Assembly: GCA_001799575.1 (NCBI GenBank)
Contig: MGTT01000005.1
Coordinates: 1 to 38,501 of the forward strand
DNA from: Elusimicrobia bacterium GWA2_56_46
GTDB lineage: Bacteria; Elusimicrobiota; Elusimicrobia; Elusimicrobiales; UBA9959
Reading direction: 5' to 3'
Length of the DNA stretch: 38,501 nt
Positions 1 to 38,501 of this stretch are shown piece by piece (position 1 is the stretch's first letter; each line of letters begins with the position of its first letter). The notes beneath the pieces are model-generated. The model was not told the DNA's origin. It made no database searches and saw only the letters and a program-made list of their open reading frames with translations. A program made the position numbers and the translations under genes.

Positions 1-3000
1 AAAGTATTGCGCCGCCGCTTCCACCGCCCGAACCGTAATTACCACTCCCGTTCCCGGCGCTTCCATCGGCACTTATCGTCCCGTTCACCGTAAGCATTCC
101 AGCCACCGCAAGATCTATCCGGCCGCCGCCGCTCCCGCCATTTACACCGTTTGAACCACCGCCGCCGCTGCCCAAATCGTTTGGACTGACAACACTGCTA
201 TACCAGATCCCTCCAACCGTTCCGCCGCTGCCTGTACCACCCATCCCTCCATATCCGGCGCCGCCGCCCCCGCTTACGGTTGAACCACCGCCGCCACCAG
301 AACCAGATCCGTTTACGCCAGACAGCCCACCTGCGTAACCGAGGCCGCTCACATCCACGCTGCCGCCGGCCTCCACGACCATGTCATTCAACACCCTCAT
401 ATTCACCGCGCATGATTTCTGCGTGCCGTTGGCTCTATGTGTCACCTTACTCCCATTTTTAATCACAATGTTCCCTATCGTCCACTGCGATAACCCAGTC
501 TGTTCCAGCACGGAACCGCGCCCGCTGCCGCTTTCAAGCACCACGCTGCCGAGCGCCGTCAGGCTCGATACGCGCAGCGTCGCACCGGAAAGCGTAAGCG
601 TGGATACGGACGGGAATGTCATCGTGGCTATGCTGATATCGTTCAACCCCGGCAGCAACACGCCTCCGCCGGGAAAATTGCCTTCGCCAGTTAAACTCTC
701 AAGACGGTTCACGCCGCTGAATTCCGCCGAGCCTAAAACGCTTATCCGCGTTATCCCCTCAAACCGCGTTTCGGCGTTCTTGAATACCACCGCGTCCAGG
801 GTAAGGTCCGCGGCCGCTATCGTAGCCGAAGAAATGACCGTCGCGCCGTTCCAGCCGCCGAGACTCGCACTTGTGCGCGATACCAGCAGCCTGGAATTCG
901 CACCGCTTTTTACGTAAATGGTTCCCGCGCCGCCGTTGCCGGCGTAGCCATTGGCTGTGCCGCCATCAGCGCTGAATATTAAATTCGAAGTGTCGATCCC
1001 GGAAGCGGCGACCGCTATACGGCCGCCGCCACCGCCACCGGCAAAACTGCCATATCCACCATTTGCATTTAACCAACCGATCCCTGACAGGTTCCCCGTT
1101 TTTAAATTTATACTGCCGCCGCTGCCCGCGCCGGAACTGCCGTCGCTGTCATGCCCACGCGCGTCTATCGAACCGTTCAGGATAACACTGCCCGCTTCCA
1201 ATATGAATGCGCCCCCGCCTGCTGCCCCGACAGACTGGTTCTGCCCCTGACCGCCGCCGCTGCCCAGGTCTGTGGGACCCATCAGTAAACCGTAGCCAGG
1301 CCCGCCTTCACTCCCGGTGGAATATGCATTGTAGCCTGTGCCCCCGTTGCCGCCATATCCCCCGCCTCCGCCCTGTGCCCATCCGCGGTACGATTCGCCT
1401 CCGCCGCCCGAACCGTAGCCGCCTCTATGAATATACGGATCCCCGCCCGCGTAGCCAAGCCCTTTCAAATTCACTGACGCGCCTTCTTCCACAAGAAACT
1501 CGCCGGCCACTTTCAGATTCACCACGCTCCGTCTTATATCCGCATTGGCCGCATGCTCTATCTTGCCGCCGGCTTTCACGACAAGCGAGTTAAACTGTAG
1601 AAGCGCAAGCGTATTCTGTGTTAATATGGCGTTCTTGTGGATCACAGCGGCCCCGGAAACCGTTATACCGGTTGAAACGATTAAAACAGGCGCGGACACC
1701 CCTTCCGTGTCGCCCAACACGAGTGAATGAAACGCCGCCGGAGAATTTATATAAACCGTGTCCCTGCCGGCGACCACCGCGTTGTCATAAGGCCCCGGGG
1801 CCGCATTGTCCCGCCAGTTCGCCACGTTATTCCAGTCCCCGTCCCCCCCAAGCCCCGACCAGACCGCGGTTCTGGGCGTGCCGACGTATATATTGACGCT
1901 CTTCACCGGGGACATATTGCCTGCATTGTCCACCGCGCTGTAATGAACGGTGTGCGTGCCTATGGGGAGGGAGAACGGCACACTATACCTGGGGTTACGG
2001 CAGGTTCCCGCCGAACCAATAAAATCAGGTTCCACCTGACAGCTTTCGGGACTGGCATCTACAAGGAAGAATATATCCTCAACACCGGAGACAATCCCGG
2101 TTGAGTCCGGATCAATGGCTGACACAGTAACGGAATCTGTTTCAGTCATATACGCCAATCCGCCGGAAGGAATTGTTGAACCATTAATGATCAGGAAAGT
2201 CTCAGGCGGGGCATTATCGCTTTCACGCATTTCCATGTAAGCGCTCTTAACCGATTCCATATTCCCCACATTGTCAAAAGACAGATAATGCACGGTATGT
2301 GTTCCCAAAGAAAGGCGGAACGGTTCGATATATGCGGGGTTCTCGCATGTCCCCGGCTGACCTGTAAAACTCAACGGCTGGCCCGCTGGATTTGCCAGAA
2401 ACTGCATAAGATTTGCGCATTCCGTAAAATTTTTATCGACAATATAGAACGTTCCGTAAATCCCGCTGCGCGCGCCTTTCACCAGAGGATCGTTGGCGGT
2501 TAACGTAACAGTACCGGAAACAACAGCGTAAAAACTGGCGCCGGGGCTAAGATCCTCCATGGAAACCGCCAGAGAAGTTTCCGGAGGCGTGGCGTCCACG
2601 GAAACAGTCGTCCCTTTCGGAAATTCGTAGTTGCCCGCGTTGTCGACACTCATATACCATATAGGATACACGCCCTCACCGGGCAGAACAACAGGATCGG
2701 TGTAGGTGGATATCTCCACGGTGGCAGAATCCGGGTAAAGTATATAGTTGGTCAGATTGACCCCTGAAGAGATCGCATCCTGGATTTGAAGATCGGACGC
2801 GGTGAATATTACAGCGGCCTTACTGGAAATACAAATACCATCGGAAACCGGCATGGCGGCCCCGCCGAAACTTATCGCCGTTTCCGGAGATATGCCGTCT
2901 GGATAGAGAGATGGCGGGAGATTCTCCGCCTGGCTGGAACTGGCGAGCACCGCAAAAAGAGGATATTCTGCGGTTGGAACCCTGGCAGTGAGCGTATTAT

Positions 3001-6000
3001 TGTCTTTGTCCAGGGTAAGGTACGGCAGTTTATGTAACTCGCCGCTTTCCGTGAAACCGTATATAGCCAGCGAGTCCTCATCAACGCCCAGCCCGGAAAC
3101 GATATTACCGTCATAGCGCATTTTAATGGCGCCTGAAGGCTCAAAAGGGGCGGTATCCGTTGAAAGGGTGTACACATTACCCACCGGCAGCTTATTGGCG
3201 GCTTTCAGAGCCGTAAGCGCGGACTGCCCGGCCTGGCTGCTCATGTCATACTGTTCCTGGGAAACAGAAGCGCCGGACATAAATTCCAGTTCCGGGGAAC
3301 CATCGATCAGGTTCTGACTTCTAACCTCCAGAGGCGAGGAGTACTCCGGGGCCAACACCATAAATTTTGAAAACGAAGTGATGTTAGCGGAAATTGTTTT
3401 GTTGGCAGTATCAAGCGTTGTGTCTAATTCTTCGTATTTTCCTGCGGCTGAATCAATTATTTTTACTACTTTCATGGCGTTTTCCTGCCCTGAAGTTACT
3501 ATGCCATATGGGAACTTCAGCACCGCTCTGCTAAAACTCAACTCCGGATCACGGTTTATTTCATATACCACGCCATTGGACGCATTTGCATACCCGTTCG
3601 GCACCCGGCCCGAAGTCAGAGCAAATGAAAGTGTGCCGGGACTGTAAACATTGTCAAAAGCTACGCTAACATTAGAGCTTAAGATAAGCGAAACATTGTT
3701 GCCTGTCGGGACATTTTTATTTTCTACAAGTTGGTTAAGGTCTTCTTGAACCAAGCTTATGCCATATAACAACGGGCCTGCGAGCACAACCCCGGGGTGC
3801 ACATCTGTTCCATCTTGGCAATATGGCGGATTTTGATTGTAGTCGGCAACACCACATAGCGCCGGCACTATTGCGGTTGGGGCTGTTCGTGTTATTTCCA
3901 CATCAATTTGTAGGTATCGCTTCAACGAAATTTTCTTGACGGGGGCGTTATCCTGATAGCAGAGCGGGGCGTGAAGTGTGACCCCCATAATGTCCGTACC
4001 AGGTAAAAAGCCAACCTCCCCAGCACAAGTCGTGCCCGGCAATAATTCTGATGAAAAAAATAGTTCCCTGTCAGAAGTAATATATTCCTGCGCATCCGCC
4101 AGATCGGGAGAATCGCCTGTGCGCGTCAATATTTTAATATGCCCTACCTCTTGCCTTGTTCCGATGGGTCCAGAAGCAGTGAACGGCGCGATGAATGTAT
4201 GCAAAACTCTTGTATCTGTCCACACCGAATCATCGCCAATAATTTCGGTTTCAATTGCTGCCCCGCCAGACAACATGGCTGGAGTGAAAGCGGTTACGTC
4301 CATTACCGGTGTCTGAACATTTGCCACAGCTGGTGGATTGAATGATATAGCCGTGTTATAGTCTACCGACCCGGTGATGCTCAACCGACAACCTTTTTCC
4401 CTATAATTACCGTAAATATCAGTCGCGCGCGCTTTAAAGGGAAAACCGCTATAAACGCTGGCTATGGTGGTTGAAAGTTCAAGCGACACAATCGAATTAT
4501 CAGTGTTGATATCCCTGCCGACCAGAACGGCGTCGTTCTCGTCGAGCAACTCCACTTTCTTCAGCGCCGAGCTGGCGGACGCCTCAACCATTATATTGGC
4601 GGTAAAATCGCATGGGCTCGGGAAAATTCCGTGCGGCGCAGGACAATTCAGCATAGTCACCCGCGATGCCGCGGTCGAAATAGACACCTCAATATGATCT
4701 ATCCTGAACGGCGTTTTTGTTTCGGCTCCAACGGCGTTGTAAGAGCGGGCCACATAATCCCCAACAGGCAGGTCGGGAAGGGCCGTGAAGGTGCTGAGAA
4801 CGGGCGGATTAAAACCCCAAGTAACAAGATTGCCCTGCGGGCCATCGATTTTTACAGCAGAAACCCCGGCAACGGACTCGTTGAAATCAAAAGTATGGGA
4901 GCGCTCAAGCGTGGGAGGGGATATGGCTGAAACGCCCCGGAAATTATTATAAATCGGGCTTGCAGAATTTATATTTATGGCGCTTAGAGGCGGAATTTTA
5001 AAATTAAATTGCTGACTGCTGTTGCCCGCATGGTCGTAGGCAGTAGCGGTAAAATAGCCTGGGCTTAAGCCACTCTCCTTTGAAAACGGAGCAGAACTCG
5101 ACTGTTGAATATTCCCGATTTGAATTGCGCTATCTTTTAAAAGCTCGGCGACAAACGGGGTGAAATTCTCCTGGCCGTATTCAGAATCGTAGGGCTCCTT
5201 ATGTATCTTCAGCAGGCCGGGGCCGGAACCGGCGTCGGATATAGTAAATGATATGGTGCCTGAGGCGGTCTCGCCTGTAATCGGATTGCCGGAGGAATCT
5301 TTTGCCGTAAGTTGCGGCTGGTCTATCCCCGAAGTGGCCAGCCAGCCGCGCTGGGTGCTCGGATACAATTGCATGCCGGCGGCCATATCCATTAACGCCG
5401 CGACATCGTACTTCCTTGTCAGATTAAGCGGCTGCCCTATAGTGCCGCGCGCTATCGGAACGCCGGCGGCGGCATAGGCATACTCAACAAAAGAGTCGCA
5501 GCGCAGCCGCTTGATGTCGTTGATTCCAATAGTATCACCGTAATAAGACAAATCTTTCTGTGTCGTGAAATAATTCACCACCATTTTGGCTGCGGATTCA
5601 CCGGGCATGACTATATAGTCAATTGGAATCTCGCGATTTTTCAGGGCTTGGGCCCAGTCAAGAATCCTCGTCTTTTTATCAAGTGTAATCCCTTCTTGAA
5701 GTGTAAACGCTCCATAATAATGCGGATGAGCTCTCTGGAACTCTTGAAAGTTATCAAAGCCGATTCTTTCAACTTCAGTGACCATCTTCCCGATATGAAA
5801 GCCCTCGTCGTCCACCCATATACTGAACTTTGAGCCACCGGTTGTTACCCCAGCCATCTGGATGACTTCATGGAACAGCGGCATGCTTGGCGGCAGCCCT
5901 TCTTTGTAGGTATGCCCAACGTAAATAGCCACGTGGTCGTTAAAGTAGCCCAAAGGCCAGTCAAGTTTGCGGTATACCACATCGGCTACTTCCTGGCCGG

Positions 6001-6076
6001 CCAGGCTGCCGTCTTGCGCCGCGCCTGGGGCCGGATAGAAAAGCAGGAACAGCAGCGGTAAAAACTTCGGTTTCAT
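1..6076 (-). CDS. Giant secreted surface protein, N-terminal permuted NlpC/P60-like domain (partial)
   Basis: I read this frame by eye through 2025 codons from the ATG at 6076 without a stop; it runs off the left edge, so the C-terminus is missing. Residues 1-20 are a signal peptide (MKPKFLPLLFLLFYPAPGAA). Residues about 40-215 carry His48 in DHVAIYVG and Cys193 in RCDSFVEYAYAAAGV. These resemble the two catalytic motifs of NlpC/P60 cysteine peptidases but in the reverse (circularly permuted) order. Residues about 280-1400 look like Ig-like/OmpL47-type repeats, including two GTHTVHY..DN.GN modules at about 1236-1270 and 1356-1385, each with a Cys pair. WSGLGGDGDW at 1406 opens a beta-helix-like region that becomes extremely Gly-rich from about 1550. 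Likely an exported adhesin or wall-associated protein. The start overlaps the upstream stop (ATGA). Domain assignment is by motif only. Confidence 0.8.
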   Translation of the reverse strand, partial: MKPKFLPLLFLLFYPAPGAAQDGSLAGQEVADVVYRKLDWPLGYFNDHVAIYVGHTYKEGLPPSMPLFHEVIQMAGVTTGGSKFSIWVDDEGFHIGKMVTEVERIGFDNFQEFQRAHPHYYGAFTLQEGITLDKKTRILDWAQALKNREIPIDYIVMPGESAAKMVVNYFTTQKDLSYYGDTIGINDIKRLRCDSFVEYAYAAAGVPIARGTIGQPLNLTRKYDVAALMDMAAGMQLYPSTQRGWLATSGIDQPQLTAKDSSGNPITGETASGTISFTISDAGSGPGLLKIHKEPYDSEYGQENFTPFVAELLKDSAIQIGNIQQSSSAPFSKESGLSPGYFTATAYDHAGNSSQQFNFKIPPLSAININSASPIYNNFRGVSAISPPTLERSHTFDFNESVAGVSAVKIDGPQGNLVTWGFNPPVLSTFTALPDLPVGDYVARSYNAVGAETKTPFRIDHIEVSISTAASRVTMLNCPAPHGIFPSPCDFTANIMVEASASSALKKVELLDENDAVLVGRDINTDNSIVSLELSTTIASVYSGFPFKARATDIYGNYREKGCRLSITGSVDYNTAISFNPPAVANVQTPVMDVTAFTPAMLSGGAAIETEIIGDDSVWTDTRVLHTFIAPFTASGPIGTRQEVGHIKILTRTGDSPDLADAQEYITSDRELFFSSELLPGTTCAGEVGFLPGTDIMGVTLHAPLCYQDNAPVKKISLKRYLQIDVEITRTAPTAIVPALCGVADYNQNPPYCQDGTDVHPGVVLAGPLLYGISLVQEDLNQLVENKNVPTGNNVSLILSSNVSVAFDNVYSPGTLSFALTSGRVPNGYANASNGVVYEINRDPELSFSRAVLKFPYGIVTSGQENAMKVVKIIDSAAGKYEELDTTLDTANKTISANITSFSKFMVLAPEYSSPLEVRSQNLIDGSPELEFMSGASVSQEQYDMSSQAGQSALTALKAANKLPVGNVYTLSTDTAPFEPSGAIKMRYDGNIVSGLGVDEDSLAIYGFTESGELHKLPYLTLDKDNNTLTARVPTAEYPLFAVLASSSQAENLPPSLYPDGISPETAISFGGAAMPVSDGICISSKAAVIFTASDLQIQDAISSGVNLTNYILYPDSATVEISTYTDPVVLPGEGVYPIWYMSVDNAGNYEFPKGTTVSVDATPPETSLAVSMEDLSPGASFYAVVSGTVTLTANDPLVKGARSGIYGTFYIVDKNFTECANLMQFLANPAGQPLSFTGQPGTCENPAYIEPFRLSLGTHTVHYLSFDNVGNMESVKSAYMEMRESDNAPPETFLIINGSTIPSGGLAYMTETDSVTVSAIDPDSTGIVSGVEDIFFLVDASPESCQVEPDFIGSAGTCRNPRYSVPFSLPIGTHTVHYSAVDNAGNMSPVKSVNIYVGTPRTAVWSGLGGDGDWNNVANWRDNAAPGPYDNAVVAGRDTVYINSPAAFHSLVLGDTEGVSAPVLIVSTGITVSGAAVIHKNAILTQNTLALLQFNSLVVKAGGKIEHAANADIRRSVVNLKVAGEFLVEEGASVNLKGLGYAGGDPYIHRGGYGSGGGGESYRGWAQGGGGGYGGNGGTGYNAYSTGSEGGPGYGLLMGPTDLGSGGGQGQNQSVGAAGGGAFILEAGSVILNGSIDARGHDSDGSSGAGSGGSINLKTGNLSGIGWLNANGGYGSFAGGGGGGRIAVAASGIDTSNLIFSADGGTANGYAGNGGAGTIYVKSGANSRLLVSRTSASLGGWNGATVISSATIAAADLTLDAVVFKNAETRFEGITRISVLGSAEFSGVNRLESLTGEGNFPGGGVLLPGLNDISIATMTFPSVSTLTLSGATLRVSSLTALGSVVLESGSGRGSVLEQTGLSQWTIGNIVIKNGSKVTHRANGTQKSCAVNMRVLNDMVVEAGGSVDVSGLGYAGGLSGVNGSGSGGGGGSTVSGGGGAGYGGMGGTGSGGTVGGIWYSSVVSPNDLGSGGGGSNGVNGGSGGGRIDLAVAGMLTVNGTISADGSAGNGSGNYGSGGGSGGAIL

Positions 6077-7116
6077 GGCCTGCCGCCTTTTTTGTGCCTG
6101 CCGATTATTTCACCCAGTTTCTTTTTCAACTTCTGGTCATGTTCGCTGTTGCGCGTCTCTTCTAGGATTGGAAGGACTTTTTCTTTTGGCAGGTTCCCAC
6201 TGCCTATCTGACTGTCCAGGAAATCGGCTGTCGCTTCGCGGGTTATGGCGTTGGTACTTTTGATTTTTTTTGTGAGGCGAGGAATATCATCACTCCCGCA
6301 TACCCCCTTATTTTTAATCATTTCCAAAGCTATCCTCAGTCTTTTCCCCTCCCGTGCGTCTATATACTTCCAAAGCCACGGATACACAAGTGCCCCTTCC
6401 GGCGTATACCCCTTGTATTCCGCAGGTATCGGCTTGGATTTGAAGTCTTCATACCTGTCAACTATGACGTCAAGAACATTAGGGTCACCTTGATAGCGGT
6501 CCGGCAGGCTTAATCCTACCCCGACAAATTCTTTTAAATCCTGCGTGGTTTTCAGGAACTCCTTTATTTCCTCTATCGCGCGCTCTGGATTAGCCTTTGC
6601 CAAAGTTGCCATACTCAAACCCCTGGCAATAACACCGTTTTTTTCCAATGACTTAATTTTGTCGTAAATAACATCGCCGTGAACTCCATACGGTCCGTCG
6701 ATACTCCACATGGCCATCTTGCGATATTCATCCTTATCTGAATCCAGGACTTTTATAAAGAAATCCTGGGCTTCCGAACTACTATCGGACGCGCCTATAG
6801 CCTCCAGGATTCTCTTTTTGTTGGCATTATTGGTTAGGGAAGAATCATCTACGGCGTAGTAGATTTTTATCAACCGCCTCGTGGCTTCTAGCCTGGCCCC
6901 GGCATCAAGATCGGGCTTCTTCATCAAATCCACTATATCCTGAAGCGCGTTATTGGTAGCCATCGGGGACCACCTTTGCCACCGCTCTGCTGAAGCCAAG
7001 CGCTTCTCTAACTTTTCCTGTGTTGATAGTATTTCCGTCCCGCTTCCAGCTCGAACACACTGGCCGCTCAAAGCCACCAGCAGCAAGATAGTAGTTACAG
7101 GAAAAAGCTTTTTCAT
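6073..7116 (-). CDS. Exported HEAT-like helical-repeat protein
   Basis: A 347-residue protein beginning with a signal peptide (MKKLFPVTTILLLVALSG...). I chose the ATG at 7116 because GGAG lies nine bases upstream and the signal peptide then sits at the N-terminus; a longer in-frame version from 7221 would bury it. The rest is Lys/Glu-rich and predicted helical, with repeated helix pairs (for example around AREATADFL and KVLPILEETRNSEHDQKLKKKLG) resembling HEAT/armadillo scaffolds. No catalytic motif is visible. The TGA stop overlaps the ATG of the giant surface protein by four bases, so the two are almost certainly co-translated. A role as periplasmic partner or assembly factor of that protein is inference. 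The Cys in LSGQC does not fit a good lipobox. Confidence 0.75.
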   Translation of the reverse strand: MKKLFPVTTILLLVALSGQCVRAGSGTEILSTQEKLEKRLASAERWQRWSPMATNNALQDIVDLMKKPDLDAGARLEATRRLIKIYYAVDDSSLTNNANKKRILEAIGASDSSSEAQDFFIKVLDSDKDEYRKMAMWSIDGPYGVHGDVIYDKIKSLEKNGVIARGLSMATLAKANPERAIEEIKEFLKTTQDLKEFVGVGLSLPDRYQGDPNVLDVIVDRYEDFKSKPIPAEYKGYTPEGALVYPWLWKYIDAREGKRLRIALEMIKNKGVCGSDDIPRLTKKIKSTNAITREATADFLDSQIGSGNLPKEKVLPILEETRNSEHDQKLKKKLGEIIGRHKKGGRP

Positions 7117-7220
7117 AGGTTCTCCGTGGTGCGCATCTTTAGATTCACAAAGCAATATCGCTTTCAACGCTCCTCTCAGAAATACAATCTCCGCAAAGAC
7201 CCTTAATCTGTCAACTGGCA

Positions 7221-7234
7221 CGGGCTAGAGCCCG
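7221..7234. repeat. Short perfect hairpin
   Basis: CGGGCT-AG-AGCCCG forms a 6-bp stem with a two-base loop. It lies about 105 bases upstream of the HEAT-like gene start, next to the G-run cluster. There is no T-tract, so it is not a classical terminator. Confidence 0.5.
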
Positions 7235-7236
7235 TA

Positions 7237-7293
7237 GGGGCCATAGGGGGCGCGGGGCCATAGGGGGGCCATAGGGGACGGGGGCCATAGGGG
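7237..7293 (+). repeat. CCATAGGGG repeat cluster with G-quadruplex potential
   Basis: Four copies of CCATAGGGG start at 7241, 7258, 7269 and 7285, spaced 17, 11 and 16 bases. Seven runs of four or more G are separated by loops of 2-5 bases, which satisfies the usual G-quadruplex pattern on the plus strand. The cluster ends in GGGACGTAGC, just beyond the stop codon of the transposase remnant. It may therefore be the decayed terminal repeat of that element (inference). Confidence 0.7.
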
Positions 7294-7312
7294 ACGTAGC
7301 TCGGTTTCTCTG

Positions 7313-7606
7313 TTATTCATGAACTAACTCCCTTCCCATCTGTGCTAACCAGGAAATAGTGCCAGAGGCCAAGCCCAACTCCCTCATTAGCACCATCCCG
7401 CTCACATCGCCCTTCTCCCTGCGCAAATAAGAATAAACGGCGCGTCCTCTTACTATCCGCCGCTCCCGGCTCTTACTCAATACTTCCTTGTAATCGACTC
7501 CGGTCAGGCGTTTTACGCCTATCGCCCTCTTTCTGGTCATACGTTCTGGCTCCGGCTCTTCCATCCCCTTCAACATCTTTTCGACAAAATCGCCGCTGCC
7601 TACGCG
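7313..7606 (-). pseudogene. C-terminal remnant of an IS200/RAYT-like (Y1) transposase
   Basis: The open frame reads VGSGDFVEKML at its upstream end and continues through KRLTGVDYKEVLSKSRERRIVRGRAVYSYLRREKG to a helix-turn-helix-like end (MRELGLASGTISWL). This matches the pattern of the C-terminal region of REP-associated/IS200-like transposases as I know it (GSGDFVE.., then a DnaA- or HTH-like tail). The N-terminal catalytic part (HUH motif and Tyr) is absent. The frame closes with a stop at 7646-7648, and the sequence upstream belongs to an unrelated signal-peptide start in another frame. I read it as a dead fragment. The longest ATG-initiated piece starts at 7576, but there is no reason to think it is translated. 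Confidence 0.6.
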
Positions 7607-7653
7607 CTTGAAGACATAAGGATAACGGTTAAAGCAATAACAAGCTTATTCAT
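7600..7653 (-). pseudogene. Orphan signal-peptide start of a lost secreted protein
   Basis: Seventeen codons, MNKLVIALTVILMSSSA, then TAG. A strong ribosome site (AAGGGAG) sits 5-6 bases upstream of the ATG and a good promoter lies at 7717-7745. The peptide looks like a complete Sec signal sequence. It stops where the transposase remnant begins, so the body of the gene was probably lost in the insertion or deletion that left the fragment. Confidence 0.5.
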
Positions 7654-7716
7654 ATAGACTCCCTTAATATGTGTGATGTCAGACGGTGCAGTGTAACCCA
7701 AGCACATCCCCGCTAA

Positions 7717-7745
7717 GTTATAGCAGACAAATTACGCATCCGCAA
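7717..7745 (-). promoter_or_regulatory. Sigma70-type promoter with extended -10
   Basis: On the minus strand: -35 TTGCGG (7740-7745), a 17-base spacer, and -10 TATAAC (7717-7722) preceded by TGC, giving an extended -10. The start would be near 7710. It points at the orphan signal peptide and beyond it at the HEAT-like and giant surface genes. The 7654-7848 gap holds no other recognisable feature. Confidence 0.6.
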
Positions 7746-7848
7746 GATCTATTTTTATCGCCGCCAAGCCCGTTCGGCAACCGGCGGCACATCTTCCCCG
7801 CTCCGCCGGAATTATAATTGCCGTCAACCAATATCCACGGCCCTGCGC

Positions 7849-9975
7849 TCAGATGATCTCGTATACCGTTACCCAGGTTTCATCCAGGTTCTGGGTCTGG
7901 GGCTTCTTCTCAAAAACCATCCTGAAATGTTTTTTTTGGAACGCGAGAAAGACTTCAATTTCACGTTCGTTCAGCGGCAGTATATCAATTCCGTTCATTT
8001 GAAGACCGATCAGGAGATGTCTGTTTAAAAGAACGTGCGTTATCCCCGCTTCTTTAAAACGTTTCAATAGCTCGTCGGGTGTCCCGCTTTCCCTCAGCCA
8101 GATCAGAAGCGGATGCGTGTCGAAAACAGCGGTTACGGCGATATAATCCCGCTCCATGTAGAATCCCCGGGAGTCACCTATGAAAAGGACTTTCGCGTCC
8201 CGGGGAGTATTGTTGTTTACATACTCTATCGCGGGATAGGAGGTCTGCGGGTAGGAAGGAATAAACCTGGACAGATATGATCTTTTTGATTCGCTTCCGA
8301 ATATCACGGCTCCCGCGTTATATGTTCTAAGCCAGCCCAGCGACCACAGAAGCTGGCAGCATGCCGCATAGAGTATCGCCGCATATACGATCTTTCTGAA
8401 CCGCGGAGTAAAACCCTGTTCGAAGCAATATACCAGGATCACGGAGATCAGCGGAAGCTGCGGCACGAAAAACCTGGTCTGCGTGGTGGAAAGGCTCCAG
8501 GAAAGCCACAGCAAAACGGCGGCCCAGGACAGAAACTTCATCGCCCGATCGCGAAACCGCGCGAGAAAAAAGAATGGTACGACAAGGAAGGGAAAGACGC
8601 CTATCGCTCCGAATTCTCCTTTGTCAGCCGCCAGGAGCGTCCATGGATGAGCGATATAGGATTTAAAGCCGGCCCAGGTGAAAAAAGCCGCTCCCAAATC
8701 CCGGCTTTTCCCGTCCGCAAGCAGTCTTTTCCAGTCCGGCAAAGGCCCAACGGAGGCGAACCGTTCATGAAGAAAGGGATAAACAGGATTTCCATAGAGC
8801 ACGATATTCTTTACCGGCCACAAAAAAAGCGCCGCGAGCGCTATCAGGATAAACTGCATCGGTTCGATCCACCAGCGCCGGGAGCCGGCGTTCTCGCGAT
8901 ACGCAAACACCGCGAACAGCGCGCCGAGTATCCCCAGGGCGGGCCAGGCCGGATATTTCGCGCCCATGGCGAAGCCGGTGAAAGCCGCCGCCAGCCAGGT
9001 CCAGTTCTTCCGGGCCGGGCCTTCACTTATCCTTACGGCGAGCGCGTAAACGGCGGCAAACTGAAAAAACGTCCAGCCGAGCTCCACGCAGGCCCGCCAT
9101 GAGAGCATAGCCACCAGCGTAGTTGAGTAAAATATTATCGCCGCGAACAAACCGGCCGCGCGGTTTTTCATAAACCGCTCGAAGAACCCTAAAACAAGCG
9201 CGGTCGAAAGGAATCCGAAAGCGGCGTGTATAAGATGGGCCGTCTCGTCCGACCCGAAAACAAGGCCTATAGCGTACAGCATTTCGGTCAGCATCGGGAT
9301 GCCCGAGTAGAGGTTCTGCGGAGTGGCCATTATACCGTGATGTTTTAAATAAAGATCCGGCAGGGCAAGATGGTACACGAGCGCGTCATAAAACGTCTCG
9401 GGAATGAAGCACCCCAGAAAAACAACGCACGCGAAACACGCCAGGAAACATCCCAGAAAGATCTCCGTGGCGGACCACGGTTGTTTTTTTCGCGCCGGAA
9501 GTTTAAACAACTCGCATACCGCGATAGCGGCCGGCCAGCTCAAGGCTGCAAGAACGGAGACAATGAGCCATTTGCACCATAAATTCGCCAGCCCCAGCGC
9601 CAGTATGCCAAGCCCCAGGACGCCCCAGCCCAAGCCCAGGCTCAGCGCCGCCGCTTCGGTTCTGGAGGCGAATTCAAAACGCAGTTTTTTAAGTATCAGA
9701 AACCCGGTACCCGCGCCCAAAAGCAGGAACCATGCCAGGATCCCGCTATGTTTCAGGTACTGCAACAATCTTGGAAGCGTCAGAAGCGTAAAATCGGGGA
9801 TAACTTCCGCGGCGGATGAGAGCAGGTCGCGGAAATACTTGGTCGTGTAATACAGCACAACGACCGAGAGCGACCACAAGGACATTGGAATAGCGGCAGA
9901 GAACGGCGTCCGCCACTCGATCAAACCATAGGAGACGTTCTTGACTGGTTGGCCAACCCTTTTTTTTGAACGCAT
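7849..9975 (-). CDS. Polytopic membrane glycosyltransferase (PMT/ArnT-like, GT-C fold)
   Basis: A 708-residue protein with roughly a dozen hydrophobic segments. The large loop after an early membrane helix holds ETFYDALVYHLALPDLYLK, with Asp197 placed like the catalytic Asp of GT-C enzymes of the dolichyl-phosphate-mannose mannosyltransferase superfamily (PMT_2/ArnT group). These use polyprenyl-phosphate sugars to modify lipids or proteins on the periplasmic face. The last 110 residues form a soluble domain (DAKVLFIGDSRGFYMERDY...) like the C-terminal lobe of such proteins. No clear ribosome site precedes the ATG at 9975, so the start is less certain. It follows hutI after 42 bases and may be read through from it, though a functional link to histidine use is not evident. 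Acceptor and donor cannot be deduced. Confidence 0.75.
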   Translation of the reverse strand: MRSKKRVGQPVKNVSYGLIEWRTPFSAAIPMSLWSLSVVVLYYTTKYFRDLLSSAAEVIPDFTLLTLPRLLQYLKHSGILAWFLLLGAGTGFLILKKLRFEFASRTEAAALSLGLGWGVLGLGILALGLANLWCKWLIVSVLAALSWPAAIAVCELFKLPARKKQPWSATEIFLGCFLACFACVVFLGCFIPETFYDALVYHLALPDLYLKHHGIMATPQNLYSGIPMLTEMLYAIGLVFGSDETAHLIHAAFGFLSTALVLGFFERFMKNRAAGLFAAIIFYSTTLVAMLSWRACVELGWTFFQFAAVYALAVRISEGPARKNWTWLAAAFTGFAMGAKYPAWPALGILGALFAVFAYRENAGSRRWWIEPMQFILIALAALFLWPVKNIVLYGNPVYPFLHERFASVGPLPDWKRLLADGKSRDLGAAFFTWAGFKSYIAHPWTLLAADKGEFGAIGVFPFLVVPFFFLARFRDRAMKFLSWAAVLLWLSWSLSTTQTRFFVPQLPLISVILVYCFEQGFTPRFRKIVYAAILYAACCQLLWSLGWLRTYNAGAVIFGSESKRSYLSRFIPSYPQTSYPAIEYVNNNTPRDAKVLFIGDSRGFYMERDYIAVTAVFDTHPLLIWLRESGTPDELLKRFKEAGITHVLLNRHLLIGLQMNGIDILPLNEREIEVFLAFQKKHFRMVFEKKPQTQNLDETWVTVYEII

Positions 9976-10017
9976 AACGCTATCTGAAGGGCTTAAAACG
10001 GCGGGCGCGGGTTACGT

Positions 10018-11280
10018 TTAAGCAATAAGATCCCGCTTCCTGTACGCTGTCTTTCCTTTTTTTATGGTCAGTTTGTTCAGATTGGCGCCGAAATAGTAGC
10101 AGAGTTCCCGGTAATCCGAGGCGTCGAATACGGCGAGGTCGGCCTGTTTGCCGGGTTCGATGGTTCCCGTCCAGTCTCCCGCGCCGAGGGCGTGGGCGCC
10201 GTTTATGGTGGCGGCGCACAACGCCTCTTCCGGCGTCATCTTCATGTGGGTGCAGGCAGCCGAAAGAACCATCTGCATATTCCAGCAGGGAGCGGTGCCA
10301 GGGTTAAAATCGGTGGCCAGCGCCACCGGCACGCAGCCGGCGATGAAGGCCCGCGCGTCCGGATACCTGGAAAGCCCGAGGAAGAAATTAGAGACCGGCA
10401 GCAGGGTGGCTACGACTCCGCCCCGGCGCAGATCGCGTATATCGCGCGGCAGGGCGTAATCGAGATGATCGGCGCTCACAGCCCCGGTTTTCACGCCCAC
10501 CCACGCGCCGCCGTAATTTGAAAGCTGCTCGGCGTGGATCTTGGGCACAAGCCCGCGCCGTAAACAGGCGTTGAGGTAAGACCTGCTTTCCTCGGGGGTG
10601 AAGTATCCCCGTTCGCAGAAGATATCCGCGAATTGCGCCAGATCTCCGGCAACTACCGCCGGCACTATCTCATCAAGCACATAGCGCAGGTATTTCCCGG
10701 AATCGCCCTTGAATTCAGGCGGCACCGCGTGGGCCGCCAACAGCGTGGGCACCATCTCCAGCCTGGTGCGCGAAGCCGCGGCGCGCACCGCTTCCAGCAT
10801 TTTAAGTTCCGATTTCTTATCCAGGCCGTAACCCGTCTTAACCTCTATCGTGGCGGTGCCGCATTCCAGGAAGCGCTCCGCGCGTTCCAGCAGCTGCGAA
10901 ACCATGTTTGCCGGCGCCTGACGGCGGACGGCCTTTACGCTGGAGATTATTCCCCCGCCCCGCGCCCTGATCCCGGCATAGGAAACGCCCTGCGTGCGCA
11001 GCGAAAAATCCCTGAGCCTGGGCTCGGCGAAAACCGCGTGGGTATGGCTGTCCACAAAAGCCGGCAAAACTATTCCGTTCGCCTCCACGACACGGGCCTT
11101 TTTCGCCAGAGGGTGCCGCAGCACTTCCCGTTCTTTTCCCGCCGCCGTTACGCGTCCGTTCTTCATGAGCACGGCCGCGTTCTTTACAAGCCCGATTTCC
11201 CCCTGCGCGCGGCCGGCGCGCGGCCCGGAGGGGCCCCGGAAAGTGAGCAGTTGTTTAATGTTGGCTAATAGTAAAATCAT
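10018..11280 (-). CDS. hutI: Imidazolonepropionase
   Basis: A 420-residue amidohydrolase that opens the ring of 4-imidazolone-5-propionate to give N-formimino-L-glutamate, the third step of histidine degradation. Visible hallmarks are the metal pair His79/His81 in VDSHTHAVF, RTQGVSYAGIRARGGGI, EVKTGYGLD, HAEQLSNYGG, SADHLDY, and ATDFNPGTAPCWNMQ with the metal Asp. The ATG at 11280 is chosen because GAGAGG lies eight bases upstream; a longer frame from 11298 adds six residues with no ribosome site. It lies downstream of hutU and yajQ. The gap to yajQ is occupied by a dispersed palindromic repeat, so transcription may be partly uncoupled there. Confidence 0.95.
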   Translation of the reverse strand: MILLLANIKQLLTFRGPSGPRAGRAQGEIGLVKNAAVLMKNGRVTAAGKEREVLRHPLAKKARVVEANGIVLPAFVDSHTHAVFAEPRLRDFSLRTQGVSYAGIRARGGGIISSVKAVRRQAPANMVSQLLERAERFLECGTATIEVKTGYGLDKKSELKMLEAVRAAASRTRLEMVPTLLAAHAVPPEFKGDSGKYLRYVLDEIVPAVVAGDLAQFADIFCERGYFTPEESRSYLNACLRRGLVPKIHAEQLSNYGGAWVGVKTGAVSADHLDYALPRDIRDLRRGGVVATLLPVSNFFLGLSRYPDARAFIAGCVPVALATDFNPGTAPCWNMQMVLSAACTHMKMTPEEALCAATINGAHALGAGDWTGTIEPGKQADLAVFDASDYRELCYYFGANLNKLTIKKGKTAYRKRDLIA

Positions 11281-11292
11281 GGATTTACCTCT

Positions 11293-11391
11293 CGTCATTC
11301 CCGCATGCTTTTAGCGGGAATCCATAAATCTTTTATTAATGGATCCCGGCCAACAACTCGCCGGGATGACGGGTTTGCTGAATGCATACCT
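11293..11391. repeat. Dispersed nested palindrome, copy 1
   Basis: CGTCATTCCCGC at 11293 is answered by GGGATGACG ending at 11371. Inside are two smaller hairpins (CCCGC..GCGGG and CCCGGC..GCCGGG) either side of an AATCCATAAATC/AATGGATCC centre. A 20-base tail (GGGTTTGCTGAATGCATACC) is shared, with two changes, with the copy at 18928. It fills the hutI-yajQ gap. Confidence 0.85.
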
Positions 11392-11410
11392 CAAACCTTC
11401 TAACCTCTCT

Positions 11411-11908
11411 CTACCGAAAGTTATCGAACTGTAAAGTTACTCCGAAGTCTCCGCCGCGCAGGAGCGCCATTACGTTCTGCAGTTCGTCCTTGGACTTGGA
11501 AGTAACGCGCAGCGTGTCGCCCTGTATCGAGACGTTGGCTTTTAACTTATGGTCTTTAACGGCCCGCACTATCTCCTTGGCCTTGTCCTGCGGTATGCCC
11601 TGCTGCACCTTTACGGCCTGCTTGGCGGTTCCGCCCAGGGCGCTCTCAATTTTCTGCGGCTCAAAGTTTTTCAGCGGCAGGCCGCGCTTTGAGAGCTTTG
11701 TAAGAAGCACGTCGTAAAGCGCCTTGATCTTAAAGTCGTCGCAGGATTGGAGCATTATGCTGTTGGCCTTTTTGTCGAAGTTTATCTCGGACTTGGAGTC
11801 CTTGAAGTCATAGCGGTTCACAACTTCCTTCATCGCGATCGAGATAGCCTCGTCAACCAGCGTATACTCCACCTTGGAAACCACATCGAAACTGAATTCA
11901 TTTGCCAT
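11411..11908 (-). CDS. yajQ: YajQ-family nucleotide-binding protein
   Basis: A 165-residue protein of the YajQ/UPF0234 family: EFSFDVVSKVEYTLVDEAI at the N-terminus, VVNRYDFKDSKSEI, SKRGLPLKNFEPQKIESA, and the C-terminal DTLRVTSKSKDELQNVMALLR. Members are two-RRM-like-fold proteins that bind nucleotides; some (in Xanthomonas) bind cyclic di-GMP and act in signalling. I choose the ATG at 11908: GGAGG lies nine bases upstream, whereas the alternative ATG at 11917 directly abuts that GGAGG and could not use it. It sits between hutU (33 bases upstream) and hutI, an unusual neighbour for a histidine pathway. A regulatory role there is speculation. Confidence 0.93.
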   Translation of the reverse strand: MANEFSFDVVSKVEYTLVDEAISIAMKEVVNRYDFKDSKSEINFDKKANSIMLQSCDDFKIKALYDVLLTKLSKRGLPLKNFEPQKIESALGGTAKQAVKVQQGIPQDKAKEIVRAVKDHKLKANVSIQGDTLRVTSKSKDELQNVMALLRGGDFGVTLQFDNFR

Positions 11909-11940
11909 AATTGTCATCCTCCATTGATATCCTCTATACG

Positions 11941-13602
11941 CTATTTCATCATCGGCACTTTTACTCCCGTCTTTTTGGCGAAAGCTATCGCCTTATCGTA
12001 GCCCGCGTCGGCGTGGCGCAATACGCCCATGGCCGGATCGTTGGTCAGGACGCGTTCAAGGCGGCGGTCCATCTCTTTGGAGCCGTCAGCCACTATTACC
12101 TGGCCCGCGTGCAGGGAATAGCCCATGCCCACGCCCCCGCCGTGATGGAACGAAACCCAGCTGGCGCCCGAAGCGGTGTTCACCAGGGCGTTGAGTATGG
12201 GCCAGTCGGCGATGGCGTCCGAGCCGTCTTTCATGGCCTCTGTCTCGCGGTAAGGGCTGGCCACGGAGCCGGAGTCCAGATGGTCGCGTCCTATGACCAC
12301 CGGCGCGGAGAGTTTCCCCGTCCTGACGTACTCGTTAAGTTTCATGCCGAAGCGATGCCGTTCGCCATAGCCAAGCCAGCAGATGCGCGAGGGATAGCCC
12401 TGGAACCTGACCCTCTCCGCGGCCATGCTGATCCAGCGCCTGAGCCCCTCGTTCTCCGGAAACATCTCCAGCACCAGCTTATCGGTGACCGCGATGTCTT
12501 TCGGATCCCCGGAAAGGGCCGCCCAGCGGAACGGGCCTTTTCCCTCGCAGAAAAGATCTCTTATGTACGCGGGTACGAAACCGGGGAAATCATAAGCGTT
12601 CCTGACGCCCTGCTTAAAAGCCATGGTGCGGATATTATTGCCGTAGTCGAAAGTGACGGCGCCCGCTTTTTGCAGCGCGAGCATGGCTTCTACGTGGACG
12701 GCTATAGACTCCAGGGCCAGGGCCGTATATTTTTTAGGGTCTTTTTTCCGCATCGCCGCGGCGTCTTTCATGGTGAAGCCTTTGGGCACATAGCCATTGA
12801 GCGGGTCGTGAGACGAAGTCTGATCGGTGAGCACGTCGATGCGGACTTTTCTGCGCGCCATTTCCGGCAGGATCTCGGCGCAGTTGCCGAGCAGCGCGAT
12901 GGAAAGCGGTTTTTTTTCTTTCATGGCCTTGCCGGCCAGGGCCAGCGCCTCGTCCAGAGAAGACGCCATAACATCCACGTATTCCGTGTCCAGACGCCGC
13001 TTAATGCGGGTTTCGTCAACTTCTATGATAATGGCCACGCCGTTGTTCATGGTGACAGCAAGCGGCTGGGCCCCGCCCATGCCGCCGAGGCCGCCCGACA
13101 CAACGAGCTTTCCGGAGAGGTCGCTCTTGAAATGTTTCCGCGCGCAGGCGGCGAAAGTCTCATAGGTGCCCTGCAGGATGCCCTGCGTGCCGATATAGAT
13201 CCAGGAGCCGGCCGTCATCTGGCCGTACATCATAAGGCCTTTCTTCTCCAGTTCGTCGAAAACTTCCCAGTTGGCCCAGTTGCCTACCAGATTGGAATTC
13301 GCCAGCAGCACGCGCGGAGCGTATTCGTGCGTACGGAGGACTCCCACCGGTTTGCCGGACTGCACCAGCAGGGTCTCGTCGTTCTCCAGTTCCGTGAGCG
13401 ATCTCACTATGGCCCTGTAACAGTCCCAGTCGCGGGCGGCTTTGCCGCGTCCGCCGTAAACCACCAGGTCTTCCGGGCGCTCCGCCACTTCGGGATCCAG
13501 ATTATTCATGAGCATACGCAGCGCGGCTTCCTGCTGCCAGCCCTTGCACGAAATCTTATTCCCGCGCGCTCCGCGGATCATCTTCTCAGCTATTGGAATC
13601 AT
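11941..13602 (-). CDS. hutU: Urocanate hydratase
   Basis: A 553-residue NAD-dependent enzyme converting urocanate to imidazolonepropionate, the second step of histidine degradation. Family landmarks include [41 protein letters not shown], the NAD-binding stretch [32 protein letters not shown], the active-site Cys region [12 protein letters not shown], and [17 protein letters not shown]. Length matches the family. The ATG at 13602 has GGAGG seven bases upstream. It is separated from hutH by an 80-base gap containing a heptad inverted repeat and is followed closely by yajQ. Confidence 0.97.
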
Positions 13603-13629
13603 GATATATCCTCCATTAAAACCGATGGC

Positions 13630-13670
13630 CCGTGGTGATTGATTTGCCGTTCACCGACCACTCACCACTG
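13630..13670. repeat. Heptad-type inverted repeat, site A (hutH-hutU gap)
   Basis: Left arm CGTGGTGATTGATTTG (13631-13646) and right arm CACCGACCACTCACCACTG (13652-13670) are degenerate GTGGTGA-like units in opposite orientation. The element starts 13 bases past the hutH stop codon. It is the most degenerate of four such sites. Confidence 0.55.
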
Positions 13671-13682
13671 CCCACCATCATT

Positions 13683-15230
13683 TCACACTAAAAAGTATCC
13701 GTCGAGTATCGCCTGCGCCACCGTTTCTATCCTGACTGAAAACTCTTCGTCTCCCCTGAAACCCGGAGCTATGCGGCGCAGGCGCGCCAGGGCGTCCTCT
13801 ATGCGCGCGCCCGATCTGAGCGGCCGGTGGAATTCCACGCCCTGGGCGGCCGCCAGCAGTTCTATGGCGGTGATCTTCGCGACATTTTCCACGATCGTAC
13901 CTAATTTAAGGGCGGCGCTCATCCCCATGCTTACAAAATCTTCCTTGTTGGCCGAGGTGGGGATGGAATCGGCGCTGGCCGGGTGGCTCAGGATCTTGTT
14001 CTCGCTGGCCAGGGCGGCCGCGGTCACGTGTGCGATCATGAAACCGGATTCGAGGCCGGGATTTTTTGCCAGGAAGGGCGGCAGGATCTTGAAATCGCTA
14101 ACGAGCTGGGCTATGCGGCGTTCGCTCATATTGCCCATGGCCGTGACGGCGATGGCGGCGAAATCAAAGGCGAAAGCCAGCGCCTGTCCGTGGAAATTTC
14201 CGCCGGAAAGCACTTCCAGGCCGTTTTTGCGCCTTTGCGTTTTCGCTCCTTTATGCCAGACCAGCAGGGGATTGTCGGTAACGCTGGCAAACTCCGTTTC
14301 CACGGTATTCAGGGCGTACTCTACGGCGTCGCGCACGGCGCCCAGAACCTGCGGCATACAGCGCAGGCTATAAGGATCCTGCACGCGCTTGTCGTCGCGT
14401 TTGTGGGAAGCCCTGATCTCGCTGCCTTTGAGCAGTTCCAGAAGCATAGAGGCGGCTTCCACCTGGCCGCGGTGGGGTTTTAGGAGATGTATGCGCTCGT
14501 CAAAGGCGGCCGGCGTGCCCTTAAGCGCCTCTACGCTGACGGCGCCGGTGAGAACGGCGGCATTGTAAAGTTTAAGCGCGTCATAAAGCGCCAGACCGCC
14601 GACGGCCTGCATGGCCTGGGTGCCGTTGATAAGGGCCAGACCCTCTTTCTCCGCCAGTTCCACGGGCTTGATCTTCAACGCTTTCAACACTTTGCCCGAC
14701 GGCGCCCAATCTCTTAACTTCGAACCCCCGGCAATCCGCGCCCTTCCCTCGCCGATGAGGCACAGGGCCATGTGAGCGCTCGGCGCCAGGTCTCCGCTGG
14801 CGCCCACCGAACCTTTTGAAGGAATATAGGGTACGAGTCCTTTGTTCAGGAACTCGGCTAGTTTTTCCACTATCAGCGGCCGGACGCCGGAATGCGCGCG
14901 CGCCAGTTCATTGGCCCTGGCGAACATGAGGCCCCGGGCCTGCTCCGCGGTCAGCGGAGCGCCTACGCCGCAGGCATGGCTGCGGATCAGGTTGACCTGG
15001 AGGCGCCTGAGGTTCTCATCGGAGACGCGCTCGGTGGCCAGCTGGCCGAATCCGGTATTGATACCGTACATGGTGCTGTTCTTTTTCAGAAGAATTCCGA
15101 GTTCTTTCCTGGCAAGCGCCACGCGCCCGCGGACGACGGGAGTAAAGACCACTTTAAGCGCCCCCGCGGCGACCAGGGCGAACTCCTCTATCGTCGGATT
15201 GTCACCGAGGGTAAAAGCGTTGTTTTTCAT
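13683..15230 (-). CDS. hutH: Histidine ammonia-lyase
   Basis: A 515-residue lyase that removes ammonia from L-histidine to give urocanate, the committing step of histidine use. The Ala144-Ser145-Gly146 triad in GSVGASGDLAPSAHMAL forms the MIO cofactor. Tyr55 in MYGINTGFG, the QxxxQVNLIRSHACGVG-like stretch, GTQAMQAVG and QDPYSLRCMPQVLGAVRD are all present. I prefer the ATG at 15230, which has GGAG seven bases upstream. A GTG at 15260 overlaps the upstream exonuclease stop (GTGA) but lacks a ribosome site. It probably shares a transcript with the exonuclease gene. HutU, HutI and FtcD in this window supply the following steps. Confidence 0.97.
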   Translation of the reverse strand: MKNNAFTLGDNPTIEEFALVAAGALKVVFTPVVRGRVALARKELGILLKKNSTMYGINTGFGQLATERVSDENLRRLQVNLIRSHACGVGAPLTAEQARGLMFARANELARAHSGVRPLIVEKLAEFLNKGLVPYIPSKGSVGASGDLAPSAHMALCLIGEGRARIAGGSKLRDWAPSGKVLKALKIKPVELAEKEGLALINGTQAMQAVGGLALYDALKLYNAAVLTGAVSVEALKGTPAAFDERIHLLKPHRGQVEAASMLLELLKGSEIRASHKRDDKRVQDPYSLRCMPQVLGAVRDAVEYALNTVETEFASVTDNPLLVWHKGAKTQRRKNGLEVLSGGNFHGQALAFAFDFAAIAVTAMGNMSERRIAQLVSDFKILPPFLAKNPGLESGFMIAHVTAAALASENKILSHPASADSIPTSANKEDFVSMGMSAALKLGTIVENVAKITAIELLAAAQGVEFHRPLRSGARIEDALARLRRIAPGFRGDEEFSVRIETVAQAILDGYFLV

Positions 15231-15256
15231 TTTTATTCTCCGTTCCATGCTCTCCG

Positions 15257-15859
15257 TCACGATCTATGGCGGTTAAGTTTCGGCGCTTTCTTCAGCACAT
15301 CGGCGATCGTTACCGCTCCGTCTTTTCTGAATATGACCATAAAATGCTCGAAGATCTTGCGCGTCATCTCCACGTCGCTGAGCGCCCGGTGCCAGTTCTC
15401 GTCGGAAATTTCCAGTTCCTTGGCGATGGTGCCCAGGCGGTTATTGGAGAACCCGCCGAGCTGCCGGGCTATGTGCAGAGTGTCTATAACCGGCAGTTCC
15501 GGCAGTTTGAGGCCGGCGCGCGCGAATTCCATCTGCAGGAAGGAGAGGTCGAATTCGGCGTTATGAGCCACTATGACTGAGCCCTCCAGCAGCGCGAGAA
15601 GGCGCGGCGCCAGGGCCGGAAAAGCCGGGCTGTCTTTGACCATGGCGTCCGTGATACCGTGGATCCTGGACGTTTCAGGCGGTATCGGCAGCCCCGGATT
15701 AATCAGCGAAGCGAAGTGGCCGACCCGGTAATTGCCCTGAAAAGCGATCAGCGCCACCTCGCAGACCCGCGAAGTCCTGGGCGAGAGGCCGGTGGTTTCC
15801 ACGTCCAGGAAAGTAAAAACGGCCTCATCTATGGAACGGTGCAGTTCAAGCGGCGTCAT
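15257..15859 (-). CDS. DEDDh 3'-5' exonuclease (DNA polymerase III epsilon-like)
   Basis: A 200-residue exonuclease with all DEDDh residues visible: Asp19 and Glu21 in FLDVETTG, Asp104 in HNAEFD, and His157 and Asp162 in NWHRALSDVEMT. Such proteins proofread or trim DNA or RNA 3' ends using two metal ions. The length and lack of a polymerase-binding tail make a stand-alone DnaQ-like nuclease more likely than the true replicative epsilon subunit, but this cannot be settled here. The ATG at 15859 has AGGA upstream. The stop lies just before hutH, with a possible four-base GTGA overlap to an alternative hutH start, so the two are likely co-transcribed without an obvious functional link. Confidence 0.9.
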   Translation of the reverse strand: MTPLELHRSIDEAVFTFLDVETTGLSPRTSRVCEVALIAFQGNYRVGHFASLINPGLPIPPETSRIHGITDAMVKDSPAFPALAPRLLALLEGSVIVAHNAEFDLSFLQMEFARAGLKLPELPVIDTLHIARQLGGFSNNRLGTIAKELEISDENWHRALSDVEMTRKIFEHFMVIFRKDGAVTIADVLKKAPKLNRHRS

Positions 15860-15901
15860 AATTGTCTTCCTGCTTACGGCCTATAGCTTAAAGCTTATGG
15901 C

Positions 15902-15926
15902 GATCATAGCGCTTCGCGCTATGATC
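15902..15926. repeat. Perfect 11-bp hairpin between two minus-strand genes
   Basis: GATCATAGCGC-TTC-GCGCTATGATC has an 11-base perfect stem and a three-base loop. It starts at the stop codon of the DUF3307 gene and precedes the exonuclease gene. There is no T-tract on either side, so it is more likely an RNA-processing or stability hairpin, or a protein site, than a terminator. Confidence 0.75.
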
Positions 15927-16638
15927 AGATTGTGCCGTAATACAGATATCTCGTCCAGAGCCCCAGGAGCGAAGTCAGCGCGAGGCTCAGCAGGATATTG
16001 ACCAGCGAAAGATCCATGATCCGTTTCCTGCGTATATAGAAAAGCTGCACCGCCCAGACCGCGGCGAAAGGCGCCCACCACCACCCGGGCGCGAAAAAGA
16101 AAGCCCACAGGACCACCCGTTCGAAGATCAGGAAATATTTTTCGTCAAAAGCGGGGAATTTCTTGTCGAACAGATCCTTTTCCACGAAATAAATAAGCAC
16201 CGTGGACACGTGCGTGACCAGGACGGAGATGGCGGCGAGCCCGATCCATTTTTCCTGGATAAAGCGCCCCCCCGCCGCGAACGTAACCGGCGAGATCATA
16301 AAAAGCACGTAAATATGCAGAAACTGGTCGGCCACGATGCTGACGGTTCCGTCGCGGTAGCCCATCCTCTTCATGCTGTAGATGCGGAACTCGTCTATAA
16401 GGAAATGAAAAACCAGCATCACCAGCAGGGCGCTCCAGCCGTTCACCGTCACGGGGCCCAGGGAAAACCAGACGTCGCCCAGAAAACGGTAAGTAAGCGC
16501 GGCCGAAACCGCGAAATGCGTCAGGCAGTGGAGGCCCATGCCCCAGATATGTTTTCGCTTCAGTCTGTTGACAAAATCGAACTGAAGAGTAAAATCAGCC
16601 AGCAGATGCGAAAGAACCAGCCGCCAGAATATCACCAT
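15925..16638 (-). CDS. DUF3307 family membrane protein
   Basis: A 237-residue integral membrane protein. The N-terminal VLSHLLADFTLQFDFVNRLKRKHIWGMGLHCLTHF carries the spaced His/Asp pattern of the DUF3307 family, and VFHFLIDEFRIYSMKRM holds a second His/Asp cluster typical of it. About six hydrophobic segments follow, ending in a Trp-rich helix (FFFAPGWWWAPF). The biochemical function is unknown; the conserved polar residues inside membrane helices suggest an enzyme or metal site. The ATG at 16638 has AAGGA nine bases upstream. It lies 26 bases after the adenylate cyclase stop and 65 before the exonuclease start, so probably belongs to one transcript. Confidence 0.8.
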   Translation of the reverse strand: MVIFWRLVLSHLLADFTLQFDFVNRLKRKHIWGMGLHCLTHFAVSAALTYRFLGDVWFSLGPVTVNGWSALLVMLVFHFLIDEFRIYSMKRMGYRDGTVSIVADQFLHIYVLFMISPVTFAAGGRFIQEKWIGLAAISVLVTHVSTVLIYFVEKDLFDKKFPAFDEKYFLIFERVVLWAFFFAPGWWWAPFAAVWAVQLFYIRRKRIMDLSLVNILLSLALTSLLGLWTRYLYYGTI

Positions 16639-16664
16639 GTATCGTTTCCTTGGATCGTTTTATC

Positions 16665-18851
16665 CTATTTCGACGTCAGATTAAACGTCCCGTCCCACTC
16701 CGCGGGCGCGCCGCCCGCTGAATATTTCTCCGCCAGGCCCAGATAAAAAGCGCTGGGCCCGTCATTCGGATCCGCGGCGAGCGCTGTCTTAAAGGCCCCG
16801 GCGGCTTTGGCGAAGCCGCCTTTATGAAAATCTTCAAAACCCGCGTTATAAGCGGCCAGGACTTTCGTCCGGACGGCATCCAGCTTCCCCTTATGGGCCA
16901 GCAGCTCGTACACTTTTACGGGTATGGCTTTGCCCACCACCCGCACCCGGCCCAGGCAGCGCGCTTCCACGGCGCCGGCGGCGCCCTCGTATGTATCTTC
17001 GCTGACCATGATCCGCGAATGGAAAAATTTATTGGCGCCCTCCAGCCGGGAAGCCAGGTTCACGGAATCCCCCAGCACCGTATAGGAAAAGCGCGTGCTG
17101 GAACCCATGTTGCCCACTACCATCGGGCCTGAGTTGAGGCCGATCCTGAAAGAGGGTTTGATAGCGGAATCATTGAGCTCGCCGTTGAGACGGGCCAGTT
17201 CGCCGGTGCAGTCCACCGCGGCCAGACAGGCCAGCCGGCGGTGGTCTTTCTGATCCAGCGGAGCGTTCCAGAACGCCATAATGCAGTCGCCGATGAACTT
17301 GTCCACCACGCCGTCATACTTCAGAATGACGTCGGTCAGGCCCGAGAGATACTTGTTCAGCAGGGCGGTAAGCTGCTCGGGCGACAGTTTTTCCGACATC
17401 GAGGTGAAACCGGCGATATCCAGGAAAAAAACCGTCATATCGCGTTTCTCTCCGCCCAAAGTGAGTTTTGAAGGGTCTCTGGTTATTATCTCCACGACCT
17501 TGGGAGACAGGTACTGTCCGAAAGTGTTCTTTATCCATTTCTTCTCGCGCCCTTCCGCAAGGCCTTTCTCCACGGTTATCCAGGCGAAAGGAATGAAGAA
17601 AGCCCCCATTACGGAAATAAACGGCATGACCACAAGATTGGAAAAAAGAACCACGTCCATGACGGTCAGAACCGCCATCGTTGAAACCGAAACCGCCACC
17701 ATGGCTTTGAGGGAAAACCGGCGCATCACGACGGGGATCCAGGGCAGCGCCAGAATCAGCAGCGCGACATAAACTTCGCCCAGATTTTTCCTGAAATCAT
17801 TGCCGAGAGCGTTGTCTATGAACGTAGCGTGCACCTCCACTCCCGGATAGAGCGCCATGAAAGGATTAGGCACATGGTCAAAAGCGCCCAAAGCGGTGGC
17901 TCCGATAAGCGTGACGCCTCCTTTTAGGGCGTCTTTTTCCTCCTGGCTGAGCCTGCCCTCCAGCACGTCCGCCGCGGACAGGTGCCGATAACTTGAAAGC
18001 GTGCTTTTTAAATCTTCCTTGCGCCAGCCCGGATGCAGCTTACGCTTGAACGGATACCGGTAATTCAGAATATTTATCCCGTCATAGGCCGTTTCAAGTT
18101 CGGCCAGTGATTTCCCGGAATAATCCGCGTAGACCGCCATTCCCAGCGAGGCTATTTTGACGTTACCGCAGGTCTTTGCGCATCTCAGGTTTTTTATGCC
18201 GGTCCGGCCGTAAGTGAAATATTCATAAGCGCCGCTCTCCGTCGGCCTGGGCTTATAGAACGGCCAGTACTTTCTTACATATCCGTCGGGATCGAGCGCT
18301 ATATCCACATTCGGATACGCTATATAACTGCTGGCCCCGGCAAGGCCCTTTATAGGCTGGGTGATCTCCCAGGTATACTGATCCACGCCGATCAGATTCA
18401 CCACGTTGCCGGCTTTTTTAACGGCCTCCACATACCTTAGATCATTCGCCGGATTGTCCCTGTCCGGCTCGAACAGCAGCACGTCGGTTCCAATGCTCTT
18501 TACCCCGAGCCGGTTCAGTTTTTCCACCAGGTCACCGTAATAGCGCCTCTTTATGGGCCACCCGTACCGGCTTAAGGTATAATCGTCCAGCGCGGTGACG
18601 GTGATCTTAGGATTGGCCGTCTTGTTTATATACTTGCCGAAAAGGAAAGTGTCGTTATACTTGTCGGAAAACACATTGACAGACGCGAGCTTGTTGGGCA
18701 AACGTACGAGAAAATCATTCCAGTAACTGTCCAGCTGCGCTTCCTGGTCGAAAAAAACCGGCATAAACCGCATGAACAGAAGCCACAGGAAAGAAAAAGA
18801 CAGAACCACGGCATAGAATTTTTTTGAAACTTTGTTTTTATTTACGTCCAT
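16665..18851 (-). CDS. CHASE2-domain class III adenylate cyclase
   Basis: A 728-residue membrane cyclase making cAMP. One N-terminal helix (about 12-32) is followed by an extracytoplasmic CHASE2 sensor (about 35-345, e.g. VTALDDYTLSRYGWPIKRRYYGDLV and GVTLIGATALGAFD), membrane helices at about 357-425, a cyclase domain (about 465-635) and a helical TPR-like tail (about 645-715). Key cyclase residues are present: metal Asp478 (FFLDIAGFTS) and Asp522 (IGDCIMAFW), adenine-selecting Lys518 and Asp595 (VLGDSVNLASRLE), Asn598 and Arg602. Lys/Asp point to ATP rather than GTP. GGGGAGG lies four bases before the ATG. The signal sensed is unknown. Confidence 0.93.
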   Translation of the reverse strand: MDVNKNKVSKKFYAVVLSFSFLWLLFMRFMPVFFDQEAQLDSYWNDFLVRLPNKLASVNVFSDKYNDTFLFGKYINKTANPKITVTALDDYTLSRYGWPIKRRYYGDLVEKLNRLGVKSIGTDVLLFEPDRDNPANDLRYVEAVKKAGNVVNLIGVDQYTWEITQPIKGLAGASSYIAYPNVDIALDPDGYVRKYWPFYKPRPTESGAYEYFTYGRTGIKNLRCAKTCGNVKIASLGMAVYADYSGKSLAELETAYDGINILNYRYPFKRKLHPGWRKEDLKSTLSSYRHLSAADVLEGRLSQEEKDALKGGVTLIGATALGAFDHVPNPFMALYPGVEVHATFIDNALGNDFRKNLGEVYVALLILALPWIPVVMRRFSLKAMVAVSVSTMAVLTVMDVVLFSNLVVMPFISVMGAFFIPFAWITVEKGLAEGREKKWIKNTFGQYLSPKVVEIITRDPSKLTLGGEKRDMTVFFLDIAGFTSMSEKLSPEQLTALLNKYLSGLTDVILKYDGVVDKFIGDCIMAFWNAPLDQKDHRRLACLAAVDCTGELARLNGELNDSAIKPSFRIGLNSGPMVVGNMGSSTRFSYTVLGDSVNLASRLEGANKFFHSRIMVSEDTYEGAAGAVEARCLGRVRVVGKAIPVKVYELLAHKGKLDAVRTKVLAAYNAGFEDFHKGGFAKAAGAFKTALAADPNDGPSAFYLGLAEKYSAGGAPAEWDGTFNLTSK

Positions 18852-18871
18852 ACATCCTCCCCGATAATAAG

Positions 18872-19050
18872 CAGTGGTTAGTGGCTAGTGACTAGTGGCA
18901 TAAAAACCCGTAATCCCCGCTTTTTCGCCCGTCATTCCCGCGTGCTTTTAGCGGGAATCCATAAATCTTTACTCAATGGATCCCGGCTAAAAGATCGCCG
19001 GGATGACGGGTTTACTGAATGTATACCTAACCACTTGTCGCTAATCACTG
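18872..19050. repeat. Heptad-type inverted repeat, site B, flanking the copy 2 palindrome
   Basis: Left arm at 18872-18898 (CAGTGGTTAGTGGCTAGTG...) and right arm at 19031-19050 (CCACTTGTCGCTAATCACTG) are inverted relative to each other and enclose the palindrome at 18928. The right arm contains the TGA stop of the histidine kinase gene. The 190-base gap between the kinase and the cyclase is therefore almost wholly repeat. Confidence 0.75.
18928..19028. repeat. Dispersed nested palindrome, copy 2
   Basis: CCCGTCATTCCCGC at 18928 pairs with GGGATGACGGG ending at 19010, with internal hairpins CCCGC..GCGGG and TCCCGGC..GCCGGGA. The following TTTACTGAATGTATACCT matches the tail of the copy at 11293, so the homologous unit is about 100 bases. 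Confidence 0.88.
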
Positions 19051-21129
19051 TGCAGGCAGTTCGAACACGAACCTGCTGCCGCCGGAAGACCCGGCTTCCG
19101 CCCTGATCCTGCCCTTATGCAATTCGACTATTCTCTTTGAGATGGCCAGCCCGAGGCCGAAACCCCTCTGTTCGCTTCCATCGTTATCCAGCTGCTTGTA
19201 TTTTTCGAAGACGGCTTCACGCTGCCCCTCCGGTATGCCGGGGCCGGTGTCGGAAATATAAAAGGATACGGAATTATTTTCCGCCGCCAGGCCCATAACC
19301 ACCGTGCCGCCCCGGGGCGTGAATTTATAGGCGTTGGACAGGAGATTCTCAAGAACCCGCCTGAGCAGGCGCTCGTCCCCTTTGAACGCGGGAAGAGCGG
19401 CGCCGGGACGATCTAACCTGAACGCGATGCCTTTCTCCCCGAACAGCGCCTGAAAGTTACCGAAAACGGCTTCCGAGAGCTTTGCGGCGTCTACGGAAGC
19501 CATCTCGGGTTTAAGGTTGCCTGCATCCAGCCGGGCGACGTCCAGAATATTCTCCAGCATCTCGAAAAGCCGGGCGCTGGAGTCTTTGATGTTCGAGAGG
19601 TAGCCGGCGTTCTTTTCCCCGGCGCCGCAGGAATGCTCCAGCAGCTTGATGTAGCCCTGCATGGTCAGAAGCGGCGCGCGCAGATCGTGGGCCGCGGCGT
19701 GAAAAAAATCTTCTTTCACGCGCTGCATCTCCACCTCCAGGGTCACGTCCCTGAGCGCCATAAACACCCTCGGCTCGCTTGTTTTCGGGGAAAGCACCTG
19801 CATGCTTATACGGTAATGTTTTTTGGCCCCCGGAGATCCGGCCGGCTCTATAATGTCCCCAGCGGCGCGGGCTTTCAGATTGACAAGCCCGGCCACCCTG
19901 TTCCTGAGCTCCTCCCGCCGCGTTTCGCCCGCGCCTCCGTCCTTTCCGCCGAAAATATCCGCCGGGCCGGCGGAGGCGGGAAGCCCCAGGAGGGCGCGCG
20001 CGGCGGAGTTCGCGTAAAGCAGTTCACCCCTGAGGTCGCTGAGGATGATAGCGTCGTGGATAAGGCTTATGAGGAGTTCCACTTTCTGTTTCTCCTCCAG
20101 CACTTTTTCCACCTGCAGGCCGTGATACCGGTCCACCTCGCGCATCATGGCGTTAAAAGATCTCAGGAGCGCCGACATCTCGGAGATATCGGCGGCCTCG
20201 TTCACCGGCTGTTTGAAATTCCGCCCGGCCACGCGGCGCGCGCCCTCTATCAGCTCTCCCACGGGGTTTATAAGCCTGCGGCTGAGGATAAGCGCGGAAA
20301 AATAAAACACGGTGGAGATGCCCAGCAGGAAAAAGGCTATGAGCGAGGTGATAAGGTTTATCCCTTTGAAAGCGTCCCAGCGCTCCTGCAGGGTGAGCGC
20401 GTAAAGTTCGAAACCCGGCACCTCGGAATAGGAGCCGAGATAATGATCCCCCCCGAGGCCGGCAAGCTCCCTGGAGCTTTTACCCGGGCCGGAAAAAAGA
20501 CGCCTGAGGCTTTCCCTGTCCACGGGCTGCGTCTCTCCGCGGAGCGAAAAGACCCTCCCTTCCGGGTCGGCGATGAAAACTCCGCCGGTCCCGCCCATCT
20601 TCTGCATTCCCAGTTTCACGAACAGATCCCTGAGATTTATCACGGCGAAAGCGTAATGTCCGCTCTCCATAGGGTAGATCAGCCGGCAGATAGGCAGATT
20701 GTAGATGAGCTCGAATTCCCCCAGCCGGGAGCGGCCGTCCGCGGCCGTTTTTCTGAACAGCGGATCCCGGGACAGGTCTACGTAACCGAAAAGCCGTTTC
20801 ATCTCCGGCGCGCCGCCGCTCAGGATCTCGCGTCCGTCCGGGCCGGTGAACGCCATGAACAGAAATTCCGGATTGCGGGCGAGGGCCTTTTTAAGGTTGG
20901 AAGCGGTTATGTAATCCGCGCCCGGCTCCCACATATTATAAAGCCGCCGGTCCAGTTCGTCGGCCTTCTGGCTGATCATCAGCGAGGCCATCTGGGCGAT
21001 GTTCTCATGCAGATTCTGGATGTTGCGCTTGGCTACTGACTGGTAATAGAAAAGGAAAACCGCGGTCGGGATGATGGGGATCAGTCCCGTACCGAAGATT
21101 ATCAGTAAAAGCCGGTTGAATAGTGTCAC
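19045..21129 (-). CDS. Membrane sensor histidine kinase (HAMP-PAS-HisKA-HATPase)
   Basis: A 694-residue two-component sensor. Two membrane helices (about 8-28 and 257-282) bracket an extracytoplasmic Cache-like sensor region. HAMP follows (about 283-335), then a PAS domain (about 345-470), the phosphoacceptor His481 in AAAHDLRAPL, and an ATPase domain with N box ENLLSNAYKF (Asn599), G1 DTGPGIP and G2 GFGLGLAISKRIVELH. All catalytic motifs are intact. The start is a GTG at 21129 overlapping the etfA stop (GTGA), so translation is coupled to the electron-transfer genes. No response regulator is adjacent; the single-domain regulator at 35403 is the only one in the window. The C-terminal stop lies inside a dispersed repeat. 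Confidence 0.93.
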   Translation of the reverse strand: MTLFNRLLLIIFGTGLIPIIPTAVFLFYYQSVAKRNIQNLHENIAQMASLMISQKADELDRRLYNMWEPGADYITASNLKKALARNPEFLFMAFTGPDGREILSGGAPEMKRLFGYVDLSRDPLFRKTAADGRSRLGEFELIYNLPICRLIYPMESGHYAFAVINLRDLFVKLGMQKMGGTGGVFIADPEGRVFSLRGETQPVDRESLRRLFSGPGKSSRELAGLGGDHYLGSYSEVPGFELYALTLQERWDAFKGINLITSLIAFFLLGISTVFYFSALILSRRLINPVGELIEGARRVAGRNFKQPVNEAADISEMSALLRSFNAMMREVDRYHGLQVEKVLEEKQKVELLISLIHDAIILSDLRGELLYANSAARALLGLPASAGPADIFGGKDGGAGETRREELRNRVAGLVNLKARAAGDIIEPAGSPGAKKHYRISMQVLSPKTSEPRVFMALRDVTLEVEMQRVKEDFFHAAAHDLRAPLLTMQGYIKLLEHSCGAGEKNAGYLSNIKDSSARLFEMLENILDVARLDAGNLKPEMASVDAAKLSEAVFGNFQALFGEKGIAFRLDRPGAALPAFKGDERLLRRVLENLLSNAYKFTPRGGTVVMGLAAENNSVSFYISDTGPGIPEGQREAVFEKYKQLDNDGSEQRGFGLGLAISKRIVELHKGRIRAEAGSSGGSRFVFELPAQ

Positions 21130-22325
21130 TTTTTTTTGAGAGCTTCTATCAGTTTGGGCGCTATCTCGTGCGCGTCGCCCACCACCCCGTATTTAGCCAC
21201 GTTGAAGATCGGGGCGTTCGGATCCTTATTGACGGCCACTATAACGTCGGAGGACTTCATGCCCACGATATGCTGCACCGCGCCGGAAATGCCGAAAGCC
21301 AGATACAGTTTCGGCGACACCGTGGTGCCGCTCTGCCCGACCTGATGGGACTTTTCCTTCAGCCCCATGTCCACGGCGCCGCGCGAAGCGCCGACTACCC
21401 CGCCCAGCAGCCGGCACAGCTCTTCGAGCTGCTTGAAACCCGCTTTGGTTTTCATGCCGCGCCCGCCGGACACTATGATCCTGGCCTCTTCTATTTTAGC
21501 CCCGCCGGTCTCGCGGGACAGTTCCCTCTCCAGCACTTTCACGCGCCTGAGGCTCTTGTCTATCTTGATGTCTTCCCTCACCGTCAAGGCGACCTTGCCG
21601 TAGATGGGCTCGGCCAGCTTCATGACATTGGGCCTCACCGTCGCCATCTGCGGCCGGGAATTGGGGCTGAGAATGTCGGCCATGATATTGCCGCCGAAAG
21701 CAGGCCGCGACTGGAGCAGCAGGCCGTCCTTTATGGCAAGCGCCGTGCAATCCGCCGTCAGGCCGGTATACAGGGAGGAGGCAACCCTGGGGGCGAGATC
21801 CCGGCCCATAATGGTGGCGCCGTAGAGCATAATGGCGGGCTTATGCCTATGGGCAAGCGCTATGATGGCGGTGGAAAAAATATCGGTATTATATTCGTAC
21901 AGCTCAGGGTTTTCCACCAGGTAAACCTTGTCGGCGCCGTAGGAGCCCAGTTCTTTCTCGAAGCCGGCGTTCTTATCGGTCAGGAGAATCGCGGACAATT
22001 CTTCGCCGAGTTCGTCGGCCAGCCTGCGGCCTATGGAGAGCAGTTCGAAAGTGACCGGCCTTATCTTGTGAGGATGCTTGTCCCCGGCCTGGGTCTGCAT
22101 AAGTTCCACAAACACCCACACGCCCTTGTGGCCGGTGAGATCGCGGGTGGAAGCTTCCTCGCGGGCTATCTCTATGGCCTGGACCGGGCAGACCTGCACG
22201 CAGGCGCCGCACAAAGTGCAGGCCTCGTTTATCACGGCTTTCCTGTCTATAAGCTGGATGGCCGCAAAGGGACAGACGGGCACGCATTTATTGCAGCCTA
22301 TACATTTTTTGGAAACGTTTATCAT
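21126..22325 (-). CDS. etfA: Electron transfer flavoprotein alpha subunit with N-terminal 2[4Fe-4S] ferredoxin domain
   Basis: A 399-residue protein. Residues 1-60 hold two CxxCxxCxxxCP clusters (Cys8, 11, 14, 18 and Cys36, 39, 42, 46). Then comes the EtfA N-domain and the C-terminal FAD domain (SGGRGMKTKAGFKQLEELC, GASRGAVD, HQVGQSGTTVSPKLYLAFGISGAVQH, AVNKDPNAPIF). Ferredoxin-fused EtfA is known from the electron-bifurcating CarE and LctC complexes, where electrons pass between NADH, an acyl-CoA dehydrogenase-type partner and ferredoxin. I choose the ATG at 22325 (AAGGAG seven bases upstream); a longer frame from 22412 overlaps etfB. The gene ends in an A8 run, with TGA overlapping the kinase GTG. 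Confidence 0.95.
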   Translation of the reverse strand: MINVSKKCIGCNKCVPVCPFAAIQLIDRKAVINEACTLCGACVQVCPVQAIEIAREEASTRDLTGHKGVWVFVELMQTQAGDKHPHKIRPVTFELLSIGRRLADELGEELSAILLTDKNAGFEKELGSYGADKVYLVENPELYEYNTDIFSTAIIALAHRHKPAIMLYGATIMGRDLAPRVASSLYTGLTADCTALAIKDGLLLQSRPAFGGNIMADILSPNSRPQMATVRPNVMKLAEPIYGKVALTVREDIKIDKSLRRVKVLERELSRETGGAKIEEARIIVSGGRGMKTKAGFKQLEELCRLLGGVVGASRGAVDMGLKEKSHQVGQSGTTVSPKLYLAFGISGAVQHIVGMKSSDVIVAVNKDPNAPIFNVAKYGVVGDAHEIAPKLIEALKKK

Positions 22326-22356
22326 GAGCGATCTCCTTCGAAACTCCTCAACTTCC

Positions 22357-23148
22357 TTACTCCCCGATAAAATGTTCCCGCCGCATGACGGCAAGGATCT
22401 TTTCCACGGCATCCTGGGCCGTGCCAGAAGTCATCTCGGCCTTTTCCCTCAGGGGCGGCGGATAGATCCTGGCCACCTGCGTGGGCGAGCCTTTCAAGCC
22501 CAGGTACCGCTTCTCGGCGCCTATATCTTCGGCCGACCAGACGTGGAACGGCTTCTTTAAGGAGGCATGCACGTCCGGGAACGAAGGATACCGGGGAACG
22601 TAGTCTTTGGGCATGATCATGGTGAACAGCACCGGCGCTTTGGCTTCCACAATCTCATGTCCGCCGTCTATCAGCCTGCGGGCTATTATCTTCTTTCCGT
22701 CCACATCTATCTTTTCGCAGAAAGTCACCTGGGGGATCCCCAGCTGCTGCGCCACGCCCGGCCCGGTCTGGGCGGTATCGCCGTCTATGGCCTGCATCCC
22801 GGCCAGGAGCAGATCCACCTTGCCGAGTTTTTTCACCGACTTGGCGAGGGCGTAGGAGGTGGCCCAGGTGTCGGAACCGGCAAAGGCCATATCGGACAGG
22901 AGCACGCCGTCATCGGCGCCGAGGGCCAGGCCCATCTGCACCACGCTCCTGGCCTGCGGCGGACCCATGGAGATCACGGTAACCCGGCATCCGTGGGCTT
23001 TTTTAAGCTCCATGGCCGCCTGAAGCGCGAAATGGTCGTAAGGGTTGACGATGCTGGGCACTCCGGCCCTGATAAGCGTGCCGGTCTCCATGTTGATCTT
23101 CACTTCCGTGGTATCCGGCACCTGCTTGACGAATACTGCGATGTGCAT
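22357..23148 (-). CDS. etfB: Electron transfer flavoprotein beta subunit
   Basis: A 263-residue EtfB, partner of the downstream EtfA. The N-terminal VKQVPDTTEVKINMETGTLI followed by RAGVPSIVNPYDHFALQAA, and GMQAIDGDTAQTGPGVAQ, are the nucleotide-binding landmarks. The extended N-terminal motif resembles EtfB of bifurcating complexes more than the classical mitochondrial type (from family knowledge). In bifurcating EtfB the site holds FAD and NADH rather than AMP; that cannot be shown by eye. AAGGAG lies seven bases before the ATG. It sits 11 bases after the dehydrogenase stop and 31 before etfA, in a tight acyl-CoA dehydrogenase-etfB-etfA order. Confidence 0.95.
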   Translation of the reverse strand: MHIAVFVKQVPDTTEVKINMETGTLIRAGVPSIVNPYDHFALQAAMELKKAHGCRVTVISMGPPQARSVVQMGLALGADDGVLLSDMAFAGSDTWATSYALAKSVKKLGKVDLLLAGMQAIDGDTAQTGPGVAQQLGIPQVTFCEKIDVDGKKIIARRLIDGGHEIVEAKAPVLFTMIMPKDYVPRYPSFPDVHASLKKPFHVWSAEDIGAEKRYLGLKGSPTQVARIYPPPLREKAEMTSGTAQDAVEKILAVMRREHFIGE

Positions 23149-23159
23149 AAGTGATCTCC

Positions 23160-24800
23160 TTACTTCGCCTTGAACGTCTGCTTGAGCTTGGCGGCCACCA
23201 GATCCATGTCTGCCGTCATGCCTTTCTGCGCGGCCTGCACCTCTTCCATATTGACAGCGGAGTAAAGCCCGCCCGCGCCGTCCGAGGCGCCGAGCACCAT
23301 CGCCGGGCCTTCAGCCGCTATCGCCAGGGCCGCGTCCCTCGCGAAAATACGTGCCATGGCCTGCCAGGCCTGGACGTCGAAGCGCACCGATTCGCTGTAT
23401 TTTTCCTTCGCCGCGGCCTCGGAGAAAACATAGGCCTGTTCGGCCAGGGCTATAAACCTGCCCAGTTTGAAAGTGACGGTCTGGTGGCGCGTAAGCTTTT
23501 GCAGGCGGCACTCTTCCATCACGGCGGCCAGCGCCCGGAGGGCCAGTCCGGCGGACCGGGCGCCGACATTGGGGTTCCGGTCGTGCAGGGCGTCCATCCG
23601 GTCCGCGATGTCGGCATAGTAGCGCCCGCGGGTCTTCAGATGTTCCTGCCAGCGGCCGCGGTAGATCGTCATTTCCATGATCTCGCTCGTGCCTTCGTAG
23701 ATGCAGGTGATCTTTATGTCCCGTTTTATCTTTTCCACGGGGAAGTCGCGCGTATAACCGTATCCGCCGAGCGCCTGGATCGCGTCCTCGGCCGCCCGAT
23801 TGCCGGCCTCGGTGGCGGAATACTTGGCGATGGAGCCTTCCGTCTGCAGACCGTGCTCGCCCCCGTCAAGACGGTTCGCGGTCTCTTCGATATAGGCCCG
23901 GGCGGCCTCCAGCCTCACCGCGTGCGGAACGATAAGCTTATGCGTATAGCCCTGTTTGTCGGAAAGCGGGCCGCCGGCCTGTATCCGCTGCTGGCTGTAG
24001 CGCACGGCCTGCTCCACGGCTTCCCAGCCCGCGCCCAGCCCGAAAGCGGCGACCATAAGCCGGGTGTAACCGAAAACGGCCTGGGCCTGCAGAAGCCCGC
24101 GGCCCTCCACTTCTCCGATAAGATTTTCTTTGGGGACATAAACGCCGTCCAGCGAAAGACCCGCGGTGTTGGAAAGCCTTATTCCGTGCTTGTCCTCATG
24201 CTTGCCGGGAACGAAGCCTTCCATATTCCGCTCCACCAGGAACCAGCTGGGCCCGCCGGGCGCCAGCGCGAGGACGGTGTAAAGATCCGCCACGCCGCCG
24301 TTGGAGATCCACTGCTTGTTGCCGGTGATGCGGTAGCCGGCCAGAGCGCCGTTCTTCAAGACATGTTCCGCGCGCGTGCGCAGATTGACCAGGTCGGAGC
24401 CGGCGTCCGCCTCGGTGGCGGCGTAAGCCACCATCAGGTTTTCTTTGGCTATGCGCTGCAGCCATTTTTTCTTCTGGTCTTCGGTGCCGCCCACGTTGAG
24501 CGGATCGGTTCCGAGGAAAGTGGCGAATACTGCGGTGGCTATGCCCAGGTCTATGTGCGCGAGGGTTTCGCAGATGCGGTAGATATCGTAGGTGCCGCCG
24601 GAAACGCCGCCGTATTCCTCGGGCACCATCAGCAGGTGTACGCCCAGGATGGAATGGTCGTACATATCTTTCAGTATTCCGGCCGGGAATTCATTGGCCT
24701 GGTCCTTTTCCCGTACAAAATCGTGGGAGATGTTCTTCCTGGCGTAGGCCTTTAAACTGTCCAACATCAGGTTTCTTGATATGGCGTCCATGCTGGGCAT
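23160..24800 (-). CDS. Acyl-CoA dehydrogenase
   Basis: A 546-residue flavoenzyme that introduces or removes the alpha-beta double bond of an acyl-CoA, passing electrons to the adjacent ETF. Motifs in order: PEEYGGVSGG, YAATEADAGSDL, ITGNKQWISNGGVAD, QAQAVFGYTRLMVAAFGLG, IQALGGYGYTRDFPVEKIKRD, and the catalytic Glu369 in IYEGTSEIMEM. About 150 extra C-terminal residues extend beyond the usual 380, as in the longer very-long-chain-like or anaerobic dehydrogenases. The ATG at 24800 has AAGGAG seven bases upstream, the same GGAGATC context as etfB and etfA. The acyl substrate cannot be assigned. Confidence 0.94.
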   Translation of the reverse strand: MPSMDAISRNLMLDSLKAYARKNISHDFVREKDQANEFPAGILKDMYDHSILGVHLLMVPEEYGGVSGGTYDIYRICETLAHIDLGIATAVFATFLGTDPLNVGGTEDQKKKWLQRIAKENLMVAYAATEADAGSDLVNLRTRAEHVLKNGALAGYRITGNKQWISNGGVADLYTVLALAPGGPSWFLVERNMEGFVPGKHEDKHGIRLSNTAGLSLDGVYVPKENLIGEVEGRGLLQAQAVFGYTRLMVAAFGLGAGWEAVEQAVRYSQQRIQAGGPLSDKQGYTHKLIVPHAVRLEAARAYIEETANRLDGGEHGLQTEGSIAKYSATEAGNRAAEDAIQALGGYGYTRDFPVEKIKRDIKITCIYEGTSEIMEMTIYRGRWQEHLKTRGRYYADIADRMDALHDRNPNVGARSAGLALRALAAVMEECRLQKLTRHQTVTFKLGRFIALAEQAYVFSEAAAKEKYSESVRFDVQAWQAMARIFARDAALAIAAEGPAMVLGASDGAGGLYSAVNMEEVQAAQKGMTADMDLVAAKLKQTFKAK

Positions 24801-24835
24801 GATTGATCTCCTTCAAAATCATTTCGTCAAGTGAA

Positions 24836-24902
24836 CAGTGGTTAGTGATTAGTGGCCAGCGGGGAGTAGATCAGTAAACTAATCACTTACCACTAATCAC
24901 TA
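24836..24902. repeat. Heptad-type inverted repeat, site C
   Basis: Left arm CAGTGGTTAGTGATTAGTGG (24836-24855). Right arm at 24881-24902 begins AATCACTTACCACTAATCAC. The arms are inverted and form a long hairpin between ftcD and the dehydrogenase gene. Each arm is built from seven-base GTGATTA/GTGGTTA units. Confidence 0.85.
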
Positions 24903-24914
24903 AATTCGGCCATG

Positions 24915-26387
24915 TTACAGGCCGGCAAGACAGTCTTTTACTTCGTCTATCATTCTCTGCGCCTCCGCTTTATCATCCATGGAACCGGCGTTTATGAACA
25001 CGTTTTCGGCGGCGCATTTCACCGCCGCTTCGAGGAGATAGCCGGCGCTCTTGTAATCGGACATTACGTGCGGCATTATCCCTTTGCACATTCTCAGTTC
25101 TCTTAACGCCCCGAAAGCGGCTTTCGCGGTTCTGAGCGGCACTTCTATACTGTTCAGGATAGCTTTCTGCATTTCGCCCTTTCTGGCCGGATCGTCTTTA
25201 GGCATTTTGAGCGCCCGCATATAGCCGTCGTAGGCTTTGGAATCCTCGCTCGCGCAATTCTGGAGTTCGGTCCGGAAGCCGGCAAGCACGGCGGCAAGCC
25301 CGGCCAGGGACGGCCTTTGGGACTCGTCGAGTTTTTTGCTTCTCAAAGACACCCCGGCGGCCATCTGACCGAGGGCGCAGCCCATGGCCCCGCTTATGCC
25401 GGCCGCGCTGCCGCCGCCGGGAGTGGGATCGGTGTTCGCTAAGGCTTCGATAAGCAGATTCGCCCCGGTCTGCCAGGTACCGAGAAGCTTCAGGAGCTTG
25501 GTTTCAAGCACCTGGACCTCGGGATTGAAATCCGCCACCTTGAGCGACTCTATGGCGTAATTTACCAGGGCCTCCTGCGTGGTCAGGCCGATAAGTTCGG
25601 TGTTCACGATCCCGATGCCCCTGGGTTTTGTCTCTTTTTCCAGCTCATCAAGGGCGCGTTTTATGGAGGTGACGCGGTAATCGGTAAGCACGGTGGAGAT
25701 CTGCACCTGCTTTTTGGAATCGAGGAAGATCTCCTTGGCGCGCAGGTTAGGCAGCCCGCCGCCCGTGGTCCGGATCTTTTTGGCCAGGATCTTGGCGAAC
25801 TCCATATCCGTGGTGTCCAGATTGACGTTGAAATTGACTATCTGCCTGCGGGCGCCCACGGCTATGGCGCCGGCGGTGGGGTGGATCCTGTTGGGCCCGA
25901 AATCCGGGATCCGGTCGGGATTCCTGCCGATATCTTCCTTTAGACCCTCAAACTGGCCTTTCCTGACTTTCGCCAGATCTTTGCGGTCTTCTCTCCTGGC
26001 CGCCAGATCGTACAGGTAGACCGGGATGTCCAGTTCCCGGCCGATGCGTTCGCCGAGCTCCCCGGCCAGTTTGACGCATTCCTCCACAGGCGTGTCCAGG
26101 ATCGGGATGAAAGGCGCCACGTCCAGCGCGCCCATGCGGGGATGTTCTCCCTTGTGATGATTAAGATCTATGAGTTCCGAGGCTTTTTTGGCCGCCTGGA
26201 ACATGCCTTCCACGGCTGTCTCTACAGGCGCGATAAAGGTGAGGACGGTTCTGTTATGGTCCGCGTCCTTTTCCACGTCGAGTATCAGGACCCCCGGCAC
26301 GGCGGCCGCGGCCTGCACTATCGCGTTTATCCTGGAAAGATCCTTTCCTTCGCTGAAATTCGGTACGCATTCCACAAATTTGCCCAT
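24915..26387 (-). CDS. ftcD: Bifunctional glutamate formiminotransferase / formiminotetrahydrofolate cyclodeaminase
   Basis: A 490-residue fusion. Residues 1 to about 300 are the formiminotransferase (VECVPNFSEGKD, NRTVLTFIA, and His82 in HHKGEHPRMGALDV, the likely catalytic His). Residues about 305-490 are the helical cyclodeaminase (TDPTPGGGSAAGISGAMGCALGQMA at its start). Together they move the formimino group of formiminoglutamate to tetrahydrofolate and release ammonia, giving 5,10-methenyl-THF and glutamate. This finishes the Hut pathway whose other enzymes are at 10-15 kb. GGGAGG lies eight bases before the ATG and a promoter at 26427-26455 precedes it. Confidence 0.96.
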   Translation of the reverse strand: MGKFVECVPNFSEGKDLSRINAIVQAAAAVPGVLILDVEKDADHNRTVLTFIAPVETAVEGMFQAAKKASELIDLNHHKGEHPRMGALDVAPFIPILDTPVEECVKLAGELGERIGRELDIPVYLYDLAARREDRKDLAKVRKGQFEGLKEDIGRNPDRIPDFGPNRIHPTAGAIAVGARRQIVNFNVNLDTTDMEFAKILAKKIRTTGGGLPNLRAKEIFLDSKKQVQISTVLTDYRVTSIKRALDELEKETKPRGIGIVNTELIGLTTQEALVNYAIESLKVADFNPEVQVLETKLLKLLGTWQTGANLLIEALANTDPTPGGGSAAGISGAMGCALGQMAAGVSLRSKKLDESQRPSLAGLAAVLAGFRTELQNCASEDSKAYDGYMRALKMPKDDPARKGEMQKAILNSIEVPLRTAKAAFGALRELRMCKGIMPHVMSDYKSAGYLLEAAVKCAAENVFINAGSMDDKAEAQRMIDEVKDCLAGL

Positions 26388-26426
26388 AACACAGCCTCCC
26401 TCGCGCTGCGAGTCTTATATATATAA

Positions 26427-26455
26427 ATTATACTAATTTAAGATTCAGGGTTTAA
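26427..26455 (-). promoter_or_regulatory. Promoter for ftcD
   Basis: On the minus strand: -35 TTAAAC (26450-26455), a 17-base spacer, and a perfect -10 TATAAT (26427-26432) in an AT-rich patch. The predicted start near 26420 leaves a leader of about 33 bases before the ftcD ATG. Confidence 0.65.
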
Positions 26456-26504
26456 GGCGCAACTTGGGCAACATTCTTCTGATGAGTTGACACGGGCGGG
26501 GAAA

Positions 26505-26582
26505 TGGAAAACCCGCTTTTGGCGGGTTTTCGCTTCCCCTTATTCGGGGAGTTCTCATTCAGCGGCCCATATAGGGCAGCTA
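26505..26582 (-). ncRNA. Candidate small RNA or attenuator leader with three hairpins
   Basis: Transcription from the promoter at 26589-26617 would start near 26582 and meet an intrinsic terminator at 26508-26530. The roughly 75-base RNA has no convincing coding frame. It can form GCCC-TATAT-GGGC (26565-26577), CCCC-GAATAA-GGGG (26536-26549) and the terminator. The GGGGAA beside the second hairpin can instead pair with the TTTCCCC just after the terminator, giving a rival, longer terminator stem. I match it to no known RNA family. Either a free small RNA or a conditional leader of ftcD fits. Confidence 0.4.
26508..26530. terminator. Bidirectional intrinsic terminator
   Basis: AAAACCCGC-loop-GCGGGTTTT: a 9-bp perfect stem with a five-base loop and a T-tract on either strand. 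It closes the transcript of the 254-residue protein gene (minus) and of the candidate small RNA. Confidence 0.85.
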
Positions 26583-26588
26583 TAGAGG

Positions 26589-26617
26589 ATTGTACCACAC
26601 GCACCTTGACTTGTCAA
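26589..26617 (-). promoter_or_regulatory. Strong sigma70 promoter for the small RNA/leader
   Basis: On the minus strand: perfect -35 TTGACA (26612-26617), a 17-base spacer, and -10 TACAAT (26589-26594). It lies downstream of the 254-residue gene and upstream of the terminator at 26508, where no coding gene begins. Confidence 0.7.
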
Positions 26618-26682
26618 GACCTATTTAGGGCCTATTTCATAACCTTGCCCTTTTCAGAGGCCCGGGGGCGGCCGGCGCCGAG

Positions 26683-27447
26683 CTACTTCTTTTCGCACGC
26701 GCAGCACACCTGGTCGACAAACTTGAGTTTGTCGGGAAAACGCAGGCACAATTGCTTGGCATACGCCGCCGGATTAGCGGAGTCCGCTGGAATTTGCGCC
26801 TCCAGCAGGCCGCTGTCCAGGGTTTCGATGCTATTCGGGTATTGCACTTTCAGCCCGTGTCTGGCGGCCAGAGGGGCCAGAATTTTATCGACCCGGTCGC
26901 GGTACATGGACTTTTTGAACATGACAAGCCATGACTGCCCGATCAGCAACCGTTGGTAAACAACAACGTCCACTCCTGGTAAATCTTTCAACGCGGACTC
27001 AATGCGTGAACGATTGAAAATCCGGTCAAAAAAATTAAAATCCCTGTCCATTAAGACTTTTACCGTCAGAAAATCGGAATGATCCGTGTAACCAACCATA
27101 GTTTTTCCCAATTGGCCCACAAAATCACTCACGTTACGCTTCGTATCCTCTCCCGTATCGCCACGGAAAGCAGAGGAATTCAGTTGCAGGAACATGACCG
27201 GGATATTCCAGGACGCCTGCCCGCCGCCGGCATTTTTGTCCAAGCCGGAAACCCTGGGGGGCGCAGGTTCGGGAATAACAGCACCACTATTTCCGGCTGG
27301 GCCGACCTGCTCAAGCGCGCTGTTTGATTTGAGAGCATCCCGGAAATCGCCCGGAAACACGGCATCATAGTTCCGGCTTGCAACCCGGTTTAAAAGCACA
27401 GCACCCAAAACCAAAACTCCCAACGAAAGCAATATCACTTTTTTCAT
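26683..27447 (-). CDS. Membrane-anchored or exported protein of unknown function
   Basis: A 254-residue protein I do not recognise. It starts with a hydrophobic helix (MKKVILLSLGVLVLGAVLL), then a Pro/Gly-rich linker to about residue 80. A mixed alpha/beta region follows (SWNIPVMFLQLNSSAF..., KVLMDRDFNFFDRIFNRSRIESAL, VDVVVYQRLLIGQSWLVMFKKSMYRDRVDKIL), and the tail is Cys-rich (FVDQVCCACEKK). I choose the ATG at 27447 because GGAGG is six bases upstream; the longer frame from 27471 would bury the signal sequence. It has its own promoter (27507-27535) and terminator (26508-26530), so it looks like a single-gene unit. The terminal CCxC could bind metal or form disulfides. Confidence 0.75.
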   Translation of the reverse strand: MKKVILLSLGVLVLGAVLLNRVASRNYDAVFPGDFRDALKSNSALEQVGPAGNSGAVIPEPAPPRVSGLDKNAGGGQASWNIPVMFLQLNSSAFRGDTGEDTKRNVSDFVGQLGKTMVGYTDHSDFLTVKVLMDRDFNFFDRIFNRSRIESALKDLPGVDVVVYQRLLIGQSWLVMFKKSMYRDRVDKILAPLAARHGLKVQYPNSIETLDSGLLEAQIPADSANPAAYAKQLCLRFPDKLKFVDQVCCACEKK

Positions 27448-27506
27448 AACCACCCTCCTCCCGGCGTACAACTCATTCGGACGCGTAAAATCTATCGCCT
27501 GAAAAT

Positions 27507-27535
27507 AGTGTAGCAGGCATCCATATCCCTGTCAA
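27507..27535 (-). promoter_or_regulatory. Sigma70 promoter for the 254-residue protein gene
   Basis: On the minus strand: -35 TTGACA (27530-27535), a 17-base spacer, and -10 TACACT (27507-27512). It starts 14 bases beyond the last base of the upstream barrel gene's neighbourhood (stop at 27549), leaving a leader of about 50 bases. Confidence 0.7.
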
Positions 27536-27548
27536 GGGCCCACACCGC

Positions 27549-28187
27549 TTAAAAACCGTAGACGAGGAAGGCCGAGGGCACGATATTATCGGCCGAATCC
27601 ACGTTGAAATTATCGCCGCGCATGGCGAAAATGTGGTGCCAGCGCAGTTCCAGACCCAACTGGAAAGCCCCCCACAGCGGATACATCGCGCCTCCGCCCA
27701 TATTGATACCGAAACTGGAACCGGAATCGGACGCGTAAGTTTTACCATCCGCGCTGAAACGCGGCTGGGCCCATTGATATACTCCGGCCCCGAAAAGGCC
27801 GTAATAGGTCTGCTTACCGTTTTGATAGGCGGCCCGCAAAAAGGGCGTAAGCGAGAAAATGCGGATCTCCATATCCGCGATGGGCCTGTTTTTGTGACCG
27901 AGGCTGTAGGAAGTTTCCAGCCCGTAACTTAGAGTGTCGTCCACTTTTCTGGCGCCCTCCAGGAGAAAAGCGGTAGCTGGCTTGAAGCCGTCGGATCTGT
28001 CGCCCCAATGCCCGCCGAGCGGAACGGCGGCGCCGCGGCCCAAAACGAAATAATACCGTGACAATCGCTGCGCAGGCGCATCAGCCACCCCGGGCATCTT
28101 TGAGACAGCCTCCCTCAATTCCGGCTGTGCCCCCGCCCCGACCGGCAACATGAGCCAGCAGACAACAGCCAGTACAATGTGCCTCAT
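27549..28187 (-). CDS. Outer-membrane beta-barrel-like protein
   Basis: A 212-residue protein with a signal peptide (MRHIVLAVVCWLMLPVGAGA) and then alternating polar/hydrophobic strands rich in Gly and aromatics (YYFVLGRGAAVPLGG, TLSYGLETSYSLGH, TYYGLFGAGVYQWA, FQLGLELRWHHIF). It ends in AFLVYGF, with the C-terminal Phe typical of barrels inserted by BamA. The length suits an eight-stranded OmpA/OmpW-like barrel. I choose the ATG at 28187, which has GAGG five bases upstream; the longer frame from 28217 overlaps the epimerase gene. It follows the epimerase stop by seven bases and so is probably the last gene of that operon. Cargo or role is unknown. Confidence 0.75.
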   Translation of the reverse strand: MRHIVLAVVCWLMLPVGAGAQPELREAVSKMPGVADAPAQRLSRYYFVLGRGAAVPLGGHWGDRSDGFKPATAFLLEGARKVDDTLSYGLETSYSLGHKNRPIADMEIRIFSLTPFLRAAYQNGKQTYYGLFGAGVYQWAQPRFSADGKTYASDSGSSFGINMGGGAMYPLWGAFQLGLELRWHHIFAMRGDNFNVDSADNIVPSAFLVYGF

Positions 28188-28194
28188 AGATCCC

Positions 28195-29280
28195 TCATCT
28201 CTCATCCCTCGGCACATAGCCTATGCCCGCCTTTATAGCCGCGATGTCGTAAACTCCGCAGGAGGAAATATATCTTCCCCCCCGCATCACCTTTTCTTTT
28301 ATCAGGAGCGGCGTGTCCAGGTCTATAAAATCGAATCCGCCCAGGCCCGAAGCGAACTGCGCCGCGCAAACCGAAGCCAGCTCGGTTTCCAGCATTTCGC
28401 CCATCATAAGCTTCACCCCGGCGGCCCGGGCCAGCGCCCACACCTCGCGCGCGCGCAGCATACCGAATTTGGCCAGCTTGATATTAATGGCCGTAACCTG
28501 CTTTTTCCTGATAAGCTCCACGACATCGGCCACGGAATAAGCGCTCTCATCCGCGCAGACGGGGATCTTAAGCTTCCTGGAAAGATAGGCCAATCCCTCG
28601 CGATCGTCCCTGGCCACAGGCTGCTCTATCACGCCGGGCACAATCCCGGCTTTCGCCAGCTTAGACACGAAATGCTCGGCTGTTTTCGCGTCGTATGCCC
28701 CGTTGAAGTCCAGATAGATCTCGGCCCCGGGCGCCGCTTTCCTGACGGCGGCGATGCGCCTGAAATCCGCGTCCGCGTCGGAACCGGTCTTGATCTTGAA
28801 AATGGAAAAACCGCGCTTACGCATCCTCGCGGCAAAGTCATAAGCCTGGGGTTCGGAACCGATCACCACGGTGATATCGGTCCTGATCGGGGAGGGCTTG
28901 CTCCCGTACAGCCGCCAAAGCGGTATTTTCAGCGAGCGCGTAAGCGCGTCCAGAACCGCCATCCCCGCGGCGGCCAAAGCGCAGCGGTTGCTTTCCAGCC
29001 GCTCTTCAAGCCCCGCCAGCAGGCCGAAATAATCCGCGACGTCGCGGCCCTCCAGCCAGGCGGCCGTTTTTTCAAGGTTCGCCAGAGTCTGTTTCCGGGT
29101 TTCTCCGGTAATATGAGGCGCGATAGCGGCCTCGCCCCAGCCCCAGACGCCCTCGCTGGTCCGGACGCCCAATAAAACATTTTCAAGACGCTTATGGCTC
29201 CCGCTGGAAATGGTGAACGGCTGGAAAAGCCCGGCGTCCACGCCGCGCACCACGGTCTTTGCTATCGCGGTCTCGTTCAT
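28195..29280 (-). CDS. Dipeptide epimerase (enolase superfamily, probable L-Ala-D/L-Glu epimerase)
   Basis: A 361-residue enzyme of the muconate-lactonizing-type enolase superfamily. Acid/base Lys162 and Lys164 in FKIKTG, metal ligands Asp191 (LDFNGAY), Glu219 (IEQP) and Asp244 (CADES), Lys268 (IKLAKFG), and Asp320-x-Asp322 (FIDLDTPL), the DxD that marks dipeptide epimerases, are all visible. The usual substrate is L-Ala-D-Glu from peptidoglycan, converted to L-Ala-L-Glu for reuse. Substrate scope in this superfamily varies, so the exact dipeptide is inference. The ATG is 12 bases past the wecA-like stop, within a long minus-strand operon. MurQ, elsewhere in the window, also acts in wall recycling. 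Confidence 0.88.
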   Translation of the reverse strand: MNETAIAKTVVRGVDAGLFQPFTISSGSHKRLENVLLGVRTSEGVWGWGEAAIAPHITGETRKQTLANLEKTAAWLEGRDVADYFGLLAGLEERLESNRCALAAAGMAVLDALTRSLKIPLWRLYGSKPSPIRTDITVVIGSEPQAYDFAARMRKRGFSIFKIKTGSDADADFRRIAAVRKAAPGAEIYLDFNGAYDAKTAEHFVSKLAKAGIVPGVIEQPVARDDREGLAYLSRKLKIPVCADESAYSVADVVELIRKKQVTAINIKLAKFGMLRAREVWALARAAGVKLMMGEMLETELASVCAAQFASGLGGFDFIDLDTPLLIKEKVMRGGRYISSCGVYDIAAIKAGIGYVPRDER

Positions 29281-29292
29281 ATTTTTGTATCT

Positions 29293-30423
29293 CTACCCTC
29301 TCTTCTCCACCGTCTGTTCCCGGCCCAGCACCATCAGGACCACCACTATTATGAAAATGATCACGCTCTGCGCCAGCAAAAGCCAGGTACCCACCGAAGT
29401 CACGGTGCGGCGCATGGTCCAGGCCCCCAGCCCCAGACAGACGTTCAGCAGCACGATAAAGCCCACGGCATATTCCGCTTTCATGCCCAGATACATGAGC
29501 CTGTGATGGAAGTGGTCTTTACCCGCGTACTCCAGCCACTCCCGCACATTCCTGACGCTGCCGTTCCTGATCCTGGAAACCGTGGTATAGATGATATCGA
29601 AGATGGGTATGCCGAGGATCAGCAGCGGCGTCGAGATCGCGACTACCGGATTGTTCGTGGCCCAGCTGCCGTAAAGCGCCAGGCAGCCGAGTATGAACCC
29701 TATGAACGTGGAACCGGAATCTCCGAGGAAAGCCCTGGCCGGCCGCCAGTTTATCGTCAGGAATCCGGCGCAGGAGCCGGCCAGCGCGGCCGACATAAAA
29801 GATAACGCGTACTGGCTTGAGTTCCAGCCCAGCCCCAGGAACAACAGCGCGCACACGACGCCCATGCTCGAAGCCAGGCCGTCTATGCCGTCCATGAAAT
29901 TAAAAGCGTTAGTTATCCCCACCAGCCAGATCACGGAAAGAAGGACGGACAATGGATAACCGAACGGCATCTTGAGCGGAAAGCTGAGATGCAGGCCGAA
30001 TAAAGCCACCGCAAGCGCGGCGACGGCCTGCCAGAAAAGCCTGGCCGCCGCGGAAAGCTGCCTGCAGTCATCCACGAAGCCCAGGATGAATATAATGGTT
30101 CCGCCGAGCAGGATGCCCCATACCTCCACGGGGATCTGCTGGTTGCGGAGGATCGTAAGCGTGAACGCGGCGTAAACGGCCGCGCCTCCGATACGGGGAA
30201 TGGCCGCCGTATGGATCTTCCGCGCCCCCGGCCTGTCCACCGCGCCCACGCGCCAGGCCAGCCACACCGTCACCGGAGAGAGAACCATGCAGGCGAGGAA
30301 AGCCATCAGGAAGAGATAGACCCAGCGCAGACCTTCCAGCCAGGTCCAGGCGGAAAAACCGCCCGGGGGCAGAAGCAGCACGAGGGCGGCAAGACTTATG
30401 GCGGCGTAAATCTTCGCTTTCAT
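29293..30423 (-). CDS. Undecaprenyl-phosphate sugar-1-phosphate transferase (WecA/TagO-like)
   Basis: A 376-residue membrane enzyme of the MraY/WecA family. It loads a sugar-1-phosphate (usually GlcNAc-1-P) from a UDP-sugar onto undecaprenyl phosphate at the inner face of the inner membrane, the first step of O-antigen, teichoic-type or enterobacterial-antigen glycans. Motifs: ILGFVDDCRQLS, TNAFNFMDGIDGLA, RAFLGDSGSTFIGF, and the His-rich GKDHFHHRL loop. About ten hydrophobic segments. The ATG overlaps the stop of the PIG-L deacetylase gene by four bases (ATGA), so the pair is translationally coupled. Length is normal. The HxHH loop favours WecA-type over MraY. Confidence 0.93.
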   Translation of the reverse strand: MKAKIYAAISLAALVLLLPPGGFSAWTWLEGLRWVYLFLMAFLACMVLSPVTVWLAWRVGAVDRPGARKIHTAAIPRIGGAAVYAAFTLTILRNQQIPVEVWGILLGGTIIFILGFVDDCRQLSAAARLFWQAVAALAVALFGLHLSFPLKMPFGYPLSVLLSVIWLVGITNAFNFMDGIDGLASSMGVVCALLFLGLGWNSSQYALSFMSAALAGSCAGFLTINWRPARAFLGDSGSTFIGFILGCLALYGSWATNNPVVAISTPLLILGIPIFDIIYTTVSRIRNGSVRNVREWLEYAGKDHFHHRLMYLGMKAEYAVGFIVLLNVCLGLGAWTMRRTVTSVGTWLLLAQSVIIFIIVVVLMVLGREQTVEKRG

Positions 30424-31049
30424 TTATGCAGTCCAAACACCAGATCCAGGAGCAGACGCTGCGGGGCAAAACCTTCGGCGTATTTAACCCGGTCCTGGTA
30501 GCCCCGGAACACGGCCGTGCTTTTGACCGTCTCGATGATGGAGAGGTTCCTGACGCGGGTCTTGTAGACCTGGGAGCGGTGGCATTTTAAAAGCAGCACT
30601 TTCTTCCCGAGGACGGGGCCGATATCCGAAAAAACCGTCGGCATAAAATTATGAGTCGTCGGAACCTCGTAAAAAAGGAGATTCTTGGTATAACGGGCGG
30701 CTGTGATGACCGCCTTCGCCACATTGCGGTGATCCTGGTGGGTGTCCTCTTCGTGGTTTACAAAAATAAGATCCGGCTTCAGCAGCTCCACATGGCGTTC
30801 CACCGTCTGGATAAGTTCCCGGCACATAGGCACTTCGGTGTCCTGGAAACCGCCCCAGAAGAGGCGGGCTCTCAAAAGCCCCGCGGCTTTCTCCTGCTCG
30901 GCCTTGCGGATGCCGACACTCCCGCCTACGCCGCCGCCGGTTATGACCAGCATATTCAGCTTATGGCCTTTTTGCGCCAGCTTATAAAAAATACCGCCGC
31001 AGCCGAATTCAAGATCGTCCGGATGCGGGCCGATGCCTAAGATGTTCAT
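30420..31049 (-). CDS. PIG-L/LmbE family deacetylase
   Basis: A 209-residue zinc hydrolase. The metal motif HPDD with a following E (GIGPHPDDLEFGCGG, His9 Asp11 Asp12) and the second His site THQDHRN are present. Family members remove the acetyl group from GlcNAc-type sugars on lipid or thiol carriers. Coupling to the WecA-like transferase (ATGA overlap) suggests that it deacetylates the GlcNAc loaded on undecaprenyl phosphate or a later glycan, but that is inference. GGAG lies eight bases before the ATG. It follows the ExeA-like ATPase gene by 43 bases. BshB-type or LmbE-type roles remain possible. Confidence 0.9.
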   Translation of the reverse strand: MNILGIGPHPDDLEFGCGGIFYKLAQKGHKLNMLVITGGGVGGSVGIRKAEQEKAAGLLRARLFWGGFQDTEVPMCRELIQTVERHVELLKPDLIFVNHEEDTHQDHRNVAKAVITAARYTKNLLFYEVPTTHNFMPTVFSDIGPVLGKKVLLLKCHRSQVYKTRVRNLSIIETVKSTAVFRGYQDRVKYAEGFAPQRLLLDLVFGLHK

Positions 31050-31092
31050 TTTAAAATCTCCTTTCCCCCGCGCCCCAGCCCTCTACCCTAGC

Positions 31093-31890
31093 TCACTTGC
31101 TGCTTTCTATCGCTTCCACCACGGTCTCCGGACCTATTGTCTTCTCGCCTTTGGAAAAAGCGGTGAGCATGCTCATGTTGGCGATGTTGTTTATCCACCG
31201 CGGAATGCCGCCGGAGCGTTCGTAAATAAGATCCAGCGCCGCGTCGTCCAGGATCTTCCCGTCCAGGCCGGCGATATTGAGCCTGTGCGAGATATATTTT
31301 TTTGTTTCCTCGAAATCCAGCGCGGCCAGATTATAACTCAGGACTATGCGCTGGCTGAACTGCTTGTTGGAATCCAGCTTCCCTTTAAGCTCCGGCTGTC
31401 CGCTCAGGACGAGCGTCAGCAGGAACCTGGTCTCCGTCTGAAAATTCAGCAGCAGGCGCAGTTCCTCAAAAACGGAAACCTCGTCTATAAGCTGGGCCTC
31501 GTCCACGACCACGACCACGTGTTTCCCATCGTGATTGGTATCGCGCAGCAGTTTTTCCATCCCCATGAGCACGTCTTCCTTGCGCGCGGGCACGTCGTAA
31601 CCGGTAAAGTTGTGGAGGATCATCTTCAGGAGCCCCAGATCGTCCAGTCTGGGGTTATTGACGAAAGAAAACACGTAGCCCTTTTTCTGGAACTCGCGTT
31701 CCAACGCCTTCAGGACGAGGGTCTTGCCGGTGCCGTACGCGCCGGTGAGAACGGCGCAGGATTTTTTTTCGGAAATGACGTAGGAAAGGCGGGAAAAAGC
31801 CTCCTCGTGTTTTTCAGACTCAAAGAAAAACTCGGTATCGGGAGTATTCTCGAAAGGCAGCTTCTTGAGTTTCCAGTGTTTTTCGTACAT
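31093..31890 (-). CDS. ExeA/GspA-like AAA ATPase
   Basis: A 265-residue AAA+ ATPase. The N-terminal MYEKHWKLKKLPFENTPDTEFFF is the typical start of ExeA-like proteins. Walker A GAYGTGKT, Walker B VVVVDEAQ, a sensor region LVLSGQPELKGKL and an arginine-containing SQRI follow, ending in the usual helical lid. ExeA proteins load or insert the type II secretion secretin through their peptidoglycan-binding partner ExeB. Here the C-terminal PG-binding part is absent, and no exeB or gsp gene is adjacent. The ATG at 31890 is chosen by family start; the upstream ribosome site is weak (AACGAG). A longer frame from 31929 would overlap the lolD end region. A TnsC/MuB-like or other role is possible. Confidence 0.85.
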   Translation of the reverse strand: MYEKHWKLKKLPFENTPDTEFFFESEKHEEAFSRLSYVISEKKSCAVLTGAYGTGKTLVLKALEREFQKKGYVFSFVNNPRLDDLGLLKMILHNFTGYDVPARKEDVLMGMEKLLRDTNHDGKHVVVVVDEAQLIDEVSVFEELRLLLNFQTETRFLLTLVLSGQPELKGKLDSNKQFSQRIVLSYNLAALDFEETKKYISHRLNIAGLDGKILDDAALDLIYERSGGIPRWINNIANMSMLTAFSKGEKTIGPETVVEAIESSK

Positions 31891-31930
31891 CTCGTTAATA
31901 TTTAAATATATAAAGCGGAAGCAATGCAAC

Positions 31931-32608
31931 CTATCTGCGGGTGCGGGTTTCCACCAGCTTGCCGCCGGAGAGGTGGAAGACGCGGTCGGCGCAGGCGGCG
32001 GCTTCTTCGTTGTGCGTGACCATAAGAACGGCCGCGCCGTTGGCGTTCACTTTCTTCAGGTCTTCCAGGACTATTCCGGCGTTATGCCTGTCCAGATTGC
32101 CCGTGGGCTCGTCGGCTATGACCAGGCCCGGCTTGTTGCGCAAAGCGCGCAGGATAGCCGCGCGCTGCTTTTCGCCGCCGGAAATATCCATGGGAAATTT
32201 ATGAGCTATGCCCTCAAGGCCGAAACGCTTCAATAGAGCCAGGGCCGCCGCATGATCCCCATGTCCGATTATCGCGGCAGGCATATCCACGTTCTCCAGA
32301 ACCGTGAACTCCGGCAGCAGCGAGTCGAATTGAAAAACGAACCCGACGCGCTTACGCCGGAGTTCCGCTTTTTCGGTCTCGCCCATGGGCTCTATCTTTG
32401 AACCGAAAAGCGTGATGCCCCCGCTGTAGCAGTCATCCAGCAGGCCGATAAGGTTCAGAAACGTGGATTTACCGGAGCCGGACGGGCCCAGCATGGCCGC
32501 GAATTCCCCGGCCTTTATCTCAAAATCTATGTTCTCCAGCACCAGGATCTGTTCGTGCCCCTGCGTGTAGGTCTTGCTGAGGTTTTCCACTTTTACGATC
32601 TTATCCAT
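31931..32608 (-). CDS. lolD: Lipoprotein-releasing ABC transporter ATPase (LolD-like)
   Basis: A 225-residue ABC ATPase. Walker A GPSGSGKST, the Q-loop region VFQFDSLLPEFTVLENVDMP characteristic of LolD, signature ISGGEKQR (ISGGE in place of LSGGE), Walker B LVIADEPTGNLD and H-loop MVTHNEE are present. With the overlapping permease gene it should form the LolCDE-type complex that extracts outer-membrane-destined lipoproteins from the inner membrane. It overlaps the permease gene by eight bases. The MacB/FtsE-type exporter family is the main alternative, but the LLPEFT stretch and the partner favour LolD. Confidence 0.9.
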   Translation of the reverse strand: MDKIVKVENLSKTYTQGHEQILVLENIDFEIKAGEFAAMLGPSGSGKSTFLNLIGLLDDCYSGGITLFGSKIEPMGETEKAELRRKRVGFVFQFDSLLPEFTVLENVDMPAAIIGHGDHAAALALLKRFGLEGIAHKFPMDISGGEKQRAAILRALRNKPGLVIADEPTGNLDRHNAGIVLEDLKKVNANGAAVLMVTHNEEAAACADRVFHLSGGKLVETRTRR

Positions 32609-33830
32609 ATCTTATCGCGTCCACGGGACTTATTTTCGAAGCGCGCAGGGCCGGATAAATGGTGCTGACCATGCACAGCAGATAACTCACCGCCACCGTA
32701 CCCAGCAGATCCCTGAGCCGGATCTCGACCGGCACCCTGGAGATGTAGTAGATGTCGGACGGCAGCTCCACCACCGGGTAAACGGCGATAAAAACGGAGA
32801 CACCCACGCCCAGCGCCGCTCCCAGCGCGATACCGCTGAGCGCTATAAGGTTCCCCTCCCAGAAAAAGATCCTCCGCACAAAGCCCGGCCCGGCGCCTAT
32901 GGCCCGCAGCACCCCTATATCGCGCAGCTTCTCCACGCTCATCATCAGCAGGTTGGAAGCGATATTAAAAGTAGCCACCAGGATTATCAGGGCCAGCACC
33001 AGGGACATGACGAACTTCTCCAGTTTCAGGGCCGCGAAAAGCGTTCTGTTCATATCGGCGTAGGTCTTTACCGAGTAGCCGAAGCCCAGTTCTTTCCTCA
33101 GAGCGCCGGCACTCTCCCTGGCCCGGTTTATGTCATCCAGCCTCAGGCCCGCGCCATTCACGCCGCCGGCCGGTCCGAAAAAGCCGGAAGCGGCCTGAAG
33201 CCCGCAATAGGCCATGGTATTATCGAACTCAAAATAACCGGTGCGGATAAGGCCGGCCACCTTGAACTTTTTCATCCTGGGCATGATGCCCATGGCGGCG
33301 GAAACCGACTTAGGGGAAACAAGGATCACGTCGTCGCCCACCCAGGCGCCCAACCCCTTGGCCAGTTCCTCGCCGAGGAGGATGGCCGGCGGACGGCCGG
33401 AGGCGGGCCCGGACTTAAGGGCCTCCCACGAGCCCTCCACCAGGGCGTTTTTAAGATTGTTGATCTTAAATTCCCCGTCCGGATCAAGACCTTTCACCAC
33501 CACTCCGGTGGATCTGTCGTCGAAAGTGAGAATACCCTGCCCTATGACAAAAAAAGAATAGGCGGCCAGGTGCGGAGAACGCTCAAGGCGGGTCTTAAAG
33601 GCGGACAGTTCGTCGGCCCTAACCTGGCCGTAAACGCTGATATGCGCCTGGGCGTCTATTATTTTTTTTCTTATGTCGGACTGGAAGCCGTTCATGATGG
33701 ACAGCGTGACGATCAGGGCCGCGACCCCCAGCGCCACTCCGGCCACGCCGATAATGGTGGTTACCATGGAGAAAAGACCCTTTCTCCTGGCTCTCAGATA
33801 ACGGTAGGCGATGAAAAATTCGGCAGACAT
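32601..33830 (-). CDS. lolC: Lipoprotein-releasing ABC transporter permease (LolC/LolE-like)
   Basis: A 409-residue permease. The N-terminal EFFIAYRYLRARRKGLFS and a membrane helix (TTIIGVAGVALGVAALIVTLSIMNGF) are classic LolC/E. A large periplasmic domain follows, then three C-terminal helices with NLLMMSVEKLRDIGVLRAIGA. Only one permease is present, as in species that use a single LolF-like protein in place of LolC plus LolE. The gene lies 8-80 bases beyond a heptad inverted repeat. No Shine-Dalgarno sequence is visible before the ATG at 33830 (CACTTTCTTT), unlike almost every other gene here. That suggests either weak initiation or an alternative start a little downstream. Confidence 0.9.
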   Translation of the reverse strand: MSAEFFIAYRYLRARRKGLFSMVTTIIGVAGVALGVAALIVTLSIMNGFQSDIRKKIIDAQAHISVYGQVRADELSAFKTRLERSPHLAAYSFFVIGQGILTFDDRSTGVVVKGLDPDGEFKINNLKNALVEGSWEALKSGPASGRPPAILLGEELAKGLGAWVGDDVILVSPKSVSAAMGIMPRMKKFKVAGLIRTGYFEFDNTMAYCGLQAASGFFGPAGGVNGAGLRLDDINRARESAGALRKELGFGYSVKTYADMNRTLFAALKLEKFVMSLVLALIILVATFNIASNLLMMSVEKLRDIGVLRAIGAGPGFVRRIFFWEGNLIALSGIALGAALGVGVSVFIAVYPVVELPSDIYYISRVPVEIRLRDLLGTVAVSYLLCMVSTIYPALRASKISPVDAIRYG

Positions 33831-33837
33831 AAAGAAA

Positions 33838-33927
33838 GTGGACAGTGGTCAGTGAACAGACTGGAAGGCGTCAGGCCCGGTGAAATCCAAATTCTCCACT
33901 GACCACTGGTCACTTGTCACTGGTCAC
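33838..33927. repeat. Heptad-type inverted repeat, site D
   Basis: Left arm at 33838-33858 (GTGGACAGTGGTCAGTGAAC...) and right arm at 33896-33927 (CCACTGACCACTGGTCACTT...) are inverted. The right arm holds the stop codon and the last few codons of the lysS frame. The left arm ends next to the lolC start. Confidence 0.85.
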
Positions 33928-35406
33928 CGCCGGCGATGCCGGCTTAAGGAGCGGAAAAAGTATGACTTCCCTGATGGAGGGCTTGCCGGAAAAAAGCATG
34001 GTCAGGCGGTCTATGCCTATGCCTATGCCGCCCATGGGCGGCATGCCGTATTCCATGGCTTCTATGAAACTTTCATCCAGCGTGTCCGTCTCGGAATTTT
34101 TTTCCTCATCGCGCTGGCGCAGCTGCTCCAGCAGGCGGGCTTTCTGGTCTTCGGGGTCGTTGAGCTCGGTATAAGCGTTGGCGACCTCTTCGCGGCCGGC
34201 GAAGAACTCAAAGCGTTCCACCAGGGATTCGTCGCCGGCCTTGCACTTGGCCAGCGGCGTGATGGCGGTGGGATAGTCCATCACAAAAGTGGGCTGTTCA
34301 AGGCCGGCCTGTATCTTCTCGTCGAATATACGCTCGAAAATCTTGGCCGAAGGCGTATCCTCCCCGTGTTCGATATGAAGTTTGGCGGCGAGCCTGCGCA
34401 GATTGGGACGGTTAAAAGCCTTGCCCAGCAGAACCTCATGGATGTCCTCGCCGGCCGCCGCTTTCCAGGCTTCGGGCAGGGACAGGCGCCTGAAGGGCGG
34501 CTTGATATTTATCTTCATCCCGTCGTAATCCAGCGTCTCCACGCCCGCCAGCGCCGCGCAGTCGGAGAAGATCCTCTCCACCAGCGCGGCCATGCCGTTA
34601 TAATCGGAATAGGCCTTGTAAGCTTCAAGCGTGGTGAACTCCGGGTTATGCCGCGTGTCTACGCCCTCGTTGCGGAAGATCCGGCCTATCTCGTAAACGC
34701 CGTCATACCCGCCTATGATAAGTTTTTTAAGCGGCAGTTCGGTGGCGATACGCATGTAAAGTTCGGTCTTGTACATGTTGTGAAAAGTGATGAACGGCCT
34801 GGCGGAAGCGCCGCCGGCCCGGTCGCAGAGCACAGGGGTCTCCACTTCCAGGTAACCGTCGGAGTCCAGCGCGCGGCGGATGGCGGAGATTATCCCCGCC
34901 CTCCTGATAAAAATGCTCCGGGTCTCGTCGTTGGAGATCAGATCCAGATGTCGCTCGCGGTAGCGGATCTCGGGATCGGTCAGGCCGTGCCATTTCTCGG
35001 GAAGCGGCCTGACGGCCTTGGACAGGATAGTGATCTTCCGGACATTGATGGTGAGCTCGTTGGTATGGGTGAGAAAAAGCGTTCCCTCCACTCCCAGAAA
35101 ATCGCCGACATTGTTGTTTTTTTTGAAAGTCTCGTAGGCTTCTTCGCCCACGGCGTCTTTTTTGACGTAGATCTGGATCTTGCCGGTGCCGTCCTTGATG
35201 TGGCCGAACGTGGCCTTGCCCATGACGCGCATGAGTACCAGGCGGCCCGCGCATACCACTGGCGTTTCGGCCGGCAGCCCGCGCGCGGCGTCTATTTTAT
35301 GGGTTATAGCAAAACGATGAGGGAACGGCTCTATGCCTTTATCCCTCAGGTTCTTGATCTTGGCGTAGTTGTTGTTTACGATCTCGGTCAGTGCGGTTTG
35401 ACTCAT
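33910..35406 (-). CDS. lysS: Lysyl-tRNA synthetase (class II)
   Basis: A 498-residue class II enzyme that charges tRNA-Lys. OB-fold anticodon domain at about 50-145 (RLVLMRVMGKATFGHIKDGTG), then RYRERHLDL, motif 2 (YEIGRIFRNEGVDTRHNPEFT) and motif 3 (GGIGIGIDRLTMLFS). The canonical end (REVILFPLLKP) is followed by nine extra residues, ASPAVTSDK, encoded by a GC-rich hairpin and the right arm of the heptad repeat. The natural stop therefore seems to have been replaced by one inside the repeat. The ATG at 35406 overlaps the stop of the response regulator gene by four bases. A UCA-type tRNA link to signalling is not known. Confidence 0.96.
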   Translation of the reverse strand: MSQTALTEIVNNNYAKIKNLRDKGIEPFPHRFAITHKIDAARGLPAETPVVCAGRLVLMRVMGKATFGHIKDGTGKIQIYVKKDAVGEEAYETFKKNNNVGDFLGVEGTLFLTHTNELTINVRKITILSKAVRPLPEKWHGLTDPEIRYRERHLDLISNDETRSIFIRRAGIISAIRRALDSDGYLEVETPVLCDRAGGASARPFITFHNMYKTELYMRIATELPLKKLIIGGYDGVYEIGRIFRNEGVDTRHNPEFTTLEAYKAYSDYNGMAALVERIFSDCAALAGVETLDYDGMKINIKPPFRRLSLPEAWKAAAGEDIHEVLLGKAFNRPNLRRLAAKLHIEHGEDTPSAKIFERIFDEKIQAGLEQPTFVMDYPTAITPLAKCKAGDESLVERFEFFAGREEVANAYTELNDPEDQKARLLEQLRQRDEEKNSETDTLDESFIEAMEYGMPPMGGIGIGIDRLTMLFSGKPSIREVILFPLLKPASPAVTSDK

Positions 35407-35786
35407 TTTTTCGATGCCAGGGCGTCTTTCACGATCTTAACCAGATTCTTCGGCTCGAACGGTTTTTCCACAAAAGCGAATATATTGGAAGACAGTTCGA
35501 AAAGGTCTTTCATCTGGCCCTTGGCGGTCAGAATGATGATAGGGATGCTGTTGAGGCCGTCTATCTCCTGAAGCTTGGACTGGAAAGTATACCCGTCCAT
35601 TTCCGGCATCATGATATCCAGGATAATGGCGTCGGGAAGGATCTTGTCGTCCGCGGGGGCGGTGAGCCTGGTATACGCTTCCAGCCCGTTGTAAGCTTCC
35701 ATCACTTCCAGACGCTCACGTTCCATCAGCACCTTTATCAGGTATACCACGTCTTTTTCGTCGTCGACAATCATTACTCTGGACAT
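35403..35786 (-). CDS. Single-domain response regulator (CheY-like receiver)
   Basis: A 127-residue receiver with no output domain. Acidic pocket Asp8/Asp9, phosphoacceptor Asp57 (IILDIMMPEMDGY), switch Thr88 (ILTAKG) and Lys108 (VEKPF) are all in place. I choose the ATG at 35786: GGGAG four to five bases upstream, and the fold begins at once with MSRVMIVDDE. The longer frame from 35870 adds a Arg-rich stretch with no homologous look. Its TGA overlaps the lysS ATG (ATGA), so it is the first gene of the long minus-strand operon. The cognate kinase is unknown. The kinase at 19045 is a candidate only because it is the only orphan nearby. Confidence 0.92.
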   Translation of the reverse strand: MSRVMIVDDEKDVVYLIKVLMERERLEVMEAYNGLEAYTRLTAPADDKILPDAIILDIMMPEMDGYTFQSKLQEIDGLNSIPIIILTAKGQMKDLFELSSNIFAFVEKPFEPKNLVKIVKDALASKK

Positions 35787-35871
35787 AGTTCTCCCGTTAC
35801 GCGCAGCCACCCGGCGCGGCGCTCCGTAACCACGAACCCGGAGACCGCGTTTACCCAGAAAGGCACACAAG

Positions 35872-35901
35872 ATTTTACAAGATTAAGCGACGGCAAAACA
35901 A
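35872..35901 (-). promoter_or_regulatory. Possible promoter for the response regulator-lysS operon
   Basis: On the minus strand: -35 TTGTTT (35896-35901), an 18-base spacer, and -10 TAAAAT (35872-35877). It is upstream of the 35786 start in the 209-base divergent gap to ndk. Moderate match only. Confidence 0.4.
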
Positions 35902-35927
35902 GGCTTAGAATTTTGCCACATTTTGTT

Positions 35928-35957
35928 TTTCCATTTTGGGCTTTAAAAAAGTAGAAT
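35928..35957 (+). promoter_or_regulatory. Possible promoter for ndk
   Basis: TTTCCA (35928-35933), an 18-base spacer, and TAGAAT (35952-35957) on the plus strand, in AT-rich DNA. A start near 35964 would leave about 32 bases of leader carrying AAGGAG. Confidence 0.4.
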
Positions 35958-35995
35958 ACCCATACCTGACAGTAAAGAGGCTGCAAGGAGCGACA

Positions 35996-36475
35996 ATGCC
36001 CATAGAAAGAACTCTCGTACTCATAAAACCGGATGGCATGAAGCGCAGGCTCGCGGGCCTCGCCATAGACCGCCTGGATAACGCCGGCTTTGAAATGGTA
36101 GGCGCGAAAATGGTTTCCGTGACCGACGAACTGGCACGGAAACACTACGCCCTCCTGGAAGGCCAGGGAGTCTTCGCGGTAAAAGAAAAATTCGAACAGT
36201 TGATAAGCTTCATGAAAGGCGACTTTCACGGAGTCTCAAAGCGCCGGATCCTGGCCCTGGTCTACCAGGGCGAAAACGCGGTAAAAGGCGTACGCGCCGT
36301 GGTCGGGGCCACCAATCCCGAGGACGCCGCGCCAGGAACCATCCGCGGAGCATTCGGCCGCATTTGCCGCACTCACGGCTACTACGAGAACGTTGCGCAC
36401 GCTTCCGGCAGTCTTGAAGAGGCGGGCCGCGAGATCAAGATCTGGTTCAAGCCCGGGGAAATAGTGGAGGACTGA
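35996..36475 (+). CDS. ndk: Nucleoside diphosphate kinase
   Basis: A 159-residue NDP kinase, transferring the gamma phosphate of ATP to NDPs through a phosphohistidine. RTLVLIKPDGMKRRLAG at the N-terminus, GAKMV, HYALLEGQG, VGATNPEDAAPGTIRGAFG and the active His135 in NVAHASGS are visible. The usual HGSDS or HASDS is HASGS here, so the conserved Asp is Gly, and 10-12 extra residues (RICRTHGYYE) precede the active site. Both are tolerated in some longer family members. The ATG at 35996 has AAGGAG five bases upstream; the longer frame from 35936 begins inside the promoter region. Confidence 0.94.
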   Translation: MPIERTLVLIKPDGMKRRLAGLAIDRLDNAGFEMVGAKMVSVTDELARKHYALLEGQGVFAVKEKFEQLISFMKGDFHGVSKRRILALVYQGENAVKGVRAVVGATNPEDAAPGTIRGAFGRICRTHGYYENVAHASGSLEEAGREIKIWFKPGEIVED

Positions 36476-36477
36476 TA

Positions 36478-36618
36478 ATAGGAGGTAACTATTCGGTGAG
36501 CCCATTATCCGCGTTGTCATTCCTGCAAGTTTTTGGCAGGAATCCAATATTAAAAAGAGATTGTTTTTATGGATTCCCGCCGACAACACGCGGGAATGAC
36601 AGAGATACAGGGATTTAA
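36478..36618 (+). pseudogene. Orphan ribosome site and short GTG frame truncated by a repeat
   Basis: AGGAGGT at 36480-36486 is near-perfect. Ten bases later a GTG (36496) opens 40 codons to a TAA at 36616, but most of them lie in the dispersed palindrome. Probably the start of a former gene behind ndk, cut off by the repeat. The peptide itself has no sign of function. Confidence 0.3.
36516..36600. repeat. Dispersed nested palindrome, copy 3
   Basis: GTCATTCCTGC at 36516 pairs with GCGGGAATGAC ending at 36600. Inner hairpins are TTCCTGC..GCAGGAA and ATTCCCGC..GCGGGAAT. Same architecture as the copies at 11293 and 18928 but a different centre and no shared tail. It fills the ndk-hydrolase gap. 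Confidence 0.85.
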
Positions 36619-36627
36619 CGAATATCT

Positions 36628-37524
36628 ATGAGATCCAGACTCTTTCTTTTGATTTCTGCTTTTTTTCTCGCGGGGACGCTCAGTTCCCAGCCGGCGGCTG
36701 AACCGCGCGCGGAAGAGAGGATCACGCTGACCGCGGACGACGGCTGGCAGCTTAACGCGCGCTATCTGAAAGCGGCCGATGAGGCGCCGACCGTGGTGCT
36801 CATCCACAGCCAGAAGAACAACCTTAGCGAGTGGAAGCTCTGGTTCGATTACCTGAAGCGCTACGGTTACGGCTACCTGGCGCTGGACCTCCGCGGCCAC
36901 GGGAACAGCTTTCTTGCGCCCGACGGTTCCACCGCCACATATAAGGCTTTCGCCATAAGCGGCCCCAACAACGAATTCAACAAGATGATCCGCGACGTGG
37001 AAGCGGCCCTGGCGTATCTCTCCACCAACAGCGTGACCGGCGACAGGACGATCCTGGCCGGCTCGATACTGGGCGCCAATCTGGCCATCAAGGCCGCCGC
37101 CATACACCCGGAGATCTCCATGACCGCGGCTTTCTCGCCCGCTCTGAACGTGAACGACGTCCTCTCCGTCAACCCGCTCCGCGCTTACGGGAAAAGACCG
37201 CTGCTGCTGGTTGCCGGAGCCAACCGCGCCAAACAATACAAGGAATTTCAACTTTTGAACGACATTGCCAAACAGTCCTGCGGCAGGGAGAACATCTCCA
37301 CTATAGTGGAACCGGCCGGCTTCGGCGCCGGAGAACTGGTGACAAAATATAACATCCGCAGGATCTTCGATTGGTTCAGAAATCCCCGGCTCCCCCGGGT
37401 GACGGAGAGCCCGGCCCCATCAATCCAAACCTCCACCTCCACGCCTTTGGAGCAGGACGGGACAGACCTCTCCGAAGACACTCCTCCGGACGGGGTGGAG
37501 CAAAGCGGCGCAATTCAGGAATAA
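36628..37524 (+). CDS. Exported alpha/beta-hydrolase-fold protein lacking the catalytic triad
   Basis: A 298-residue protein with a signal peptide (MRSRLFLLISAFFLAGTLSS). The fold is clear: a beta-strand (PTVVLIHSQKNNLSEWK), YGYLALDLRGHGNS, then the nucleophile elbow, and RPLLLVAGANRA. The elbow reads LAGSILGAN where LxGxSxGAN is expected, so Ile147 takes the place of the Ser. The loop usually holding the His (GxGHGxxx) reads PAGFGAGEL, with Phe232 at that place. The third acidic residue also seems absent (Asn199/Arg200). The tail from about residue 255 is Pro/Ser/Thr-rich and acidic. I infer a pseudoenzyme or binding protein. Its stop is one base before murQ, so the two form a pair. Confidence 0.75.
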   Translation: MRSRLFLLISAFFLAGTLSSQPAAEPRAEERITLTADDGWQLNARYLKAADEAPTVVLIHSQKNNLSEWKLWFDYLKRYGYGYLALDLRGHGNSFLAPDGSTATYKAFAISGPNNEFNKMIRDVEAALAYLSTNSVTGDRTILAGSILGANLAIKAAAIHPEISMTAAFSPALNVNDVLSVNPLRAYGKRPLLLVAGANRAKQYKEFQLLNDIAKQSCGRENISTIVEPAGFGAGELVTKYNIRRIFDWFRNPRLPRVTESPAPSIQTSTSTPLEQDGTDLSEDTPPDGVEQSGAIQE

Positions 37525-37525
37525 T

Positions 37526-38425
37526 ATGAACGATAAATCCAGAAAGTACTCCCGGCTGCCCACCGAGCAGAACAACCCCCGCACCCGCGACCTGGATCGC
37601 ATACCCTTAAGAAAAGTCCTTGAAAAACTGAATTACGAAGACAGCCTGGTTCACCGGGCGGCCGGCAGGGCCATACCCGCCATAGAGAAAGCGGCGCGCC
37701 TGGTCTCAAAGGTTTACCTGGCGGGCGGCAGCGTGTTCTTTATCGGCGCCGGCACCAGCGGACGGCTGGGCGTGCTTGAAGCCGCCGAACTCCCCCCCAC
37801 CTACGGCGTGGAAGCCGGACGCTTCAGGGCGCTTATGGCCGGCGGCCCGATGGCGGTATTCCATTCAAAAGAAGGCGCGGAAGACGTTTTCGGGAACGGC
37901 TTTAAAGAGATAAAAAAACTGGTTAAAAAGGGCGACGCGGTCATCGGCATAGCGGCCAGCGGCGTCACGCCATATGTGAAAGGCGGCCTCTCCGCCGCCA
38001 AAAAGGCCGGGGGCGCGACCGTGCTGATAACCTGCAATCCCGGCGAGCGCACGCCGGAAGCGGACCTCGCCGTGGCGCTGGACGTGGGGCCGGAACCTAT
38101 TTCCGGCTCGACGCGCATGAAGTCGGGCACGGCCACCAAGCTGGCGCTGAACATGCTGACCACTTCTGCCATGATCATAAGCGGCAAGGTCTACCGCAAC
38201 TGGATGGTGGACGTCAGGACCACTTCGCAGAAACTGGCGCTGAGGGCGGAGCGCATCACATCCACGGTAGGCCAAGTACCGCAGAAAGAAGCGCGGCGGC
38301 TGCTGGATCTCACAGGCAACGACGTAAAAACGGCCATTGTGATGGCGCGCCGCGGCATCAACGTAAAAGAAGCCCGCCTGCTCATCAAAAAACACAAAGG
38401 CTTCCTGAAAACCATTCTGGGCTGA
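37526..38425 (+). CDS. murQ: N-acetylmuramic acid 6-phosphate etherase
   Basis: A 299-residue SIS-fold etherase that splits the lactyl ether of MurNAc-6-P to give GlcNAc-6-P and D-lactate in peptidoglycan recycling. RLPTEQNNPRTRDLDRIP at the start is the family hallmark. GAGTSGRLGVLEAAELPPTYG holds the likely catalytic Glu88, and HSKEGAEDVFGNG the second acidic site. ISGSTRMKSGTATKLALNML and a C-terminal helical cap with NDVKTAIVMARRG complete it. The ATG follows the hydrolase stop by one base, with AGGA in the end of that gene. No MurNAc PTS or AnmK gene is visible in the window, so the source of MurNAc-6-P is not shown. Confidence 0.96.
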   Translation: MNDKSRKYSRLPTEQNNPRTRDLDRIPLRKVLEKLNYEDSLVHRAAGRAIPAIEKAARLVSKVYLAGGSVFFIGAGTSGRLGVLEAAELPPTYGVEAGRFRALMAGGPMAVFHSKEGAEDVFGNGFKEIKKLVKKGDAVIGIAASGVTPYVKGGLSAAKKAGGATVLITCNPGERTPEADLAVALDVGPEPISGSTRMKSGTATKLALNMLTTSAMIISGKVYRNWMVDVRTTSQKLALRAERITSTVGQVPQKEARRLLDLTGNDVKTAIVMARRGINVKEARLLIKKHKGFLKTILG

Positions 38426-38440
38426 GAAATCCGCATATGG

Positions 38441-38446
38441 TACAAT
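38441..38446 (+). promoter_or_regulatory. Possible -10 element
   Basis: TACAAT ends eight bases before an ATG at 38454. No good -35 is visible. If real, transcription would begin at about the ATG itself. Confidence 0.3.
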
Positions 38447-38453
38447 TATGAGG

Positions 38454-38501
38454 ATGAAAAAGATTTTAGCTGCCGGTTTTGCCGCGCTTACTTTTGTTTC
38501 C
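38454..38501 (+). CDS. Start of an exported protein (partial)
   Basis: Sixteen codons reach the window edge: MKKILAAGFAALTFVS, a signal-peptide start. There is no ribosome site before the ATG at 38454; an ATG at 38448 in the same frame adds MR. It lies 28 bases after the murQ stop. Nothing more can be said of the product. Confidence 0.55.
   Translation, partial: MKKILAAGFAALTFVS

Follow-up and report, generated by a model that had tools for sequence, protein, structure and literature searches.

The window, by which we mean the whole 38,501-nucleotide stretch analysed, opens with a giant surface-protein ORF on the minus strand (2–6076) that encodes at least 2025 amino acids. Contig C5 of this 2.66-Mb draft genome begins where the window begins, and the giant frame is still open there, its 3′ end lying beyond the contig start. 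Read from the N-terminus, the protein comprises a signal-peptide-like segment (residues 1–20, MKPKFLPLLFLLFYPAPGAA; 6017–6076, minus strand), recognized by reading the sequence; the domain under study here (residues 24–212 as modelled; 5441–6007, minus strand), identified by hhalign, profiles, and an AF2 model; an Ig-like region (1877–5341, minus strand) containing OmpL47-type repeats (NF047446, E = 1.7e-25) and matches to CHB_HEX_C_1/HYR; and glycine-rich modules (2–1430, minus strand) that share exact 55-mers with an ORF lying at the end of another contig of this genome, C18. That ORF of 2364 amino acids (L128:9490–16581, G000:C18 end) contains glycine-rich modules and NHL repeats, closes with a CTD-like end, and is followed by a PorV-family gene. 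Because of the exact shared 55-mers, the CTD-like end, and the PorV-like gene after it, the C18 ORF probably encodes the C-terminal half of the giant in the window, and if it does belong to that protein, the whole would probably measure about 4,400 amino acids or more; a search for an exact overlap between the C5 start and the C18 end found none, the repeat modules alone being common to both. The first-pass annotation had described a signal peptide followed by an NlpC/P60-like domain joined to more than 1800 adhesin-like residues. The N-terminus does look like a signal peptide and the giant fusion is present, but the true length is greater, as the ORF leaves the contig.

Immediately upstream is a gene for a secreted HEAT-repeat protein (6073–7221, minus strand; likely true start an ATG at about 7116, MKKLFPVTT). 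Its stop codon and the start of the giant overlap as ATGA, an arrangement also seen at L010, L011, and L012, three of the related loci described below. Elsewhere in the window are a histidine-degradation-like cluster of amidohydrolase, urocanase, and aromatic amino acid lyase genes (10018–15260, minus strand), and a gene for a protein with CHASE2 and adenylate/guanylate cyclase domains (16665–18851).

Within the domain, all on the minus strand, Asp32 (5981–5983) is the equivalent of the Asp in the superfamily's GD motif on the first strand; the window reads AD, the Asp being kept and the Gly replaced by Ala. Of the 32 aligned sequences, 31 have Asp at this position, and the remaining one (L043) is cut there by a contig end. 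The catalytic His equivalent is His48 in DHVAIYVG (5933–5935), which is invariant in the aligned homologues (32/32), and the nucleophile equivalent is Cys193 in RLRCDSFVEYAYAAAGV (5498–5500, codon TGC). These two residues and the FHEVIQ stretch are where the first-pass annotation had put them, and its central point, that His precedes Cys in the chain, holds both for the residues themselves and for the profile pieces, which are swapped relative to canonical structures (see below). Tyr154 (5615–5617) probably corresponds to the Tyr conserved in the active site (28 of the 32 sequences have Tyr there). By sequence alignment Gln73 (5858–5860) occupies what is probably the place of the third, polar catalytic residue. 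The residue there is Gln in the window, L012, and L013 and Glu in L010 and L011, in an alignment that is loose around this point outside the five closest giants. An insert ahead of the nucleophile (residues 158–190; 5507–5605) is degenerate in the window. In the secondary structure of the model, His48 is predicted at the start of a strand and Cys193 at the start of a helix; the Cys of BcPPNE likewise lies at a helix N-terminus.

A Pfam scan of the window domain matched no family: against Peptidase_C92 (PF05708) there was no match at all, let alone one at the curated cut-off. The LRAT profile (PF04970) matched no member of alignment A7 at E 0.01, and searching the PDB directly with the sequence of the domain returned nothing relevant. 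Taken alone, these missing Pfam and PDB hits would suit a chance motif match in a protein unrelated to papain-like folds. Comparison of families gives a different picture. In hhalign, the five close giants (window included) aligned with Elusimicrobiota relatives, most of them HEAT-fused, at 96.4% (E = 1.4e-9), as against about 2% or below for reversed and shuffled controls, and four of these relatives (L077, L119, L120, and L123) pass the Pfam C92 cut-off. The link to C92 is a transitive one, because Pfam yields no match for the domain itself and the close giants set directly against plain C92 proteins reach 1% in hhalign. A profile built from 17 members of the family matches canonical NlpC/P60 structures (9ubf, E = 9e-7; CwlO, 1.6e-5) as two pieces in swapped order, in 9ubf with profile residues 105–154 aligned to chain residues 16–67 and profile residues 5–41 to chain residues 78–110. 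Such a two-piece, swapped-order profile match is the signature of circular permutation. A canonical, unpermuted reading of the domain is ruled out by hhalign, by the conservation among aligned homologues, and by these swapped-order matches.

The first-pass annotation had suggested an HMM search and a structural search as checks. The former gave no direct Pfam match, but the family profile does find NlpC/P60 structures. For the latter we used an AF2 model of modest confidence (pLDDT 58.5, pTM 0.60); a first model from five sequences (pLDDT 44) was set aside as poor. The only entries that stood out for the predicted structure in VIA-align were 3kw0 (BcPPNE; Z 7.2 over 127 residues), 2if6 (YiiX; Z 7.2 over 115), and 6v98 (TseH; Z 5.2), the next entry scoring 2.6, and a Z of 7.2 is middling by VIA's own notes, being below 8. 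Foldseek with the same model (pLDDT 58.5) found nothing significant. Because model confidence is modest and Z is below 8, the papain-like fold assignment leans on the sequence profiles. The hhalign result, the conservation over 32 sequences, the swapped NlpC/P60 profile matches, and the matches of the AF2 model all speak against a chance match, which we regard as very improbable. The head domain is very probably of the NlpC/P60 (papain-like) type, in a divergent and circularly permuted form, and the permuted group proposed in the first-pass annotation is borne out by transitive profile homology, the swapped matches, and the structural matches of the model.

A search for the domain in 101 relatives recovered it in six further genomes, mostly with giant open frames; the best E-value for the family in other Elusimicrobiota genomes was 1e-42, and profile searches of 341 genomes of the phylum reached further families. 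The invariance of His48 across all 32 sequences, together with recovery of the family from other genomes of the phylum, takes the observation beyond chance. Giants with a readable domain have frames of 3500 (L010), 2211 (L011), 2293 (L012), 1879 (L013), 1736 (L043, 5′ end cut), 2539 (L044), and 2197 (L045) amino acids; the L059 frame has 1090, and those of L046, L060, L061, and L062 are shorter, some of them possibly cut by contig ends. Fusion of the domain to the head of a giant, which had been called unusual, is present as described but recurs across the phylum. A tblastn search of plasmids found nothing, and viral contigs searched with the HEAT-type profile contained no relatives.

Twelve loci have the HEAT-type gene upstream of the domain gene, and seven (L011, L012, L013, L014, L043, L044, and L045) have a PorV-like gene downstream, so that beyond the first-pass annotation there is a phylum-wide module of HEAT gene, giant, and PorV-like gene. 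In many genomes, this one included, HEAT repeats and the permuted domain also occur in one chain, in frames of 315–464 amino acids. These fused proteins (L068–L078, L119, and L120) carry the same domain by profile, and a link to HEAT repeats, a Cys motif (FDCVG, as against RCDG in the window), and an L.P..Q tail motif are common to both forms. They differ from the window protein in that the HEAT part is fused rather than encoded by a neighbouring gene, there is no giant surface part, and all aligned members have Cys. That the two are joined in one chain elsewhere is the strongest sign of the HEAT protein and the domain working together, and the HEAT protein is probably a physical partner of the domain. 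Where the domain heads a giant, the HEAT repeats have a gene of their own, translationally coupled upstream, whose product would act as a binding partner or chaperone. On the best explanation, the domain belongs to an Elusimicrobiota lineage of secreted HEAT plus permuted NlpC/P60 proteins. A concrete partner gene can be named, together with a probable export route.

Several features point to that route. The CTDs of two relatives score at the cut-off of 23 for the type IX secretion (T9SS) type A sorting domain (TIGR04183; L010, 23.2 bits; L043, 27.3), as expected of type IX cargo, and a PorV-family gene is adjacent. The window giant's own C-terminus is not on contig C5, and the C18-end ORF, its probable C-terminal half, reaches 19.7 against the same cut-off; if the two are one gene, the CTD of the window protein lies on another contig. 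The PorV-like gene near the C18 end scores 141.9 bits with NF033709 (cut-off 90), and the genome holds about 20 PorV-like genes. SprA-like ORFs, mostly of about 1,750–1,950 amino acids, occur in 162 of 199 Elusimicrobiota genomes, with E-values down to 1e-24 per stretch in a TIGR04189 search, all matches falling below the NCBI curated cut-off. The genome's own SprA/Sov-like translocon ORF (1795 amino acids; G000:C9, about 28000–33387, L132:2001–7388, minus strand) gives E = 3.1e-41 and 140.7 bits with TIGR04189, against an equivalog cut-off of 200; searching the PDB with the sequence of this SprA-like protein found nothing. The type-IX-like sorting domain that closes the giants and the wide occurrence of SprA-like translocons make export of the giant by a type-IX-like route likely, judging from sequence. 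The protein would first be exported by Sec and then cross the outer membrane through a SprA/PorV-type system using its C-terminal sorting domain, with the PorV-like gene usually next door to the giant. The modules fused to the enzyme domain (Ig-like, glycine-rich, and, in relatives, NHL modules, with the type-IX-like sorting domain last) would place it at the far, N-terminal tip of a long surface protein. Several published accounts treat type IX secretion as confined to Bacteroidota, whereas the cargo here is from Elusimicrobiota. The SprA- and PorV-like genes suggest a type-IX-like system outside Bacteroidota, and their presence in most Elusimicrobiota genomes examined bears on the Bacteroidota-only view.

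The same neighbourhoods could be read to mean that the domain is an export or processing factor, modifying type-IX-like cargo, for example in an acyl or transpeptidase reaction, instead of acting on targets outside the cell. In this genome a fused HEAT-plus-domain gene has a PorV-like gene and the gene of a protein with a terminal CTD as neighbours, and the giants too have a PorV-like neighbour. However, a PorV-like gene was unseen in most flanks of the fused genes, which extend only about 1.5 kb, and in the giant the domain sits in cis at the opposite end from the CTD. We consider this role improbable and prefer an enzyme exported at the tip of the giant.

What such an enzyme might act on is suggested by its known relatives. 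The YaeF/YiiX type (PF05708, Peptidase_C92; 3kw0 and 2if6) shares with the window domain the His-before-Cys order, the GD-motif Asp, the His and Cys motifs, and, by alignment, the conserved Tyr, and includes the best structural matches of the window model. The window domain differs from that type in having no Pfam hit, AD for GD, an insert of about 25 residues ahead of the Cys, a place at the head of a giant protein, Ser for Cys in three relatives, and Gln73 at the probable third position, where the YaeF/YiiX residue is Glu (as in L010 and L011; the alignment is loose there). With the LRAT family (PF04970) it shares the permuted papain-like order. For LRAT a Cys is described at position +7 relative to the nucleophile (PMC3142127); L010, L011, and L012 have one there, and the window has Ala. 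By analogy with YiiX and BcPPNE, for which a lipid-amide activity has been proposed (PMC3142127), Cys193, His48, the polar residue, and Tyr154 could catalyse cleavage or transfer at an acyl amide, either a lipid–amino acid or a wall amide; a lipid amide as substrate is a tentative suggestion drawn from that analogy. The domain might instead be a peptidoglycan hydrolase that, like canonical NlpC/P60 enzymes, cuts peptides of the wall, whether to remodel it or to attack neighbouring cells. There is precedent in the superfamily, and the solved structures that the family profile matches best by sequence are those of canonical wall hydrolases. Permuted relatives with structures, however, have a hydrophobic S1 site, and a fatty acid is present in YiiX (PMC3142127); moreover, a fibre beyond the outer membrane would be out of reach of the cell's own wall, so that we think a peptidoglycan hydrolase unlikely.

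The identity of the nucleophile in this family is not fixed. It is Cys in 29 of the 32 aligned sequences, among them every other giant and every HEAT-fused relative in the alignment, and the three exceptions, L011, L012, and L013, have Ser and are all near relatives of the window protein. Among the five close giants, Ser is in three (3/5), and Cys is kept in the window and in L010, its closest relative by identity; His48, Tyr154, Arg192, Asp194, and Glu198 are invariant across the five. A tree built on residues 1–1000, some branches of which are long, requires the Cys/Ser label to change three times, and well-supported branches force at least two of the changes. These changes, the Ser in three giants whose five other residues are invariant, and the variation of the third residue between Gln and Glu are what a pseudoenzyme would predict: the permuted papain-like fold would be kept as a binding or capping module at the fibre tip, with catalysis lost or being lost and Cys193 a remnant. 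Against it, Cys persists in the window, in L010, in all other giants, and in all HEAT-fused relatives aligned, and papain-like proteins with Ser at the nucleophile position are known and may still be active (PMC10318531). We rate a pseudoenzyme as possible but the less probable case. The first-pass annotation had assumed an enzyme; Cys193 is indeed there, but activity is less sure than was implied because three close relatives have Ser and the window has Gln at the probable third position. From its sequence this copy may well be active, if by no great measure of confidence, and our best model has the domain degenerate in some lineages. Since these are natural Cys-to-Ser variants with the remaining site kept, the activity of the serine forms is directly testable.

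The explanation that we favour overall, with some reserve, is an exported giant bearing a permuted NlpC/P60 acyl-amide or wall-amide enzyme at its tip, accompanied by a HEAT partner. The homology, the permuted order, and the operon are what the data show; the export route, the orientation of the giant, the partner's role, the activity, and the substrate are inferred. It would place a lipid- or wall-acting type of enzyme outside the cell, on giant proteins of a little-studied phylum. A bolder version, in which type-IX-like export in Elusimicrobiota carries giant cargo with a tip acyl-amide enzyme, a HEAT partner, repeated Cys/Ser switches, and, in some members, calcium control, is speculative and unlikely to hold in full.

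Its calcium element comes from an EF-hand pattern (PROSITE PS00018) that L013, L014, and L043 all match at one aligned position, immediately ahead of the nucleophile, against a background of 6.4e-5 matches per residue. The window's copy of this EF-hand-like loop is degenerate.

Three loci carry incomplete copies of the domain. At L014:1291–2425 (G058) the domain frame is lost just ahead of the nucleophile and the DNA that follows codes for part of a PorV-like protein, reflecting either an internal deletion or an assembly join. At L015 (about 6943–7200) and L049 (G007:C137), domain fragments stand beside unrelated coding sequence, GIY-YIG-like and an NAD-ligase-like frame as judged by eye, and are likely assembly chimeras or deletion remnants.
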